Source: Galerina marginata (taxonomy: Eukaryota; Basidiomycota; Agaricomycetes; Agaricales; Galerinaceae). Taken from it: DNA of 64,000 nt. The position numbers were made by a program, and so were the translations under genes. The notes below the pieces were generated by a model, which was given only the letters and a program-made list of their open reading frames with translations, had not been told where the DNA came from and did no database searches. How positions within the stretch are numbered: position 1 is the stretch's first letter; each line of letters begins with the position of its first letter. Of this stretch, positions 1 to 64,000 are shown one piece after another. The stretch spans positions 1,984,001 to 2,048,000 of the forward strand of contig JAECYW010000013.1 in NCBI GenBank assembly GCA_023014335.1, written 5' to 3'.

Positions 1-498
1 CGGATGACGTGGTGACGAGACCCGAGGAGCGCTGAGGCCTGCTGCTGTTTTTGAGGAAACCGGCATTGCTCGTGATATGGCCAAAGATCAACACAGGCAT
101 TGCAGCGGATATAGGTGCATTCGGATGTGGGAGGAAGAGGGCCTTGCTTTCAAGTCGACTGGAGACAGCGACCAACTAGGAGATGCAGTGACGGCACGTT
201 GGAGTCAAGTGGACAACGATGCCTGCGCAGGGGCCATAGACATAGGTATGGACATGGAAGGGAAGGACAACCAGTACGGTTCACGTCCGTAATCCTAAAA
301 ATATCTAATCTTGACTTCACGTGACCAGACTTGGTGATTTCGCTGGTTTGACTGTTTCTCTCTCTCTGTCTTGCCTTGATCTAAACGATCACTTGTATTT
401 ACTGCCCGGTCCTGCACGATGACTATTCCAAGAAACGGGGTCAAACCGCTGCGTCAACGTCTCCTACCTCAGGTTCGCTGAATCCGAATGTCGTGCCC
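1..498. other. No gene resolved; upstream region of the co-chaperone gene
   Basis: Only short open frames are present, the longest about 70 codons at 77-292 on the plus strand, with no recognisable domain. The stretch just before position 499 (about 350-480) is pyrimidine-rich (CTCTCTCTCTGTC near 360), which suits a fungal promoter and 5' UTR, but no TATA box or start site can be fixed. Confidence 0.4.
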
Positions 499-2498
499 AT
501 GTCCAACGGCGTCAATGATAGGTCTGCGTTTTTTCGTGTTCGTACAGGAGGATGGGAGCTGACGGTGCAGTTTGTTGTAGTAAAACAGAGCCGACGACGG
601 CTCTGGCTCGACTTCACCGCGCCCATCGCCCAGTCCTTCAGTGGCAGACCCACCATCGCCGAGTCCGGTCGAGCCAGAGCCTGTTCCTGAGGAAGATATC
701 CTCGTACGAGCGGAAAAGGTGAAGGAGAGAGGCAATGTTGCATTCAAAGCAGCGAAATACGCCGAGGCGATAGATCTGTATACCAAGGCCATCGGTATGT
801 ATTTTTTTGGCTATTCGAAGCCAGTCCTAATCGATTTGTACAGAAATGAACCCACTAGAAGCCTCCTACCTCACGAATCGCGCTGCATCCTACATGGCTC
901 TGAAACGTTTCCGACCAGCGCTGGAAGACTGTCAAGTCGCCGCGTCCCTCCAATCAGCAGCGCCATCCGCCAAAACCCTTCTCCGCCTCGCCCGGTGTCA
1001 GCTCGCTCTGGGTTCGTCTACACCGGCGCTGTCGACGATCCGCACTATTCTGGCACTTGAGCCAAAGAACGCACTGGCATTGCAGTTAAGAGACAAGGTG
1101 CAGTTGTTGGAAAACCACGTGCGGACGTTCGAGACGGCGAGGCAGAAGAAGGAGTGGGGTCTTGCGAGGTTGGCGCTGGATAAGTGCTTGCAGGCGATCG
1201 AGGGCGAGGGGGGCGATATACCTCCTGAGTGGCGGTTCTGGAGGGTTGAGCTGGAGTTGTCAAGAGGGAACTGGGAGGCTGCGAATATTGCTGCAAAGTA
1301 CGTTCGTTTCTTGCTTTTCTCGCCTTTGCTTTCATCTCTTCTTTTTCTATCCCTTTTCTACTTATTGCCTTTACTTCTCTCCTCTGTTGCACACCATCTA
1401 ACTCCTCTTTCGCCAGCGACGCCCTCCGCCTCAACTCCAACTCACCAGACGCACTCACCCTGCGCGGCCTCGTGCTCTTCCTAAGCGGACGCCTGCCCCA
1501 GGCCCTTCAACATGTGACGTCAGCCCTACGCCTCGACCCAGGCCACGAGCCCGCGCAGAAGCTGCGCAAGCGCGTTAAAGAGGTTGAACGGCTGAAGGAG
1601 GAGGGTAATGTCGCGTTTAAGGTTGGGAAACTGCAGGAGGCGCTGGATCGATATTCGGAGTGTTTGGAGGTTCGTAGAATCAAGTTTTTCTTGTTACTTT
1701 TGTTAACGCATCTTTTATTCGTTTATAGCGGATTGGTGAAGCAGAAGAGGAAGGTAAAGGCGGTCAAATCCGCGCAACACTATTGTCCAACCGCGCCACC
1801 ACCCTTCTCAAGGTCAGTTCCTCCCCTCCTCTCCCTCCCACCCATCTCATCTCAAACCCACCCCCCAGCTCGACAGACACACCGACGCCCTAGCCGACAC
1901 AGACGCCTCCCTCCTCCTCTCCCCCTCCTCCTTCAAAGCCCTCCGCACCCGCGCCCGCATCCACCTCCACCTCGAAGCCTACACCGCCTCAATCGCCGAC
2001 TTCGCCAGCGCGATCCAACAAGCCCAAACCGAAGGAAGCGCCACCGAAGCCGACATCCGCGCGCTCAAAGCCGAACACAAAAAAGCCGAAGCAGCCCTAA
2101 AACGCAGCAAGACGAAGGACTACTACAAGATCCTTGGGGTAGCTAGGGACTGTACGGATGCGGATGTGAAGAAGGCGTATAGGCGGGAGAGTCTGAAGCA
2201 CCATCCGGATAAGGGCGGGGACGAGGAGAAGTTTAAGCTGGTTGTTGAGGCGAATGCGGTGTTGTCGGATGCGGCGAGGAGGGAGAGGTATGATTTGGGG
2301 GAGGATGAGGATGGGATGAATGGGGGTGGTGGGGGTGGGGGCGGGTTTTCTGGGGGTGGGATGGGCGGGATGAGTCCGGAGGATTTCGAGCATCTTTTTG
2401 CGGCGTTTGGGGGTGGTGGGGGTGGGGCGAGGGGTTTTGGTGGTGGTGGTGGCGGTGGAGGGAGGAGGGGGGGGCATTCGCATGGGTTCCCTTTTTAG
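499..2498 (+). CDS. DNAJC7/Tpr2-type co-chaperone (TPR repeats plus C-terminal J domain)
   Basis: Likely a cytosolic Hsp70/Hsp90 co-chaperone: TPR repeats bind chaperone C-termini and the J domain stimulates Hsp70 ATPase (family knowledge). My model has six exons: 499-521, 589-794, 844-1297, 1417-1669, 1729-1812, 1869-2498; introns are GT-AG and total exon length is 1650 nt, a whole number of codons (549 aa). A proline/serine-rich leader is followed by TPR units such as [20 protein letters not shown] and a second set starting [20 protein letters not shown]. The J domain begins [10 protein letters not shown] near residue 440 and has the HPD signature (HHPDKGG) needed for Hsp70 coupling. The C-terminus is a Gly/Phe-rich tail, with no zinc finger or DnaJ C-terminal domain. 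That order (TPR then J) is that of DNAJC7. Exon 1 is the least certain part: the frame of exon 2 lacks an ATG, so a short upstream exon starting at 499 was chosen because it splices in phase. Confidence 0.9.
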
Positions 2499-3304
2499 TT
2501 TACTTGTAGCTTTGTGGAGATGTTTGTCTGCTTTCTTTTTTTCGTTGCTCTTCCTCTCCTTTGTGGTATATATTTTGCTTATAGGATATTCTTTCATACT
2601 CGGAATTGGCCAGTGTCTTGTGAGTTGTATACTAAGTGTGGACCTCGTTAAAAATCGGCTTGGAGACATGGGACTGCCAACGAGAAGTATGCATCTAGAC
2701 AACCCAATACAAAATATCATTTGCCTATTGGGAATTTATCATTACGAACATAGATGTTATAGCTCTCCAGTGTCCGACGGTGCACGACAAACGTCCTTGT
2801 ATTCGAGTCATGGCCACCTTTCGCCACCAAGGTCTAGAGTCTGACCTGAGCGACGCGATTTCAGCGAATCGACGAACCAATAATCAGGAATGGACTTACC
2901 AGGTCCGACGACGCTGGCACATGTGTTCATTTGACACGGAAGCCAGGTCGCAAATCCTTCGTACTAGAGTAGCGGCTATCGAGGTATTTGTAGACTCGAA
3001 GGTCAAATTGTTCGTCGAACCGCGGGGGGTTGACCACTTCAGGGGTGTTGCGCCGGAGTCGTTAGACATGCAACCCAGCGTTGGAGCATAGTGGTTTCCG
3101 ACCAGGAGGAGCGTTTGAGATGCCTGGCTATGACGGGGGGATTTTAGGAAGGTCTCAACAGGATAGGCAACCTGGACTTACCCAACTCTTCGGATGTCGG
3201 TGATCCTATGGAACGGTTGCTGCTCATGGATATATCTGGGATGTGGTGAGGTTCATCGAAACAAGGTACTCCGGTTCAAATGCTTCACATATATTATTGA
3301 ACGA
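2499..3304. other. Intergenic; no supported gene
   Basis: 3' flank of the co-chaperone gene. A 103-codon open frame at 2780-3091 (+) has no recognisable motif and could be chance. Nothing else was seen. Confidence 0.4.
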
Positions 3305-4182
3305 CTAAAGCCCGCCGGATGACAAGACGACGGTAAATGATTGTAGCCCTGTGTCATCGACGCCTGTGCTAATAATTTATGGGTTGGCGTATTCGAAGGT
3401 AAGTAACAAAAGGGAGCTTACCAGTACCACAGCGAAGGGATCGGTAAATCATGATTGAGGATACAGTTCTCGAGTTCTTCTGAGTCATTAACAACACTGC
3501 CAGCATCCGCAGGCGCGTCTCCTACTACGAATATACGAGGAACAAGGTAACGAGAAGAGGATGGGCACAATGGAGGCAATATACTTGTCGGCATACATCA
3601 TGTCGTTGGGTCGAAGAGGGCGCAAAAGCTCTTGCAGGTCAGAGAGAAGAGGAAAAGACAAAAGAGTGTAGCTGATGTAGATGATCAGACCATGACACCG
3701 ACCGCAGAAATCAGAGAGGTTTGAATTTACCTGAAGCCAATGGACTTGTTGGTGCATTCTGTCACCTGTGGCTACCAGATGATGCCAATATGTCTCCACC
3801 ACATGCGAGCCGTCGGATCTGACGATTTCTACAGCACAGGCGAAGTTGAGTTCATGTTTCAGGGATTCAGTAAAGAAGCTTACCCACCAGGTCAGACGGG
3901 CCCTATGATTCGATCCGGTTGAGAGCAATCTACGCAGCTGGAGTAAGGTGGCTTGCGGTAGTCTATCCCCTCGTCCAACAAGCTTCAAGCAGTAGCGTGT
4001 ATGATGTGGGTATCGCTTCGGAAACGGGAATAGATTTTCAGTCGAATTCTCTGTAAGAAGTAAATGATCAGCCCATGTTGTGACCAGTGACCCGACTTAA
4101 CCCTCGAAACCAACTTGCGTACTGGCACTGTTTTCGGCACCTTTCGCCTCGGCGATGATAACGGGTCGAGGGTCTTCATCAA
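3305..4182 (-). CDS. Unrecognised intron-rich candidate gene or gene remnant
   Basis: On the minus strand several protein-like stretches are bounded by good fungal splice signals. A segment near 4180-4100 reads DEDPRPVIIAEAKGAENSAS and ends at a GTTAAG donor. Another around 3830-3731 encodes EIVRSDGSHVVETYWHHLVA and ends at a GTAAAT donor. A segment near 3530-3422 ends at GTAAGC, and a last exon 3368-3305 joins it through a TATTAG acceptor and ends in TAG. I could not find one set of introns that keeps a single frame through all of them, because the exon ending near 3900 does not phase with the next. It is therefore either a gene with a mis-read intron or a decaying copy. No domain is recognised. 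Confidence 0.3.
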
Positions 4183-5298
4183 AGATGCAGCACCATTCCA
4201 TCAGCCAGCAAAGACCAAAGACATCTGGCGACGTCGTTCAAGTCGCTCCCTGAATGAGACCTCAGAACTCGAAATCTCGTGTGCTGGATCGTCGACGTCC
4301 TGCCACGTCATAAGCAATAAGCAATAGTCACAAAACAAATTGAACGAAAACTCACTTTGTTTCGTGACTATCGCCGAAAAAGTCTATATGCAAAACCGAC
4401 GATCTTTTCGTCACCATAAAGTCACCCTGATGAATTATATCCGCCGGAGCAGCCATGCCCGAGTGCATCGCATCTTCTTCTCGCTGAACTAGTGCTCTCG
4501 CAGTTTAAGGCCTTCGTCTGTGCTGAAGAGCGTAAAATTTCCCGGCTCTTCGTCGTTGGACAGTAAGAAGACGGGCCCTGAGTCGCAGAACTAGCAGGGT
4601 GGGGGTCCTTGTGTAGTTCGAGTCACATAAACCCACAATGACGGCTGAGGGAGGGCCTTTGTCCATGTATGGTGCGAGCAACTCGCCGAAGTCGCTGATA
4701 CGGTCAATGAAGGTACAAAGACGGACGAGCTGGTGTAGGACTGCGAGGACCTGTGCATTCGGCATATTCATGGACCTCGATTCGAGATAGATCTTTTAAG
4801 TTAAAACCATTAGATGATGATGGTCACGATAAAAGCCATGACGTACAGTTCTTCGACACGCATGCAACTCGCATACTGCCTACCAATCAGCATCAGCAAC
4901 GAAGCCAGTTTTCCAGCAAGAAAATTCAGACATACCATTATACTGCGTGGTTCGGCTCAGCAGCAGCGTCCACCCATAAACTTCGCGCTATGAGTGCTCG
5001 GCAACGCACTTATGGATGCAATCCCATCCAACTAGATATCTCTAAGAAATTCATCTATTCTCCTATACCTTTATTGACGTCCTTGAGAGAAGGAAATCTG
5101 TCCTGGTCCAGTGGAGGATCAAGCCCAGAGCGGCGTTGGGAACTCGTACATCGTCATTCGCAGGACGAGAGGCGTCGTGCTGCATTCCAGAATGGTTTCG
5201 GTCTGTGGAATGGTCGGCGGGAGTATTGCGCGACAGCCGGAGAACGACGAACGAGATTTGTGCAAAAGCCCTAGAACTCAACCAAAGGACATCTTCGT
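4183..5298. other. Unresolved gene-like sequence on the minus strand
   Basis: A 88-codon frame at 4771-4505 (-) and a short adjoining frame with donor- and acceptor-like sites near 4860-4950 look partly coding, for example GELLAPYMDKGPPSAVIVGL. They may be upstream exons of the candidate at 3305-4182 or a separate decayed gene. No consistent exon chain was obtained and no family is recognised. Confidence 0.25.
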
Positions 5299-7210
5299 TT
5301 GACGAGAACCCACGCCACAACCAGCTCAAGCAAACCTCCCTCCGAAAACCTTTCATTGTCCTACAGGCCCTTCGTCGGTAGGTCGATACTCCAGCTTCAT
5401 TACGACGTGGACATCGCTCGCGATGAGCTAGTGCTGAAACTGATGTCGAGGCTGGGTCCAGGCACCTGTATGCCGCGGTATCATTTACGAATCGAGCAGG
5501 AGCTTGAGTTGGTCTTCGTCATCATTTTTGGGTGTCGTTCTCGGAGCCTGGACAACCTATCCTGGCAAAGACGTGCCTGCAGACTCATGACCCAGAGACC
5601 TCAGTTCTGCGTTCTTTCATGTCCCAAGTGTCCTGGAGGGTTGTTCACAGTGGGGAGGCGTACGGCTTTCCATCCAAGGATCCTGGAAAGCGGAACAAAG
5701 GTCGCTCGAGGGGCAACACGGATAGTAGCAAATGTCGGAACATAAACGACCCTCGCAGCTGTGGTGGCAATGTTGACACTTCGGAGTCTGCTGCGATGTG
5801 GGCTTGGCAGGAATTGATGAAAGGCGAAGGGACGTTGGAGGAGGCGGAGAACTGCAGTTCGTACTTCGTTTAACGCTCGTGATGGAGGTGATAGGCCATG
5901 CCAGTGGGGTTAGAGAACCGGCCGGGTCGAATAAACTAAACAGTAGAAACGTTAGAGGAGAGACTACTATCCACCTCGACTCGCCACATCTACTTCCGTT
6001 GTGAGGTTGGCTGGGATCTGAACAAGTTCATCGATGGTTAGCGTGAGTCATGTCGGCCAGTACGTCATCCTGGAATCGAAAGAAAAGAGTTAGCGTATCA
6101 CCGTTGGAACCATCGAAAATGACAACTCACGAACCAGGTATCTACAGTCTCGAATTGCCGACCGACCAGAGAACAAGGCATTGACAGGACAGAAGCTTGA
6201 AGTGAAGTAAAGCCTAGGAAAGGCTATCGTTATTCAGCCGTAGGAAAAAGCAGGAGGATGATGAAGAGAGGAGGAAGAGAGAAAACAATCGTCGTTTACA
6301 ACACAGGCACGTGAGGGACGATAAGATCATCGACGCTCTCACTTTTCTTTGATTCAAACCAACAACATTGCCGGCTCATCTCATATATATATACGCTCTA
6401 GAGCCACAGTATTCACGGACAAGCCGTCTTTTATTCTCGTTCTCCTCCTCGGAACCATGGTCCACAGCTCGACTGGGTCGGGACCCCGTCCTCGTGCACT
6501 CTTCTTCGTTTGTTTCTCCTGGATGCGTTCTGATCGAGTATCCCTTGTATATATCAGCACCGTCAGACTGTCTCCTCATTTTGACACCGGCATCTGCTCT
6601 GGCAGACTGCGCTCCTTCGCTGATCGCTCCTTCAACTGACAATTACTTGAGAACCTCTGCACCCGTCCCGGGTTTCTAATACTTGGATGTAAACCCCTCC
6701 TCCTTAAGCTCATCTAAGTTTATCCTGGGTTCATTCTCGACGGCATTATCGACTTGTCACGAACAGCCCAAACCAAAAATATATCGACCCGGTTGTTCAT
6801 GTGCATGACCGCCGCCTATAGATTGCTTTCAGCTTGGCTGCTACGATGTCTTCGGCGGCGTTCCTGATACGCGAAGTATGATGTCGCCTCTAAGAGTTGA
6901 CTTGGATGCGATGACGAGAATTCAGGAATAGTTTAATTCCATCTTGCCGGTAGCTCAGCTCGATGTAATTCCCGCTACCTTTAGGTAGTGGGTTTTAGGG
7001 GGCTTCAAAAGTGCAAGTCCCTTAGAAGTTAGGGTTTTTGGCTAGTCTCGACGCAAAACCCTCACACGTGAAACGTGTACCAAAGTCGGTCACTTAAGAA
7101 CTTGAAGGCAGTGTAGCCGGTCACATTCATTACCTTTTCAAATGTAGACTTTTTGAAATTCTATTACAAAAACTTTAGTTGCCGGTATCACAGCGTGACA
7201 GAGGCCAGTC
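5299..7210. other. Unresolved; weak plus-strand open frames, then no gene
   Basis: Overlapping plus-strand frames at 5299-5745 and 5532-5873 are open for 113-148 codons without recognisable motifs; only the second (ending ...EEAENCSSYFV) has a composition that could be coding. From about 5880 to 7210 nothing convincing is present. Overlapping frames at 6349-6680 run on both strands and look like chance. Confidence 0.25.
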
Positions 7211-7903
7211 TTGAACATTCAAGCCCAGGTTTTAAAATGTTTAATGGACACTACTGTAGACGAGAACACACCTCTCGTTGCCACTAATCCTTTGCCATGC
7301 CCTGTAACTCCAACACGAGGTGGAAAAAATGCTCTGCTATCTGCCAATTCGCGTACCTCGAGCCAGTTTAGTACCCCACGACACCGAAAGACCGCCGGTC
7401 TCACACAGATCTTCGGATATGAGCCTCGCAGCTGGCAGCTCACACTCGCAGAGAAGGTGTTAGAAGGTCGTGATGCTATTGGTCTGGCAGGAACAGGAGC
7501 GGGAAAATCTCTTGTGTTCGCAATATTGGCTGTAGCGGCTGAGTTAGCTAGTGAATGACACGGGTACGCAAACCCGCGCGGGTACGGGTACGGGTACGAG
7601 ATCCTGTACCCGCGAATTTTTTAACAAGACCAAGAGCATCCAAAACGGATGAAAAACGACTGAGATAGAGCTAAAACAGTGCTTTTAGCGCATCTCATTA
7701 TTCTCAGTCATTTTTTGGCCGTTGCGGGTGTTCAAGGTTGTATTTCGTGCGGATTTACCCGCGGGTTACGGGTGGGGGTACAGGCGGGTAAGGGTACGGG
7801 TCCGAAATTTTTACCCGGGGGTTACCCGGGATATTCACTAGAGTTAGCTGAGTTCCAAGGTCTTGTCGTGCAATACAGAAAAGTGGACTGTTGTGCACTG
7901 TAA
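7211..7903 (+). pseudogene. N-terminal fragment of a RecQ-like DEAD-box helicase
   Basis: The open frame 7211-7558 ends with a helicase start: a Q-motif-like FGYEPRSWQ followed by LAGTGAGKSLVFAILAVAAE, which is a Walker A/motif I (GTGAGKS). Everything downstream (motifs Ia-VI, the RQC region) is absent, so about 110 residues remain of a protein normally many hundreds long. The frame stops inside a hAT-type MITE (7549-7840). Beyond the MITE the duplicated target resumes the frame for a further 18 or so codons and then hits a stop, with no recognisable helicase sequence. The fragment was therefore already truncated, independently of the MITE. RecQ-like helicase fragments are commonly scattered in agaricomycete genomes (general knowledge). 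Confidence 0.7.
7549..7840. mobile_element. hAT-type MITE, copy 1 (292 bp)
   Basis: Ends are inverted (TAGTGAAT...ATTCACTA) and the element is flanked by a perfect 8-bp direct repeat GAGTTAGC (7541-7548 and 7841-7848). An 8-bp target duplication with TAGTG-type ends is the hAT hallmark. Just inside both ends lie runs of GGGTAC/GTACCC. There is no coding capacity. It sits in the helicase fragment. A related copy lies at 48141-48416. Confidence 0.85.
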
Positions 7904-8965
7904 GGCATCATCAGTATATTTATATAAGAGAGGGAACATTGCATACTCATGTGAAGGCCTTCGTTGTCCAAAATTTCGTGATGATGTGCTGAAGATTGCT
8001 CTGCATTGGAGTTTAAGATGTCAGAATGTTCGTGGGTGGCATGGGTGGCGCGTGATGATGAGTGAGTCGCTACCGTGTCGTGAGTTGGTACTGTGCCTTG
8101 AAAGGATGATACTATATTGTGGGCGTGATAAGCAGTAGGAGCAACACCCTGAGTACAGAGAAAATTGTCAAGGCGGAAGTTGGTCAAGCATGATGTGAAA
8201 GGATAGTGAATCACATACCGAAACAATCTCTGGCAGGTTCCATGTTGTTCGAGGACGATAAGAAGGGTTGCGTATACGTGTGGATTGTCGACTTGGTTGC
8301 GCCTGCTGAGCCATGGGAGAAAAATAGATGAGAAAAAGGAAAGGGAGCAGAGTGTACTGTGCAACAATCGTCGATGATGGAGGTCTGTTTTCGAAAACGG
8401 GCGTCGGAACACGAAGACAATGTCACATGATTAAATTTTGGTCATCGCAAACTGATAAAAGCTGTAAACTTTTTACAGAAGCACGTAGTGGTCAATATTG
8501 TTTCACATATGGGTGTTAAATATGAAAGAGAAACATTGTAGATATACAAAATTCCTTAGCGGTTGAGCCCTCAGTGTGTAGAGACCGAACTGTTTTATGG
8601 AAGTGTCTTTTCCGGACCGACTTTCCAAGTTCACGTGAGGGACAGAGGATGTGATAAGATTATGAAAAGATAAGATCGAACAAAGATTCTGGAAAAAAAA
8701 CAGATTAAGAGAAAAGGCCCAAAAATGGAAACAATGCCGAGGCATACAAATAAGTGGAGTACCCCCAACAAAGGCGATAGACGCACTGGCAAGAAAACTT
8801 CGATTGCGATAATGAAAAGCACGGAAACAGCAACAATTGAATTTTTACGATCTCACTCTGGCGAAGAGGGATCTCATTTGGCAGCGGAATCGCGCTCGCA
8901 TTCCACTTCGCAAAACTTGCGAAGATCATCGGCATCTAGCCTTCTTAGTAGTAGTGATATCCTAG
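7849..8965. other. No supported gene
   Basis: A plus-strand frame from 8725 (Ser/Thr-rich, no domain) is open until it runs into the MITE at 8968. It could be a truncated coding segment but shows no family resemblance. The rest is non-coding in appearance. Confidence 0.3.
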
Positions 8966-8967
8966 TA

Positions 8968-9570
8968 CACGTGACCACGGAAGTGTGTCCGGATTTGGTC
9001 ACAGCTTATTTTTAGTTCACCTCCGCACACAGAGAATGTCCTTGCAAACGCTCCATTTAAGTTTAAAGGATATGTAACTTGGAGGTTTTGTATTTAATGT
9101 AGCAAAGATTACACAGTCAAAATTCGAGGTTTTTACATGCCCCCCTACCTTCAGTATTGCCTTGACATGATTAGGTATTGTGTAGATGTGCTTTTAAACT
9201 TCAACAGTGCCTACTACCTTCCATGCAGGACTTGTGACCATGAAAAATCAGTCAACAGGTCTCACAAATAAAAGGAATGACTGGTATTTTTTTTGAGCTG
9301 ATTCATACCCTTTTTACTGGGAAAAATACCAGGTCAATTTTCCAGATTTTTCGCATTTGTGATTCTGTAGTGTTTTTGTGAGGTTTCGTTGGCTTCCAGA
9401 CAGCCAATGATTCTGTAAGTTCTGTAGATTATACCTAACGCCTAGTTATATCTAATACTCACATGAGAAGTTCTCGCGTTTTATATTTCTTGAGCAACAT
9501 CAAGTCAAGTGGAGGCGTACATGAGGACAGAAGGATTACATAATCCGGATACACTTTCCGTGGTCACGTG
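8968..9570. mobile_element. 603-bp MITE with CACGTG ends and TA target duplication, copy 1
   Basis: Termini are inverted repeats of about 29 bp beginning CACGTGACCACGGAA, flanked by TA on both sides (8966-8967 and 9571-9572). A second copy of exactly the same length, in the opposite orientation, is at 14847-15449. The TA duplication points to a Tc1/mariner/pogo-type source (inference). No open frame of interest. Confidence 0.8.
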
Positions 9571-9572
9571 TA

Positions 9573-11164
9573 ACAATGTACTGTATACTACTGTACAGCT
9601 GATTATACCATTGTACCAAGGGCTACTGTTCCAACGGACACAGTTAACAGTTATACAATGTGTCATTGGGTATGGGTTGGCTGACACCTGCACAATGTAC
9701 GTGTTTTGTAGGCCATTGCATAACATGGCATGTTCGAGTCCTTTTTTCTTTTACTTTAAGGCATTCTATGTACTCGAGTAAATATGTATTTGTAAAGAAT
9801 ATATTTTATAACATATTTACCTACTACTCAAGTAGTGACAGATCTGGACTGCTTCTAATGTTGGCCACTCAAACCTGTACTTCTACCCCATACTGAACCC
9901 ACAGTGCTCACGTCACCATACCCCTCAACAAGGGTGGAATTGACGTTGACCCTGCCCCTGTAGTTGACGCACTGGGGCTGCATTGCCTGTGAACCTGTGC
10001 TTGCAGCTCGATCCAAGCAAGGGCCGAAGAATGAAGAACTGGGTGGAGGAAGTGGGCAGCAGCATGGCGGAGTCGTATCATCCGCGCCGACATCAGAGGG
10101 AGACGCAGTGTGGCGTTATTGTCATCCGTGCGCATCGAGAAGTTAGAGGTGGCGGTATGGCAGGGTCGTCTGTGTGGATCTGCGTGGATGCCATTCAATG
10201 TGTGGAGGCGGTGTGATGATGGCGGCTACGTCGACGAAGTAGGGCAGTTGACTGGATCCACAGTGCTCGAAGAGGCAATTGTGGGGCTGCATTAGCCGAC
10301 ATGGGGAGGAAGCGGCAGCGTGCCAGTGGCGTCACCTGCATCAGCATCGTAGGCCGTAGTGGAGGCATCAACTATGTCGACGCAGGTGGAAGCGAAGGTG
10401 GCAGTGGTTACAGTTGTATCCACGTCAATGCCCGAGTTGTTGGATGTGGTGTGGCTGCTTCAGCCATGGCAACAAGGTGGGATGGCTTTAACCATGTCTA
10501 TGGCGGTTGAGGAGGCGGACGCGGGGCTGCTTTAGCCTGGGAGAAGTATGATCGTGGCGGCTACGTCGACAAAGTGGATGAGTGAAAGTATCACCTCTTT
10601 TGTCAGCAAGTACTCACCCAAAAGGCGGTGGTGCCAGGTTTCCCAACATCTGGGTGTCCTTGCTGTAACATGGCGGCAAATTCAGAGTGTCATGGAGTGG
10701 CGACATACTGAGCAGCGCTGGGGTGTGCTGAGGTGTGGGTAAGCTGCACAGCGGGGTTCATTTTTTGCAATGTACCTAGTGTATTTCCTAGTGTATTTCA
10801 CCCCACTCGATGTCCTTCAGTTTCGGGCCCACATACCTCATTGGAGGGGAGGGGCACTCGGAGTGGTGCCAGGCATCATTTAGGCAATGTCAGGTGAGAG
10901 CAGGGAAATGGGCAGATGGGCGGGAGACGCATCTGGAAGGAGGAGAGGAGAGTGGTGAGAGGTTGAAAGTTGAACACTGACAACAACGGAAATAGAAGCA
11001 GGGCTAAAAATAGGTCGCAGGGTTTGCTGGCTAAATGAGTGTAACAAGGCCAAAAATTGGCTGGGTCAGGATGATAAAAGGACAAGCCCTATAAATAGGA
11101 CTCGTAACCACAACACACGAATGAGCTGATCACTGTAGGGACTTGTACATCAGAGGACATGAGT
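9573..11164. other. GC-rich degenerate DNA without supported genes
   Basis: Short overlapping frames only. Around 10660-10740 the minus strand resembles one block of the module array at 12898-13660 (shared words GCCGCCA and TTACAGCAAG), so this looks like an old relic of the same repeat. No protein motif was seen. Confidence 0.3.
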
Positions 11165-11172
11165 GGAGGCGG

Positions 11173-11714
11173 TAGTGTTTGGAAGTCCGGTCTCAAAACC
11201 GCAAAAAGACCAGTGACCAGACCGGACCAGGGTGGTCCGGTCTTTGGTTTTTGAGATGTCGAGACCGCAAAAAGACCGGTCTTCATTAACCGGTTACGCC
11301 AGTTAAGACCAGTTACGCCGGTTAAGACCGGTCTTTTTTAGCGCTAATTATACCCTTCAAAACGCGTCTAAGATCAAGTAATTTAGTCAAATATTGGCTG
11401 AGATATCATTAAAATACTAAAGGTTTCTCAAAAATGGTAGATACATCGGATTATTTTCATAAATTCATCAATTCTGAGATTATATACACGCTCTTGAGCT
11501 CGTTTGAAAGCGAATAGGTATGTTAACATTTCTACCAAGCCATATTATTTAAAATTTTACTGAAAAACCGGTTACAAGCTGGTTTTAACCGATGTAGACT
11601 GAGACCGGTCTCGGTCCGGTCTTTTGACTTTTCAGAAATTCATAGACCGGTCCTGGTCTACGGTCAAGCCCCTCAAGGTCAAAAAACCGGACTGAACCGG
11701 ACTTTCAAACACTA
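11173..11714. mobile_element. hAT-type non-autonomous element (542 bp) rich in ACCGGT words
   Basis: Inverted ends TAGTGTTTGGAAGTCCGG and CCGGACTTTCAAACACTA, with a perfect 8-bp target duplication GGAGGCGG (11165-11172 and 11715-11722). The interior repeats AAGACCGGTC and GGTTAACC-type words many times, probably subterminal binding sites. No transposase. Confidence 0.85.
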
Positions 11715-11771
11715 GGAGGCGGCCACACCTCCAGCAGGAGCCATGAGTATCAGTGCAAACAACGACCTGAC

Positions 11772-12462
11772 TAGTGTTTGGAAGTCCGGTTACGGAACTG
11801 CAAAAAGACCGTAACTGAACCGGACCCAGACCGATGAGGACCGCAAAACTCGAGGACCGATGAAGACCATTAACCGCGGTCCGGTTAACGGTCTACCACA
11901 TTCTCAAAATTCCGAGGACCGACGCAAAACCGGTTTTAACCGATTACAACCAATCGTTCAAGCTGTAATTTTACACGTAGATAGCGCCAGTAAATACCTT
12001 TCCGACGACCCCAAGATCATAATTTTAGACAAAAAACTGATGAAGTTGCAATCAAATTTGTGAAATTAATCAAATTCAAATGCATTTATGTGTAACTTCC
12101 TTAATTGTAAGCCAATATTCGTGTTTTTGACCTCATTTTGGAGAGTAAAATAATTCTATTTTAACTAGCTAGCTGAAATATATTCTAGTGATGTTAATGC
12201 TCGCTAATTTCACTGATCAAAGGCTTAGATACTGGTCTGAGACTGTAAAAAGAGGAAAAAACCGGTTTTTAACCAGTCTTGAACTGGTTTTAACCGTAAC
12301 TGGTCAAGACCGGTTCATAGACCGCAAAAAAACCGCTCTTAACCGGTCTACTGCAGTCCAGTTCGGTTTTTTGCACTTTCCGAACTTTGATAGACTGGTC
12401 CCGGTCTGCGGTTAAGGCTCCCAGGGCCAAAAAACCGGACCGGACCAGACTTTCAAACACTA
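11772..12462. mobile_element. Second hAT-type element of the same family (691 bp)
   Basis: Starts TAGTGTTTGGAAGTCCGG and ends GACTTTCAAACACTA, like the element 57 bp to its left, and has the same ACCGGT-rich interior. The 8-bp flanks (GACCTGAC and GACGACGA) do not match well, so the insertion is old or rearranged. No open frame of interest. Confidence 0.7.
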
Positions 12463-12897
12463 GACGACGACGACAAGATTGGCGGGTTGGCTGAACAGTT
12501 GAGGATTTCAGACGACGACGTTGAAGAGATAAAAATGGGGAGGTCGATGATGAACAGAGCCCTGAAAGATTGCGTGGTTCGCGTTTGGGGGGTGGACAGC
12601 CATGTGTACTATCAAAGATATTAAGAGAGGACGGGTTTTTGATGACATAAGAATGTTACTTAATAATGTTATGTAATAAGCTGAGTTTGAACCAACCTCC
12701 CTCTCTTCAGAGGTCCAACCGGGCCCGGCTTCCCAGGAAATTCCCACAGTTCGAGGTTCGTTGATGTCGCCGCGTCGCGTCACTTTCTTTCAACCACCAT
12801 CATCACCACCATTCCTCCCCTCCTTTGTGGCACGTCTGCCGTCCATCTACCGTCCCACCAACATCGTCTGACATGGCTCAATCAACGCCCACAACCT
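12463..12897. other. No supported gene
   Basis: Short overlapping frames without motifs between the hAT-type element and the module array. Confidence 0.3.
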
Positions 12898-13660
12898 TTC
12901 CGAGCGCCCCTCCTCTCCAATGAGGGATGTGGGCCGGAAACCGGGAGGAAATGAGGGTTTTCGGGGGAGAATCACCAGGTGAGCCACGAAAACGACCGCC
13001 ACCGTCCAACTAACCCACCTCGCAGCACCTTACAGCGCCTCAGCACCCCGCATGCTCACGTCACGACAAGCACACCCAGGTACGTCGAGAAAATAACCGT
13101 CCGCTGTGCAACTAACTGATACCGCCCCCATTGCAGCGTCGGCCAGCACCTCAGGACCCGCATTCGCCGCCACATCTTAGCAAGAACACGCGACAACGGG
13201 TAAATACACCCGATATGGAGGGATTTCCGGAGGGGAGGGGGGGGTTCACCAGGTGAGTAACAAAAACAGCCACTGCTGTCCAACTAACCCACCTCGCAGC
13301 ACCATACAGCGCCTGGGCACTCCGCGTTGCCCCCGCTCTGGCGCCACGTTCCGACAACCACACCCAGGTACGTCGAGAACATAACCCCCTGCTGTGCAAC
13401 TAACTGATACACCCCCCCATTCCAGCGTCGGCCAGCACCTCAGGACCCACATTCGCCGCCACGTTACAGCAAGAACACGCGACGAGGTAAGTATGCCCGG
13501 TACGCCGTGCCCCTCCCCTCCAATGTAGGTTTTAGGCTGGAAATGGGCCAAACCGAGGGATCTCGAGGGGGAACCACCAGGTGAGCAGCAAAAATAACCG
13601 CCCCGTACAGCTAACCCACACCGCACCACCTTGCAGCGTTCAGCGACTCCGGACCCAGGG
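12898..13660 (+). repeat. Tandem array of modules, each carrying two intron-like cassettes
   Basis: About two and a half copies of a 275-330 bp unit. Each full unit contains two short cassettes with a donor (CAG|GTGAG or CAG|GTACG), a CTAAC branch-point word and a GCAG or CCAG acceptor. Five are seen: 12979-13025, 13080-13136, 13253-13299, 13368-13425 and 13581-13636 (47-58 nt). The exon-like spacers between them are similar from unit to unit, but no long reading frame passes through. It may be a decayed gene amplified in tandem. Confidence 0.6.
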
Positions 13661-14580
13661 CGCTCCGTTTCGGCGCCACTTCACCTCGACCCCCTCCACC
13701 ATCTACGACGACCGTCGCGCCGAGTACCCCCACATCAACGAGGAGCCCACACGTAGCTGTGGGGGAATGGGGTGACGAGACGGCGCACACCCGACATCGA
13801 CATGGAATCAACCGTGTTGGTGTAGGGGTATATACTGTGCTGGTCAGCGCCTCAACAACCACACCCACCGTTTGCGACGACGGCTGTCGTGCTCCCGGTA
13901 CCCCCATATCAGCGGGAACTCGCCGCAGGTGTGAGGAAGACGAGGAGACAGCACACAGCACCCCCTGTCAGCGACGACGGCCATTGCGTCCAGTACTCCC
14001 ACATCAGCAAGGACCCCACCGTGCAGGTGTCGGGGGTACGAAGACGCAAATGAGAACGCGAGCACAGCACTAGATGACGAGAGGGCCCCAACATTAGTGC
14101 GAAGACCAACCGCACCAGTGTTGGCAATCGCACACCACGACATCGTTGCGGCGGCCACTGCCACCACCGCAACATTGTCTGCAGCGCTGCTGTGGCTCCA
14201 TTACCACCACCAGCATGCCCTGAGACCACCACCCCACCACGTCATCTGCGGCACCCCACATCAGTGCGCAGCCTACCATGTCGATGTAGGAAATGATACT
14301 GAGCATTGGGACTGCTGCCCCTGCTCTGTCCTACTGCTGCTCTGTCCCAGCCCATTTACTGCTCACCCGATCCCACTTTATTTATATATTAATGTATTAG
14401 ATTAATATTTCTAAGTAGAATGATATATACATTTATTAAAACCATGCACACACTTAAATGAGTGAACTGGACATATAATAGTGTAGATTTAAATTATGGG
14501 ACCAAGAATACACAAAGGATACTTATGAATATGAAAAAATGAGAGGCAGAAATTTATTCTGTGTTTCCACCTTACTATAA
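13661..14580. other. GC-rich then AT-rich non-coding sequence
   Basis: 13660-14350 carries several overlapping frames on both strands, typical of GC-rich repeated DNA, with no domain. 14380-14580 is AT-rich. No gene is supported. Confidence 0.3.
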
Positions 14581-14586
14581 GAAATA

Positions 14587-14655
14587 GAAAAAATGCAAGG
14601 CAGAAGCAGGTAGGCGAGCGAAGCGAGACTGCCTGCTTCTGTCTTGCATTTTTTC
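14587..14655. repeat. Long near-perfect hairpin
   Basis: Two arms of about 27 nt (14587-14613 and 14628-14655), containing ATGCAAGGCAGAAGCAGG and its near complement, are separated by a short GC-rich loop around GCGAGCGAAGCGAG. Function unknown; it may be the foldback end of a small element. Confidence 0.6.
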
Positions 14656-14846
14656 GTCTACTCAAATTCAATTTATGCACTACAAAATTTTTACAGAATT
14701 TTTGAAAGAATCACTACGGAGGCGCGAAGCGCCGACGGAGCGGGGTCCAGGGGCGCAGCCCCGGCAAGCTGGAGACCCGTAGCGCAGAGCCGGGTTCGCT
14801 TCGCTCACCCCGGCGCGTAGCGACGGGTCGTAAGCTTGTAATTCTA

Positions 14847-15449
14847 CACGTGACCACGGAAAGTGTATCCGGATTATGTAATCCTTCTGTCCTCATGTAC
14901 GCCTCCACTTGACTTGATGTTGCTCGAGAAATATAAAACGCGAGAACTTCTCATGTGAGTATTAGATATAACTAGGCGTTAGGTATAATCTACAGAACTT
15001 ACAGAATCATTGGCTGTCTGGAAGCCAACGAAACCTCACAAAAACACTACAGAATCACAAATGCAAAAATCTGGAAAATTGACCTGGTATTTTTCCCAGT
15101 AAAAAGGGTATGAATCAGCTCAAAAAAAATACCAGTCATTCCTTTTATTTGTGAGACCTGTTGACTGATTTTTCATGGTCACACGTCCTGCATGGAAGGT
15201 AGTAGGCACTGTTGAAGTTTAAAAGCACATCTACACAATACCTAATCATGTCAAGGCAATACTGAAGGTAGGGGGGCACGTAAAAACCTCGAATTTTGAC
15301 TGTGTAATCTTTGCTACATTAAATACAAAACCTCCAAGTTACATATCCTTTAAACTTAAATGGAGCGTTTGCGAGGACATTCTCTGTGTGCGGAGGTGAA
15401 CTAAAAATAAGCTGTGACCAAATCCGGACACACTTTCTGTGGTCACGTG
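14847..15449. mobile_element. 603-bp MITE with CACGTG ends, copy 2
   Basis: Inverted orientation relative to the copy at 8968-9570 and the same 603-bp length, with TA on both sides (14845-14846 and 15450-15451). It lies inside the outer end of a long-TIR repeat: removing it and one TA restores TAATTCTATATCAACT, which is the uninterrupted sequence in the sister copy near 55975-55992. Confidence 0.85.
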
Positions 15450-16140
15450 TATATCAACTGAGGGTAGTTGCCCAAGAAGCTGATATGTCCACAGGGCAGT
15501 TTGCCCAACTGCTATTTTAGGAAGGACCTCAGAAATATAGCTGTAGGGTGCCGGAAATGCCGGGGTAGGTTGGGGATGCCTTTGGGATGGCGGGTAGGGT
15601 GCTCTGGGTGCCAAAAATTCCAGGGGAGAGGGCGGGATATGGGTAGAAAAGTTTGCTGGGGGCGGGAATGTACAAACAATGTACAAACAAATCACCAGAT
15701 TGAAGCAATAGTGATATTTTTGTCCCTGGGCGGCATTTGGATGGTTTTGAGGTGGGAAAAATTGTGCAATAGGTTGGAATATATTGTTAGTACCCTATTC
15801 ACCCTTTAGCGCACATTAAACGAGGCGGGAATAGGTGGATTAGAGAATGAGCATTCAGATGACCCTCTATTTTTAGTTCACCAATATTCCAAAAGTGGAT
15901 TTTAGCTCCGGAATGTTTTGATGAATTCGTTTTTGCTCCCCCGTTGCCCTCCCTTTGTTTTCCCCTCTAATTAAAGTAGCTAGTATTATTCTCCTTAAAA
16001 GTCCAAATCAAATGATACCAATTTTGTTACTCAAAACCCCCAGCAAGCAGATGGATGACTTTGCCAGCATCCAGGTAACCACTCAGCACGCTTTGCATGT
16101 AATTTTCGTGGTGCAAGCTCTAAATAAATGGCAAACAATA
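15450..16140 (+). repeat. Long terminal repeat unit, copy 1 (forward)
   Basis: Begins near GGGTAGTTGCCCAAGAAGC and continues through the conserved block GTGCCGGAAATGCCGGGGTA. It is matched in reverse at 19896-20500 and in other copies at 28200-28920, 32195-32905 and 55275-55997. Open frames of 80-118 codons inside all copies are by-products of the repeat. Similarity fades after about 16065. Confidence 0.8.
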
Positions 16141-17517
16141 TTGTATTGATAATTCTACACAACATAGTACCAGTAGCTGTGCGAAGCATAAAAAATAGAA
16201 AGGAAGGGGGAAAGCAAGACGAGAGACGGCGGTCGAACGTCGCCGACTCACGTCCTTGTGGGACCTCAAAGCACCCATTGGACTTGCGTTGCATGTCCAC
16301 TGCATAGCGAACACCAATGGAGAGTCAGCTTGTCGTGAGCAAGTGACAATGGCGATGGCGACATGTTGGCCACAGCGGAACCTGCAGAGTTGCGAGCAGC
16401 AATGGCTGGCACACATAACTTGTCTCCGCGTGTTGCGAAATCTGAAGGCAATGGCAATGCAATGCGGTGTCATGGTGATTCGTCGGCATCATCAGGAGCG
16501 ACGATGGATGGAGGGGACGTGCTGGTGGGTGCAGTTGAGATGGTGGTGGGCGCAGGTGGTGGGCAAGATCGTTGGTGCTGCAGGCAGTGGCATCATCATC
16601 TTAAACGAACACAAACACTGTCAGAAGACCGGCGTCCGTGTTCACTCCAGCCCGCCAACGTCAAGAAACGCCTTGTCGGTTTGCATGGCATAGGAAGGAC
16701 AAGGGGATTTGTTGGACGTGCCACCGAAGGAACAGCAACAGCGCCAGTCGAGGTGGAAGCAGTCCGAGATGGAGCTCGACCTGGGAATGCAAGAGAGGGA
16801 GGTAAGAACATTGTTCAAACCTCCGGCTCTGCATCCCTCCTCAACCACTCACTCGTCTCACCGAAATTGTTGTTTACCCTATATTGTGGCTCACGGGTGA
16901 CCTGTACCATGAGCTGGGAGACGTTGATTGGTGGGTGGGGCAAAGGTACAGCCGGCAGTTGGTGGACCCCATTAATGCAAACATCATCACAAATGGTTGT
17001 GACGGCATTCGCGTTCGCCTCCCTTTTTCGCGTCGCATGGTCGGTCGTGAAGGTGCGAGGGCTTGATGTTGCACTGTGGGTGGGGCGGGTCAAAGGTCCA
17101 GGCACAACTCAACCTGGTTTGGGCAATGGATTCAGTAGATGGGCCTTGGGAGCTGAGAAGAGCAACGGAAACAAATCAAGTCTTGCAACTCGATTTGCCA
17201 TGTACCAGGCGGGTCCACCTTTACAAGGGCCTCCCCTCATGCCACCCAATCATTACCTCCCGCTCGAATTTGCCTTGAGTAGGCCCACATCCCTCGGCGA
17301 GGGAAGGGGCAGGCGTCGTTGAAACCGTGGCCCAGTGAGATGTGTAGATCCTAGGTACTCGTGCCCACCAAAAATGATGTTGATTATGTAATATTGCCAT
17401 ATCCGTCACCTTCCCTTTCATGAAAGAATTCATTCGCCGCTGCGACACAGAGCACTTCAGAACATGAGACTTTGTCAAGTAAAATAGAAGGTTCTTTTAC
17501 TCATAGTTACATTTTTA
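16140..17517. other. GC-rich interior of long-TIR element I; no supported gene
   Basis: A 319-codon plus frame (16363-17322) is open but low in recognisable content and overlapped by others. Near 17160-17310 lies a block (CTCGATTTGCCATGTACCAG onward) also present at 29885-29990 and, inverted, at 31190-31330, so it is repeat-derived rather than a unique gene. Confidence 0.35.
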
Positions 17518-19895
17518 CAGCCTATGCCGCTAGTTGAAGACATCAGGTAGGTAAAGTGCCCAAAGAGGCTCATGCATCAGATAGGTAAGTTGACCATGTT
17601 GGGCAGTTTACCAACAGCCTGCATATTTGTTAGACTATGTCATTGTCGACGTGAAAATTGTTTCACCTGGGATTCAGCGAAAGTTGATGCTTTGGCTTAT
17701 TCCAGTTAGTGCACTGGATTTCAAGCAAGCGATCGATTTGTCCTAACTCTTATGAGTAGTGTTTGATTTAGTTTAATGGAGTTGAAGGTGTTTTCCACTA
17801 AACTGATGATAGCTAGTATAATTTCTAACTGAATTATGAAATTACACAAGCTCTGCCGAGTTCTTGAATATTTAAAGTCTTTGATGTGTTGGACTTGATA
17901 ATTTAAGTCCTAAAAAAATCTAGACTTATAATAGGGGAGCAAGTATAGTCAGTAGTACAATGGACGCAAAGGTTGCGTGTTTGAAGTAGTAATGCTAGAC
18001 TATATGGGAAATATTTGATTTCAATTGAGGACTCACCGAATTTACGACTTGATAGTTGTGAATTCGACAAAAGGTAATTGCGATATGATAATTATGATCT
18101 GACTAGAACAATATCTGTCAGTTATAATTAATAAGCAATGACTCACTGATAATAGCTCAACGATAGAGCTGATACGGATACTGGTGATGGCGATAATGAT
18201 AGCTCCACGTTAGAGCTTATACTGATGCTGGTGATGGTTGAAATGTTTCGACTTGATGCGCGATATCGAAATGTCGAATCGATAAAGATAATACTAGGAA
18301 GCAGAGATAATGTCTTGTATTGCAAGTAACGTTTACAAGCAAGACAAGAGAGCTGGAAAGCAGAGGACTGGACTGGATAATAATGGTGTGATTGGTTGTC
18401 CATCCTGCTGCTTCGGGCTCCCTTTTATACATTTCCTGATAGTAGACTAGGTAAGCGACTTTAGGTAAGGTATAATACTAAAAGTGGAAGGTGAATAAGC
18501 GCCGAGTCTGATTAATAAGGTAATTAGTAGAGAATTGGAAACTTTGGGGATGATCAATAAGCGCCGAGTCGGATGTGTAAGAGGAATTAGTAAAATTTGG
18601 AATGATCGTTAAGCGCCAAGTTGGATTGGTAAGAAGAATGGATAAAATTTTTGGGGTAATCAATAAGCGCCGAGAGAATTATGTGAAGGCTTTATAAGCT
18701 TTTGAGGAATTAAAGTGGAGTTAAGTAGAAGCTGAAGGTCTTTAAGGTGGAAATGAATCGTTTCCAGGGCGATGTGGTTTTTAGGGTGGAGGTAGTAAGT
18801 TAGCGATATTATCATTTCTTCAGCAAAGGCTGTGCTTCATGGTCTATTGTGTGGTCGTTGGGATTACCGCATGTTGTAGGGTATTATTGGTTGGCCGTTG
18901 ACTTATTAATTGCGGTGATCTTTTGTTGCCAATAAGATAAGATTTGCCATCCAATTTGTTGCCGTGGCGAGGACTGGAACATGTCTCGATATCTTCTGAT
19001 TAAATGATTGGCACTTCGTGCAAGCTTGCTAGAACTTTATTCAAAACAAAGTCCAAGCCTGACATCGTACGACAACATGGCTCACGTACAGAGAGAAATA
19101 TATATATTTATTTGGTGATTGATGGCATCAATTAAGATCACATGACTTTGAATTTGCCTCTATTGACATGCTTGTCGCACATTTATGTAATTTTATGGCC
19201 TCAAATGTAAACAAATGTAAATAAAAGCTCTCAGTATTTAGTCAGCCAGCTAATTTTGGACTTAGCAGCATTTGTGCTAAGTTCTTTAATTTATTAATTA
19301 ATACTAAAAGCCTTATATCTTAATGAGGAAGGTACCTAGTCATGTGATTTAAATTTTAATAGAGTCTAAAAATAGATTACGTTCTTTTGAGACTCTCTTT
19401 CCTTTTTGGGAAATTTTCCCGTCAGCCAAAATTTCTCACCGCTGGCTTTTTTTTCAGTTTTTTGCATTTTTCTCTGTGGGAAAAATAGCTAGGCACAAAA
19501 TTTTGATGGATTCAGGGTCAGATGGCTTGGCCGCATACTTTTTATTAATAGCACAGCCACATCCAAGCACATTTGGGAATGGCTTGGTAAACTGCCCAAG
19601 CTGTCAAAAAGTGAGGCTAGTTTGCCGAGCCTTTCCAGGATGCGCTTGGATGTGGCTGTGCCTCTTATAAAAAGTGACGTAATCAGCAACGCAACCCTGA
19701 ATCCATCAAAATTGTGGCTGTGTCTTCTTTCCTCATTGAGATATGAGCCAAATAGTAGTACATGGACAACTTACAGTCTTTGGTAAGTTGACCAAGAACG
19801 GTCAACTTACAGTCTTGGGTAGAATACCTATCTGATGCATGGGGCCCTTTGGGCAACTTACCATTATTTACACATCAAGGTAGCAGCAAGAGGTG
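17518..19895. mobile_element. AT-rich non-autonomous element with ~75-bp imperfect TIRs (2.4 kb)
   Basis: Left end CAGCCTATGCCGCTAGTTG and right end (read inward) CACCTCTTGCTGCTACCTTG lead into a shared core, TGCCCAAAG and CATGCATCAGATAGGTA, within the first 75 bp. A shorter derivative of the same element is at 53454-54461. There is no transposase frame. No clear target duplication was found. Confidence 0.65.
18490..18680. repeat. Four ~60-bp tandem repeats around TAAGCGCCGAGTC
   Basis: The word TAAGCGCC(G/A)AG recurs near 18495, 18559, 18610 and 18665 with similar flanks, inside the 2.4-kb element. A two-copy repeat (TAGAGCT(G/T)ATAC...CTGGTGATGG) lies just before it at about 18150-18235. 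Confidence 0.6.
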
Positions 19896-20500
19896 TTGCA
19901 GGGGGTTTTGAGCTACAAAATTGGTATCATTTGATTTGGACTTTTAAGGAGAATAATACTAGCTACTTTAATTAGAGGGGAAAACAAAGGGAGGGCAACG
20001 GGGGAGCAAAAACGAATTCATCAAAACATTCCAGAGCTAAAATCCACTTTTGGAATATTGGTGAACTAAAAATAGAGGGTCATCTGAATGCTCATTCTCT
20101 AATCCACCTATTCCCGCCTCGTTTAATGTGCGCTAAAGGGTGAATAGGGTACTAACAATATATTCCAACCTATTGCACAATTTTTCCCACCTCAAAACCA
20201 TCCAAATGCCGCCCAGGGACAAAAATATCACTATTGCTTCAATCTGGTGATTTGTTTGTACATTGTTTGTACATTCCCGCCCCCAGCAAACTTTTCTACC
20301 CATATCCCGCCCTCTCCCCTGGAATTTTTGGCACCCAGAGCACCCTACCCGCCATCCCAAAGGCATCCCCAACCTACCCCGGCATTTCCGGCACCCTACA
20401 GCTATATTTCTGAGGTCCTTCCTAAAATAGCAGTTGGGCAAACTGCCCTGTGGATATATCAGCTTCTTGGGCAACTACCATTACATGATACATGCACCTA
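19896..20500 (-). repeat. Long terminal repeat unit, copy 2 (reverse)
   Basis: Reverse complement of 15450-16065 with few changes, ending outward at GGGCAACTACCATTACATG. Its inner end is cut where the 2.4-kb AT-rich element begins. Confidence 0.8.
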
Positions 20501-21164
20501 GCATATACAGGTGACCTGTCACCGAAATATCCCATGCACCATCCAACGAGCCATCTTACGATGTCGAAACCAAGCCCGATTGTGAGTGCAAGCGGGAGTC
20601 AGCGCCAGGCAAACGAGAGCACAACACAACCGCAGACGACAACGACGAGGCCCAGACAGCAGGTCTTGAGGGGAAGAAAACCCCAGACTGCGCGATAGCG
20701 GCAGAGGTTGTTGACTCGGTTGTTTTGACAGCCAAATTATGTGAAAGCAGGGTGTTGGAACCCAGAGACGCCGATTACACAAGGTGCCCTGCAGGCTGGC
20801 AGAGGCAGGAAGATCCTATCAAGGCTGCTCCCCTGGATGATCCAGGAGAGGGAGACAAGGGATCGTCAGCAGAAGGTTGTGACCTTCAGGGGAAGCACAA
20901 TGCTGTCGAAGAAAACAAGCGCGGAGCAGTGCAGCTGGAGGCTGCAAGATCACGACCGCATGGAAGTGGCAGTCCTGAACCTGCCATGGCGCAATCTTCA
21001 ACTTGAGCTGTTGAAAGCTTCGAAATGGGTCAGCTGGATACGCACGCCGCATTTCAAAACATTCTATGCACCTTTTGCGATCTTATTCCCCTGGAAACAC
21101 CTTCAGAGAACACCATTCATGCTGTCGACATTGGAAATATTTTTGTTGTTTGAATTTTGACATT
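20501..21164. other. No supported gene; left flank of the giant transposon
   Basis: Frames of 60-140 codons overlap on both strands with no motif. This is target DNA interrupted by the giant transposon; its continuation is at 44032. Confidence 0.3.
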
Positions 21165-21171
21165 TGGGCTG

Positions 21172-21680
21172 CACTTCAGTGAACCCCTACATAGTACCCT
21201 TTAGGGTGGTTAATTCCTGATAGCATACCCAACCTAAAGGGTGCCCAAATATAAGTTCCGGGAACATATTTTCACTTCATAACATGTGTTAGAAAGGAAA
21301 TATATATCAATACGCAAATGTAATGATATATATTTAGATAAGATATATATCTGTTATAAACATATTTATGCTTCCCAAACATATTTTTCATTGTCACATT
21401 GGGTGCCAGGGGTCCTAAAGTTAAAAAATTGCCCTGGGGCTCCCAAAAATAGTTACTGCCTTGCTACAATACCATTATAGCTAGATAATAGTCATATACA
21501 CTCATTGTATTGAAATATTGGGGAAATTTAATCAATTAAATATTCTAATTCTGTGTACTATTACTCTACTGTAAATGTATTTTTGTTAAATCTCATAGTA
21601 TAATGATAGTGTGTTGCAAGATGCTAACTTTGGCAAATTAGGAATTGTTATGGATACAGCAACCTGCACACATTGGAGAA
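21172..21680 (+). repeat. Left terminal inverted repeat of the giant transposon
   Basis: About 510 bp matching 43514-44031 in reverse, by eye roughly 95% identical with a few small indels. Similarity stops after AACCTGCACACATTGG. It contains several ATATAT words like those of the subterminal repeats. Confidence 0.9.
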
Positions 21681-22086
21681 TGACTCATATGAGACCCTTG
21701 TTATTTCCTTGGATTCGACGTCACCCCAGGACTTGACCCTCGAATATGTTGTGGATCGGCTTCTCAATGACGAGATGCAACAAGGGAATAAGGAGGGGGA
21801 AATCAAGGACAAGGAAAAGGCCCTACTTGCAAGGAGGAGGGTGTCGGGATCGGGATTGGGATCAAAAGGGAATGCTGGACCATGCCGGTGCTGGAATTGT
21901 GATAAGTCCAGGCACATCAGTTGTTTCTGTCCCGAGTCCCCGGTGAGTTCGGATTTGGATGCTAGTTCAGGTTCAGGCTCAAGTTCGGAGAGGGGAAGGA
22001 ACCAGAAGAAGAAGAAGAAGGGGAAGGAGAAGGAGAAAGAGAAAGAGAAAGAGAAAGAGAAAGAGAACAGGCAAATGTGGGAGTAG
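21673..22086 (+). pseudogene. Copia-type Gag fragment with CCHC zinc knuckle
   Basis: The 137-codon frame contains LTLEYVVDRLLNDEMQQ, resembling the UBN2 region of Ty1/copia Gag, followed by a CX2CX4HX4C knuckle (CWNCDKSRHISCFC). It ends in a simple repeat-encoded Lys/Glu tail (a GAGAAA microsatellite at 22008-22070). Protease, integrase and RT are absent and no LTRs are seen, so this is a truncated retroelement relic lodged just inside the left terminus. Confidence 0.65.
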
Positions 22087-22454
22087 GCTCATGCTGAGGA
22101 TTGTGTTTCTTGGGGTCTCATGAAATTGGGAATCAGAGGCCAGAGAAAGTATTTTAGATGATTTTTGGAGGCTCACGAGGGGAAGTGATGCCGGAAATTG
22201 ACTTGGCGCTCACCCCTGAATATCCGGGCAGAGCTTTAATCTACGTTAGGTACACTACATGTCATGTAGCAAGTTTTCTTCAAGCGTTCGGACAGTGGTA
22301 CCAAGCTTACCTCAAACATATGGGCCTCGGCTGGCCGTTTTGGTTTGACATTGACCATTCTTGGGCAGAGTGTCCAATATCATTCAAATTAGTCAAAAAT
22401 CAGTTAAGATATTTAAGGCTAAACAACCAGAACAGACCAGACTATTGAACACTA

Positions 22455-22760
22455 GTTTTTATAGCTGACACATATATTAATGGCTTGTGAATATATGTTC
22501 CTCAGTGTTGACATATATATTATCCACTTAAAACATATATTCCTCAGTGTCAACACATATATTCGCTTTGTAGAACACATATTATGGGCCTTAGAATATA
22601 TTTTACTGACACACAAACATATATTTACATCTCTCAACATATTCTACTGGGTGTTATATATATATTCTCTTGCATGAAACATATATTCAAGACATACAAA
22701 TATATATTTAAAGCCTTTTATATATATTTCTACCTTGAGATATATTTAGTACATAATAGC
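22455..22760. repeat. Left subterminal AT-rich repeats
   Basis: Roughly ten units of 25-31 bp, each centred on (A)CATATATT, between the left TIR and the 3' end of the transposase gene. A matching array lies at 41385-41815 inside the right end. Paired subterminal arrays are typical transposase-binding regions (inference). Confidence 0.65.
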
Positions 22761-22789
22761 CAACAATATAACAGTTTGACCTATTTGGA

Positions 22790-25700
22790 TTACAAATTAA
22801 AATCTAGTCCAATATTTTCCAAGTTATCAGCTAACTCCGCATCTTCAACATATTCATCTTCATCTGTTTCGTATGTGTCCATTTCTACTTCATTCTCGTC
22901 ATCATCTATATTGTTTTCCAAAAAGCTTTCTGAGATCTCAAACTGGCGTGCTTCTTCCAACTCTTCCAATGTTGGACCCCATGACTCTTCAAGATCCTTT
23001 GGAATAATGCGAACTGCAGGCATCCAGTTTAAGCAAAGTCGCAGAAGCTGTTTCTTTCGTTCTCCAAGTTGATATACCAAATCTGGGTCATCTGAGGACC
23101 ATGACAAGGCATTGACAACAACAACCCATTCTTCTTTCATCCATTGTTGCATTGAAATCTTCTCCTCTATCAATCTTCGTTCTTCTTCAACACATCGATC
23201 AAACTCCAATAAAGATTTTATTCCTTTTCGAATGTTATCATTTCCCAACCATTCCGGAATCAATAATCCATCATCATTGTCATCTGTCAGTCCAATGTCC
23301 TGCCAAATATCATCATCCACATCCAATTTAAATAACCCCTCAAGCTCAATCGCGGGAGGTGCAATAGCTCCTCTTGGAGCTTTTCCCAATGCAATCATTT
23401 TTGACATTTCAATGCAAAGTTTATTGTAGTTCCGAGCAAGAGTTTGAATTCCAGGTTCTTTTCTTTTTAATTGCTGTTCAGTGTGCTTTTGCAACTTGGC
23501 ATGGTTTACAGTTGACCGATAAGCCCGTTCAATATTCTCTAGCTCAAATTTTCTGTGTCGTAAACGATCACGTATCCGTTGTTTCAGAGCCAAAGCATTC
23601 ATCCGAGTTTTTAAAAACTCATTTCCCATCAACTTTGATAAATTCTGTCTGCCATCAATTGACAATTTTGCTCTTTTGTTTGCAATAGCCTTTTGAGCTT
23701 TTTTCAACTTTGTAGCCAGCTCTTCCAGATCTTCTTGAATAGTCATAGTATCCAGTCCTTCATCATAATTTCCTGATTCCAGCATAGCTTCAAAGTCTGC
23801 TGCCTGAGCTTTATAAGAGTCCACATTTTTTGAAAGAGCCAATATCTCTTCAATTTCCTTATTTGCAAGAGATTTAGATTGCTTTTTCAGAGGTTTTGTT
23901 TGCTCTGTTATTTGTTTATTCCATTCCTGTCGAAGAATATCTTCATTGGTTCCCATTGCATAGACTTGTTCCAGAACTTCCTTGGCATCACTTTTCCTTA
24001 ATGATGTTGCAATCCATTTACGCTTTAACCAGCCTCCTAAGCCCAACATTGATTTTTCATCCAGGTGTTTAACTTGGGTATCAATAGTGTAGATACGATT
24101 GTAGTAGCCAGACACCCGACATGAAGGAATTAATGACTTGATCATGCTCCAGAACCTTTCACAACCCTCACCATCTGTCAGGCCAAAACCTTGACATTTA
24201 CGGGGATGATAGATTAACTGGCAAGGCCATTGGTGCCCATATGCATGAAAAACAGAGATTCCAAAGACAATGCGGTCCAAAAACTCAGCGAGAAACTGAT
24301 ATTTTTCACAGCTGCGGTGTAGCTGACATCCAATGTCATAGAGTACACCTATCCGCATGTTTGCAGGAATATGTTCAAAGAGCTTTTGTAATAGGGACAG
24401 TGCATAATGCTGCTTTTCGCCAGCAGATGTCATATTGACAAGCCACAGCACACGATCATGGCGGCACAGCATCGCCATTAAACCAGTATCCGCAAAAAAA
24501 AGAGTGCTTGCTTTCATGCGTTTCTCATCAGCCGCAACAAAAGAGTCGTTACAGCCATCCAATACACTTGTAGGTATCCGCATCCCAGGTTCGTAGTCAT
24601 CAGTGGGTTTAGCTTGATTTGAAGGCATAGTCTGATGACCTTGATTTGCAGGCACTTTCTTAGGCTTTTTACCTTTAGTGCTTGGACGCACATCTTCAAC
24701 TTCTGCTTCCATATTGTCGACATCTTCTTTGGAAACAAATACAGTATCAGGGTGAGTGCGGGGTGCGGTCCATGCCTTGCTATCTGACTTGCGACGCTTT
24801 TGGGTAAAGCAAGCATCAATACAGACAATAGCATCCACACTAGGTGATATTGTTATTATTGTTGCAGACAAATTTAAGTAAAGCTTACATTTCGTCCTTC
24901 TTACACCAATTTTCTCCACCAAAACAGAGAGGACATCTCTCACGAAGATAATTGCTTGGTCGATCACCTTCAATTGGAATATTATGATCCACACTTGCTG
25001 ATGGACTTGACATTTCAACATCAGGCAGGTGTTGCGGTTGATAGGAAATATCTAAAGTATCAAGTTAAAAAAATCTAATTCCAATAATCACACCATACTA
25101 ACCATTCATTTCAGTGTCATCCTCATCATCCATTGATAGAACTGCCCCGCGTACTTGGTCCAGGTAATTTCGCAACATTACATTCTTTGTGTCAGTTAAT
25201 GTCGCATACCAGTGGAGTGCAGTCCCAAAACGACCCCGCAAACTGTTCTGAAACCAAATTAGACCTCAAAGAAGAATGACTGAAAGTCTAAAACTTACTC
25301 GGGTCTTGAGTTTGAAGTTGCGAGCACTGAGGAAACCCTCTAAAGTTTCACACCATGCTGTTGTGTTTGGAGCCGCATTTACGAAGAGGCCCTGCGCAAA
25401 TTCCAAGACATTCAAATCAACTGCCAAAGAAGGCTCCAATGGAGCACATGGAAACAATCCACGAGACAAAAGCTGAAGAGCAGGCTCTGTACAGGTACAC
25501 AGTGTAATTTTCTTAAGCCCTTAAAACAGATCAACCATGTCAGAATTATATAAGCAGTCAAAGTATGAAACTTACGTTCAAAATAAACACATGAAACTTC
25601 CAACAATCGGCCATCACTACAGCCTGTACATCCTCTCTCTTCCCGCACATCCTCCATATCTCGCAACCCAGAAGTCTCCCTCAGAAGTTGCATGTAAGGC

Positions 25701-26044
25701 TTTAATAACTGAGGGATAATGTCCTCACTCCACTTCCTCCACTGCCGTTTCTTCTTTCCAGCCCGCTTGGCAGCATCATCATCAGTATCTGGGCCATCAA
25801 AGCCATCCTCATCCTCATAACCCAAAGGAACATCACCAATGTCCTTCTCAATAGTACTACCCTGACCGAGCACTTGCGAGAATGATCCAGTTGGAGCATA
25901 AACACGGCCTTGAGCACCCACTATAGCATGTGGTAGGCCATAAGGGCGACGTCCGAGAGGAACACTCTCCAAAGGAACCAAGCCCTGAATAGAGGCGACC
26001 CCCTCAGGCTTCCTATTACGAGTCTGCCGGAAAGCATTAGGCAT
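22790..26044 (-). CDS. KDZ (Kyakuja-Dileera-Zisupton) family transposase with N-terminal CxC cysteine cluster
   Basis: Catalyses movement of the giant transposon. My model has five exons (26044-25576, 25519-25299, 25247-25103, 25051-24889, 24839-22790) with GT-AG introns and 3048 nt in total, giving 1015 aa without a stop. The N-terminus is an acidic linker, then cysteine motifs near residues 138-153 (CTGC...SC) and 162-165 (LCTC), the CxC-type cluster known in fungal KDZ proteins. A CPLC motif follows near 313 (RCPLCFGGENWC). The catalytic core shows VCIDACF (D~341), FFADTG (D~450), YDIGCQLHRS (D~501) and the signature YHPRKCQGFGLTDGEGCERF (about 543-562) with its acidic residue. The C-terminal 400 residues are helical and charged, ending in an acidic tail. 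No disabling change was seen, so it may be active. It lies on the minus strand about 1.6 kb from the left end, 299 bp downstream of the stop of the 705-aa gene. Confidence 0.9.
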
Positions 26045-26343
26045 GGCAAAAGAGTAAGGCAGTCAAGTCAGACAGTCAAGGAGAAGAAGGGAAGGAAGGG
26101 AAAGAAAGGTAGAACATAAATTACCGCATCCTTTATCTGACTTGTGACAGACACACGCCAAGAACATGCGACCAAGGATATAATTAAAACGAGGGTGACC
26201 GGCCACACAGCCGATCACCATTACATGCGGTAAACGATATAAATAACAAAAAAAAGCTGCCGAACGATGTCAGTTACACTGTCAAATATCTTAGAAAAGA
26301 CTCACTCTGCAAGAAGTTTCCCCGATGTCAAGACACCAACCCA

Positions 26344-29300
26344 TCAAGGCCTCGGAAGCGGACGGGGAAGCGACGGCGCCCTTCGAAAGTAACGGAAGAA
26401 AGTGTTGCAGTAGAACGGGAAGGCCACACGCTCAACTGCAACTACACTATCTTCCGAAAACTCTTTGTACCGACCCGAATCCTCCAAGTAGACCGACATC
26501 GACTTTAGACGCCTCACTTCCGGTTCATCTGGCCATGTCGAGAGGAGACGCCGAAATGCCTCAACGTACTCCACACGAGACTCCCACTGAGCTGCACCAA
26601 GTCCTTCATCACTCTTCGGAAGATCCATTTGAAGGTATGTGTTGTACGGTAAGCAGTCGCGAACCATCGAATCGCGAAGGGCAACTTTTATCTCAATCCA
26701 ATGGTGGCGGGGTAAGATGCATTGGTCGAGGGCTGACAACTCTAGACGAAAGTTGTTCTCGTACAAATCCCAGACGACCTCTTGAACCAAGGTTGTCGAG
26801 AAAGAGACCTTGCACCCCGGGAGATCCACTGCCGAAGCCACCTTCTCACCAGCCCAAAATACATCTCTTGGGCCAGTGATGGCCGACAGATCCATGGCAA
26901 AAACGTCAGTTTTCTTGAGTCGTTTCGCCGGGCGCTGAACGTCGGAGGCAGGAGTTCATATGCCCAGCGAAACGGCAACCTTGTCTGTCAGGAAATATTT
27001 CCAATCCGCGGGATTCGGAAGGGTTCGATCGGTCTCCTTTTGTTGGGTGGTGCGCATGAGCCATGCCTTCCGAAGTACCAACCAACAGACCAAATAGATT
27101 GACCTTCGATCTGTGGTGTTCAACAGAATTTGCGGGTCCATGGTGTGATACCCGTGCAGGAGGTCCTGCTCCGCGTGCTCTTTGATCAATGCTGGATTGG
27201 TATCCACCGAAGTAAGTGCCTTGGCCCAAGAGGCGTTCAGAGGCGTAAGGTAAGGGGACGAGATGATTTTAAATTTGTCCCTGTTGACATTGACATGCGA
27301 AGATGGGCCCGCGACAAGGAGTGACGCTGGAATTGGTGCCTGCACCATCTGACGAGAGAGACGAGCATTGGGCTGATAAGGGCCTGGAAAGAAGTCAAAA
27401 CTCAGGAAATGTTACAGTTTAAACAAGAACACTATACCTGATGGTGCTGGCCCGACATTGGGCCCTGGCATGTAGCTGCTGTGCTTATGCCCCAAGGTAA
27501 TCGTCCTGAACCCTGCCATTTGACATGCACGATTACGATCGGCACAAGCATCCCGAGTGCAAACGGGGTCCAAAGACATGTCCTCCTTGACGAGATCCTC
27601 CGGAATCGATGGCGGACATTCAAAACCGATTTTGATCGACCTTGGGATCTGCGACGCTGGGCGCAGCACCCAAACCTCGACCCCCAGGTGGAAAAGGCGG
27701 GTTGCGACTTCGTTGATGTTGAAAACAATCGCGCCCATCACAGATTTGTCGACGGGCCGAGGAGATTCTCCAAGTAACCTTCCCATCGGCTTCCAAATGG
27801 TGAAGTACTCGAAGCAAGCCAGTGTTTCCAAAAAATACCGTTGAAAGGTCGTGAAAGTGAGAAGGCTTTGGTCGAAGGTGAGGGGGGCGAAAGTAAGGAC
27901 GACCGACGAGAAAAGCATTCCGTTGGCGCAGTAGCAGAGATCATCGATCTCTTTTTCAGGATGTTTTCCCTCCGCGACCAGGGCCTCGACTTGCTTCTTC
28001 AGCCCTTTCCGTAGCGCGACGCACTCCATCACCAAATCCTGCCTGATCCGCCCAAAGTCCCGAAGCATTGATCCGTCCTCCTGCACGAAATCCGATCGCT
28101 TCAAATCGTACCACACGAGCCGGTATTGATGATCCTTGAGGTCTTCGGCGGCGGGCTTTCGTCGTACATATGGGAAGTACCAGGACACCTGTGGTGACTA
28201 CATTTATGTATCACCTACTGGCAGTTGCCTGATCCACCGATATGGAATTTCCGGGAGTTTGCCTGGCTACCATTTTAGGTAGGGCCTCAGAAAAAAGCCT
28301 GTAGGGTGCCGGAAATGCCGGGGGTAGGTTGGGGATGTCTCTCGGAAGGCGGGTAGGGTGTTTTAGATGCCGAAAATTCCAGGGAATGGGGCGGGATATG
28401 GCTAGAAAAGCGCAGGGGGGCGGGGATGTACAAACAATGCACAAACAATGCACCATTTTGATCCTGGGGTGCTATTTTGGCTCCTGTGCGGGATGTGGGT
28501 CAATTCGCGGCGCCAAAATTTGTGCAGTAGGTTGGAATATATTATCTACACCCTATTCACCCTTTAGCGCGCGTCAAACGAAGTGGGAATGGGTGGATTA
28601 GAGAATGAGCATCTGGATGACGCTCTATTTTTAGTTCACGAATATTCCGAAAGCGGATTTTAGCCCCGGAATGCTTTGATGGGCTTGTTTTTGCTCTCCC
28701 GTTGCTCTCCCGTTACTCTCCCCTCTGATTACAGTATTTAGTTCTGTTCCCTTCAAGAATGCGAAGCCAATGATACAAGAATCATCCCTTAAAGCCAGCT
28801 GGAAGTTGAGAAATGACTTCTCAAACATCCAGATGACATCCACACCCTCGGATTCTGGTTTGTTTTGCTGTTCATACCCCCCACCTCAATTATATAGAGA
28901 AACAATGAGATATATATTGATTAATACAGGATACAAGTACTCTACAGACCAACCCAATGAAGAAGAGAACAAAAAGAGAAAAAAATAGCAAAAGAACGGC
29001 GTAAACAATGAGGTCTCGCGCCTAGCGCCCCTCGTATTTGTCACCCAAACCATCCAGTGGGCTCGCGCAGTCCATCCATAGGCAACAGAGTCCGACCGGA
29101 CTCATCAGCCGGTGTAGCGAGAGGCGATGGGTGACGTGCGAGAGGTGTTGTGGCTGGCTCATCATCGCCTCCAGCAACAACGGACATGTAGGGGGATGAA
29201 GCGTTGGCGGGGCTTTCGTACTGGCAAGGGGAGGCAGTGCAAGCTGGTGTTGGCGCGATTCGCCTGGGCGAGACGCGAGACGCTACGAGGTGCCACTGGC

Positions 29301-32300
29301 AAGCACGAGCGACAGCTAAGGCAACATAGGTGATGGTGCGCGAGAGCTGTCGCAGCTGGATCGTCGCCGACACCTGTGATAAGGGAACGAGAGGCGGTGG
29401 GCGAGCTGGTGGTGGTGTGATTCGGTTGATTTGACACGAGAGGCGACGGAGCCGCCGTAGGCGAATGCGAGCTACCTGAAGTTCGAAAGGTACACTTGAA
29501 GTCAATGGACGGCACGCGAACGGTGGTCTAAGAGAGGGGGCAGTGAACATACCTCGAAACTTAAATCCACGCCTTCCCCACCAAGCCATTGCTTCCCATG
29601 TGTCGTCGCCCACGTGTAACATGGACGGCGAGCTGGGAGACGTGAGGCAGCTGATGGGAGACGGCTGGGTAGAATGCCAAAAATGCGAACGCCGCCACGG
29701 GGACGGCGTTCGTGTTTGTTTCGTCGATTCGGCTCGCGGGGGTGAGGCGCGTCGGCTTGCAGGCTTAGCGGTCGGAGCTGTGGCGCCGGTGGGCACTGGG
29801 GAGCGGCGTAGGCAGGGCTATGCGCACATTCGCCTAGGTTACGATGAGGAGGGAGTGAGATGTCAGTGAATAGGTGGCGACAGACTCGATTCGCCACGTA
29901 CCAGCCGGGTCTCCCTCTTCAAGGGCCTCCCCTTATGCGCTCCGGCCTTTCAGTTCCTTCTAAGTCCTTCAGGGGAGCGGCGCACGAAATCAGATCATGT
30001 CGTTTTGAAGCGGTGCGGCACCGTTCGGCGGGTCTTGTAAACAGTGTATAGGTAGGAACCTATTTAGATATAAAGCTATCAGTACAATCAAATTATGCAA
30101 ATGAGAACTTACTTGTTAAGATTCTGGGGCACGGAAGAGCAGGGGTGAAGGGAGAGGTGAGGAGATGGTTGTTGAGAACAGAGGTCACACGGTTTGAGTT
30201 GGTTGATCTCACCGTGAGCTGAGGTTGAACTTAGCGGACCGTGCAATCCGGCGACTGCGCGCATCGACGCCGACGACGTTGGAGAAGGCGGTTGTATAGA
30301 ATTAACTGGGAGAGTTGTTTGAATGAACATTCTAAGTAGTACTACCGACTACGTATCAGTAAATAAAATATATAAGCCTCGTAATAACGGTAATAGTATT
30401 TGAGAGGTGATTTCGGTATAGGCATCTTATATTTCGCAGGTCATACCTCACGGATTGAATCGAATATTCCAATAAAAAATACATTTCGAAGAGCACCTAA
30501 TGTATATGCTTTGAAGTAGATACCTCGGGCGATATTCGAAGAACATTTTTTCATTACCATCGATATTCACCGTCCAACTACTTGATTGATCCACACCTTA
30601 AGATGTTCTCAAGGTATCATCCTGTATATTCCTTCAAACTCGTGTATTAAATTTATAAACATATCTCAAACAATTAAATTATTGTACTACTACCCCCCTT
30701 ACCCTTCCAGTTGGTCTATTCCGTGAATGACTAGCTCATCATTGAGCGTATTCAGTGGCCATGGCCTGTCTTTTAAATATAATACATTGTATTTACCTTA
30801 TTAGGGCCTGTAAGCTGGGAATAGTAGATTATGAAACGTTAGTAACACATTCCGTTGATAATAAAGACCTCACCTTTGCTGGGGATGGCCTCGGGAGGGT
30901 TGCAAACCTCGAGAGCGGATCGGAAACTGGTCGGTCCGGGCTTCCGAGCCAATCGGGTGGGTCGCGGAAACGGCCGTGGACCCCATCAACAACGTTTCAG
31001 ACGTCGTTGGTCTGTCCTTAACCACCACAACGCCTCTCCTTTGTCTGTCCCAACCCCGAATGGTGCAATAAACCTGGTAAGTCAGTGTTTATGCTTATAT
31101 ATACCATGTTTCTGACATTCAGGCTGTAGTTATGGACTATCTACATCTTGACAGCATCGGTTTACCGTCGCGCGCCCCTCCCTTTCTCCAGGATGTGGGC
31201 CGACTCAGGAGGGATCTCGGCGGGAATTGAAGGGCTAGGATATGCAAGGGGAGGCCCTGGAAGAGGGAGACCCGGCTAGTACGTGCCAATCGAGTCGTAT
31301 GACTCGATTTGTTTCCCTTGTCAACCCGTCCGCTCATCCGCTCATCCCTTCAAACTGTGCAAAGTGGACGCGGACGATAATCGACGTCGTGTCGTTTTCC
31401 CATCGAGTAGCTTCCAGCCCGACCCCCGCCGGCTTCTCTGCCTCAACAACATGATCACCGAGGCTCATCGTTTCAACAACGGCGACGCGACATGAACTAA
31501 GGAGCCGGGCGAAGACGTCGTCCATTTGCGACGACGTTCGTGTCATTGCCGCCCTATCAACCGCCACCCAGCACCATCGTCGGCGCCAGTCCACCTCGAC
31601 ATCCTCCAACATCCTCCGGCACCTGCACCAACATTCCGACCACTGGTTCAGTCTGTTTCAAGAACGACGACGCGACGTCTCCGATCTCCATCCCTTATCC
31701 ATCTCCTGACGTCTCCCTGCTCGTGCTCCATGTCACTCGTGGGGCTCGATTCACGGAAGACGACGACTTCGATAGCACAAGTGGGCAGTCGAACCCGAGG
31801 ACTTCCTTCCCTCACCTCCACCTTCCAGTGCACGTTCGCCTTAATTGGTGTCGTATGTTGGAGAGCGAGAGAATGCGGACACTGTCATCGCCACAGTGTT
31901 CGTGTTCATTTCGGACTGTATCCGTCGCCGTCGACCATATCGCGCCATCATGCGCTCGCCCAGCCCCACCGACGTTCTTCGAATGATCGTCTGCGGTGAC
32001 GCCGACTCATCGTCGGGCCCTGTGTAAGTGCCAAATCCCTATGGATAGTGGGCTGCGTGAGCCCACTCGATGGTTGGGGTACCACATGACGGCGTTCGTA
32101 TCACCTCGCATCATCTCTCATCCCTCCTTTCCTGTCCACTCTTTCGTTTATTAGGCCCCTCAGTAGAGTACTGGTGTCTTTTAGCATATTAAAAATACAT
32201 ATTGTTCTTTTGCTACCAAATTGAAGTCAGAGGCACGAACAGTAAAAGAAACCAGAATATGAGGTGTAGATCTCATCAGGACATTTCAAAGAAGTCATTT

Positions 32301-33405
32301 CCCTGCTTCCAGGCAGGTTCAGGAACTAAAATTGGTACCATTTTGTTCGCATTTTTGAGGAGAATACAGTCATATATTTTATTTAAAGGGGACAGCAAAA
32401 GCAGAGAAACGGGGGAGTAAAAACGAGCCCATCAAAGCATTCCGGGGCTAAAATCCGCTTTCGGAATATTCGTGAACTAAAAATAGAGCGTCATCCAGAT
32501 GCTCATTCTCTAATCCACCCATTCCCACTTCGTTTGACGCGCGCTAAAGGGTGAATAGGGTGTAGATAATATATTCCAACCTACTGCACAAATTTTGGCG
32601 CCGCGAATTGACCCACATCCCGCACAGGAGCCAAAATAGCACCCCAGGATCAAAATGGTGCATTGTTTGTGCATTGTTTGTACATCCCCGCCCCCCTGCG
32701 CTTTTCTAGCCATATCCCGCCCCATTCCCTGGAATTTTCGGCATCTAAAACACCCTACCCGCCTTCCGAGAGACATCCCCAACCTACCCCCGGCATTTCC
32801 GGCACCCTACAGGCTTTTTTCTGAGGCCCTACCTAAAATGGTAGCCAGGCAAACTCCCGGAAATTCCATATCGGTGGATCAGGCAACTGCCACTAGTTGA
32901 TATAGAAATGTAGCAACCATGGCTGACCAGGAGCCCTCGAAATACAACTGAGGAAAGCGCGAGAAATCGGCGGTGTAGAACGTCCCATCCCGACGAGCGC
33001 GTACCTCGCGCTCATCTTGCTCGATGTCGGGAATCCAGTCGGCATTCGGGGATGTGATAACAAGGGTCCTCGGTATGTCGTGTCCACGCGAATCCACACC
33101 GACCACGCCATACTCCAGCCCGGGGACTTTGTAGTGCAGTCGTCCAATCTCTGCAATGACATGTCCGTCGAGCACCTGGAATTCAGCTACAATAAGTTCA
33201 ATAGTTAGATGCTATGTCATCGTGTAGAGACAATGAACAACGTACGAGTTTCGGTCCCAATGCTCGATTCAAAGATGGGCAATTTGGAGGCGGCATATCG
33301 TTTCCTTCCAAAACAGTCGTCGTATATCGCTGAAATTTGCGTTGACAATGTAAGGCGAGAGACCGTGCATGAAGACCAAGACTTACCGGGACCCGACTTC
33401 GACAT
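26344..33405 (-). CDS. Cargo gene of the giant transposon: 705-aa protein of unknown family
   Basis: I do not recognise the family. Six exons splice in phase: 33405-33387, 33329-33246, 33186-32918, 28188-27438, 27383-26980 and 26934-26344, total 2118 nt (705 aa). Intron 3 (32917-28189) is 4.7 kb because a long-TIR element sits in it; the splice ATG|GTG is still in phase (...FEGSWSAM|VSWYFPYVRRKP). The other introns are 45-59 nt. The protein starts MSKSGPAIYDDCFGRKRYAA and has no membrane segment or signal peptide. It is rich in aromatic residues around residues 125-300 (for example YFLETLACFEYFTIWKPMGR). There is a short run CTRDACADRNRACQ near 330, and a basic stretch RPAKRLKK near 510. The long unbroken frame over six exons indicates selection or recent activity. 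It is transcribed in the same direction as the transposase and away from the AT-hook gene. Confidence 0.75.
28200..28920 (+). repeat. Long terminal repeat unit, copy 3 (forward)
   Basis: Shares GGTGCCGGAAATGCCGGGGG, the run of GTACAAACAATG words and AGAATGAGCATC(T/C)GGATGA with the other copies. It is nearly identical to the reverse of 32195-32905 over the outer 450 bp and more diverged inward. Confidence 0.8.
28921..32194. other. Interior of long-TIR element II; no supported gene
   Basis: 29040-29900 and 31150-32030 are GC-rich with overlapping open frames on both strands (up to 251 codons) and no motif. 30050-30850 is AT-rich. Two copies of a block also found in element I occur at 29885-29990 and (inverted) 31190-31330. 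The element may be a non-autonomous carrier of captured genomic DNA (inference). Confidence 0.35.
32195..32905 (-). repeat. Long terminal repeat unit, copy 4 (reverse)
   Basis: Reverse-oriented partner of 28200-28920, ending outward with GGCAACTGCCACTAGTTGAT. Confidence 0.8.
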
Positions 33406-33554
33406 AGCAACGGTCTTGAAGGTGAGCTGAGATCCAGAGACGCAAGGGCAATTAGCAAGTGTGGTCCACAAAGGCCGAGACGATGTGGTCGCAGAGACGG
33501 TACCGGCGCCAAACAGCGAGCGCGAATGCTGACACCTTAGCAGTGAGCAAAACG

Positions 33555-33689
33555 ATACCCCGTTCGCTGAAACATCCAAACGTCCGGGGTACCAATCCAG
33601 TCTACCCAACACCGGAACATCCAGGTGTCAGGAACGAACAACCAGCGGAACATCCTGCTGGTTGGGTGAGCGAAACATTCTGCCCACCC
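33555..33689 (-). repeat. Hairpin cluster 1 (four covarying hairpins)
   Basis: Four hairpins about 30-45 bp apart, 150-285 bp upstream of the start of the 705-aa gene: 33555-33591, 33609-33628 (ACACC/GGTGT), 33640-33663 (AACCAGC/GCTGGTT) and 33664-33689 (GGGTGAGC/GCCCACCC, one mismatch). The tips read GGAACATCC(A/T) or GAAACATTCT on the plus strand. On the minus (sense) strand that is W-GGA-TGT-TCC or W-GAA-TGT-TTC. The first hairpin is the least regular. Confidence 0.75.
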
Positions 33690-34539
33690 TGGAAGACGCA
33701 GAGGAGGTATTGGGGGTGAACTCACCGCTGCAAGGTGAGGGTGAGGAGGACAGAATGAGATCGAAAATGGGGCACTCACGGTGGGCAGGGAAACGCGAAG
33801 AGGGTTATTCTTGCAGGTCGTAGTGAGATAACGATGTTGACGAAGGAGGTGAAGGTGAAGAGGAGGGAGGAAACGATGGAAGTGGAAGTGGAAGTGAAAG
33901 TGGTTGAAGTCCGCCCAAGTCCGCCTGTGGGAAGATTGTTTTGTTGACTAGTCACGAGCGGATAGGATAAGATAACGATAAGATAACGATTAGATTAGAT
34001 GACCTTATCGAGGTCTTACATTCATCAGAGGCGTCCGTCGTTGTTATGAGTTGAGTAGTGTAGTGGTGTATCGTGTCTCGTTCAGTAATTATATCACTTA
34101 AATCGGCGTTCGAACCCGCAAGGTTGTAAATTTTTAATAGTTTTGTCCATTTTTAATTTTTGGTGAAGCTGTAGACACTCAAGTACGATCTCTTCCGAGC
34201 ATAATGGATCGGAATCAGGTAATCAGAACCAGTGTTTATAGTTTTAGTTAGATTGAATAACAAGAAACTTATATTACACCAGCAGCTACACTAATCAAAG
34301 AAACCTACAGGGAAGGGGATGGCTACCAGCTACATTCATCAAAAAGGACGCGGTGGGGGAGAGGGGGGGAGTACGTCGATCGAAGGGACCCGATGAGAGG
34401 GCAACCGTCAGCTAAAGTACACCCGAGAGGTAGATTAAGAGAAGTCAGAGGTAGGACGGGGGGAAAGACGAATACGAACATACCTCCATAGAACCCCTCC
34501 ATGTCAAACGGCATCACCCAAACGCCTTACCGCTCAGCA

Positions 34540-35430
34540 CCAGCGTCTGAAAACCTTCAAGGACGAGCCTCGAGGCTTTGTCAAGCGAGCCGGCGAGTGA
34601 TCAATGCTCGGGCAGATTTTCACAACGGCGGTGAGGCGGGTTGCTGAGGTCCATGGTGCGCGATGCTTGAAGCTTCGTCAAGAGAGCGAGACAGCGATGG
34701 ATCGTCGAGTCGACGTTCGCGATGGCGCTGAAGCTCGCGACGGTGCTGGGCAGGACGGGTGGATGGGTTGACTGTGGACGAAGCATTCAGGCCACCACAT
34801 AACAATGAACAGCTGGAATAACAAGGTGAAAGCATTCAGCTCGGATGTGAAAGATAGGTAAAACACATACCGCTTAGTCCCCTGGTGCACCGTTGGCGGT
34901 GTACGACACAACGGAAGAACTCAATCGGCCTTGAAGTCGTTGATATTTGAAGTTTCGAGATGAGAGCCAGCGAGTGCTGATGCTCGAGCTCGGGCTTCAC
35001 GATGGGGGTGAGGCGTGGAGGTCTGAGCTCTTGAGAGGTCGGTGTTGCGGTCCTGGTGTTGGCGTTTGAAACTTCGTGAAGAGGGCGGTCGGACTGGCTG
35101 GATTTCCGGGTGAAAGGGCGTTTGAAACTTCGTGAACAGGGCGGTCGGACTGGCTGGGTTTCCCGGTGAAAGGACGAGCGTGGATGAAGGCAGCATGGGA
35201 GTGCTAATGCTCGGGTGTCGGATGGTCGAGGTGAGAGAGAGGGGGTGAGTTTGTAAGTTTGCAGCTGAAAGGGAGCGAGCGTGTCTGGATGTTCGAACTC
35301 TGGGCTCACGACGGAGGTGAGGCGCACGAAAGAGGTGAGACGAGGGATCGAGCTCCCAAACGGACGGTCCTGGTGTTGATATTTGAAACTGCGTAAAGAG
35401 GGCGACCGAGTGCTGGATGAAAGCCAAGGC
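34540..35430 (-). repeat. Degenerate tandem repeats in the spacer between cargo genes
   Basis: Blocks built on TTTGAAACTTCGTGAA and GCGGTCGGACTGGCTGG recur, the clearest pair 64 bp apart at about 35065-35180, with weaker relatives near 34560, 34670, 34940 and 35380. Open minus-strand frames of ~190-200 codons across the region are repetitive, Ser/Pro/Arg-rich and overlap in two phases, so they are not called as genes. Confidence 0.5.
34774..34845 (-). repeat. Hairpin cluster 2 (one clear, one degenerate hairpin)
   Basis: 34774-34795 has the GTGGAC/GGCCAC stem (one mismatch) with tip GAAGCATTCA. A decayed relative with AAAGCATTCA lies near 34828-34845 and no longer has a matching lower stem. 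Confidence 0.55.
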
Positions 35431-35434
35431 AGAA

Positions 35435-35530
35435 ATGGGCGAAGCATTCAGCCCATCAAGAGATATGAATGCAGGAACCAAGCGAAGCATTCTGCTTGGG
35501 AGTCCAGTGTGAGCGAAACATTCAGTTCAC
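35435..35530 (-). repeat. Hairpin cluster 3 (three covarying hairpins)
   Basis: 35435-35456 (ATGGGC/GCCCAT, perfect), 35478-35499 (CCAAGC/GCTTGG, perfect) and 35509-35530 (GTGAGC/GTTCAC, one G-T pair). Tips are GAAGCATTC(A/T) or GAAACATTCA. On the minus strand each reads W-GAA-TGY-TTC. No enclosing stem was found. Confidence 0.8.
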
Positions 35531-35769
35531 AAAGGTGGGGGGAGATAAGATAACCGGCGTTTCTAAGTCGGAGTTCAGACCTACGTGACTGGTTCGGAGT
35601 TCGAAATCAGGTTCCTAGGTCGGACTTTGGACTTGGGAAAATCGGGAGAGACCCGACTCTTGCCTCCCACCGAGTTGCCCCCCGCCGCCTCTCATCCCCA
35701 CACCGACTCGGGGACCATCCGCTTTCCATCGGCGCTCCGATGGATCCACACCTCCCGCCACGACATTTT

Positions 35770-35883
35770 GGAAGGATTTCTTGGGCTGGAGGTTCTGCCC
35801 ACAATCGGTCTCATCTGAAGGTTTCGCTGAGATTCGGTTCACCATTGGGCAGAAGGTTTCGCCCAGTGGTCTCGATATCCTCC
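35770..35883 (+). repeat. Hairpin cluster 4 (three hairpins within an outer stem)
   Basis: 35782-35801 (TGGGC/GCCCA), 35809-35832 (TCTCATC/GCTGAGA, one G-T pair) and 35842-35869 (CCATTGGGC/GCCCAGTGG, 9 bp with one G-T pair). Tips are (A/T)GAAGGTTTC or TGGAGGTTCT, now on the plus strand. GGAAGGATTTC (35770-35780) can pair with GATATCCTCC (35874-35883), enclosing all three as a cloverleaf. Confidence 0.8.
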
Positions 35884-36806
35884 ATACGCGGAACGCGTCG
35901 AACGTCATTTATTGCCCGCCGGCTGCTCCATCAACTTACAACTGGCACCTCTCTCCAACACCTCCGTCTTTCCCTGACCCGATGGAATTTACGGTAAGCC
36001 AAGTTCAAACGGCGCCACGTCGATCGGTTCTGACGCCCAATATCGCAGATCGAATCTCGTATCGTGTTGGCGACTTGGTAGCTATCTGCATAACCTCCGG
36101 GAGTTTCTGTTCATCACGGTATGTGCGCAGTTACGATGTTCGGGTGACACAAGCGACACTGGGCTCACCAACGCTGCTAGGTGGTTCCTACTCTACGCGT
36201 TTCTGCGTTCCTACCCGCGTTGTTTCTGGAATATGGTTGAGGTCTTGACCGTCAAGACTTGGTCAAGCTATTCATCCGGTCAAGACATTCATCCGGATTG
36301 ATAGTGGTCTTTGCAGGTATCCCAACATTTTTTCTATTCAGAGTCCCATCACTTAAGTTATCTCCAAAACGAAATAGCTCCGTCTTCGCTAATGGGCGCC
36401 GCCTCAGGTTGTGTTGGACGAAGCTGAGGCTACCAACCGAACCTCCCTCGTGCTCGTGTGTCTGCGCGGTGCTCACCCTTCTCGAAAACTGAAAGGAAGA
36501 AAAGACTACAACATTTGTTTGTTGTCCACACCTCAAGCCGATGAATATCAACCTCCCCTTGGTTAGCTTTCGGAGATGCTCGTTACGAAGGCGGAGTCTC
36601 AGAGGACCCTTCGGCAAATAATGTATGTATTTACTGTGCAGTTTCAACCGATTTTTTTGATCGTTTATGATATCTCCAGATTTCTATGGGTCAGGGCTTC
36701 CGATGGGGTCCTCAGGTTCGACGGCGGCTGTTTTTTTGGCCAACTATAAAGTATCTGGAGGTAGGAAAACACCTTCCCTCCCTCTTTCTTTCTTTCGTAC
36801 TTACAC
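35884..36806. other. Spacer upstream of the AT-hook gene; no supported gene
   Basis: Several donor/acceptor-like sites (GTAAGC near 35993, ATCGCAG near 36044, GTATGT near 36119) suggest spliced 5' untranslated exons of the AT-hook gene or a decayed gene, but no in-frame chain could be built. Confidence 0.3.
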
Positions 36807-39800
36807 ATGCCTTCAAAGCGCAAGGCCAACGACGGCCCTTCCAAAAACAACAAAAAGCTCAAGGCTACCAACGTATGCTCTCCTGCATCCCATCTAACAT
36901 GTTTCATTAAATTTCTATTTAGGTCGAGTCTGGCGACGGAAACGACGCCGACAATTCGGAGCCGGTCCCGGTCCCAGTCCCGGTCAAGGTTAGTGTTCCT
37001 CTATTGTCTTTTCAAAAGCCTGACGGATTTATACTTGACTCACAGAAAAGGCGCGGTCGTCCTCGCAAAGTCCAACAATCACGGTATGTCAAGGCTCACC
37101 ATTTAACTCCTACGTGGCACTTGTACGAGCAGAATGCTTCGCTCGTGACGGGACAACGTGCAGAAGGTTTCGCACACGTCTTCTCCTACTGCCACCTGAA
37201 TGTTTCGCTGGCTGAAGGCCGTCGCTCGTTGCCACGTAGACATTATCTTCCATACTAATGTATTATGTAGGTCTAGTCCCCCAGCACCAGAACCTGCTCA
37301 GAATGAGGGTCAAGGGTGAGAATTACCTGCTGAGCCACCGAAACTAGGTACTTAAATTTTTTTAGTGGAGGAATAGCACGCCGTTCGAATGCGAATTCCG
37401 ACTCTGCCACACTGGTTCCTGCGCAACCTATGTAAGTATCCTACAAACTCAATCTCTCCGTCTTACTAACCAGTATTTCAGGGCCGCGTCTGCCATAGTG
37501 CCAGCTGCACCGAACAATCTGGCATATGTCTCGATACCGCAGCGAATGACTCGTGGGGCCGAGAAAAGACTACAGGAAAAGTTGACGGCGGCTGCCCTTC
37601 TTCCGAAGCCTCGCAAACCTTCGCCGGGATTTCAGGCGTCCCGCCCCTACGATTCCGATGACGGTTTCAACTTGTACAAGAACAAGAAATACCGGCGTGC
37701 ATACGACAAACGTAAACGACTCGAGGCTGTAGACGCAATCGCTGAGGCAGATGACGAGGCAGAGAAGTCCAACGACGATGCAGAGGGGGAAGGTGGGGGG
37801 GATATGGATGTGGATAACGGTGCTGCTGAGGCCCCTGTCCCAGTCGATGACCTCGCAGTGTCCCATTTGCCAGGTGTTGGTATTAAGGATCTGTTCTCCG
37901 ACAACAACAACAACGACAACACCAACGAGAGGAGGGAGATGGAAACAGAGGACCAGGACCAACCGGAGCCTCAGAAAGCCAAGTCCTCGAAGTGGGGTGG
38001 GTCCAAATTCACCCAGGACCTCCTAAAGAAGGCTCGCCTGGCCGCCCGCGATGCCGAAACGCCAATCGAATCCGATTTGAGTGGAAGTGATTATGCTGCT
38101 GGTCGGAAACCCTTGGAAGATGACGAGGACGAGGACGACGACCTTGCACAAGATGTGGTGCCCTCCAGCCCGACTCCACATGCCCGCACGCAAAGGAAAA
38201 ACGCGAAAGGGAAAGCCGTCCGCAACTCAGGAGTGGACTCCGACGAGACTCCGGTCAACCAGCCCCGCCAAGATAAAGGAAAGGGCAAAGCGGTCGAGGT
38301 CGATGAAGATGACCCCTCGTCGAGTGACTCGGAGGCCCAACACGCACGGCCTGGTCGCCCACCGAACGCATTAGTCGCAAAATCACGGTGTGTGAGCCGA
38401 GCATTTGCAAACAAGGTCTCAGCCATGGCGCTTGAACACAACACGGCCCCGCAAGGTGTCTACGGGAGTATGGAGTATCAGGTTCTGGGGAAACGGTCTG
38501 GAAACCTGTGGAACTACTTCCAGCAAGTTCTTGCTCTTACCAACCCACCACCAGTCGGCGAGGGCAACATTGCGGAACGACGTAAGTAACTTCTTAATAT
38601 TTTTGATTCCTTTCTGATCTGGTTAACAAACAGGGGCTGCCTGGAACCGCCACGCTCGCGAGTTATATCGCGCCCGCACGGACCCTGCATTGACCACAAA
38701 GGAAGAACGAGAGGCCTTTGCCTCTGAGATAGCCGCCAAGCTTGACGAGCTGGCATTGCAGGAGGATAACCTGCGCCCTGCTGGTACACGGATGAATGGA
38801 ATGATTCGCGATTTGCAGCGTGCGGTAAGTCTTTTATTTCTCCCTCTAGTTCAGCATGACTAAATTACTTCCAGCTCACGACGGCCTGTCGTTTCAACCC
38901 CGATATGGCGGCTTTTGCTATCGTCATCCACACTGGAACAGACCAGGTCGGTCGTCAGATCTCCGGGATCATCACTGGGTCGGAGGAAGGCCAGGCAGTA
39001 CTGGATGAGAACAAGATTCTTGTTCAGCCAGTGGTCGACATCGTCGCCGACATATTTAGGTATTTATTAAGGTCTTTCTGTGTAGTTGACTTGATGTTAA
39101 TGTGTTGATTCTCTGATCAGAGGGAGAACCTCCAGGGCTAAAGCCACGCAGGCTGTCAAAAGGCTTAATGAACAGCGCGGCGAGTTTGGGGCTGGCTCTT
39201 TAGAAGAGGCGGCTGTTATCGTCGAAACAGGCAGGAATGCTCCGAGGGGCCACAATTTAGATCAAAGCGAGGGCGAAGGCGAGGACGAGGACAACTTGGA
39301 TGAGGAGGATGACAACATGAATCCCCTCGGAAAAAAAGAAATGACTCGGCGTCAAGCTAAGGCAGCTGCTAAGCGTCTTTCCAAAAAGGATTCAAAGACC
39401 AATGAAGCAAATGAGATGAGGAGCCGTGCCACCGCTCTTCTCTTCCAACAGCTATGTATGTCTATTTAATTATTCCTTATAGCTTTTATTAACTTTATAT
39501 GTAATTAGATGAGATCTGGCCAGAGGCCAGTGACCGACAGAACTTCCCTTGGAGGGACTTCCTCAAGTATGCTATTCTGCATAATTTCCGAATCCGCGGT
39601 TGGCCAGAAGGTGTCCCCTTTCCTGATGCTTCTTTCAAGGCTGAAAAATTCCGCGGTGCACACTGGAAGGAGATCCTTGAGGCTATCGAGGCCGCCAGGC
39701 TTTCGATCGAAAGATGGAGTAAAGGTAAAGTGTTCTATTGTGCTTTTATACTTTGTTTGCTAACTTCTCTTATTTTAGAGGAACGGCAGCTTGCTGAAGA

Positions 39801-40746
39801 CTCTGCAAATTATCAGGAACTTAGCCTGGTCATCACGTTAACCGGTCGATCTCTCTTGCAGGTCAAAGATCGTAAGGGCAACAAAGGAAAGAAGCCTGCC
39901 CAGCCTGCCCAGTCTGCCCCATTGCTTAGGGCTCAAGAGAGGTTCTCCACTGCCACTCGTGTTGCCACCACTGTCCCTGCCACCGCACCACCTCCTGCCA
40001 CTGCCCCTACCAATGTTGGGGCTGTATCACATGTCCGCTTCAACGAGGACACGATTGTTCACAACCATCAACCATCCCGCACCTTCTTCCGTGATCCTAC
40101 TCCTCACCCTTTTCAACACCTTGACGTTGAGGATGATGTTACTCCTCCCCGGTCTCTGCATCCTAATAACAGTGACTTTGATTTGGAGGAAACAAAGCTT
40201 CAACGGGCTCTCAAAGACCTCCAAGCTCGCCGGGCTGCTGGTTTGGACAAGCCCTCTGCTGGGGATGGTTACTACAAGCCTTACCAGATCATTGGGGATG
40301 GTGAATATCCTGAAGTGAGGGTTGTTGATGATCACCGCCGGCCTGCTGAGTTGGGGAACGATATCCCAATTCCCTATCGGGGTGAAATGGGCCGCTCAGC
40401 CTATCGATCTCTTGGTGTACCTGCTCAGTCTCGTGTTGTCTCTTCAGAGGCTTTCTATCGCCAACTTCCTCACTCTAACCAGCCCCAATCCTCGCATCGC
40501 CTCCCACCTCACCATCCTGCAGTACGGGTCCAACCTGCCTCCCTTCCGACTGGGCCTGTAACCCATGTGCCTTCCAGACATCCTCGTGAACCTGTGGCTC
40601 AATCGTCAAGACCAGCTGGTCATCGTTTACCCTCGCATGCTCAATCTCAGTCAGAAGCTGCTCAGTTCAATCCCAACTATTATATGGCTAGAGGATTGCG
40701 GGATGGTCAGGCAGGTCCTAGCAATGAGGTCTTCCGTTCTGACTAA
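36807..40746 (+). CDS. Cargo gene of the giant transposon: 1091-aa protein with an AT-hook
   Basis: Eleven exons splice in phase: 36807-36872, 36923-36988, 37046-37083, 37271-37315, 37366-37431, 37482-38581, 38634-38824, 38875-39059, 39121-39455, 39509-39724 and 39779-40746; total 3276 nt. Residues 45-53 are KRRGRPRKV, a canonical AT-hook that binds the minor groove of AT-rich DNA, so a nuclear DNA-binding role is likely. It is preceded by a Val-Pro run (EPVPVPVPVK) and followed by long acidic/Ser-rich disordered parts (residues about 210-420). A central, better folded-looking part follows (NLWNYFQQVLALTNPPPVGE, later YEIWPEASDRQNFPWRDFLK). The last exon is Pro/His/Arg-rich and disordered. 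I do not recognise the conserved part. Intron 3 (37084-37270, 187 nt) is the longest, the others being 49-60 nt, and holds a hairpin cloverleaf. AT-rich subterminal arrays of the same transposon are possible targets (inference). Confidence 0.8.
37110..37239 (+). repeat. Hairpin cluster 5 in intron 3 of the AT-hook gene (cloverleaf)
   Basis: Three hairpins: 37125-37146 (ACGAGC/GCTCGT, perfect), 37156-37179 (ACGTGC/GCACACGT with a 2-nt bulge) and 37191-37212 (GCCACC/GCTGGC, one mismatch). Tips are AGAATGCTTC, AGAAGGTTTC and TGAATGTTTC. A perfect 10-bp outer stem CTACGTGGCA (37110-37119) / TGCCACGTAG (37230-37239) encloses them. The whole structure lies inside a GT-AG intron, so it is non-coding. 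Confidence 0.85.
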
Positions 40747-40904
40747 GTCATTCTGTGGTTTGTGTTGATAACCTGGTTTGGCAGCTACTCATGTGTCCAT
40801 ATTTGCTTTTTGCCTTGTATATAGTGTCATTGGTCTCTTGATTTTCTTAGTAGTATGTTCCTCTGATTGTGGTGTTTTCTATTTTACTCTGTATTTGCTA
40901 CTTG

Positions 40905-41085
40905 CTTTGGTCTTGTGTAGACTGTCCTGTCTTTTCTCCCTTTGGTCTATTTTAGACTGTCCTGTCTTTTTTCCCTTTGGTCTATTTTAGACTGTCCTGT
41001 CATTTTTCCCTTTGGTCTATGTTAGACTTTTCTGTCCTTTCTCCCTTTGGTCTATTTTAGACTGTCCTGTCTTTTCTCTTTTTGA
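40905..41085 (+). repeat. 41-bp tandem repeat, about four copies
   Basis: The unit TAGACTGTCCTGTC followed by TTTTCTCCCTTTGGTCTATT recurs just downstream of the AT-hook gene stop, with small differences. It probably lies in its 3' flank. Confidence 0.75.
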
Positions 41086-41384
41086 CTAACTGCCCAGTCA
41101 CTTCACTCTTTGGATTACTTGGGACTATCCTGTTGCTATGGTTGAGATTTGGGAGCCTGTTATCCTGCCTTTATCCATGTATCAGCCAATTAGAATAGTT
41201 CTCTACTGTGATGTATGATTGGGAAAAAATATTTTTCTGCCTAAATGTAGCTTTTCAAAGCTTTATATGCCTGTTCTCCTGCTCTAATGTTCTTTTAAGA
41301 ATGAAAAATGGCATTGGAATATTCAAGGGCTATATATCTTTATGTGACTGGCACTAAGACATGCATTGAGGTAAACTTTATGGA

Positions 41385-41815
41385 CTAGCCAGGAATATAT
41401 ATTCTCAAGTCTAAATATATGTCTGTGAGTTGGAAACATATTTTAAGGTAGAAACATATATAAGAGCCTCTGGAATATATATTTGACGGTCTTTATTACA
41501 TGTTCTATGTCACAAATATATATCTGTGAACCATTAAAATATGTTTTATGCTACAAATATATGTCTGTAGTGAGTGAAATATATTCTAAATGAGAAAATA
41601 TATATTATGGCCTTTGGGATATATGTTGGTATGTTTGAATATATGTTTCCAGCAGGAAAATATGTCTGTAAATATATTATAAGGCCCTTTATATATATTT
41701 CATAGACAGAACATATTATTGCACTGGGTAACATATGTTCTAAGTTGGAAACATATGTTTTGCAAACAATTAATATATGTTTGAAAGTGGATAATATATA
41801 TGTCAGTAGCTTATC
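41385..41815. repeat. Right subterminal AT-rich repeats
   Basis: More than ten units of 25-31 bp with cores such as GAATATATATT or AAACATATNTT, the counterpart of the left array at 22455-22760. The region between here and the right TIR has no gene. Confidence 0.65.
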
Positions 41816-41878
41816 TTTTTGACAAAAAATATGCCAGACAAAGTATGGTGCATATTTGACACAAAGAAACAGATGGAC

Positions 41879-43197
41879 AGGGCTTTGGCCTCAGCTATGA
41901 ACTATGCCTAGCCTAATGACATGCCCCAATTTATGGTTGGGAGACCAGAAGGTCAGCACCTTACCCTAAGGCGTATTTCAGAAGTGAACAACTTAGGAGT
42001 CTGTTTGGTATCCATTTCTCAGTTTGAATATAAATATGAATATAGATTTGATGGGAGCTGATTTAGTCCGAGGATTCCCACAAGGCCAAATTGAGAAAAC
42101 TCTGACAGGTTTAGGCACTGACAGTCCCTGATCATACTGCCGACGCCCGCTCTGCTTCCTGCCTCTCATCCCGCCTCATCCCGCTCTCGTGAATAGTATA
42201 CAATAGCTATACAACAAGAGTAAATTAAAGCCACAAATAATCTTGATTATACATTTATAACCCAATTGTGATTAAGCGCCAACTTACAGGTGGGGAATGG
42301 CGTTAAAAACAAGCTCACCGCTGCACACGATGAGCTCAACCGTCAGAGAAGATGTACCAGAATTTGACGTGGCATGGGAGATTGATGGATCAAACCCAAT
42401 TCAGGCCTGTGGGAATGATGCAGATGCCATCATATTCATATTCATATTCATATTTGCCCGAATAATGGATACCGAACAGACTCTTAGAGATATAAGAATG
42501 ATGAGATGCAGAGGTTATACAGGTGGATAAACTAATATTCAGACTGATTCTCTAAGACGTAATTACAAGTCCTTAAATATAAGAGCAGAGTTGTCCCTGA
42601 CTCCACAACTCCGAAACTCAGGAAGACCTCAGTAAGATATACTGTGGAAAGGAGCCTTGGGATCTAATCCTTACCAACATGAAGATAACATGAGGACGAG
42701 AGTGGAAAAAATAAATTGTTCTGAGGTGAGTAACAGAAGTTGTTCATCCAATTTCCATCTGGAATGTCAAAAATGTTAGAAACAAAAAGTTGGAACAATG
42801 GGGCTTAGAACTGACATTCCGAGACTCCAAGATTCTGACGGAACGCAAAACACGGAACCAGACAGACAGGGCTTTGGCCTCAGCTATGAACTGTGCCTAG
42901 CTTAACAATGTGCCCCAATTTATGGTTTGGAGACCAAAAGGTGAGCACCTCGCCCTAAGGCATATCTCAGAAGTGAACAACTTAGATAAATTGAGAGCAA
43001 TGAGAAGTAAGGTTATGCAGGTGGATAAACTAATATTCAGACTGAAGATTTAAGGTGTAATTCTAAGTCTTTAAATATAAAAGCGAAGTTGTCCCCAACT
43101 CTGCAACTCTGCAACTCAGGAAGACCATGGTAAGATATAGTACAGAAAGAAGCCTTGGGACCGGAGCCTTACCAAGATGAGGTTAACATGAGGATTG
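41879..43197. repeat. ~330-bp direct duplication in the right arm of the giant transposon
   Basis: Copy 1 is 41879-41995 plus 42484-42695 (split by a MITE); copy 2 is 42868-43197. Shared landmarks are GGGCTTTGGCCTCAGCTATG, GTGGATAAACTAATATTCAG and AACTCAGGAAGACC. No coding content. Sequence from 43198 to the right TIR is unremarkable. Confidence 0.8.
41996..42483. mobile_element. PIF/Harbinger-like (Tourist-like) MITE, 488 bp
   Basis: Inverted ends GAGTCTGTTTGGTATCCATT and AATGGATACCGAACAGACTC, flanked by TTA (41993-41995 and 42484-42486). The sister direct repeat at 42868-43197 has the unoccupied site (CAACTTAGATAAATTG), which confirms the insertion. The three-base TTA duplication and the G-rich TCTGTTTGG-type end match Tourist elements. 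Confidence 0.8.
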
Positions 43198-43513
43198 TGT
43201 GGGAAGGAATGAATGATTCCGAAAAGTAGAACAAAGAGTGTCCGTCTGCATTCCGGCCGGAATGAAGAACACTTTGGAACCAGAACCATAGAAGCGAAGG
43301 ACTTGGGATTGGATCATGACATTTCTCCAAGTTACTTCCATTTATATTCCATCTTAGGGTATTGTACTGACTAGAAAATTGCATAGATAACTCTTGCTAA
43401 TTAAGCACCTAGTTCAACCTCTGTGCCTGACCTGCTAATCCTTGTCATGGGTATGGGTTTTTGTAAAGTACAAAAATGCCTACCCATACCTGTACCCTGA
43501 CAAAACCCACACC

Positions 43514-44031
43514 CCAATGTGTGCAGGTTGCTGTACACATGACAATCTCTACTTTGTCAAAGTTAGCTTCTTGCAACACACTATCATTATACTATGGGAT
43601 TTAACACAAATGCATTTACAGTCGAGTAATAGTGCACAGAATTAGAATATTTAATTATACGCAAGTATTGATTAAATTTCCCCAATATTTCAATACAAGG
43701 GGTGTATATGACTATTATCTAGCTATAATGGTATTGTAGCAAGGCAGTAACTATTTTTGGGAGCCCCAGGGCAATTTTTTAACTTTAGGACCCCTGGCAC
43801 CTAATGTGACAATGAAAAATATGTTTGGGAAGCATAAATATGTTTATAACAGATATATATCTTATCTAAATATATATCATTACATTTGCATATTGATATA
43901 TATTTCCTTTCTAACACATGTTATGAAGTGAAAATATGTTCCCGGAACTTATATTTGGGCACCCTTTAGGTTGGGTATGCTATCAGGAATTAACCACCCT
44001 AAAGGGTACTATGTAGGGGTTCACTGAAGTG
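43514..44031 (-). repeat. Right terminal inverted repeat of the giant transposon
   Basis: Reverse-oriented partner of 21172-21680. The outermost base is followed directly by the target duplication TGGGCTG. Confidence 0.9.
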
Positions 44032-44038
44032 TGGGCTG

Positions 44039-47000
44039 AAGGATTTGGGCCAGTTGATGCTCAAGAGGCCAAAGGATGAAGTGGCAGGGGATGTGGGTCT
44101 AGAGAGACGGGAGGAGAGAGCTGGTATGGTATTTCGACGACGCAGAGAGTTGCTCGTTGTTGTGGTTCACTTTGGGAATTATTCCATGTTGGGAATCCCA
44201 CAGCCACTGATCGGACATTTGACAGCCGCAATCAATTGGCACCCCAGACCGTCGGTTATTGCAAGCACCCGGATCCGACTTCCACTCCTCGCTCCATATT
44301 TTCCTCGCATCGCACTCAAGGACTGCTCATTCACAACTTTGCCACTGGAAATATACACGTGCCTTCAACACACCGACTTCGTTTATCAAGAAACTTTTGA
44401 AAATCTCACCATTTACATCTTTACGGACACTTGGCCCAACCCCACTTGATTTCCCGACTCTCATCAGCATTTTGTACTCACAAAAAATTGACGCGAGTGC
44501 GAACGCAACAAGAAAACTGACATCAAATATTATTTCACTCTTTGGATCATTGAAAACAGATCCTGGCGACTTATGGACAACACCGCGACAGATGCCAAAA
44601 AAATTATTCCGTCCCCCAAGGTCAAACGCATCACGAGCGCACTCAGATTGTTATTGGTTTGAGGGGAAGTGTTGGAATAAATTAGGCAAACCTGACTCCG
44701 AGCTGCGCGCCTAGTCAGGGTTACCACTGCCACTACTTCCCGATCTGTACGTCTTGTCTCACATACTCTACTTCACTTCATGTAGATATATTTCCTTTGT
44801 TCTTGTCTTGATCCCCTCGCTATCCCGCTCGGTATTGTCGATACACATCCATCTTATTATTCTAACTACTTACAGTTAACTATGGACTGAGTATCTACAA
44901 TGTATATAAGCCTATTTACTCTGTCAATATCATTAGTCCGTTATTTGTTTGTCACCTGCCTATCTACGTTCAATATTTTACTAACCTTGTCTTCTAGGTA
45001 TTGCTTGACAAATCGTCAAGCTTGACATTACTGACAACTTTAGTCCCAATATTTTTCTAGGTATCTCACATCAAGCAGTCCACAACTCTTACAATTTCAA
45101 GACCCCTAGTATCTTACTTCAGTAGTTTCTATCAAAGTTACAGTAGTTCAGAAGTAGTACTAGACATCCTCCATCCAGTAGTAACTTGACTTGGGTTCTA
45201 TTGAAATTGGTTCTTTAGCTTTTGATCACTTATTGCTAGTACTTGATTTGGTTATGAGACCCCTAGGGTATCGTTCTTTAGACCAGATGCTAGATCCGGT
45301 CCCACAGTTTACTGTTTTGCCTCCGATATGGCAATATGTTCCCGCATTGTTGTCAGCTTTGATCTCAAGTTGAAGCTTATGTCACCATTTATCTTGCTTG
45401 CTGCTCGGAGCTCCTGCGTTCACTTTCACAATGTAAAAGATGGCAAGCAAATTGTCGATGGCTAGCTCTGTTTTCAACAAAGTAATAATTCCTGGTCCTT
45501 CTTTACTGGCGGTAACTTGATCAAAGCCGACAGCAAGACCGGAGACGTTAACAACAATGATGATCTGCGGCAGGTCTGCCATCCTTCTGGTGAGGTCTTT
45601 TCTAAGACGACAAGGATAGGGAAATGACAGCTCAGGAACAAATCAGCATCCGCCGAGAGGGTCAGTTCTTTTTTTTTGTGTCTTTTTTTTTTTGCCTTGG
45701 TCTTTTTCATTCAACAGCCTCGAAGGCAACATCACAGAGCAAGATCGCACCTTCAACTGTCTCGCCACCGCCTTGTGCTATTTCTCCAGGCACAAACATA
45801 TAACAAGCAAGTTTATTTTGAAGGTAGACTAACAATAGAAGCACTAGATCTTTTCGAAATCTACAAGTTTCAAACTGCCCATCCCCTCCTTTTATGTGCT
45901 GTCTTGCAAATGAGGTATATTTCATAGTTGTGCTTCATTATTATTTTTAGACATAAAAGCTCCATCTTACGAAGTTACGGTCAAGCAAAAGCGACTCATT
46001 GGGTTTCCTCTGGCCAGCCGGCTGTTCAGAATATTGTTAGCGTTTTTGGCGCAAAAAGAGTGGATACACAATGCTTTCATTACAGCTGCCTTTGGCTCCA
46101 ACAGTGGCAGGAATCACAACTATTAGGAGGAGTAGATCTTTTATTGATATTGTCAGCTAATGGTCATTGAAATTTGTTCCATGGACCATTCATAAAATGG
46201 ATCTGCATAAAATGTTTTCGTTACAGAGAGATATTTCCTCAGCCGTGCCCATGATGACGATGCCCCAATCGACTAAGCGAGCCTCTTCCACCTTTTCCCT
46301 TCAAGTGAATTCCCTCCTAGTTACTTGCAATGTTTGCGGATTAGAATTTGCAGTGGTTAGATAGTTTTGACCAATTTCCTGAATTTTGATGTCTTAGTAG
46401 CTCACTCACTCAGTAGACAACAAAGTTCCGAGTCCAAGAAAGAGGTGCCATTCGATGGGGGCGTCCCACAACTAAATTAAAATAAATTCAACTAATATAA
46501 TCTGGAGACTAACTAGTTCCCGAGCGCACACATGCTCTTGCGTCGCTCGGACTGCTATAGAAACTAAATAAACCAATTGGAATAACTCCACGGTGCTTGT
46601 CAAGGTGAAATGATGCAAAAGAATGCGAAGCAGAAGGGTGAAAGAATAAAATTGGAAGGGATGGTGATTGTACCTAACAGTCCATGTGGAAAGTTGACAA
46701 AGAGAGAACGTACCAAGCCTGCTAGACTTCCGGAGAGACTCCTCCCAAATGGCGCATAGACCTGGTGATGTTGAGACAAGGAGTAATGGTGCAATGTTAA
46801 CAAAAAGCTGCTGATCAGACAGCACACCGGAACCCCAACAGTGTTCACAGCCGAAATTAGTTGAATGGGAGCGCAAGGACTTGTCTCTCCTTCAGCGTTT
46901 GCATGCCTGGTCAAGGGAATTTGAATACTGGAACAGATGATAAATTGTGATCAGATAATTTGAAATTGAGATAACGCAAAATAATAAACATATCCTGAAG

Positions 47001-47719
47001 CTGTGCTGATAATCCTTCAAAACCTTGTGTATGTGTTGAGGGGGTGATGTTGAATCAAATGTGAATGGTTTCAGATGAAGGTAGGGAGTGTGGCAAACAA
47101 TATACTGAAGTGAGTGTTAGCAGAGGCATTTCCAAAAATGACTCCGGTAAGGCCAAATTTGGTATATTGATGACGACTATGTGGACTGGGCTCCCGCAGT
47201 TTGCGTGTGGTTTTGGTGTTGGCTTGAATTGGCGCTGCCGAGGTTGAACACCGCATTTTTCTTGTAGCAGGCTTTGAGGGTGAGATAAGGAATAATCTAG
47301 AAAGTGAATAGAAAGTAAAAAATCATGGTTTTTGAGACTGTAAGACAAAAAATAGTCATTGACGAGTGAATTGTCAATCCCTACCACACCAGAGCTAGGA
47401 GCCGCTTGGGTAGGGCAAAAAAGGGGGGGTCGAGTACATGCCGCACGCAGCATTGGCCCGCACGGCCAGTTATTGAATCCATCGCAACAACTGGAATAGG
47501 CCAAAGCATACCTTTCGCTGAAACCCAGGTGATAACTATTTTCACGTTGACAGCGGTAACATTTTGAAAAGTGGCAAGACAAAGTGGCCGGCTGTAGATA
47601 TAAGGAATGGCCAACCATGATTTAGGTGCAATTGACCTGGATATAGGTACATTATCTCATGAGGTGATGGGATGTTGAAGTTCTATTTCAGGGAATTTAA
47701 CTTGACCTTCACCATCACC
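44039..47719. other. Gene-poor flank; no gene supported
   Basis: Short frames of 60-187 codons occur on both strands without recognisable domains. Around 45720-45830 a plus-strand stretch (EGNITEQDRTFNCLATALCY) preceded by an acceptor-like site may be an exon of an unknown gene. A minus frame at 47618-47055 is Ser/Pro/Cys-rich and looks non-coding. Confidence 0.25.
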
Positions 47720-48880
47720 ATGCCAGGACCAGGACCAACCTCATCACTGCCTATCTTAACATTGACCGACCAGATAGCAGCAAATGTGATTGCCAATGCA
47801 TTTCAGCACTGCAGTATGTTCACTGGTTAATATGATGGACTATGTTAACACCTACTAATACAATGTAGTTTCAACAACCTGGGCAGTGGGGGAATATGTG
47901 GCCAATTTAAACATCAGAAATGATGGTTGGAACAAAGTTGCAGAAGACCAGCTGAAAAGGAAATTTCCTCCAATCCATTCCGAGGTCCAACAATACAACA
48001 CACCAGGGGTAGTTACCGATATAGATGGAGTTGCATTAGCTTGGTATCTGCCCGGAATTCTCGGGCAGGTGAGAAAGGTGAGCCAGAAAGAAAAAGTCAT
48101 GATACAGGTGAATATATAACCCACGGCAGGCAATAATGTGTAGTGATTGGCATGGTTAACCCCTGGGTATGCTGGGCCGTACCTGTACCCGTACCCGCGC
48201 CTACCCCTACCTGTAACCCGCAGGTTTTTTCGCAAAAAACGCGACCTTGAGCAGCCAAAACGGATAAGAAATACCAAAAATACGCTAAAAACATTGTTTT
48301 AACAATATCTCATTCATTTCTAGTCCGTTTTGGACACTCCTGGGCTTGTTTGAAAAGTTGCGGGTACAGAAACGCATACCTGTACCTGTACCTGCACCTA
48401 CCCGTGACAATCACTAATGATGTGGGAGGCTCTTTCGGTTCTTGAGCCCAAATTACAATTGAAAAAAAGTAGCAATTGATGGTGGGTTGGTCCAAAGTAC
48501 TACCAGAGCTCACCTACATATATGCTCAAACCGGGCACAGCCAGTTTTGCACCAGCCTGGTTTGAACAAGGTCACAATGTAAGTGCATTGGTAATCTATT
48601 TGGCCAGAAATTAACTGGAGATATAGACAGAAAAATATTCTTTACATGTGTCAAAGGCACTCATTAAAAAAGATGGGCTGGCCAACCAGTGGGTAGAATG
48701 GATAACGGTGCATTGATTGGAGGAACACTAAGCATTGTGCAACCTGACTTGTATGAGGCAGGAAGGGATGCCTTTTTATATCTCAATAACCATCCAGACG
48801 AAGTGGACCTCCCGGAGCGCCTACAGGAACTTTTGCAGATTTGGATGGCGCCCTTTCATGGATTGTCTATCATAAGTAAC
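47720..48880 (+). pseudogene. Decayed spliced gene of unknown family, interrupted by a hAT-type MITE
   Basis: Exon 1 (47720-47813) starts MPGPGPTSSLPILTLTDQ and splices in phase through a 55-nt intron to an exon at 47869-48077 (...VTDIDGVALAWYLPGILGQV). A third exon from 48130 is cut by the MITE at 48141-48416. Beyond it the frame resumes (MWEALSVLEPKLQL) but meets TGA at 48477. Downstream the same frame again looks coding (GPKYYQSSPTYMLKPGTASF), and a stretch near 48690-48880 (IVQPDLYEAGRDAFLYLNNH) may be a later exon. A nonsense codon plus an insertion make this non-functional. No family recognised. Confidence 0.55.
48141..48416. mobile_element. hAT-type MITE, copy 2 (276 bp)
   Basis: Ends TAGTGATTGGCATGG and CCCGTGACAATCACTA, with 8-bp flanks ATAATGTG (48133-48140) and ATGATGTG (48417-48424), matching at 7 of 8. 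Like copy 1 at 7549-7840 it has GTACC/GGGTA runs near both ends and a shared middle (CCAAAACGGAT). Confidence 0.8.
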
Positions 48881-49700
48881 TGTATAGCATCAGGAAAAAG
48901 GGGTTTGGTCCTGGAGAAACCTAAGCTGCTTTGGGTGTCTCTAGAGACTCCAAAGACTCCAAAGATGCAAAGCCACCTGGGCCTCCCTCGGAACTAAGTC
49001 CCTCAAGTTCAATTTTTTCAGAGCTCTCCCAAAGCAGTTGCAGAGCATCCACAAGGAGGCTGCAGAGCAACTTAGAGCATCCACAGAGCTGTACTTTACC
49101 TTGCCCCACCTATTCCGGCCGAAATGGCCGGATTCCAGTGGAATTTAAACAAATAAACCTAAAAAAGCAGGAAATTCTGGTGGATTCTGGTGGAATGATA
49201 GACCAGAATCTACCGGAATCCGGCAGAATAGACTGGAATAACATTTTTACAAATAATAGCAAATTCCAGCAGATTCCAGTGGAGTGACTCAGAATAGACT
49301 CAAATTTGCTCAGGAATGGGGCACAATGTAGAGTGCAGCTCATAGGTGTGTTGTGTGTTGCTGTTTATTTGACTTTATTATAGTCACATTGTTCTATTTT
49401 CGGTGTGTATAGGGGTGTTGGTGAATTTATCGCTGCCATGCCCAGACTATTTTGCAGGGGATGCAAAATGTGCCAAGTCACTTGTTCCCACCATAGGATT
49501 AACAAAAGGGTAATTTTAAGGAGTCCTAACACACACAGACAACTATACATACCATCAAATGTGTTTATACCTTCAAAACAAACCTTAGAACTCATTTTTC
49601 AGTGAAGAATTGAGTGAGTTAGTCTGAAAATCACTGAAAATCAGACTATCTTGCCTATTCCTTCATCATTTTCAAGTTTCTCAGACCCATTTTGATGGTA
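48881..49700. repeat. GGAAT/ATTCC-rich repeat, copy 1, and flanks
   Basis: 49103-49326 is crowded with ATTCC(A/G)G...GGAAT words and bounded by GCCCCACCTATTCC and GGAATGGGGCAC in inverted orientation. 48930-48975 has a short CTCCAAAGA duplication. 49330-49700 holds no supported gene. Confidence 0.45.
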
Positions 49701-49910
49701 TTAAACCTTTAGTTATGTCAGATCATTCCGTTCCATTCCATTCTATTCTGGTTTTTTTCCGGAATAAATTCCAGTGGAATAAGCATTTTTGGCAATATTC
49801 TGGTGAAATTTGCACTTTTGGCTGGGGCAGAATGGAAATATTCTGCCGGAATGCACCGGAATCCCGCAGAATCCACCCATTCCGGTGTCAGGCAACATAC
49901 TGTTTAGAGC
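49701..49910. repeat. GGAAT/ATTCC-rich repeat, copy 2
   Basis: Shares GTTATGTCAGATCATTC, GCATTTTTGGCAATATTC and TGCACTTTTGGCTGGGGC with 58450-58600. Probably a non-autonomous element; ends and target duplication could not be set. Confidence 0.5.
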
Positions 49911-50054
49911 AAAGCTCTGATTCAAAGTGCTGACCTTTACACCGTAGAACTCACATAACTTAGAATACACTAGATTACCCAGACCGCAAGGCTACGCCCA
50001 GGAATGCCTAATTCCTTTCCCACATATAATTATAGACACTCTTAATTTAGCTCT

Positions 50055-50190
50055 GAAGGCTATGCAGAAAGGCTATACAGAAAGGCTATGCAGAAGGGCT
50101 ATGTAGAAGGGCTATGCAGAAAGGCTGTGCAGAAAGGATAAGCAGAAGGCTATGCTAAGGCTATGTCAGAGGCTATGCAAGGCTATAATC
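50055..50190. repeat. 14-bp minisatellite, about nine copies
   Basis: Unit AGGCTATGCAGAAA with single-base variants (AGGCTATACAGAAA, AGGGCTATGTAGAA). Non-coding. Confidence 0.85.
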
Positions 50191-51719
50191 TTATTATTCC
50201 CTAAACACAGCATCTTACAAATGCAACCACATCCCAAAAGTATATATATAGGGGTAGTTTTTCCACTTGACAATATAAGTACCTACTTCACCCAAAAACT
50301 TTATAAGCTACCAAGCTTGAAGAACCCAGCTACTTATTGTAGCCACTGAACTTAAAGTGAATATACTGCATTCTTGCAGGTACAAACTTTGACTTTCGGA
50401 CTTTACACAACTGCGTCTTGCAGTTACGGACTTTATACCCAACTAACGATTACTCTGCCTAAGTATTGAGCTACTACTTGCGTCATTTCCTATCCAAATT
50501 CTTATCAACACGCTTGCCAATTGTCTAATAGACATCATCGACTCTATCCAACTGCCCAACTTAATCACTACTCTTATCATACAGATCCTTATTACTATCC
50601 AGAGCAGGCTATCTTCTATCCTCCAGTTAGTCCAGTCCTTTACAACACAACTACATATATCCATTTCAGCCAGGCTTACCAGCCTAACTATTTCTTATAT
50701 CCCCAAGTTCACTTTTTCTCTTACATTCAGGCTACAGTTCAGTTGAACTATTACTATCATACTACTCCACACACTTCCTAAATCCCTCTAAACCTATCCA
50801 CCGACTTTCTATTAGTTTGGAGAGAACCAGAGGCTAGGACCAGTTTACCCGATATCTGGAATAACCTGAACAAAGTCAATTCCGGTGAAACCCAGGTGAA
50901 TATAAATTCATGTTGACACTGGGTGGGGCACAGTAAAGACCTCCGTTTTGCAGCAAAAACAGTGGTCTTGGAAAGCCTATATCTCTGCCAATTCTCATCC
51001 AGATATTATACTAAAACATGGATTAGAACACAATTTAAGACCTGTCTATAGGACAAAAAAAATTGGGTCAAAAATCGCAAATCAAATGAAGGCAGATTTT
51101 GGCTTCAGGCAATGATTCACATATTACTCCCCAAAAACTCTCTTAATTTTGTTCATTTTGTCTTGTTTTATGCATATAATAAATCTACATAACATATCCA
51201 AAGATGAAGATTTCATCTTTTGCGGTTGTTGAGCTATTTTGGAAACTGGGTTGTTGACTCACTTTTGATCAGCATGAGTATAACATACCTGCCTACCACA
51301 CCTTACCATTCATGTTGCTTCCAGGAGGTTATTATGGCCCACCTGGGCTATTGCACAGTTCAGGGGTTCCATATCCGCACACTGTACCTACTTGCAGATG
51401 CTGCAGCCCACATTTTTTATCCACATTTTGGTTACAAGCCAAAATGGACAATTCCCCAATCCCTCAATATAAGCTTTACAAATGACGACAATACTTTGAT
51501 TCTTGACTCTACAAAGGAGTTTGCCTATTGGTGAAAAACTGGTGGCTCAGAGGACCTCCTTGTAGATTGTCAACTTGGGCAGGAGCACTTTATGGCTTTT
51601 TATATGGCGGTAAGGAAACATTGAATTTGATTTTTTCTTCTCCGATAATAGTCAATTAGGCATGTATGCATAAAGATGATCCAAGCGTATCTAAAGAGCT
51701 TCTGGCTCTCGGCTGCTGA
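50191..51719. other. No gene firmly supported
   Basis: A Tyr/His/Pro-rich 86-codon frame at 50521-50781 (+) and a 104-codon frame at 51220-51534 (+) have no recognisable domain. 50880-50945 carries the GGTGGGGCACAGTAAAGACC end also found at 58575-58600. The rest is unremarkable. Confidence 0.3.
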
Positions 51720-51743
51720 ATGTGGGGGGGTGAAGATGATGTG

Positions 51744-51907
51744 TGTTAGGAGATGACCCAAGAGGGATGAGGGGAATCAGGTGAGGAGAAGGTATGGGTA
51801 GATTAACCAGGTAGAAGTTAAGTTACAAGAGAGGCGTGTAAGGACTTATATAGGGTACACAACAGGATTAAGTAATGGGTCTGTATATGGTAGGTAGAGC
51901 TCTAACA
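51744..51907 (-). repeat. 3' LTR of the Ty3 element
   Basis: 164 bp, TG...CA ends, matched by 56710-56873. Confidence 0.9.
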
Positions 51908-52077
51908 TTACCCCCGCTCTAAAAAAAAGGAAAAGAGGTCGATCAATGAGGGATGGAGCTGAGGTATGTCGCGATGATTGAACTTGGGTCATTTAATTTA
52001 TTAAGAGCAACAGAATCTATCCATTTGGCATCTTCTGGTTCTTGGCCTTCAAGCAGAGTGAGGAAGAGTGTTTTATT

Positions 52078-53453
52078 TCAGAGGGCATGGTGGAGCAGGA
52101 TGGACTGAACTGTCGGTGGATCCTGAACAAGATCTGGGACGGGGGCAGGGTCTGACTGTGATGGGAAGCTTGGAACCGTAAAAGGTGTGAGTTTTGAGAT
52201 GTGAAAGACATTGTGAATTTTCCAGTGTGGGGGTAATTTCAGGCGGTAGCTTTGGAGACCGATTCTCTCGATGACCTCAAAAGGGCCAAACCACTTGTTG
52301 TCCAACTTTTTTGAGGGACATGTACTTTCAAGGCCTTTAGCGTCTAGAAGGACAAGATCACCAGGTTCGAGTGGGGGTGCTGCTCGGTGTGACTTGTTGT
52401 ATGACCTTTTCATTGCTTGTGCTGCAAGGTTGAGAGCTGCCGAGGTTTCCTTTGCGAGAGCGTCCATTTGTTTTGCAAAAGTGTCCGCTTGTGGTACTCC
52501 CAAAGACGAACATTGCGTAGGGACAAGGGGGCAACGAGGTTTGCAACCATAGTTCAAGAAAAAGGGGGAGTATCCTGTGGAGGAGTTCACCTTGTTATTA
52601 ATGGCAAACTCTGCGCAGGAGAGCCATTCTGCCCAGTTCAATTGGCGCTGGTTGCAGAAAATCCTAAGATACTGCTCTAGTTCCTGATTTGCTCTTTCCG
52701 TTTGACCATCTGTTTGTGGACATTGTGTGGTCGAGAGGTTCTCTGTGATGCCCAGGAGTCGGTTCAACGCATGTGTGAAATTGGACACAAACATAGAGCC
52801 ACGGTCTGAAATGATCCTGAGGGGAAAGACTGAAGACTGAAGTCTTTCCAGACATGGTCGTGGTATTTCTTGGTAGCACCCTCAGACGTGATGGTCTTGT
52901 TGCAGGGAATAAGGCAGACCATTTTGGAAAGGCGGTCAACGCATACCATGATCGTGTTGAATCCTTTGGAATTAGGGAGGTCCACAATAAAATCACAAGA
53001 GATGATTTGCCAGTAACCGTCGGGTGTTTTGTTTGGGGTGAGTAATCCCAATGGTTTCTGCTGAAGAGGTTTCGTTTTCTGACAGGTCGGACAGCCGTCA
53101 ATGTAACTTCGGACATCTTTAGCAAGGGAAGGCCACCAAAAGTCTCTCTGGATGAGTTCAGTTGTTTTTGAGTGACCTGGGTGGCCAAATAGAATGGAGT
53201 TGTGGTTTTCTCGAATGACGCGTTCACGCAGAGCATTGACGTTCGGAACATACAAACAGTCATACCAGCAGAGGACTCCTTCGTTGTAAGTCCAACCAGG
53301 GAGGTTGCAGTGCTTAGCAAAGACTTCATCAAGCAGGGTCTTGTGGAGTTTTATTTCGTCGACAAATTCATTCGCAGTATACTCAACCGTGGTATAACAG
53401 ATGTGTTCGGGTTTCAAGAGAGTGACGTTGGTGTTGTCTTCATGTCCTTTATG
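52078..53453 (-). pseudogene. Ty3-type integrase and C-terminal part of Pol
   Basis: Minus strand. An HHCC zinc-binding region (H of VIRENHN, H of FGHPGH, then CPTC) is followed by the core with ISCDFIVDLP, VDRLSKMV and, after a break, QTDGQTERANQELEQYLRIF carrying the catalytic Glu. Then come LDNKWFGPFEVIERIG, the GPY/F module, and HNVFHISKL. The frame changes by one base near 52830 (a short C-run), so Pol is broken between the first two acidic residues and the third. The extreme C-terminus ends early at 52078 and no complete chromodomain was recognised. The N-terminal side stops where the element at 53454 begins. Confidence 0.85.
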
Positions 53454-54461
53454 CAGCCTATGCCGCTAGTTGAAGACATTAGGTAGGTAAAGTGCCCAAA
53501 GAGGCTCATGCATCAGATAGGTAACTTGACCATGTTGGGCAGTTTACCAACAGCCTGCATATTTATTAGACTACGTCGTACGACAACGTGGCTCACGTAC
53601 AGAGAGAAATATATATATTTATTTGGTGATTGATGGCATCAATTAAGATCACATGACTTTGAATTTGCCTCTATTGACATGCTTGTCGCACATTTATGCA
53701 ATTTTATGGCCTCAAATGTAAACAAATGTAAATAAAGGATCTCAGGGTCACTGCATCCATGATATAAATGGCAATCAAGATGCAATTGCCTAAAATGGCA
53801 GTATTTAGTCAGCCAGCTAATTTTGGACTTAGCAGCATTTGTGCTAAGTTCTTTAATTTATTAATTAATACTAAAAGCCTTATATCTTAATGAGGAAGGT
53901 ACCTAGTCATGTGATTTAAATTTTAATAGAGTCTAAAAATAGATTACGTTCTTTTGAGACTCTCTTTCCTTTTTGGGAAATTTTCCCGTCAGCCAAAATT
54001 TCTCACCGCTGGCTTTTTTTTCAGTTTTTTGCATTTTTCTCTGTGGGAAAAATAGCTAGGCACAAAATTTTGATGGATTCAGGGTCAGATGGCTTGGTCG
54101 CATACTTTTTATTAATAGCACAGCCACATCCGAGCACATTTGGGAATGGCTTGGTAAACTGCCCAAGCTGTCAAAAAGTGAGGCTAGTTTGCCGAGCCTT
54201 TCCAGGATGCGCTTGGATGTGGCTGCGCCTTGATAAAAAATGACGTAATGAGCAACACGACCCTGAATCCATCAAAATCGTGGCTGTGTCTTCTTTCCTC
54301 ATTGAGATATGAGCCAAATAGTAGTACATAGACAACTTACAGTCTTTGGTAAGTTGACCAAGGACGGTCAACTTACAGTCTTGGGCAGAATACCTATCTG
54401 ATGCATGGAGCCCTTTGGGCAACTTACCATTATTCACACATCAAGGTAGCAGCAAGAGGTG
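53454..54461. mobile_element. Internally deleted copy (1008 bp) of the AT-rich TIR element
   Basis: Both ends match 17518-19895 closely (CAGCCTATGCCGCTAGTTG ... GTAGCAGCAAGAGGTG). The segment corresponding to about 17640-19065 is missing. About 65 bp near 53745-53808 (ATCCATGATATAAATGGCAA) is absent from the longer copy. It interrupts the Ty3 pol region. Confidence 0.75.
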
Positions 54462-55997
54462 GTCTCCAGCCCCAACCCGCACCACCCCTTTGCTTCGACA
54501 GCACGATTATCAAGACATCGCGCCGTCACGACCGATTTAGGAGGCAAGCGCAAACATCGTGATGATGTTCGTGTTGTTGGCAGCGCGCCAAAACTGCCCA
54601 ATTCGCCGCCCCCTCGATCCTTGACTGCCTAGGACGAGCGAACACTCTCACAGGGTATTGGCATGGTCATACCCCGATCGAAGTGCCGCTCGCCGTCGCC
54701 TTCGTCTATCCACCCCGCTACCACCCGCCAGTCACCACCGCCAGCGTGAACAGGCCAAGATCCGTCACGGGTTGCCAACATTCGTTATCGCCCTTCTCCC
54801 ACTACCGCCCGTCCCTCCCTCTCCTCGTCCCGATTGCCAGCCCAGCCGTGTTGCCCAACGTGAACGCCGTCGAGTCAAGACAGCGTTCACGTTCGTCGAG
54901 GCAAGCGGTGCCGCCGCCACCGCTGTTTGCCATCTCCGTGCACTTTACTCCGGTATCGCGGTTGCAGGCACAAAGGAGTGGACACGAGAACCCGAAGGAG
55001 ACAACGACGCGAGACGGCGGAAGAGCGTGCTCGTGCTCCCATTCCCAGCCCATCCCAGCAGAGCATCGCATGTGCCACAGTCTGGTGCCACTGCTGCGAC
55101 TCAGATAGCCAGGACATCCTATCGCGGCGTGCTGTTTATGAATGGGCTCCAGGATGTGACGTGTGGGCTGGGCGAGTCCAATGGACGTAAGGGGTTCATG
55201 AGGACAGTACAAGGTTGACGTCGTATTGCATCACTGTTTGTTTCTGCCCCCCCCTCTCTCTTTCCCTACACAAACCTGTACTGTAAAATAGAGAAATATC
55301 ATTGTTTTTCTATCAAATTTAAGCTGGGACGACGAATAGTGAAACCAAACATGGATTCAGAGGTAGAATATTTGTTAACTTCTCCACCCGCTTCAAGCAT
55401 GTTTTAGTATACAAAATTGGTATCAATATATTCGTATTTTTGAGGAGAAGAGTACTAGCCATTTAAACCATAGGGGATGGCAAAGGGAGCGCAAGGAGGG
55501 ACGAAAAACGAGCCCATCAAATCGTTCCGGAGCTAAATTCCGCTTTCAGAATATTCATGAACTAAAAATAGAGCTCATCTGAATGCTCATTCTCTAATCC
55601 ACCCATTCCTGTCTCGATTGACGCGCGCTAAAGGGTGGATAGGGTACCAATAATATATTCCAACCCATCGCACAACTTTTCCTGCCTCGAAACCATCCAA
55701 TTGCCGCCCAGGAGCAAAAATATCACATTTGCTTCATTCTGGTGATTTGTTTGTACATTGTTTGTACATCCCCGCCCCCTGCAAGCTTTTCTACCCATAT
55801 CCCGCCCTCTTCCCTGGCATTTCCGGCACCCAGAGCACCCTACCCGCCATCCCAAAGGCATCCCCAACCTACCCCGGCATTTCCGGCACCCTACAGCTAT
55901 ATTTCTGAGGCCCTTCCTAAAATGGCAGTTGGGCAAACTGCCCTGTGGACATATCAGCTTCTTGGGCAACTACCCTTAGTTGATATAGAATTATAGC
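54462..55997. mobile_element. Remnant of a third long-TIR element
   Basis: GC-rich interior (54462-55270, overlapping frames, no motif) followed by one terminal repeat unit (55275-55997). The opposite terminus is missing, replaced by the element ending at 54461. Confidence 0.55.
55275..55997 (-). repeat. Long terminal repeat unit, copy 5 (reverse)
   Basis: Same family as copies 1-4. Its outer end TTAGTTGATATAGAATTATA is uninterrupted and serves as the empty site for the MITE insertion at 14847-15449. Confidence 0.8.
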
Positions 55998-56015
55998 ATG
56001 GCTGGGAGTTTGGAC

Positions 56016-56357
56016 TTAGGAGTTGTCGAGATCAAAATATATGCGGCCCAGTTCAGTGTAAAGTTCATAGAGCCTTCTGTCGCCAAAGACTTCATAAGAG
56101 GTATTCAAAACAGTGGTGCGAAACAGAGATAGTTGTCGTCGGCGGAGAGATTTGGCTTCGAGGTGACGACGGGCATGAGCGATTTTGGAGGAAAGAAGAT
56201 CTAGATAACGGTCGGAATGTGCATATTCAAGTCGTAGTAGCTCCCAGAGATCGGCAGCAGAAGTGGGAGGCTGAGGTTCAGGGGGAAACTGAGGTTTACA
56301 GTGCAACACCTTAACGAGTGAGAACTTTGCAGTGGCGCCAGCGGATAAAACAGACAA
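56016..56357 (-). pseudogene. Possible Gag N-terminal remnant of the Ty3 element
   Basis: A 113-codon minus-strand frame (LWELLRLEYAHSDRYLDLLS) lies in the place expected for Gag, downstream of the 5' LTR. No capsid or zinc-knuckle motif is visible, and it ends where the long-TIR remnant begins. The identity is inferred from position only. Confidence 0.35.
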
Positions 56358-56696
56358 CGAGATCAGAGTAGACCCTAATGATGGGCAAACAGTGGGAGCA
56401 AGTTAAGAGAAAAAGGCAATGTCGTCAACGTACACCAAGTAGGAGAAGACGAAAGAGTTGTCAATGTAGACTGAGAAGGTTCCACAAAGGGGTGAGTTAC
56501 ACCAAGGCCGCGGTGGAAGAAGCAACAAAGACGGGCGGCGATGGGCTTGACAACGTTGGGACTTTCTTTTCAAGGCGTGTAGGGTAGTGTGGGGTGATTG
56601 GGGGCAATAGCGAGAAATGGTGGGGTTTGGAAAAGTAAGATGGCGGTTGAGGGCATCGAAGGGGGAGGAAACTGAGGGAATTGGTTAGGATAGAAA

Positions 56697-56707
56697 AACT
56701 TCTACCT
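56697..56707 (-). promoter_or_regulatory. Putative self-priming binding site of the Ty3 element
   Basis: Two bases inside the 5' LTR, the minus strand reads AGGTAGAAGTT. It is exactly complementary over 11 nt to AACTTCTACCT inside the same LTR (minus strand of 56775-56785), where the transcript is predicted to begin. No tRNA 3' end of TGG type is seen. This is the arrangement of Tf1/sushi-type self-primed elements. Confidence 0.6.
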
Positions 56708-56709
56708 AA

Positions 56710-56873
56710 TGTTAGGAGATGACCCAAGAGGGATGAGGGGAATTGGATGAGGAGAAGGTATGGGTAGATTGACCAGGTAGAAGTTAAGTTACAAAAGAGG
56801 TGCATACAGACTTATATAGGGTATGCGACAGGATTAAGTAATGGGTTTGTATATGGTAGGTAGAGCTCTAACA
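56710..56873 (-). repeat. 5' LTR of the Ty3 element
   Basis: 164 bp, partner of 51744-51907. On the minus strand it carries TATATAA (56818-56812), about 33 nt upstream of the predicted start of transcription at 56785. Confidence 0.9.
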
Positions 56874-57499
56874 ATGTGCCCGGCCTTGCTCCAAGGCCTG
56901 CACCACCTTCACTGCCTTCCTCTTGGCTGACAGAAGCCTTATGTGAATGTTGTATCCCCGGGCCGCTGTGTCAAACACTCAAACTTGCCTTTGAAAAGCT
57001 TTGCCTTGCACAGACCGTGGTGGACGCCCAGATAATCGAAGATCAGGAGGCCACAGAAAGGTCATCACAACAAATCAGGGCCCTGCAAGCACTTGACCAG
57101 ATCAATAGCAAATACGGCGTACCATTCCAGACAGAAACATATCATCTCCCAAGGGAATTTGCAAAATGTTTCCCTTCAATTTTGCCCAAGCCTGATCCCA
57201 CCAATATGCCGGCTCCCGCACGTCGTCCATCTACCACCAATCTCAATAATGCTGAGCAGGCTGCACTAGCCGAAGGAATGAAGGTCGATGTGGCCTCCAA
57301 AGAAGAGATGGAGCACAAGGTGGCATCTGCGGTGTCTGATGGGACTGCTACAACATCTATTCCATCATCCTTCCAAGGCTCACTCTCAGACGAGATGACA
57401 ATGAGGCTGACAATGAGAAAGACAAGTTATTTGACGATGGTGAGTACTATGACAATGGCAAATACTACAGGGATGAGGGAGAAACGAGGACAATGGTGA
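56874..57499 (+). pseudogene. Open frame of unknown family, split from its start codon by the Ty3 element
   Basis: A 200-codon frame (LTEALCECCIPGPLCQTLKL, then AFEKLCLAQTVVDAQIIEDQ) begins directly at the target duplication. Joining the flanks of the retrotransposon at ATGTG restores an upstream ATG at 51720 (MWGGEDDVPG...), so the element landed about 20 bases after the start. Toward the 3' end a different frame becomes strongly acidic and Tyr-rich (DDGEYYDNGKYYRDEGE), suggesting a further frameshift near 57390. No domain recognised. Confidence 0.45.
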
Positions 57500-59128
57500 A
57501 GTCAATGACTAGAGTGGTGCAGCCTTGTATAGGTCTTAAAATTGCTATTTGTATTTACATCACTTTTTCTATTGACCTGATATATTTTTTATACCGGTGT
57601 GCCACATACAAATCAAGAAATTTGTGAATCCACCAATTACCTGATGCTGCTTTCTAATTCCAGGAACCGCAGAGCTACTTGGGCACAATTACCAGTGCTC
57701 AGCCCCAACTTTCATGTGGTTTCAGGCTGTCCTACAGGTTACAGATAATCTGTGCACTCAAAATTCACTGAAATATGATAAGCCATGGGGAGATTTAAGG
57801 AGCGGTGCCCAGTGTAATTTTACCAGGCCCGGATGAAATATTGATTCGATGGCCTCCTAGGCAAGCTGTATGTTTTCTGCCCCCACGGCATCCGTGGCTA
57901 ACTGTATTTTTTTTGCCCACTGCAAAACGGGTGCCACAGAAAAAACCAGCCAGTGACACCTGCATGGACAGGCACCCTACAAAAATCACCTGGCCACCAG
58001 CTAGAAAATCCACCCCTGACGGTACCCAACCACTGTTTATGCTGGCTGCCGTGATGCTCAACAGGCAGCCATAATAGAAAATATCAATACCCAGCAGGTC
58101 CCTGTCAGTGGGTCCAACTGCTCACAGTACCTGACCATTATTTATGCTGGCTGCCAGGGTACTCAACCGGCAGCCATAATAGAAAATAGCAATACCCAGC
58201 GGGTCCCCCTTAGTGGGAGAGCCTTGTCTGATTGGACCCGTCTTGTATGCTACTTTGTAGCTAATCCGATTGGACCCGTCTCTTATGCTACTTCATAGCA
58301 AAACTGTTTGGTCCAACTCACCCCATTTACTATGCTATTTTTTTTGATCAGTGTACTTCTGTATACTATGGACTTATACTACTGTCCCATGTGATTCCTC
58401 CACCATTTTCAAGGTTCTCGGACCCGCTTTGATGGTATCAAACCCTTAGTTATGTCAGATCATTCTGTTCTGGTCCATTCCGTTTTTTTTTTGGAATAAA
58501 TTCTGGCGGAATGAGCATTTTTGGCAATATTCCAGTGGAATGTGCACTTTTGGCTGGGGCGGAATCCACCCATTCCGGGTGGGGCACAGTAAAGACCTCC
58601 TAAGGAAAGGGCCTGTACCTATCTGGTCATGCCTGTTTATTTGCTGGAAAGTGTGGGAGCCTTAGGTGACCCATATACGTACCTCCAGCAGGCCTACCCA
58701 CTCTATAGATGCATAACACCTGGCTGACTGTCTTTTTGCAGTATTGCAAAAACCTGCTCTGGATGTATAACAGGGTTTTGGGAAATTGCAGTGTTTCATA
58801 TATAATGGTAGCTGCTACAGGTGCTGCTAGGTGAGTTGGCTGTTAGTTTATTATGTAAATAAACTAAACTTTGGATCTCCTGCTAGTTTAACTGATGTTG
58901 CCCAACTTCCAGTCTCTGGTGTTCTGACCTGCAGTTGCCCTTACAGTACCTTACCATACACACTGAAAAAAGAAAACCCAATGCAAAAGATAATCAATTG
59001 CAGTATAGACATTCAAATCTAATTAAAAAATACAGCCCAAAGGAAACTTTGAGAAAAGTACTAAATATCAAACTAGTGTAAATGAGATAAAAGTATATAG
59101 AAATTGTCAACTGGTAAATCAGTTTCAA
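57500..59128. other. Repeat-rich, no supported gene
   Basis: Contains a ~104-bp tandem duplication (58035-58217, core CAGCCATAATAGAAAAT), a short double copy of GATTGGACCCGTCT (58231-58305) and a third GGAAT/ATTCC-rich repeat (58440-58600). The remaining frames are short. Confidence 0.5.
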
Positions 59129-62100
59129 TTAGAGTCCAAAGTGAACATATGGTACTGAGGCACGAAGTGCTTTTTCAGAATTTCCATATCTCTTTTGAAA
59201 TCGTTGAATTGCCTTATGAAGTGCATATGCAGCTTCAGAACTATCCAGTCCATTTTTTGTGCTATGAGCTTCATCATTCAAGAGAATATCATAGAAATCT
59301 TGAGCAATTTCTGATCCATATTTATCCATAATTGACCACATTGTGGCTACTACACCTTGATATCCAGCAGCCAACATTCCAGCAGCCAGGTGAACAGCCT
59401 CTTCCATAAGCTTTTCATCTCCAGTTGATGTTTGACAGGCAGAGAGAAATGCAAAGTTGGCAGTGTCAATCTTTGTCTTGATAATGTCTAACAGCTCCAG
59501 CTTTCCATTGTGTAGGTGTAATCCACTTTGAAGTGGATTTTTGATAGCCTGAGTTGCATGGCATGCAAAATGTATCCAGTTATATGATTTCATTTTTTGT
59601 TTTACTTGATTGAGAGATGCATCCTCTCCTTGTAAACAAAGCACAGAAACTTTTCCCTTGCTTAGCTTTGAAATAGCCTCTACTTCTGTTTTTGTTTCTG
59701 GAATAGACTGGAGGCCTGGTGTATTGGGATTAACTAACAGAATTTTACTGGATAGGCAATCTGTCTTATGGATATTTCTTGTTCTTTCAATTAGTGCACT
59801 AACTGAAGGAGTATAAGATGAGACTGCAAAGTTAGAAAGACAATCTTCAGATATAGCACTGCCTGGGCTATAAATTCCTGCAGCATGAATAGGCAGAAAT
59901 GTTAAAGGACCAGTGGCACACCACCAGATGCGAGAGAATTTTAGTAAAGGATACTATATAGATAAAATTAATTAATTTCTAAATTATTAGAATGTTTCAA
60001 TGTAACTTACCAAAAATTTGAGATGATCTAGAATTGGTTTTACAAGATTTGACCACAATTGTCCAAGAATCTCATAAATAATGCCAGTATTCTTTTCATA
60101 TTGCATACCACGTGTTTTAGATTCAGAATCCTGTAAACGCACACCATGAAAAGAAAGATAAAAGTGCATGCTCTGTTGGAGATCATATGCCAGCTGGTAA
60201 GAGAAGTTTTCAAGAGGTATATGGCAAGGAGTACCAATTCCCGAAATAAGAGCCAAGGCATCTGAATGTTTTTTGTGAACATTTATAATAATTACAGGGC
60301 CAGCTGTTGGTAAATAGGAAAGAAGATCTGAAGCTTGAGGAGGCTGCAAAAAGTTTTTGAAATTAGGAATCTGGCGAATTTTTGCAAGAGCTTGATGCCA
60401 ATCCTGAGAAATTTTAATATGTGCAAGTGCTTCGTCCTGTAGAGACATTTTCTCTTTCATAGTAATTTCAATATCAATCTTGTTTAACTGAGTACGAAGT
60501 CCTGCATGGTGTAAGGTGCCTGACAACTTAAGAAAATAATTAGCTAAAGCTGGATCTTGAGTCATTAGATCATCAAGAGGATTATGAAGATTTGTAATTT
60601 GATTCCAAATAAGACAACGACCTTGCTCAAGCCATTCTAAAGCTTTTTTAATTTCTCTATAAGAAAATGCCATGGCAGCAGCAGAGATGGATAAATCAGA
60701 CCATTGATGAAGATTTTTGAAACGTGTTTGGATAGTGTGTTCTAAGCCTGCAACATGGGAAATGAGACAAATAGCAGTATGATATGCATCCAATACATGA
60801 GATATATGAAATTTCTCAGATAAATAGGCCCATGATAATGCAGCTTGAAGACAAATAGAAGGAGGTCCTGTCATCTGAGTAGCCTGCTGGTAATTAGAAA
60901 TAGCCATATGAATATCAGATAAATCATTGGTATATGGAAAGCGGGATACAAATAATTTTCCAAGAGTGTTCAACAAAAAGGGCATATCTGCATGGCCTTT
61001 TGGAGTGAGATTGACTGCTGTCTGCTGAGCTGATATTGCTTTTGCAAGGTCAGCAATATCTTTTGTTCTTTCAAAACAAGAGTAAAATGAATGTCCAAGG
61101 TTGTGCAGTCTTAAAGGCATGGCTGGATGGCCTTCTGGTGTGAGATTTACTGCTTTCTGCTGGGCTGATATTGCTTCAGCAATGTCTGAAATATCTTCTG
61201 TTCTTCCAAAGCTGAACTCAAATGAGGTTCCAAGATTGCTCAGCAAGGTAGGCATAGCTGCATGGCCTTCTGGAGCAAGATTTACTGCTTTCTGCTGAGC
61301 TGATATTGCTTCAGTGAGGTCTGCAATATCTTCTGTTCTTTCAAAGCGTAATTGAAATGAATATCCAAGATTGTTCAGTCTTAAAGGCATGGCTGCATGG
61401 CCTTCTGGAGTGAGATTTACTGTCTTTTGCATGGCTGACATTGCTTCAGCAAGGTCTGTAATATCTCTTGTTCTTATAAAACAGGATAGAAATGAATTTC
61501 CAAGATTGCTTAGATAGTTTGGCATATCTGCATGGTCTTCTGGAGTGAGATTGACTGCTTTCTGCTGAGCTGATATTGCTTCAGTAAGGTCTGCAATATC
61601 TCCTGTTCTTTCAAAGCGTAATTGAAATGAAATTCCAAGATTGCTTAGATATCTTGGTATATATGCATGGCCTTCTGGAAGAAGATTGACTGCTTTCTGC
61701 TTGACTGATATTGCCTCATTAAGATCTGTAATATCTCCTGTTCTTGTAAACCATGATTCAAATGAATTTCCAAGATTGCTTAGATACTTTGGTATATCTG
61801 CATGGTCTTCTGGAGTAAGATTTACTGCTTTCTGCTGAGCCGACATTGCTTCAGTAAGGTCTGCAATATCTCCTGTTCTTTCAAAGCGTAATTGAAATGA
61901 AATTCCAAGGTTGTTCAGTTTTAAAGGCATAGATGCATGACCTTCTGGAGTGAGATTTACTGCTTTCTGCTGAGCTAATATTGCTTCAGCAATGTCTGCA
62001 ATATCTCCTGTTCTTTTAAAGCGGGATCGAAATGAATTTCCAAGGTTGTTCAGTGTTAAAGGCATAGTTGGATGGCCTTCTGGAGTGAGATTTACTGCTT

Positions 62101-64000
62101 TCTGCTGGGCTGATATTGCTTCTGCAATGTCTGCAATATCTCCTGTTCTTCTAAACCGGGAGTCAAATGAACATCCAAGATTGCTTAGATATGTTGGCAT
62201 ATCTACATGGCCTTCTGGAACAAGATTTACTGCTTTCTGATGAGCTAATATTGCATCTGCAAGGTTTGCAATATGTCCTGTTCTTTCAAAGCATAAGTCA
62301 AATGAATTTCCAAGATTGCTTAGATATTTTGGCATATCTGCATGGCCTTCTGGAGCAAGATTGACTGCTTTTTGCTGAGCTGATATTGCTTCTGCAAGGT
62401 TTGCAATATCTCCTGTTCTTTCAAAGTGTGATTGAAATGAAATTCCAAGATTGTTGAGAAAGGTTGGCATATCTGCATGGCTTTCTGGAGCAAGATTTAC
62501 TGCTTTCTGATGAGCTGATATTGCTTCTGTGAGGTCTGCAATATCTCCTGTTCTTTCAAAGCGTGATTGAAATGAAATTCCAAGGTTGTTTAGTCTTAAA
62601 GACATGGCTACATGGCCTTCTGGAGTGAGATTTACTGCCTTCTGCTTGACTGATATTGCTTCAGTAAGGTCTGCAATATCTCCTGTTCTTCTAAAACAAG
62701 ATTCAAATGAATTTCCAAGATTGCTTAGATATTTTGGCATATCTGCATGGCCTTCTGGAGCAAGATTGACTGCTTTTTGCTGAGCTGATATTGCTTCTGC
62801 AAGGTTTGCAATATCTCCTGTTCTTTCAAAGTGTGATTGAAATGAACTTCCAAGATTGTTGAGAAAGGTTGGCATATCTGCATGGCCTTCTGGAGCAAGA
62901 TTTACTGCTTTCTGATGAGCTGATATTGCTTTTGTAAGGTCTGCAATATCTGCTGTTCTTTCAAAGCGTGATTGAAATGAAATTCCAAGGTTGTTTAGTC
63001 TTAAAGGCATGGCTACATGGCCTTCTGGAGTGAGATTTACTGCCTTCTGCTTGACTGATATTGCTTCAGTAAGGTCTGCAACATCTCCTGTTCTTTCAAA
63101 GCATGATTCAAATGAATTTCCAAGATTGCTTAAATATGTTGGCATATCTGCATTGCCTTCTGGAGCAAGATTTACTGCTTTTTGATGAGCTGATATTGCT
63201 TCTGCAAGGTCTGCAATATTTCCCGTTCTTTCAAAGTGCAATTTCAATGAAATTCCAAGGTCGTTCAGTCTTAAAGACATGGCTGCATGGCCTTCTGGAG
63301 TGAGATTTACTGCTTTCTGCCTGGCTGATATTGCTTCAGCAATGTCTGCAATATCTTCTGTTCTTCTAAAGCGGGAATCAAATGAACTTCCAAGATTGCT
63401 TAGATATATTGGCATATCTGCATGATCTTCTGAAGCCAGATTTACTGCATTCTGCTGAGCTGATATTGCTTCAGCAATGTCTGCAAAATCTCCTGTTCTT
63501 TCAAAGCGTAATTGAAATGAATTTCCAAGATTGTTCAGTCTTAAAGGCATGGCTGCATGGCCTTCTGGAGTGAGATTTACTGCCTTCTGCATGGCTGACA
63601 TTGCTTCAGCAAAGTCTGCAATATCACCTGTTCTTTCAAAGCGTGATTCAAATGAACTTGCGAGATTGTTGAGGAAGGTTGGCATATCTGCATGGCCTTC
63701 TGGAGCAAGATTTACTGCTTTCTGCTGAGCTGATATTGCTTCAGCAATGTCTGCAAAATCTCCTGTTCTTTCAAAGCGTAATTGAAATGAATTTCCAAGA
63801 TTGTTCAGTCTTAAAGGCATGGCTGCATGGCCTTCTGGAGTGAGATTTACTGCCTTCTGCATGGCTGACATTGCTTCAGCAAGGTCTGCAATATCACCTG
63901 TTCTTTCAAAGCGTGATTCAAATGAACTTGCAAGATTGTTGAGGAAGGTTGGCATATCTGCATGGCCTTCTGTAGTGAGATTTACTGCTTTCTGCTTGGC
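59129..64000 (-). CDS. TPR-CHAT protein with a long array of near-identical 45-aa repeats (N-terminus beyond the window)
   Basis: Two exons are visible: 64000-60011 and 59953-59129, joined in phase over a 57-nt GT-AG intron; about 1600 residues are seen. The array has 22 units of 45 residues (NNLGxSFxxRFERTGDIADL, then EAISAxQKAVNLTPEGH) plus one decayed unit (LLNTLGKLFVSRFPYTNDLS), and continues past the right edge. A helical linker of about 300 residues follows. The C-terminus is a CHAT domain: WWCATGPLTFLPIHAAGIY, the histidine in IHFACHA (about 59560-59558) and the cysteine in LSACQTSTGD (59437-59435), then AAGMLAAGYQGVVATMWSI. CHAT is a caspase-like (clan CD) peptidase fold; TPR-CHAT proteins elsewhere act in protease signalling or regulated death (family knowledge), and a sensor role here is inference. 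Both catalytic residues are present and no stop interrupts the visible part. Confidence 0.9.
60960..64000 (-). repeat. 135-bp coding tandem repeat array
   Basis: The DNA encoding the TPR-like units repeats every 135 bp with higher-order structure: adjacent pairs repeat at 270 bp near the right edge (63420-63960), and triplets repeat at 405 bp around 62320-63130. This indicates recent duplication or conversion. Confidence 0.9.

Follow-up and report, generated by a model that had tools for sequence, protein, structure and literature searches.

Hairpin arrays with free stems and group-specific loops in a KDZ transposon of Galerina marginata

A DNA transposon of the KDZ (Kyakuja-Dileera-Zisupton) type in Galerina marginata carries arrays of small hairpins in which base pairing is kept while the sequence of the stem is free, and in which a constant frame displays loops that vary with the group of elements. 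The hairpins had been described in a sequence-only reading of the window, the whole stretch of 64,000 nucleotides considered here, and the observation holds and reaches further than was described there. The hairpins most likely act as RNA, lying in the 5' leader and the 5' introns predicted for a divergent pair of transcripts. The reading tentatively preferred, with a confidence somewhat short of even, is that they are cis-acting RNA hairpins of this KDZ family, read by an element-encoded protein that would keep its own promoter productive.

Covariation and excess of the hairpins

A search for the hairpin tip between positions 33000 and 38000, with no condition placed on the stem, gave 13 matches, one of which (33569) is partly decayed, and the tally for the window amounts to 12 clear hairpins, one imperfect and two decayed (Table 1). 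The sequence-only reading had the coordinates right and the count close, with fourteen clear hairpins and one decayed; it took the closing pair to be always C-G, which is usually the case, with T-A, T-G and C-A also occurring.

Table 1. Features of the hairpin-bearing transposon, in window coordinates
Feature	Position	Strand	Remarks
KDZ DNA transposon carrying the hairpins	21172..44031	.	22,860 bp, nested insertion included
Left terminal inverted repeat	21172..21536	+
KDZ transposase reading frame	22790..25021	-	743 aa, Pfam PF18758
Exon of conserved left accessory gene	27412..28197	-
Nested element	28180..32931	.	642-nt inverted arms; interrupts left gene region
Predicted intron, four hairpins	33529..33725	-	GTGAGT ... 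CTAAG ... CAG; acceptor read by eye
Hairpin, partly decayed	33561..33586	-	tip T GGA TGT TTC
Hairpin	33606..33631	-	T GGA TGT TCC
Hairpin	33639..33664	-	8-bp stem CAACCAGC/GCTGGTTG; A GGA TGT TCC
Hairpin	33664..33689	-	A GAA TGT TTC; overlaps neighbour by one base
Hairpin	34772..34797	-	one mismatch
Decayed hairpin	34821..34846	-	tip TGAATGCTTT kept (34829-34838), stem lost; read by eye
Hairpin	35433..35458	-	ATGGGC/GCCCAT
Hairpin	35476..35501	-	CCAAGC/GCTTGG
Hairpin	35507..35532	-	one mismatch; paired in C6 copy, plus one pair changed on both sides
Centre, bidirectional-promoter-like	35533..35778	.	hairpins point away; promoter activity inferred
Hairpin, imperfect tip	35779..35804	+	T GGA GGT TCT; C6 copy has GGA/TCC
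Hairpin	35808..35833	+	one mismatch
Hairpin	35843..35868	+	10 pairs, one being G-T
Right gene, several exons	36807..40746	+	begins MPSKRKAND; AT-hook-like KRRGRPRK
Predicted intron, three hairpins	37084..37270	+	GTATGT ... ACTAATG ... TAG; directly behind KRRGRPRK exon
Hairpin	37123..37148	+	ACGAGC/GCTCGT
Hairpin	37154..37179	+	closing C-G to T-A in C6 copy (compensatory)
Hairpin	37189..37214	+	one mismatch; position paired in C6 copy
Right terminal inverted repeat	43667..44031	-

The case for a selected structure draws on covariation. In an alignment of 22 rows, 13 from the window and nine from a diverged copy of the transposon at about C6:1041326-1065707, all picked partly by pairing, 9 of the 11 pairs vary on both sides and the covariation score is 0.536 against 0.206 when shuffled, with none of 500 shuffles as high; sliding the pairing partners abolishes the signal. 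The exchange of GAA/TTC for GGA/TCC in the tip, read earlier as compensatory, is real (18 A-U and 4 G-C at that pair). The covariance model built from these rows recovers 12 of the 13 window rows at E<=1.7e-5, a match that follows by construction; the remaining row, 33664-33689, which overlaps its neighbour by one base, is absent from the model's listing, and elsewhere in the 64 kb there is a single weak match (59986, E=0.81).

Most of the bias that comes with choosing rows by pairing is avoided by two further tests. Selection by tip only gave 100 matches and, after removal of 14 duplicates, 86 distinct hairpins, in which 410 of 516 inner stem cells are Watson-Crick paired, against 226 +/- 9 (maximum 258 in 2000 re-dealings) when the arms are re-dealt; because the tip patterns of the relatives were written after their hairpins had been seen, this test is free of stem selection only at tip-bearing places. 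That the stems stay complementary though their sequences differ, as first read, is thereby borne out. The second test counted a pattern of bulge, GA/TC, 5-nt loop and at least 5 of 6 stem pairs, which occurs 70 times in ten element regions that total 36.4 kb and 9 times in 246 kb of other genome sequence, a background that omits loci overlapping hairpin regions and includes other parts of the window transposon, the C6 copy and 18 loci fetched for holding the tip. The count in 40 dinucleotide shuffles is 1.7 +/- 1.2, so the hairpins are far denser than in shuffled sequence and a chance origin was rejected. The selected RNA or DNA structure proposed at the outset is thus supported by the covariation, by the compensatory changes in the C6 copy, by this excess and by recurrence in relatives.

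The window gave no Rfam match at gathering scores with 4227 covariance models, and positions 33400-37400 gave none at E<=1, which sets aside a known RNA family as their identity; a literature search found no such hairpin family. Dicer substrates require stems longer than the 4-10 pairs present here, and that role was rejected. A palindromic double-stranded DNA site was likewise rejected, given that the stem sequence is free.

The carrier transposon and its relatives

The carrier is a KDZ DNA transposon by its domain, its defined ends and its target duplication. The transposase domain PF18758 is matched at E 3.3e-65 (Pfam; 220 bits against a cut-off of 26.6), the terminal inverted repeats of 365 nt each are 99% complementary, the termini are CA..TG, and the 7-bp target duplication TGGGCTG stands as a direct repeat flanking both ends. 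A sequence search gave no PDB match for the transposase. The terminal repeats yielded no hairpins of the tip-plus-variable-stem kind, and a role as transposase-binding sites of the element ends was therefore rejected. CA..TG termini and a 7-bp duplication also characterise two Kyakuja families of Laccaria, which, in the part of that report available, are without inverted ends (PMC12730594); the window element thus fits Kyakuja in these two respects, yet has its long inverted repeats. Fungal KDZ transposons with TET/JBP carry accessory genes thought to counter silencing, and the available text of the same study has no occurrence of either 'hairpin' or 'stem-loop' (PMC12730594). Pfam scans of the window element found no TET/JBP gene.

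What the element does encode, besides the transposase, is a left and a right gene, neither with a Pfam match in the eight exon frames scanned. The left-gene exon has 29 matches in the genome (its own included), many of them adjoining KDZ matches, and the right gene, with its KRRGRPRK/RRRGRPPK stretches, has distant relatives over parts of 39505-40743 at the equivalent place in other KDZ elements. The order KDZ, left gene, centre, right gene recurs among elements, and identity to the window element drops along it, from 59-71% for KDZ to 32-46% for the left-gene exon and 29-36% for the right-gene exon, a gradient that sets aside the right-gene copies of C6 and C10. No recognisable RNA-binding domain was found by Pfam in the element proteins, and single-sequence AlphaFold models were poor (pLDDT 50.3 and 38.0).

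The hairpins belong to the transposon, as the sequence-only reading had it, and recur in relatives of the window element. The C6 copy has homologous hairpins, some with compensatory changes relative to the window (C5) copy, and eight further relatives fetched from the same genome, with transposases 65-71% identical, share the same frame of a variable stem, a C-G closing pair, one bulged A/T, G-A/T-C and a 5-nt loop. At least one tip match is present at each of the 10 loci examined. The relatives are better described by a 5-nt loop closed by G-A/T-C than by the original wording of the tip. Within an element this loop is uniform; it falls into about six types over the ten loci, such that a table of loops by elements, requiring 3 of 4 stem pairs, is nearly diagonal. 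Loops are not strictly private: ATACA is common to C1 and C4, another type to C14 and both C39 loci, and a single C4-type loop occurs in C10a. C39a has a single tip match, though further hairpins of similar form are present, and hairpin-bearing blocks are tandemly duplicated in C1, C4 and C23. The window tip CWGAAKGYTTCG shows no genome-wide enrichment (91, the reversed control giving 87) and clusters at the two copies; tips of the relatives are enriched, at 210 against 49 (first 100 places listed), 49 against 18 and 40 against 11.

Polarity, predicted introns and the choice between RNA and DNA

The window hairpins switch strand once, between 35532 and 35779, around a centre whose outward strands are pyrimidine-rich and which contains TTATC. 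Eight of the loci cover both sides, C39a and C39b just one each; in those eight, 95 of 95 tip matches lie on the outward strand of one centre, and under independent random strands the chance of this is about 10^-19.9, a figure that overstates the case because some of the matches are duplicates. The position of the clusters shows a second pattern. With proximal, middle and distal classes assigned by the analyst after the donor positions had been read, and with a hairpin outside the tip pattern used at C39a, a strict splice donor lies 8-105 nt upstream of 14 of the 16 distal clusters, against 15% in the control, and precedes 3 of 6 middle clusters and 1 of 16 near the centre. The two other distal clusters have the donor-like GTACGT and GTTAGT. 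Some of the 16 distal clusters are related to one another, being C5/C6 homologues or tandem copies (C1, C39b), so that they do not count as independent. The sequence-only reading had in view neither the group-dependent loops nor the outward polarity, nor the distal clusters behind donors.

In both C5 and C10a a hairpin cluster lies behind the exon for the KRRGRPRK/RRRGRPPK motif, in right proteins about 30% alike over the part compared. An RNA fold of 33523-33715, at the left predicted intron, forms all four hairpins (z -3.31); for the right predicted intron on its own a different fold has the minimum energy and the three hairpins do not form in it (z -0.65). In line with action as RNA, G-U exceeds A-C on the outward strand in stem pairs 1-4 (22 against 7). 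Few events underlie this excess, 9 of the 22 coming from C1, without which it is 13 against 7. A TATAA at 36745, 62 bp upstream of the start codon of the right gene, suggests that transcription of this gene may start downstream of the 35.8-kb hairpins.

Taken together, the outward polarity and the distal clusters behind splice donors favour RNA over DNA. It is rather unlikely that the hairpins act as DNA, extruding when the strands part at the promoter or in replication and being bound by the transposase or the right protein as a self mark. AT-hooks bind DNA and a motif resembling one is present in the right protein, and RNA energies favour neither strand (the outward strand is more stable in 34 and less stable in 45 of 86, p=0.35). 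Element-specific arrays in non-coding DNA at a promoter-like centre are also what is described, in the available part of the report, for VANC (PMC5735166). A reader of double-stranded DNA would, however, fix the stem sequence, which is free, and polarity and donor position alike follow transcription units; moreover, the terminal repeats yielded no hairpins of this kind.

If the hairpins are RNA, they might simply fold up long leaders and introns, bringing splice sites or the start codon within reach, with no reader involved. The fold of the left predicted intron and the distal clusters behind donors, in C5 also ahead of a branch/acceptor-like site, accord with this, but it is quite improbable, leaving unexplained the invariant frame of bulge, G-A/T-C and loop, the uniformity of loops within and their difference between most element families, and the hairpins near the centre, where donors are scarce. 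A functionless origin, with tips spread by tandem duplication and stems made or repaired by template switching, is very improbable: template switching can generate and maintain hairpins, according to the part of the literature consulted (PMC8794818), and duplicated blocks do exist, yet such a process predicts neither the one-sided bulge, the outward polarity, the donor placement nor different loops in one frame, and polarity and donor association depart from the lack of strand or position preference that marks it. Least probable is that a host protein reads the hairpins as a signal for translation or export, and does so solely in the mature 5' leader, where centre-proximal clusters may sit, since the distal clusters lie in predicted introns and a single host protein would need no six or so loop types per genome.

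A possible self-tag and its known counterparts

The preferred reading, of hairpins read as RNA by a protein of the element, would work as follows. Two divergent gene sets, the transposase with the left gene and the basic AT-hook-like protein, would flank the short promoter-like centre, and both inferred transcripts would bear hairpin arrays in their 5' leader and 5' introns. The free stem would serve to display the bulged A/U, the G-C/A-U step and a 5-nt loop that differs between most element families, and the element's own protein would bind these loops on nascent RNA as a self tag; the first candidate for this proposed binder is the product of the right gene, which in the compared exons is less conserved than the other two. 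Binding at many sites at once could hold the protein at its own promoter, where it would sustain transcription to both sides, whether through a block on silencing or on early termination or through an influence on splicing. Were one host factor the reader, it would need to recognise every loop type; the differing loops therefore point to element-encoded readers. Slightly more tentative is the notion of a private hairpin code among KDZ elements, in which group-specific loops, each with its own reader, let an element recognise and protect only itself.

Such a system would parallel VANDAL/VANC self-recognition at the level of RNA, working like lambda N on the nut boxB. Related lambda-type phages use different boxB loops, each read by its own N, and there, as may be the case here, small hairpins with specific loops stand in sense orientation in the two transcripts that leave a divergent promoter region. 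Tethering of this type also calls for an arginine-rich reader from the same element; the right gene has its KRRGRPRK/RRRGRPPK stretches and no known domain. The differences are that each nut site has one boxB, where arrays are found here, and that boxB serves bacterial antitermination, with no bulged base and no introns known. Iron-responsive elements and the operator hairpins of phage coat proteins, which are read by proteins, likewise combine a fixed tip and a bulged base with a variable stem, but differ in loop and bulge spacing and are not known from a DNA transposon or in divergent arrays.

VANC are the anti-silencing proteins of the VANDAL transposons of Arabidopsis (PMC5735166, PMC10398659). 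In the available parts of these reports, VANDAL elements, like the KDZ elements, carry short motifs arrayed in their non-coding DNA, introns and upstream regions included; the motifs vary between related elements, and the arrays change by tandem duplication. The element-specific arrays in non-coding regions found here agree with this, with some sharing of loops. The VANC motifs are fixed short words of double-stranded DNA, whereas the KDZ hairpins keep only the pairing and leave the stem free; the hairpins are also outward-stranded and carried by KDZ rather than VANDAL, and a reader and de-silencing are here only proposed.

Transposons need to be expressed in cells that silence them, and to act on their own copies. 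The arrays, with their free stems and group-specific tip, suggest that these transposons mark their own RNA by a private tag. If this is true, it would be, to our knowledge, the first RNA-based self-recognition among the DNA transposons of eukaryotes, and a eukaryotic equivalent of lambda N/nut. The hairpin signature is a simple annotation mark for these KDZ elements and their centres, and sister elements with one frame and different loops in one genome amount to a natural experiment on the co-evolution of loop and reader. Should the reader be found, the system would provide orthogonal pairs of RNA hairpin and protein, usable as RNA tethers, together with a testable case of DNA transposons escaping silencing at the level of RNA.

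Covariation and density of the hairpins

The hairpins reported in the sequence-only reading were borne out at their positions by scans, and their confinement to one region is upheld by a covariance model that gives a single weak match elsewhere in the window. The stems also covary, as had been claimed: across 22 hairpins from the window element (C5) and its diverged copy (C6), both partners vary at nine of the 11 paired positions, the covariation score is unreached by shuffled or slid structures, and standard pairs fill 86% of pair cells. For instance, from C5 to C6 the closing C-G of hairpin 37154 becomes T-A and a G-C of hairpin 35507 becomes T-A, both sides having changed each time; mismatches in one copy of hairpins 35507 and 37189 are paired in the other, and the C6 counterparts of hairpins 33664 and 35433 have partly lost their stem. 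These two-sided changes, re-paired mismatches and partly lost stems between homologues indicate that pairing persisted as the sequences changed, with a degree of decay.

Choosing hairpins by the tip alone (bulged base, G-A/T-C and five-base loop) at ten loci gives 100 hits, 86 of them distinct, in which the inner six stem positions are Watson-Crick in 410 of 516 cells, against 226 ± 9 when the 3' arms are re-dealt (maximum 258 in 2000 trials). Density against shuffled sequence, raised earlier as a check, likewise favours the hairpins: with loop sequence ignored, 36.4 kb of sequence from the element regions hold 70 GA..TC frames with at least 5/6 stem pairs, against 1.7 ± 1.2 in shuffles, and 246 kb elsewhere in the genome hold nine. 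When any two closing pairs are allowed the element regions hold 98 frames (shuffles 22.7 ± 3.9) and the background 153, and thus much of the specificity lies in the closing G-A/T-C.

A common frame with different loops

Eight related KDZ elements of the same genome, whose transposases share 65-71% identity with the window's, were compared over the sequence lying upstream of their left gene, the accessory gene on the transposase side. On the first two, C1 and C10a, the window-hairpin model gave five weak matches (E 0.0037 to 0.29), weak because the frame is identical but the loop different, as scans revealed. The common frame is a stem ending in a C-G pair, then a bulged A or T, then G-A and T-C flanking a loop of five bases, which is one base shorter in some C14 and C39 hairpins. 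The arrangement of loops by element is nearly, not fully, diagonal, with 0-6 further loops at each locus.

Hairpin loops of the window element, its copy and eight relatives
Element	Loop
C5 and C6	ATGYT/AGGTT
C1	ATACA, plus one ATCYT
C4	ATACA and CTACC
C10a	CTNCA, plus one CTACC
C23	ATCYT
C10b	CTTTG and variants
C14, C39a, C39b	CATGT and variants

Placement, polarity and probable action as RNA

At all eight two-sided loci the tips lie on the minus strand left of one gap and on the plus strand right of it (95/95 hits). The gap measures 787 bp in C14 and 181-266 bp in the other seven; a single strand flip is also found, among the matches listed, in another copy in C1, two further ones in C4 and the C10:309.7-311.6k element. 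A strict splice donor precedes 14 of 16 distal clusters (nearest at -44 to -80; control 15%), 3 of 6 middle clusters and 1 of 16 centre-proximal ones. This outward polarity and placement behind splice donors make it likely that the hairpins act as RNA. On the outward strand, G-U outnumbers A-C in stem pairs 1-4 by 22 to 7 (nine of the G-U from C1), with 18 hairpins holding only G-U and four only A-C. Calculated RNA energies show no preference for the outward strand. The expected bulge-and-loop form appears in the minimum-energy fold of 68 of the 86 22-mers; all four hairpins of the predicted left intron form when it is folded (z -3.31), and the predicted right intron, folded alone, prefers another fold over its hairpins.

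The window's predicted right-hand intron (see the table of features) has a parallel in the C10a element, where a frame encoding RRRGRPPK and a donor-like GTTAGT are followed by a hairpin cluster. The placement recurs although the compared part of the right proteins is no more than about 30% alike, which is a good indication that these clusters date far back and lie in introns. In the C1 element (L055, the stretch compared, 687-1352) a predicted exon and hairpin-bearing intron block of about 275 bp is repeated in tandem, which means that hairpin arrays can expand along with introns.

In the 60 nt leading up to the first hairpin, C+T makes up 58-87% of both outward strands at 8/8 loci, and TTATC stands in the gap on one or other strand at 8/8 (counted without control), as might be expected of a bidirectional promoter. 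With TATAA at 36745, ahead of its start codon at 36807, the right gene may be transcribed from downstream of the centre.

The carrier transposon and candidate readers

The hairpins are carried by a KDZ element, a group reportedly first described in PNAS in 2014.

Features of the window
Feature	Position	Remarks
KDZ element with hairpins	21172-44031	365-nt inverted repeats; TGGGCTG duplication flanking both ends; CA..TG termini
KDZ transposase frame	22790-25021	inside hairpin-bearing element
Nested element	28180-32931	between left-gene exon and hairpins; 642-nt inverted arms (91%)
Arms related to those of nested element	15452-16046/19896-20490; near 55.4-56.0 kb	
Predicted intron, three hairpins	37084-37270	directly behind exon encoding KRRGRPRK
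35-bp tandem repeats	40870-41119	3' of right gene; also in C6 copy
1322-aa frame	59987-63955	about 22 copies of 135-bp unit (TPR-like, 45 aa/unit)

In the genome (69.3 Mb, 43 contigs), of which the window is C5:1984001-2048000, there are 27 transposase matches at E<=1e-40 and 29 left-gene exon matches, often side by side. The diverged copy lies at about C6:1041326-1065707, its hairpin region being 89% alike up to about 35.1 kb (the left part) and 74% over 35.3-37.3 kb. For a third right-gene copy (C10:118612-122210, 94-96% identity), the 1.5 kb compared shows no match to window sequence lying upstream of 37653, and the copy appears to be without the hairpin region seen in the window. At C12:3423461-3424381, seven CTTTG tips repeat exactly the spacing of those in the C10b element and, among the matches listed, no transposase or left-gene match lies nearby, so this is probably a truncated or non-autonomous copy. 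Six CTTTG tips at C39:1058448-1059694, all on the minus strand and adjoining a left-gene fragment, are perhaps one side of a further C10b-type element.

Rfam holds no match to the hairpins, and none were found described in open-licence papers on KDZ, Kyakuja/Zisupton, fungal transposon hairpins or transposon-encoded RNA-binding proteins, nor in passages of PMC12730594 and PMC8216456; as far as this search reaches, the family is new. The arrays have grown by tandem duplication in C1, C4 and C23, as do, according to PMC5735166, the target arrays of VANC, the VANDAL anti-silencing protein.

What, then, might read the loops? So many loop types within a single nucleus, about six, speak against one host protein reading them all. 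Of the three element genes the right one shows the lowest conservation in the exons compared, and close to its start it is basic and resembles an AT-hook, which makes its protein the first candidate reader, with the left gene as the second.
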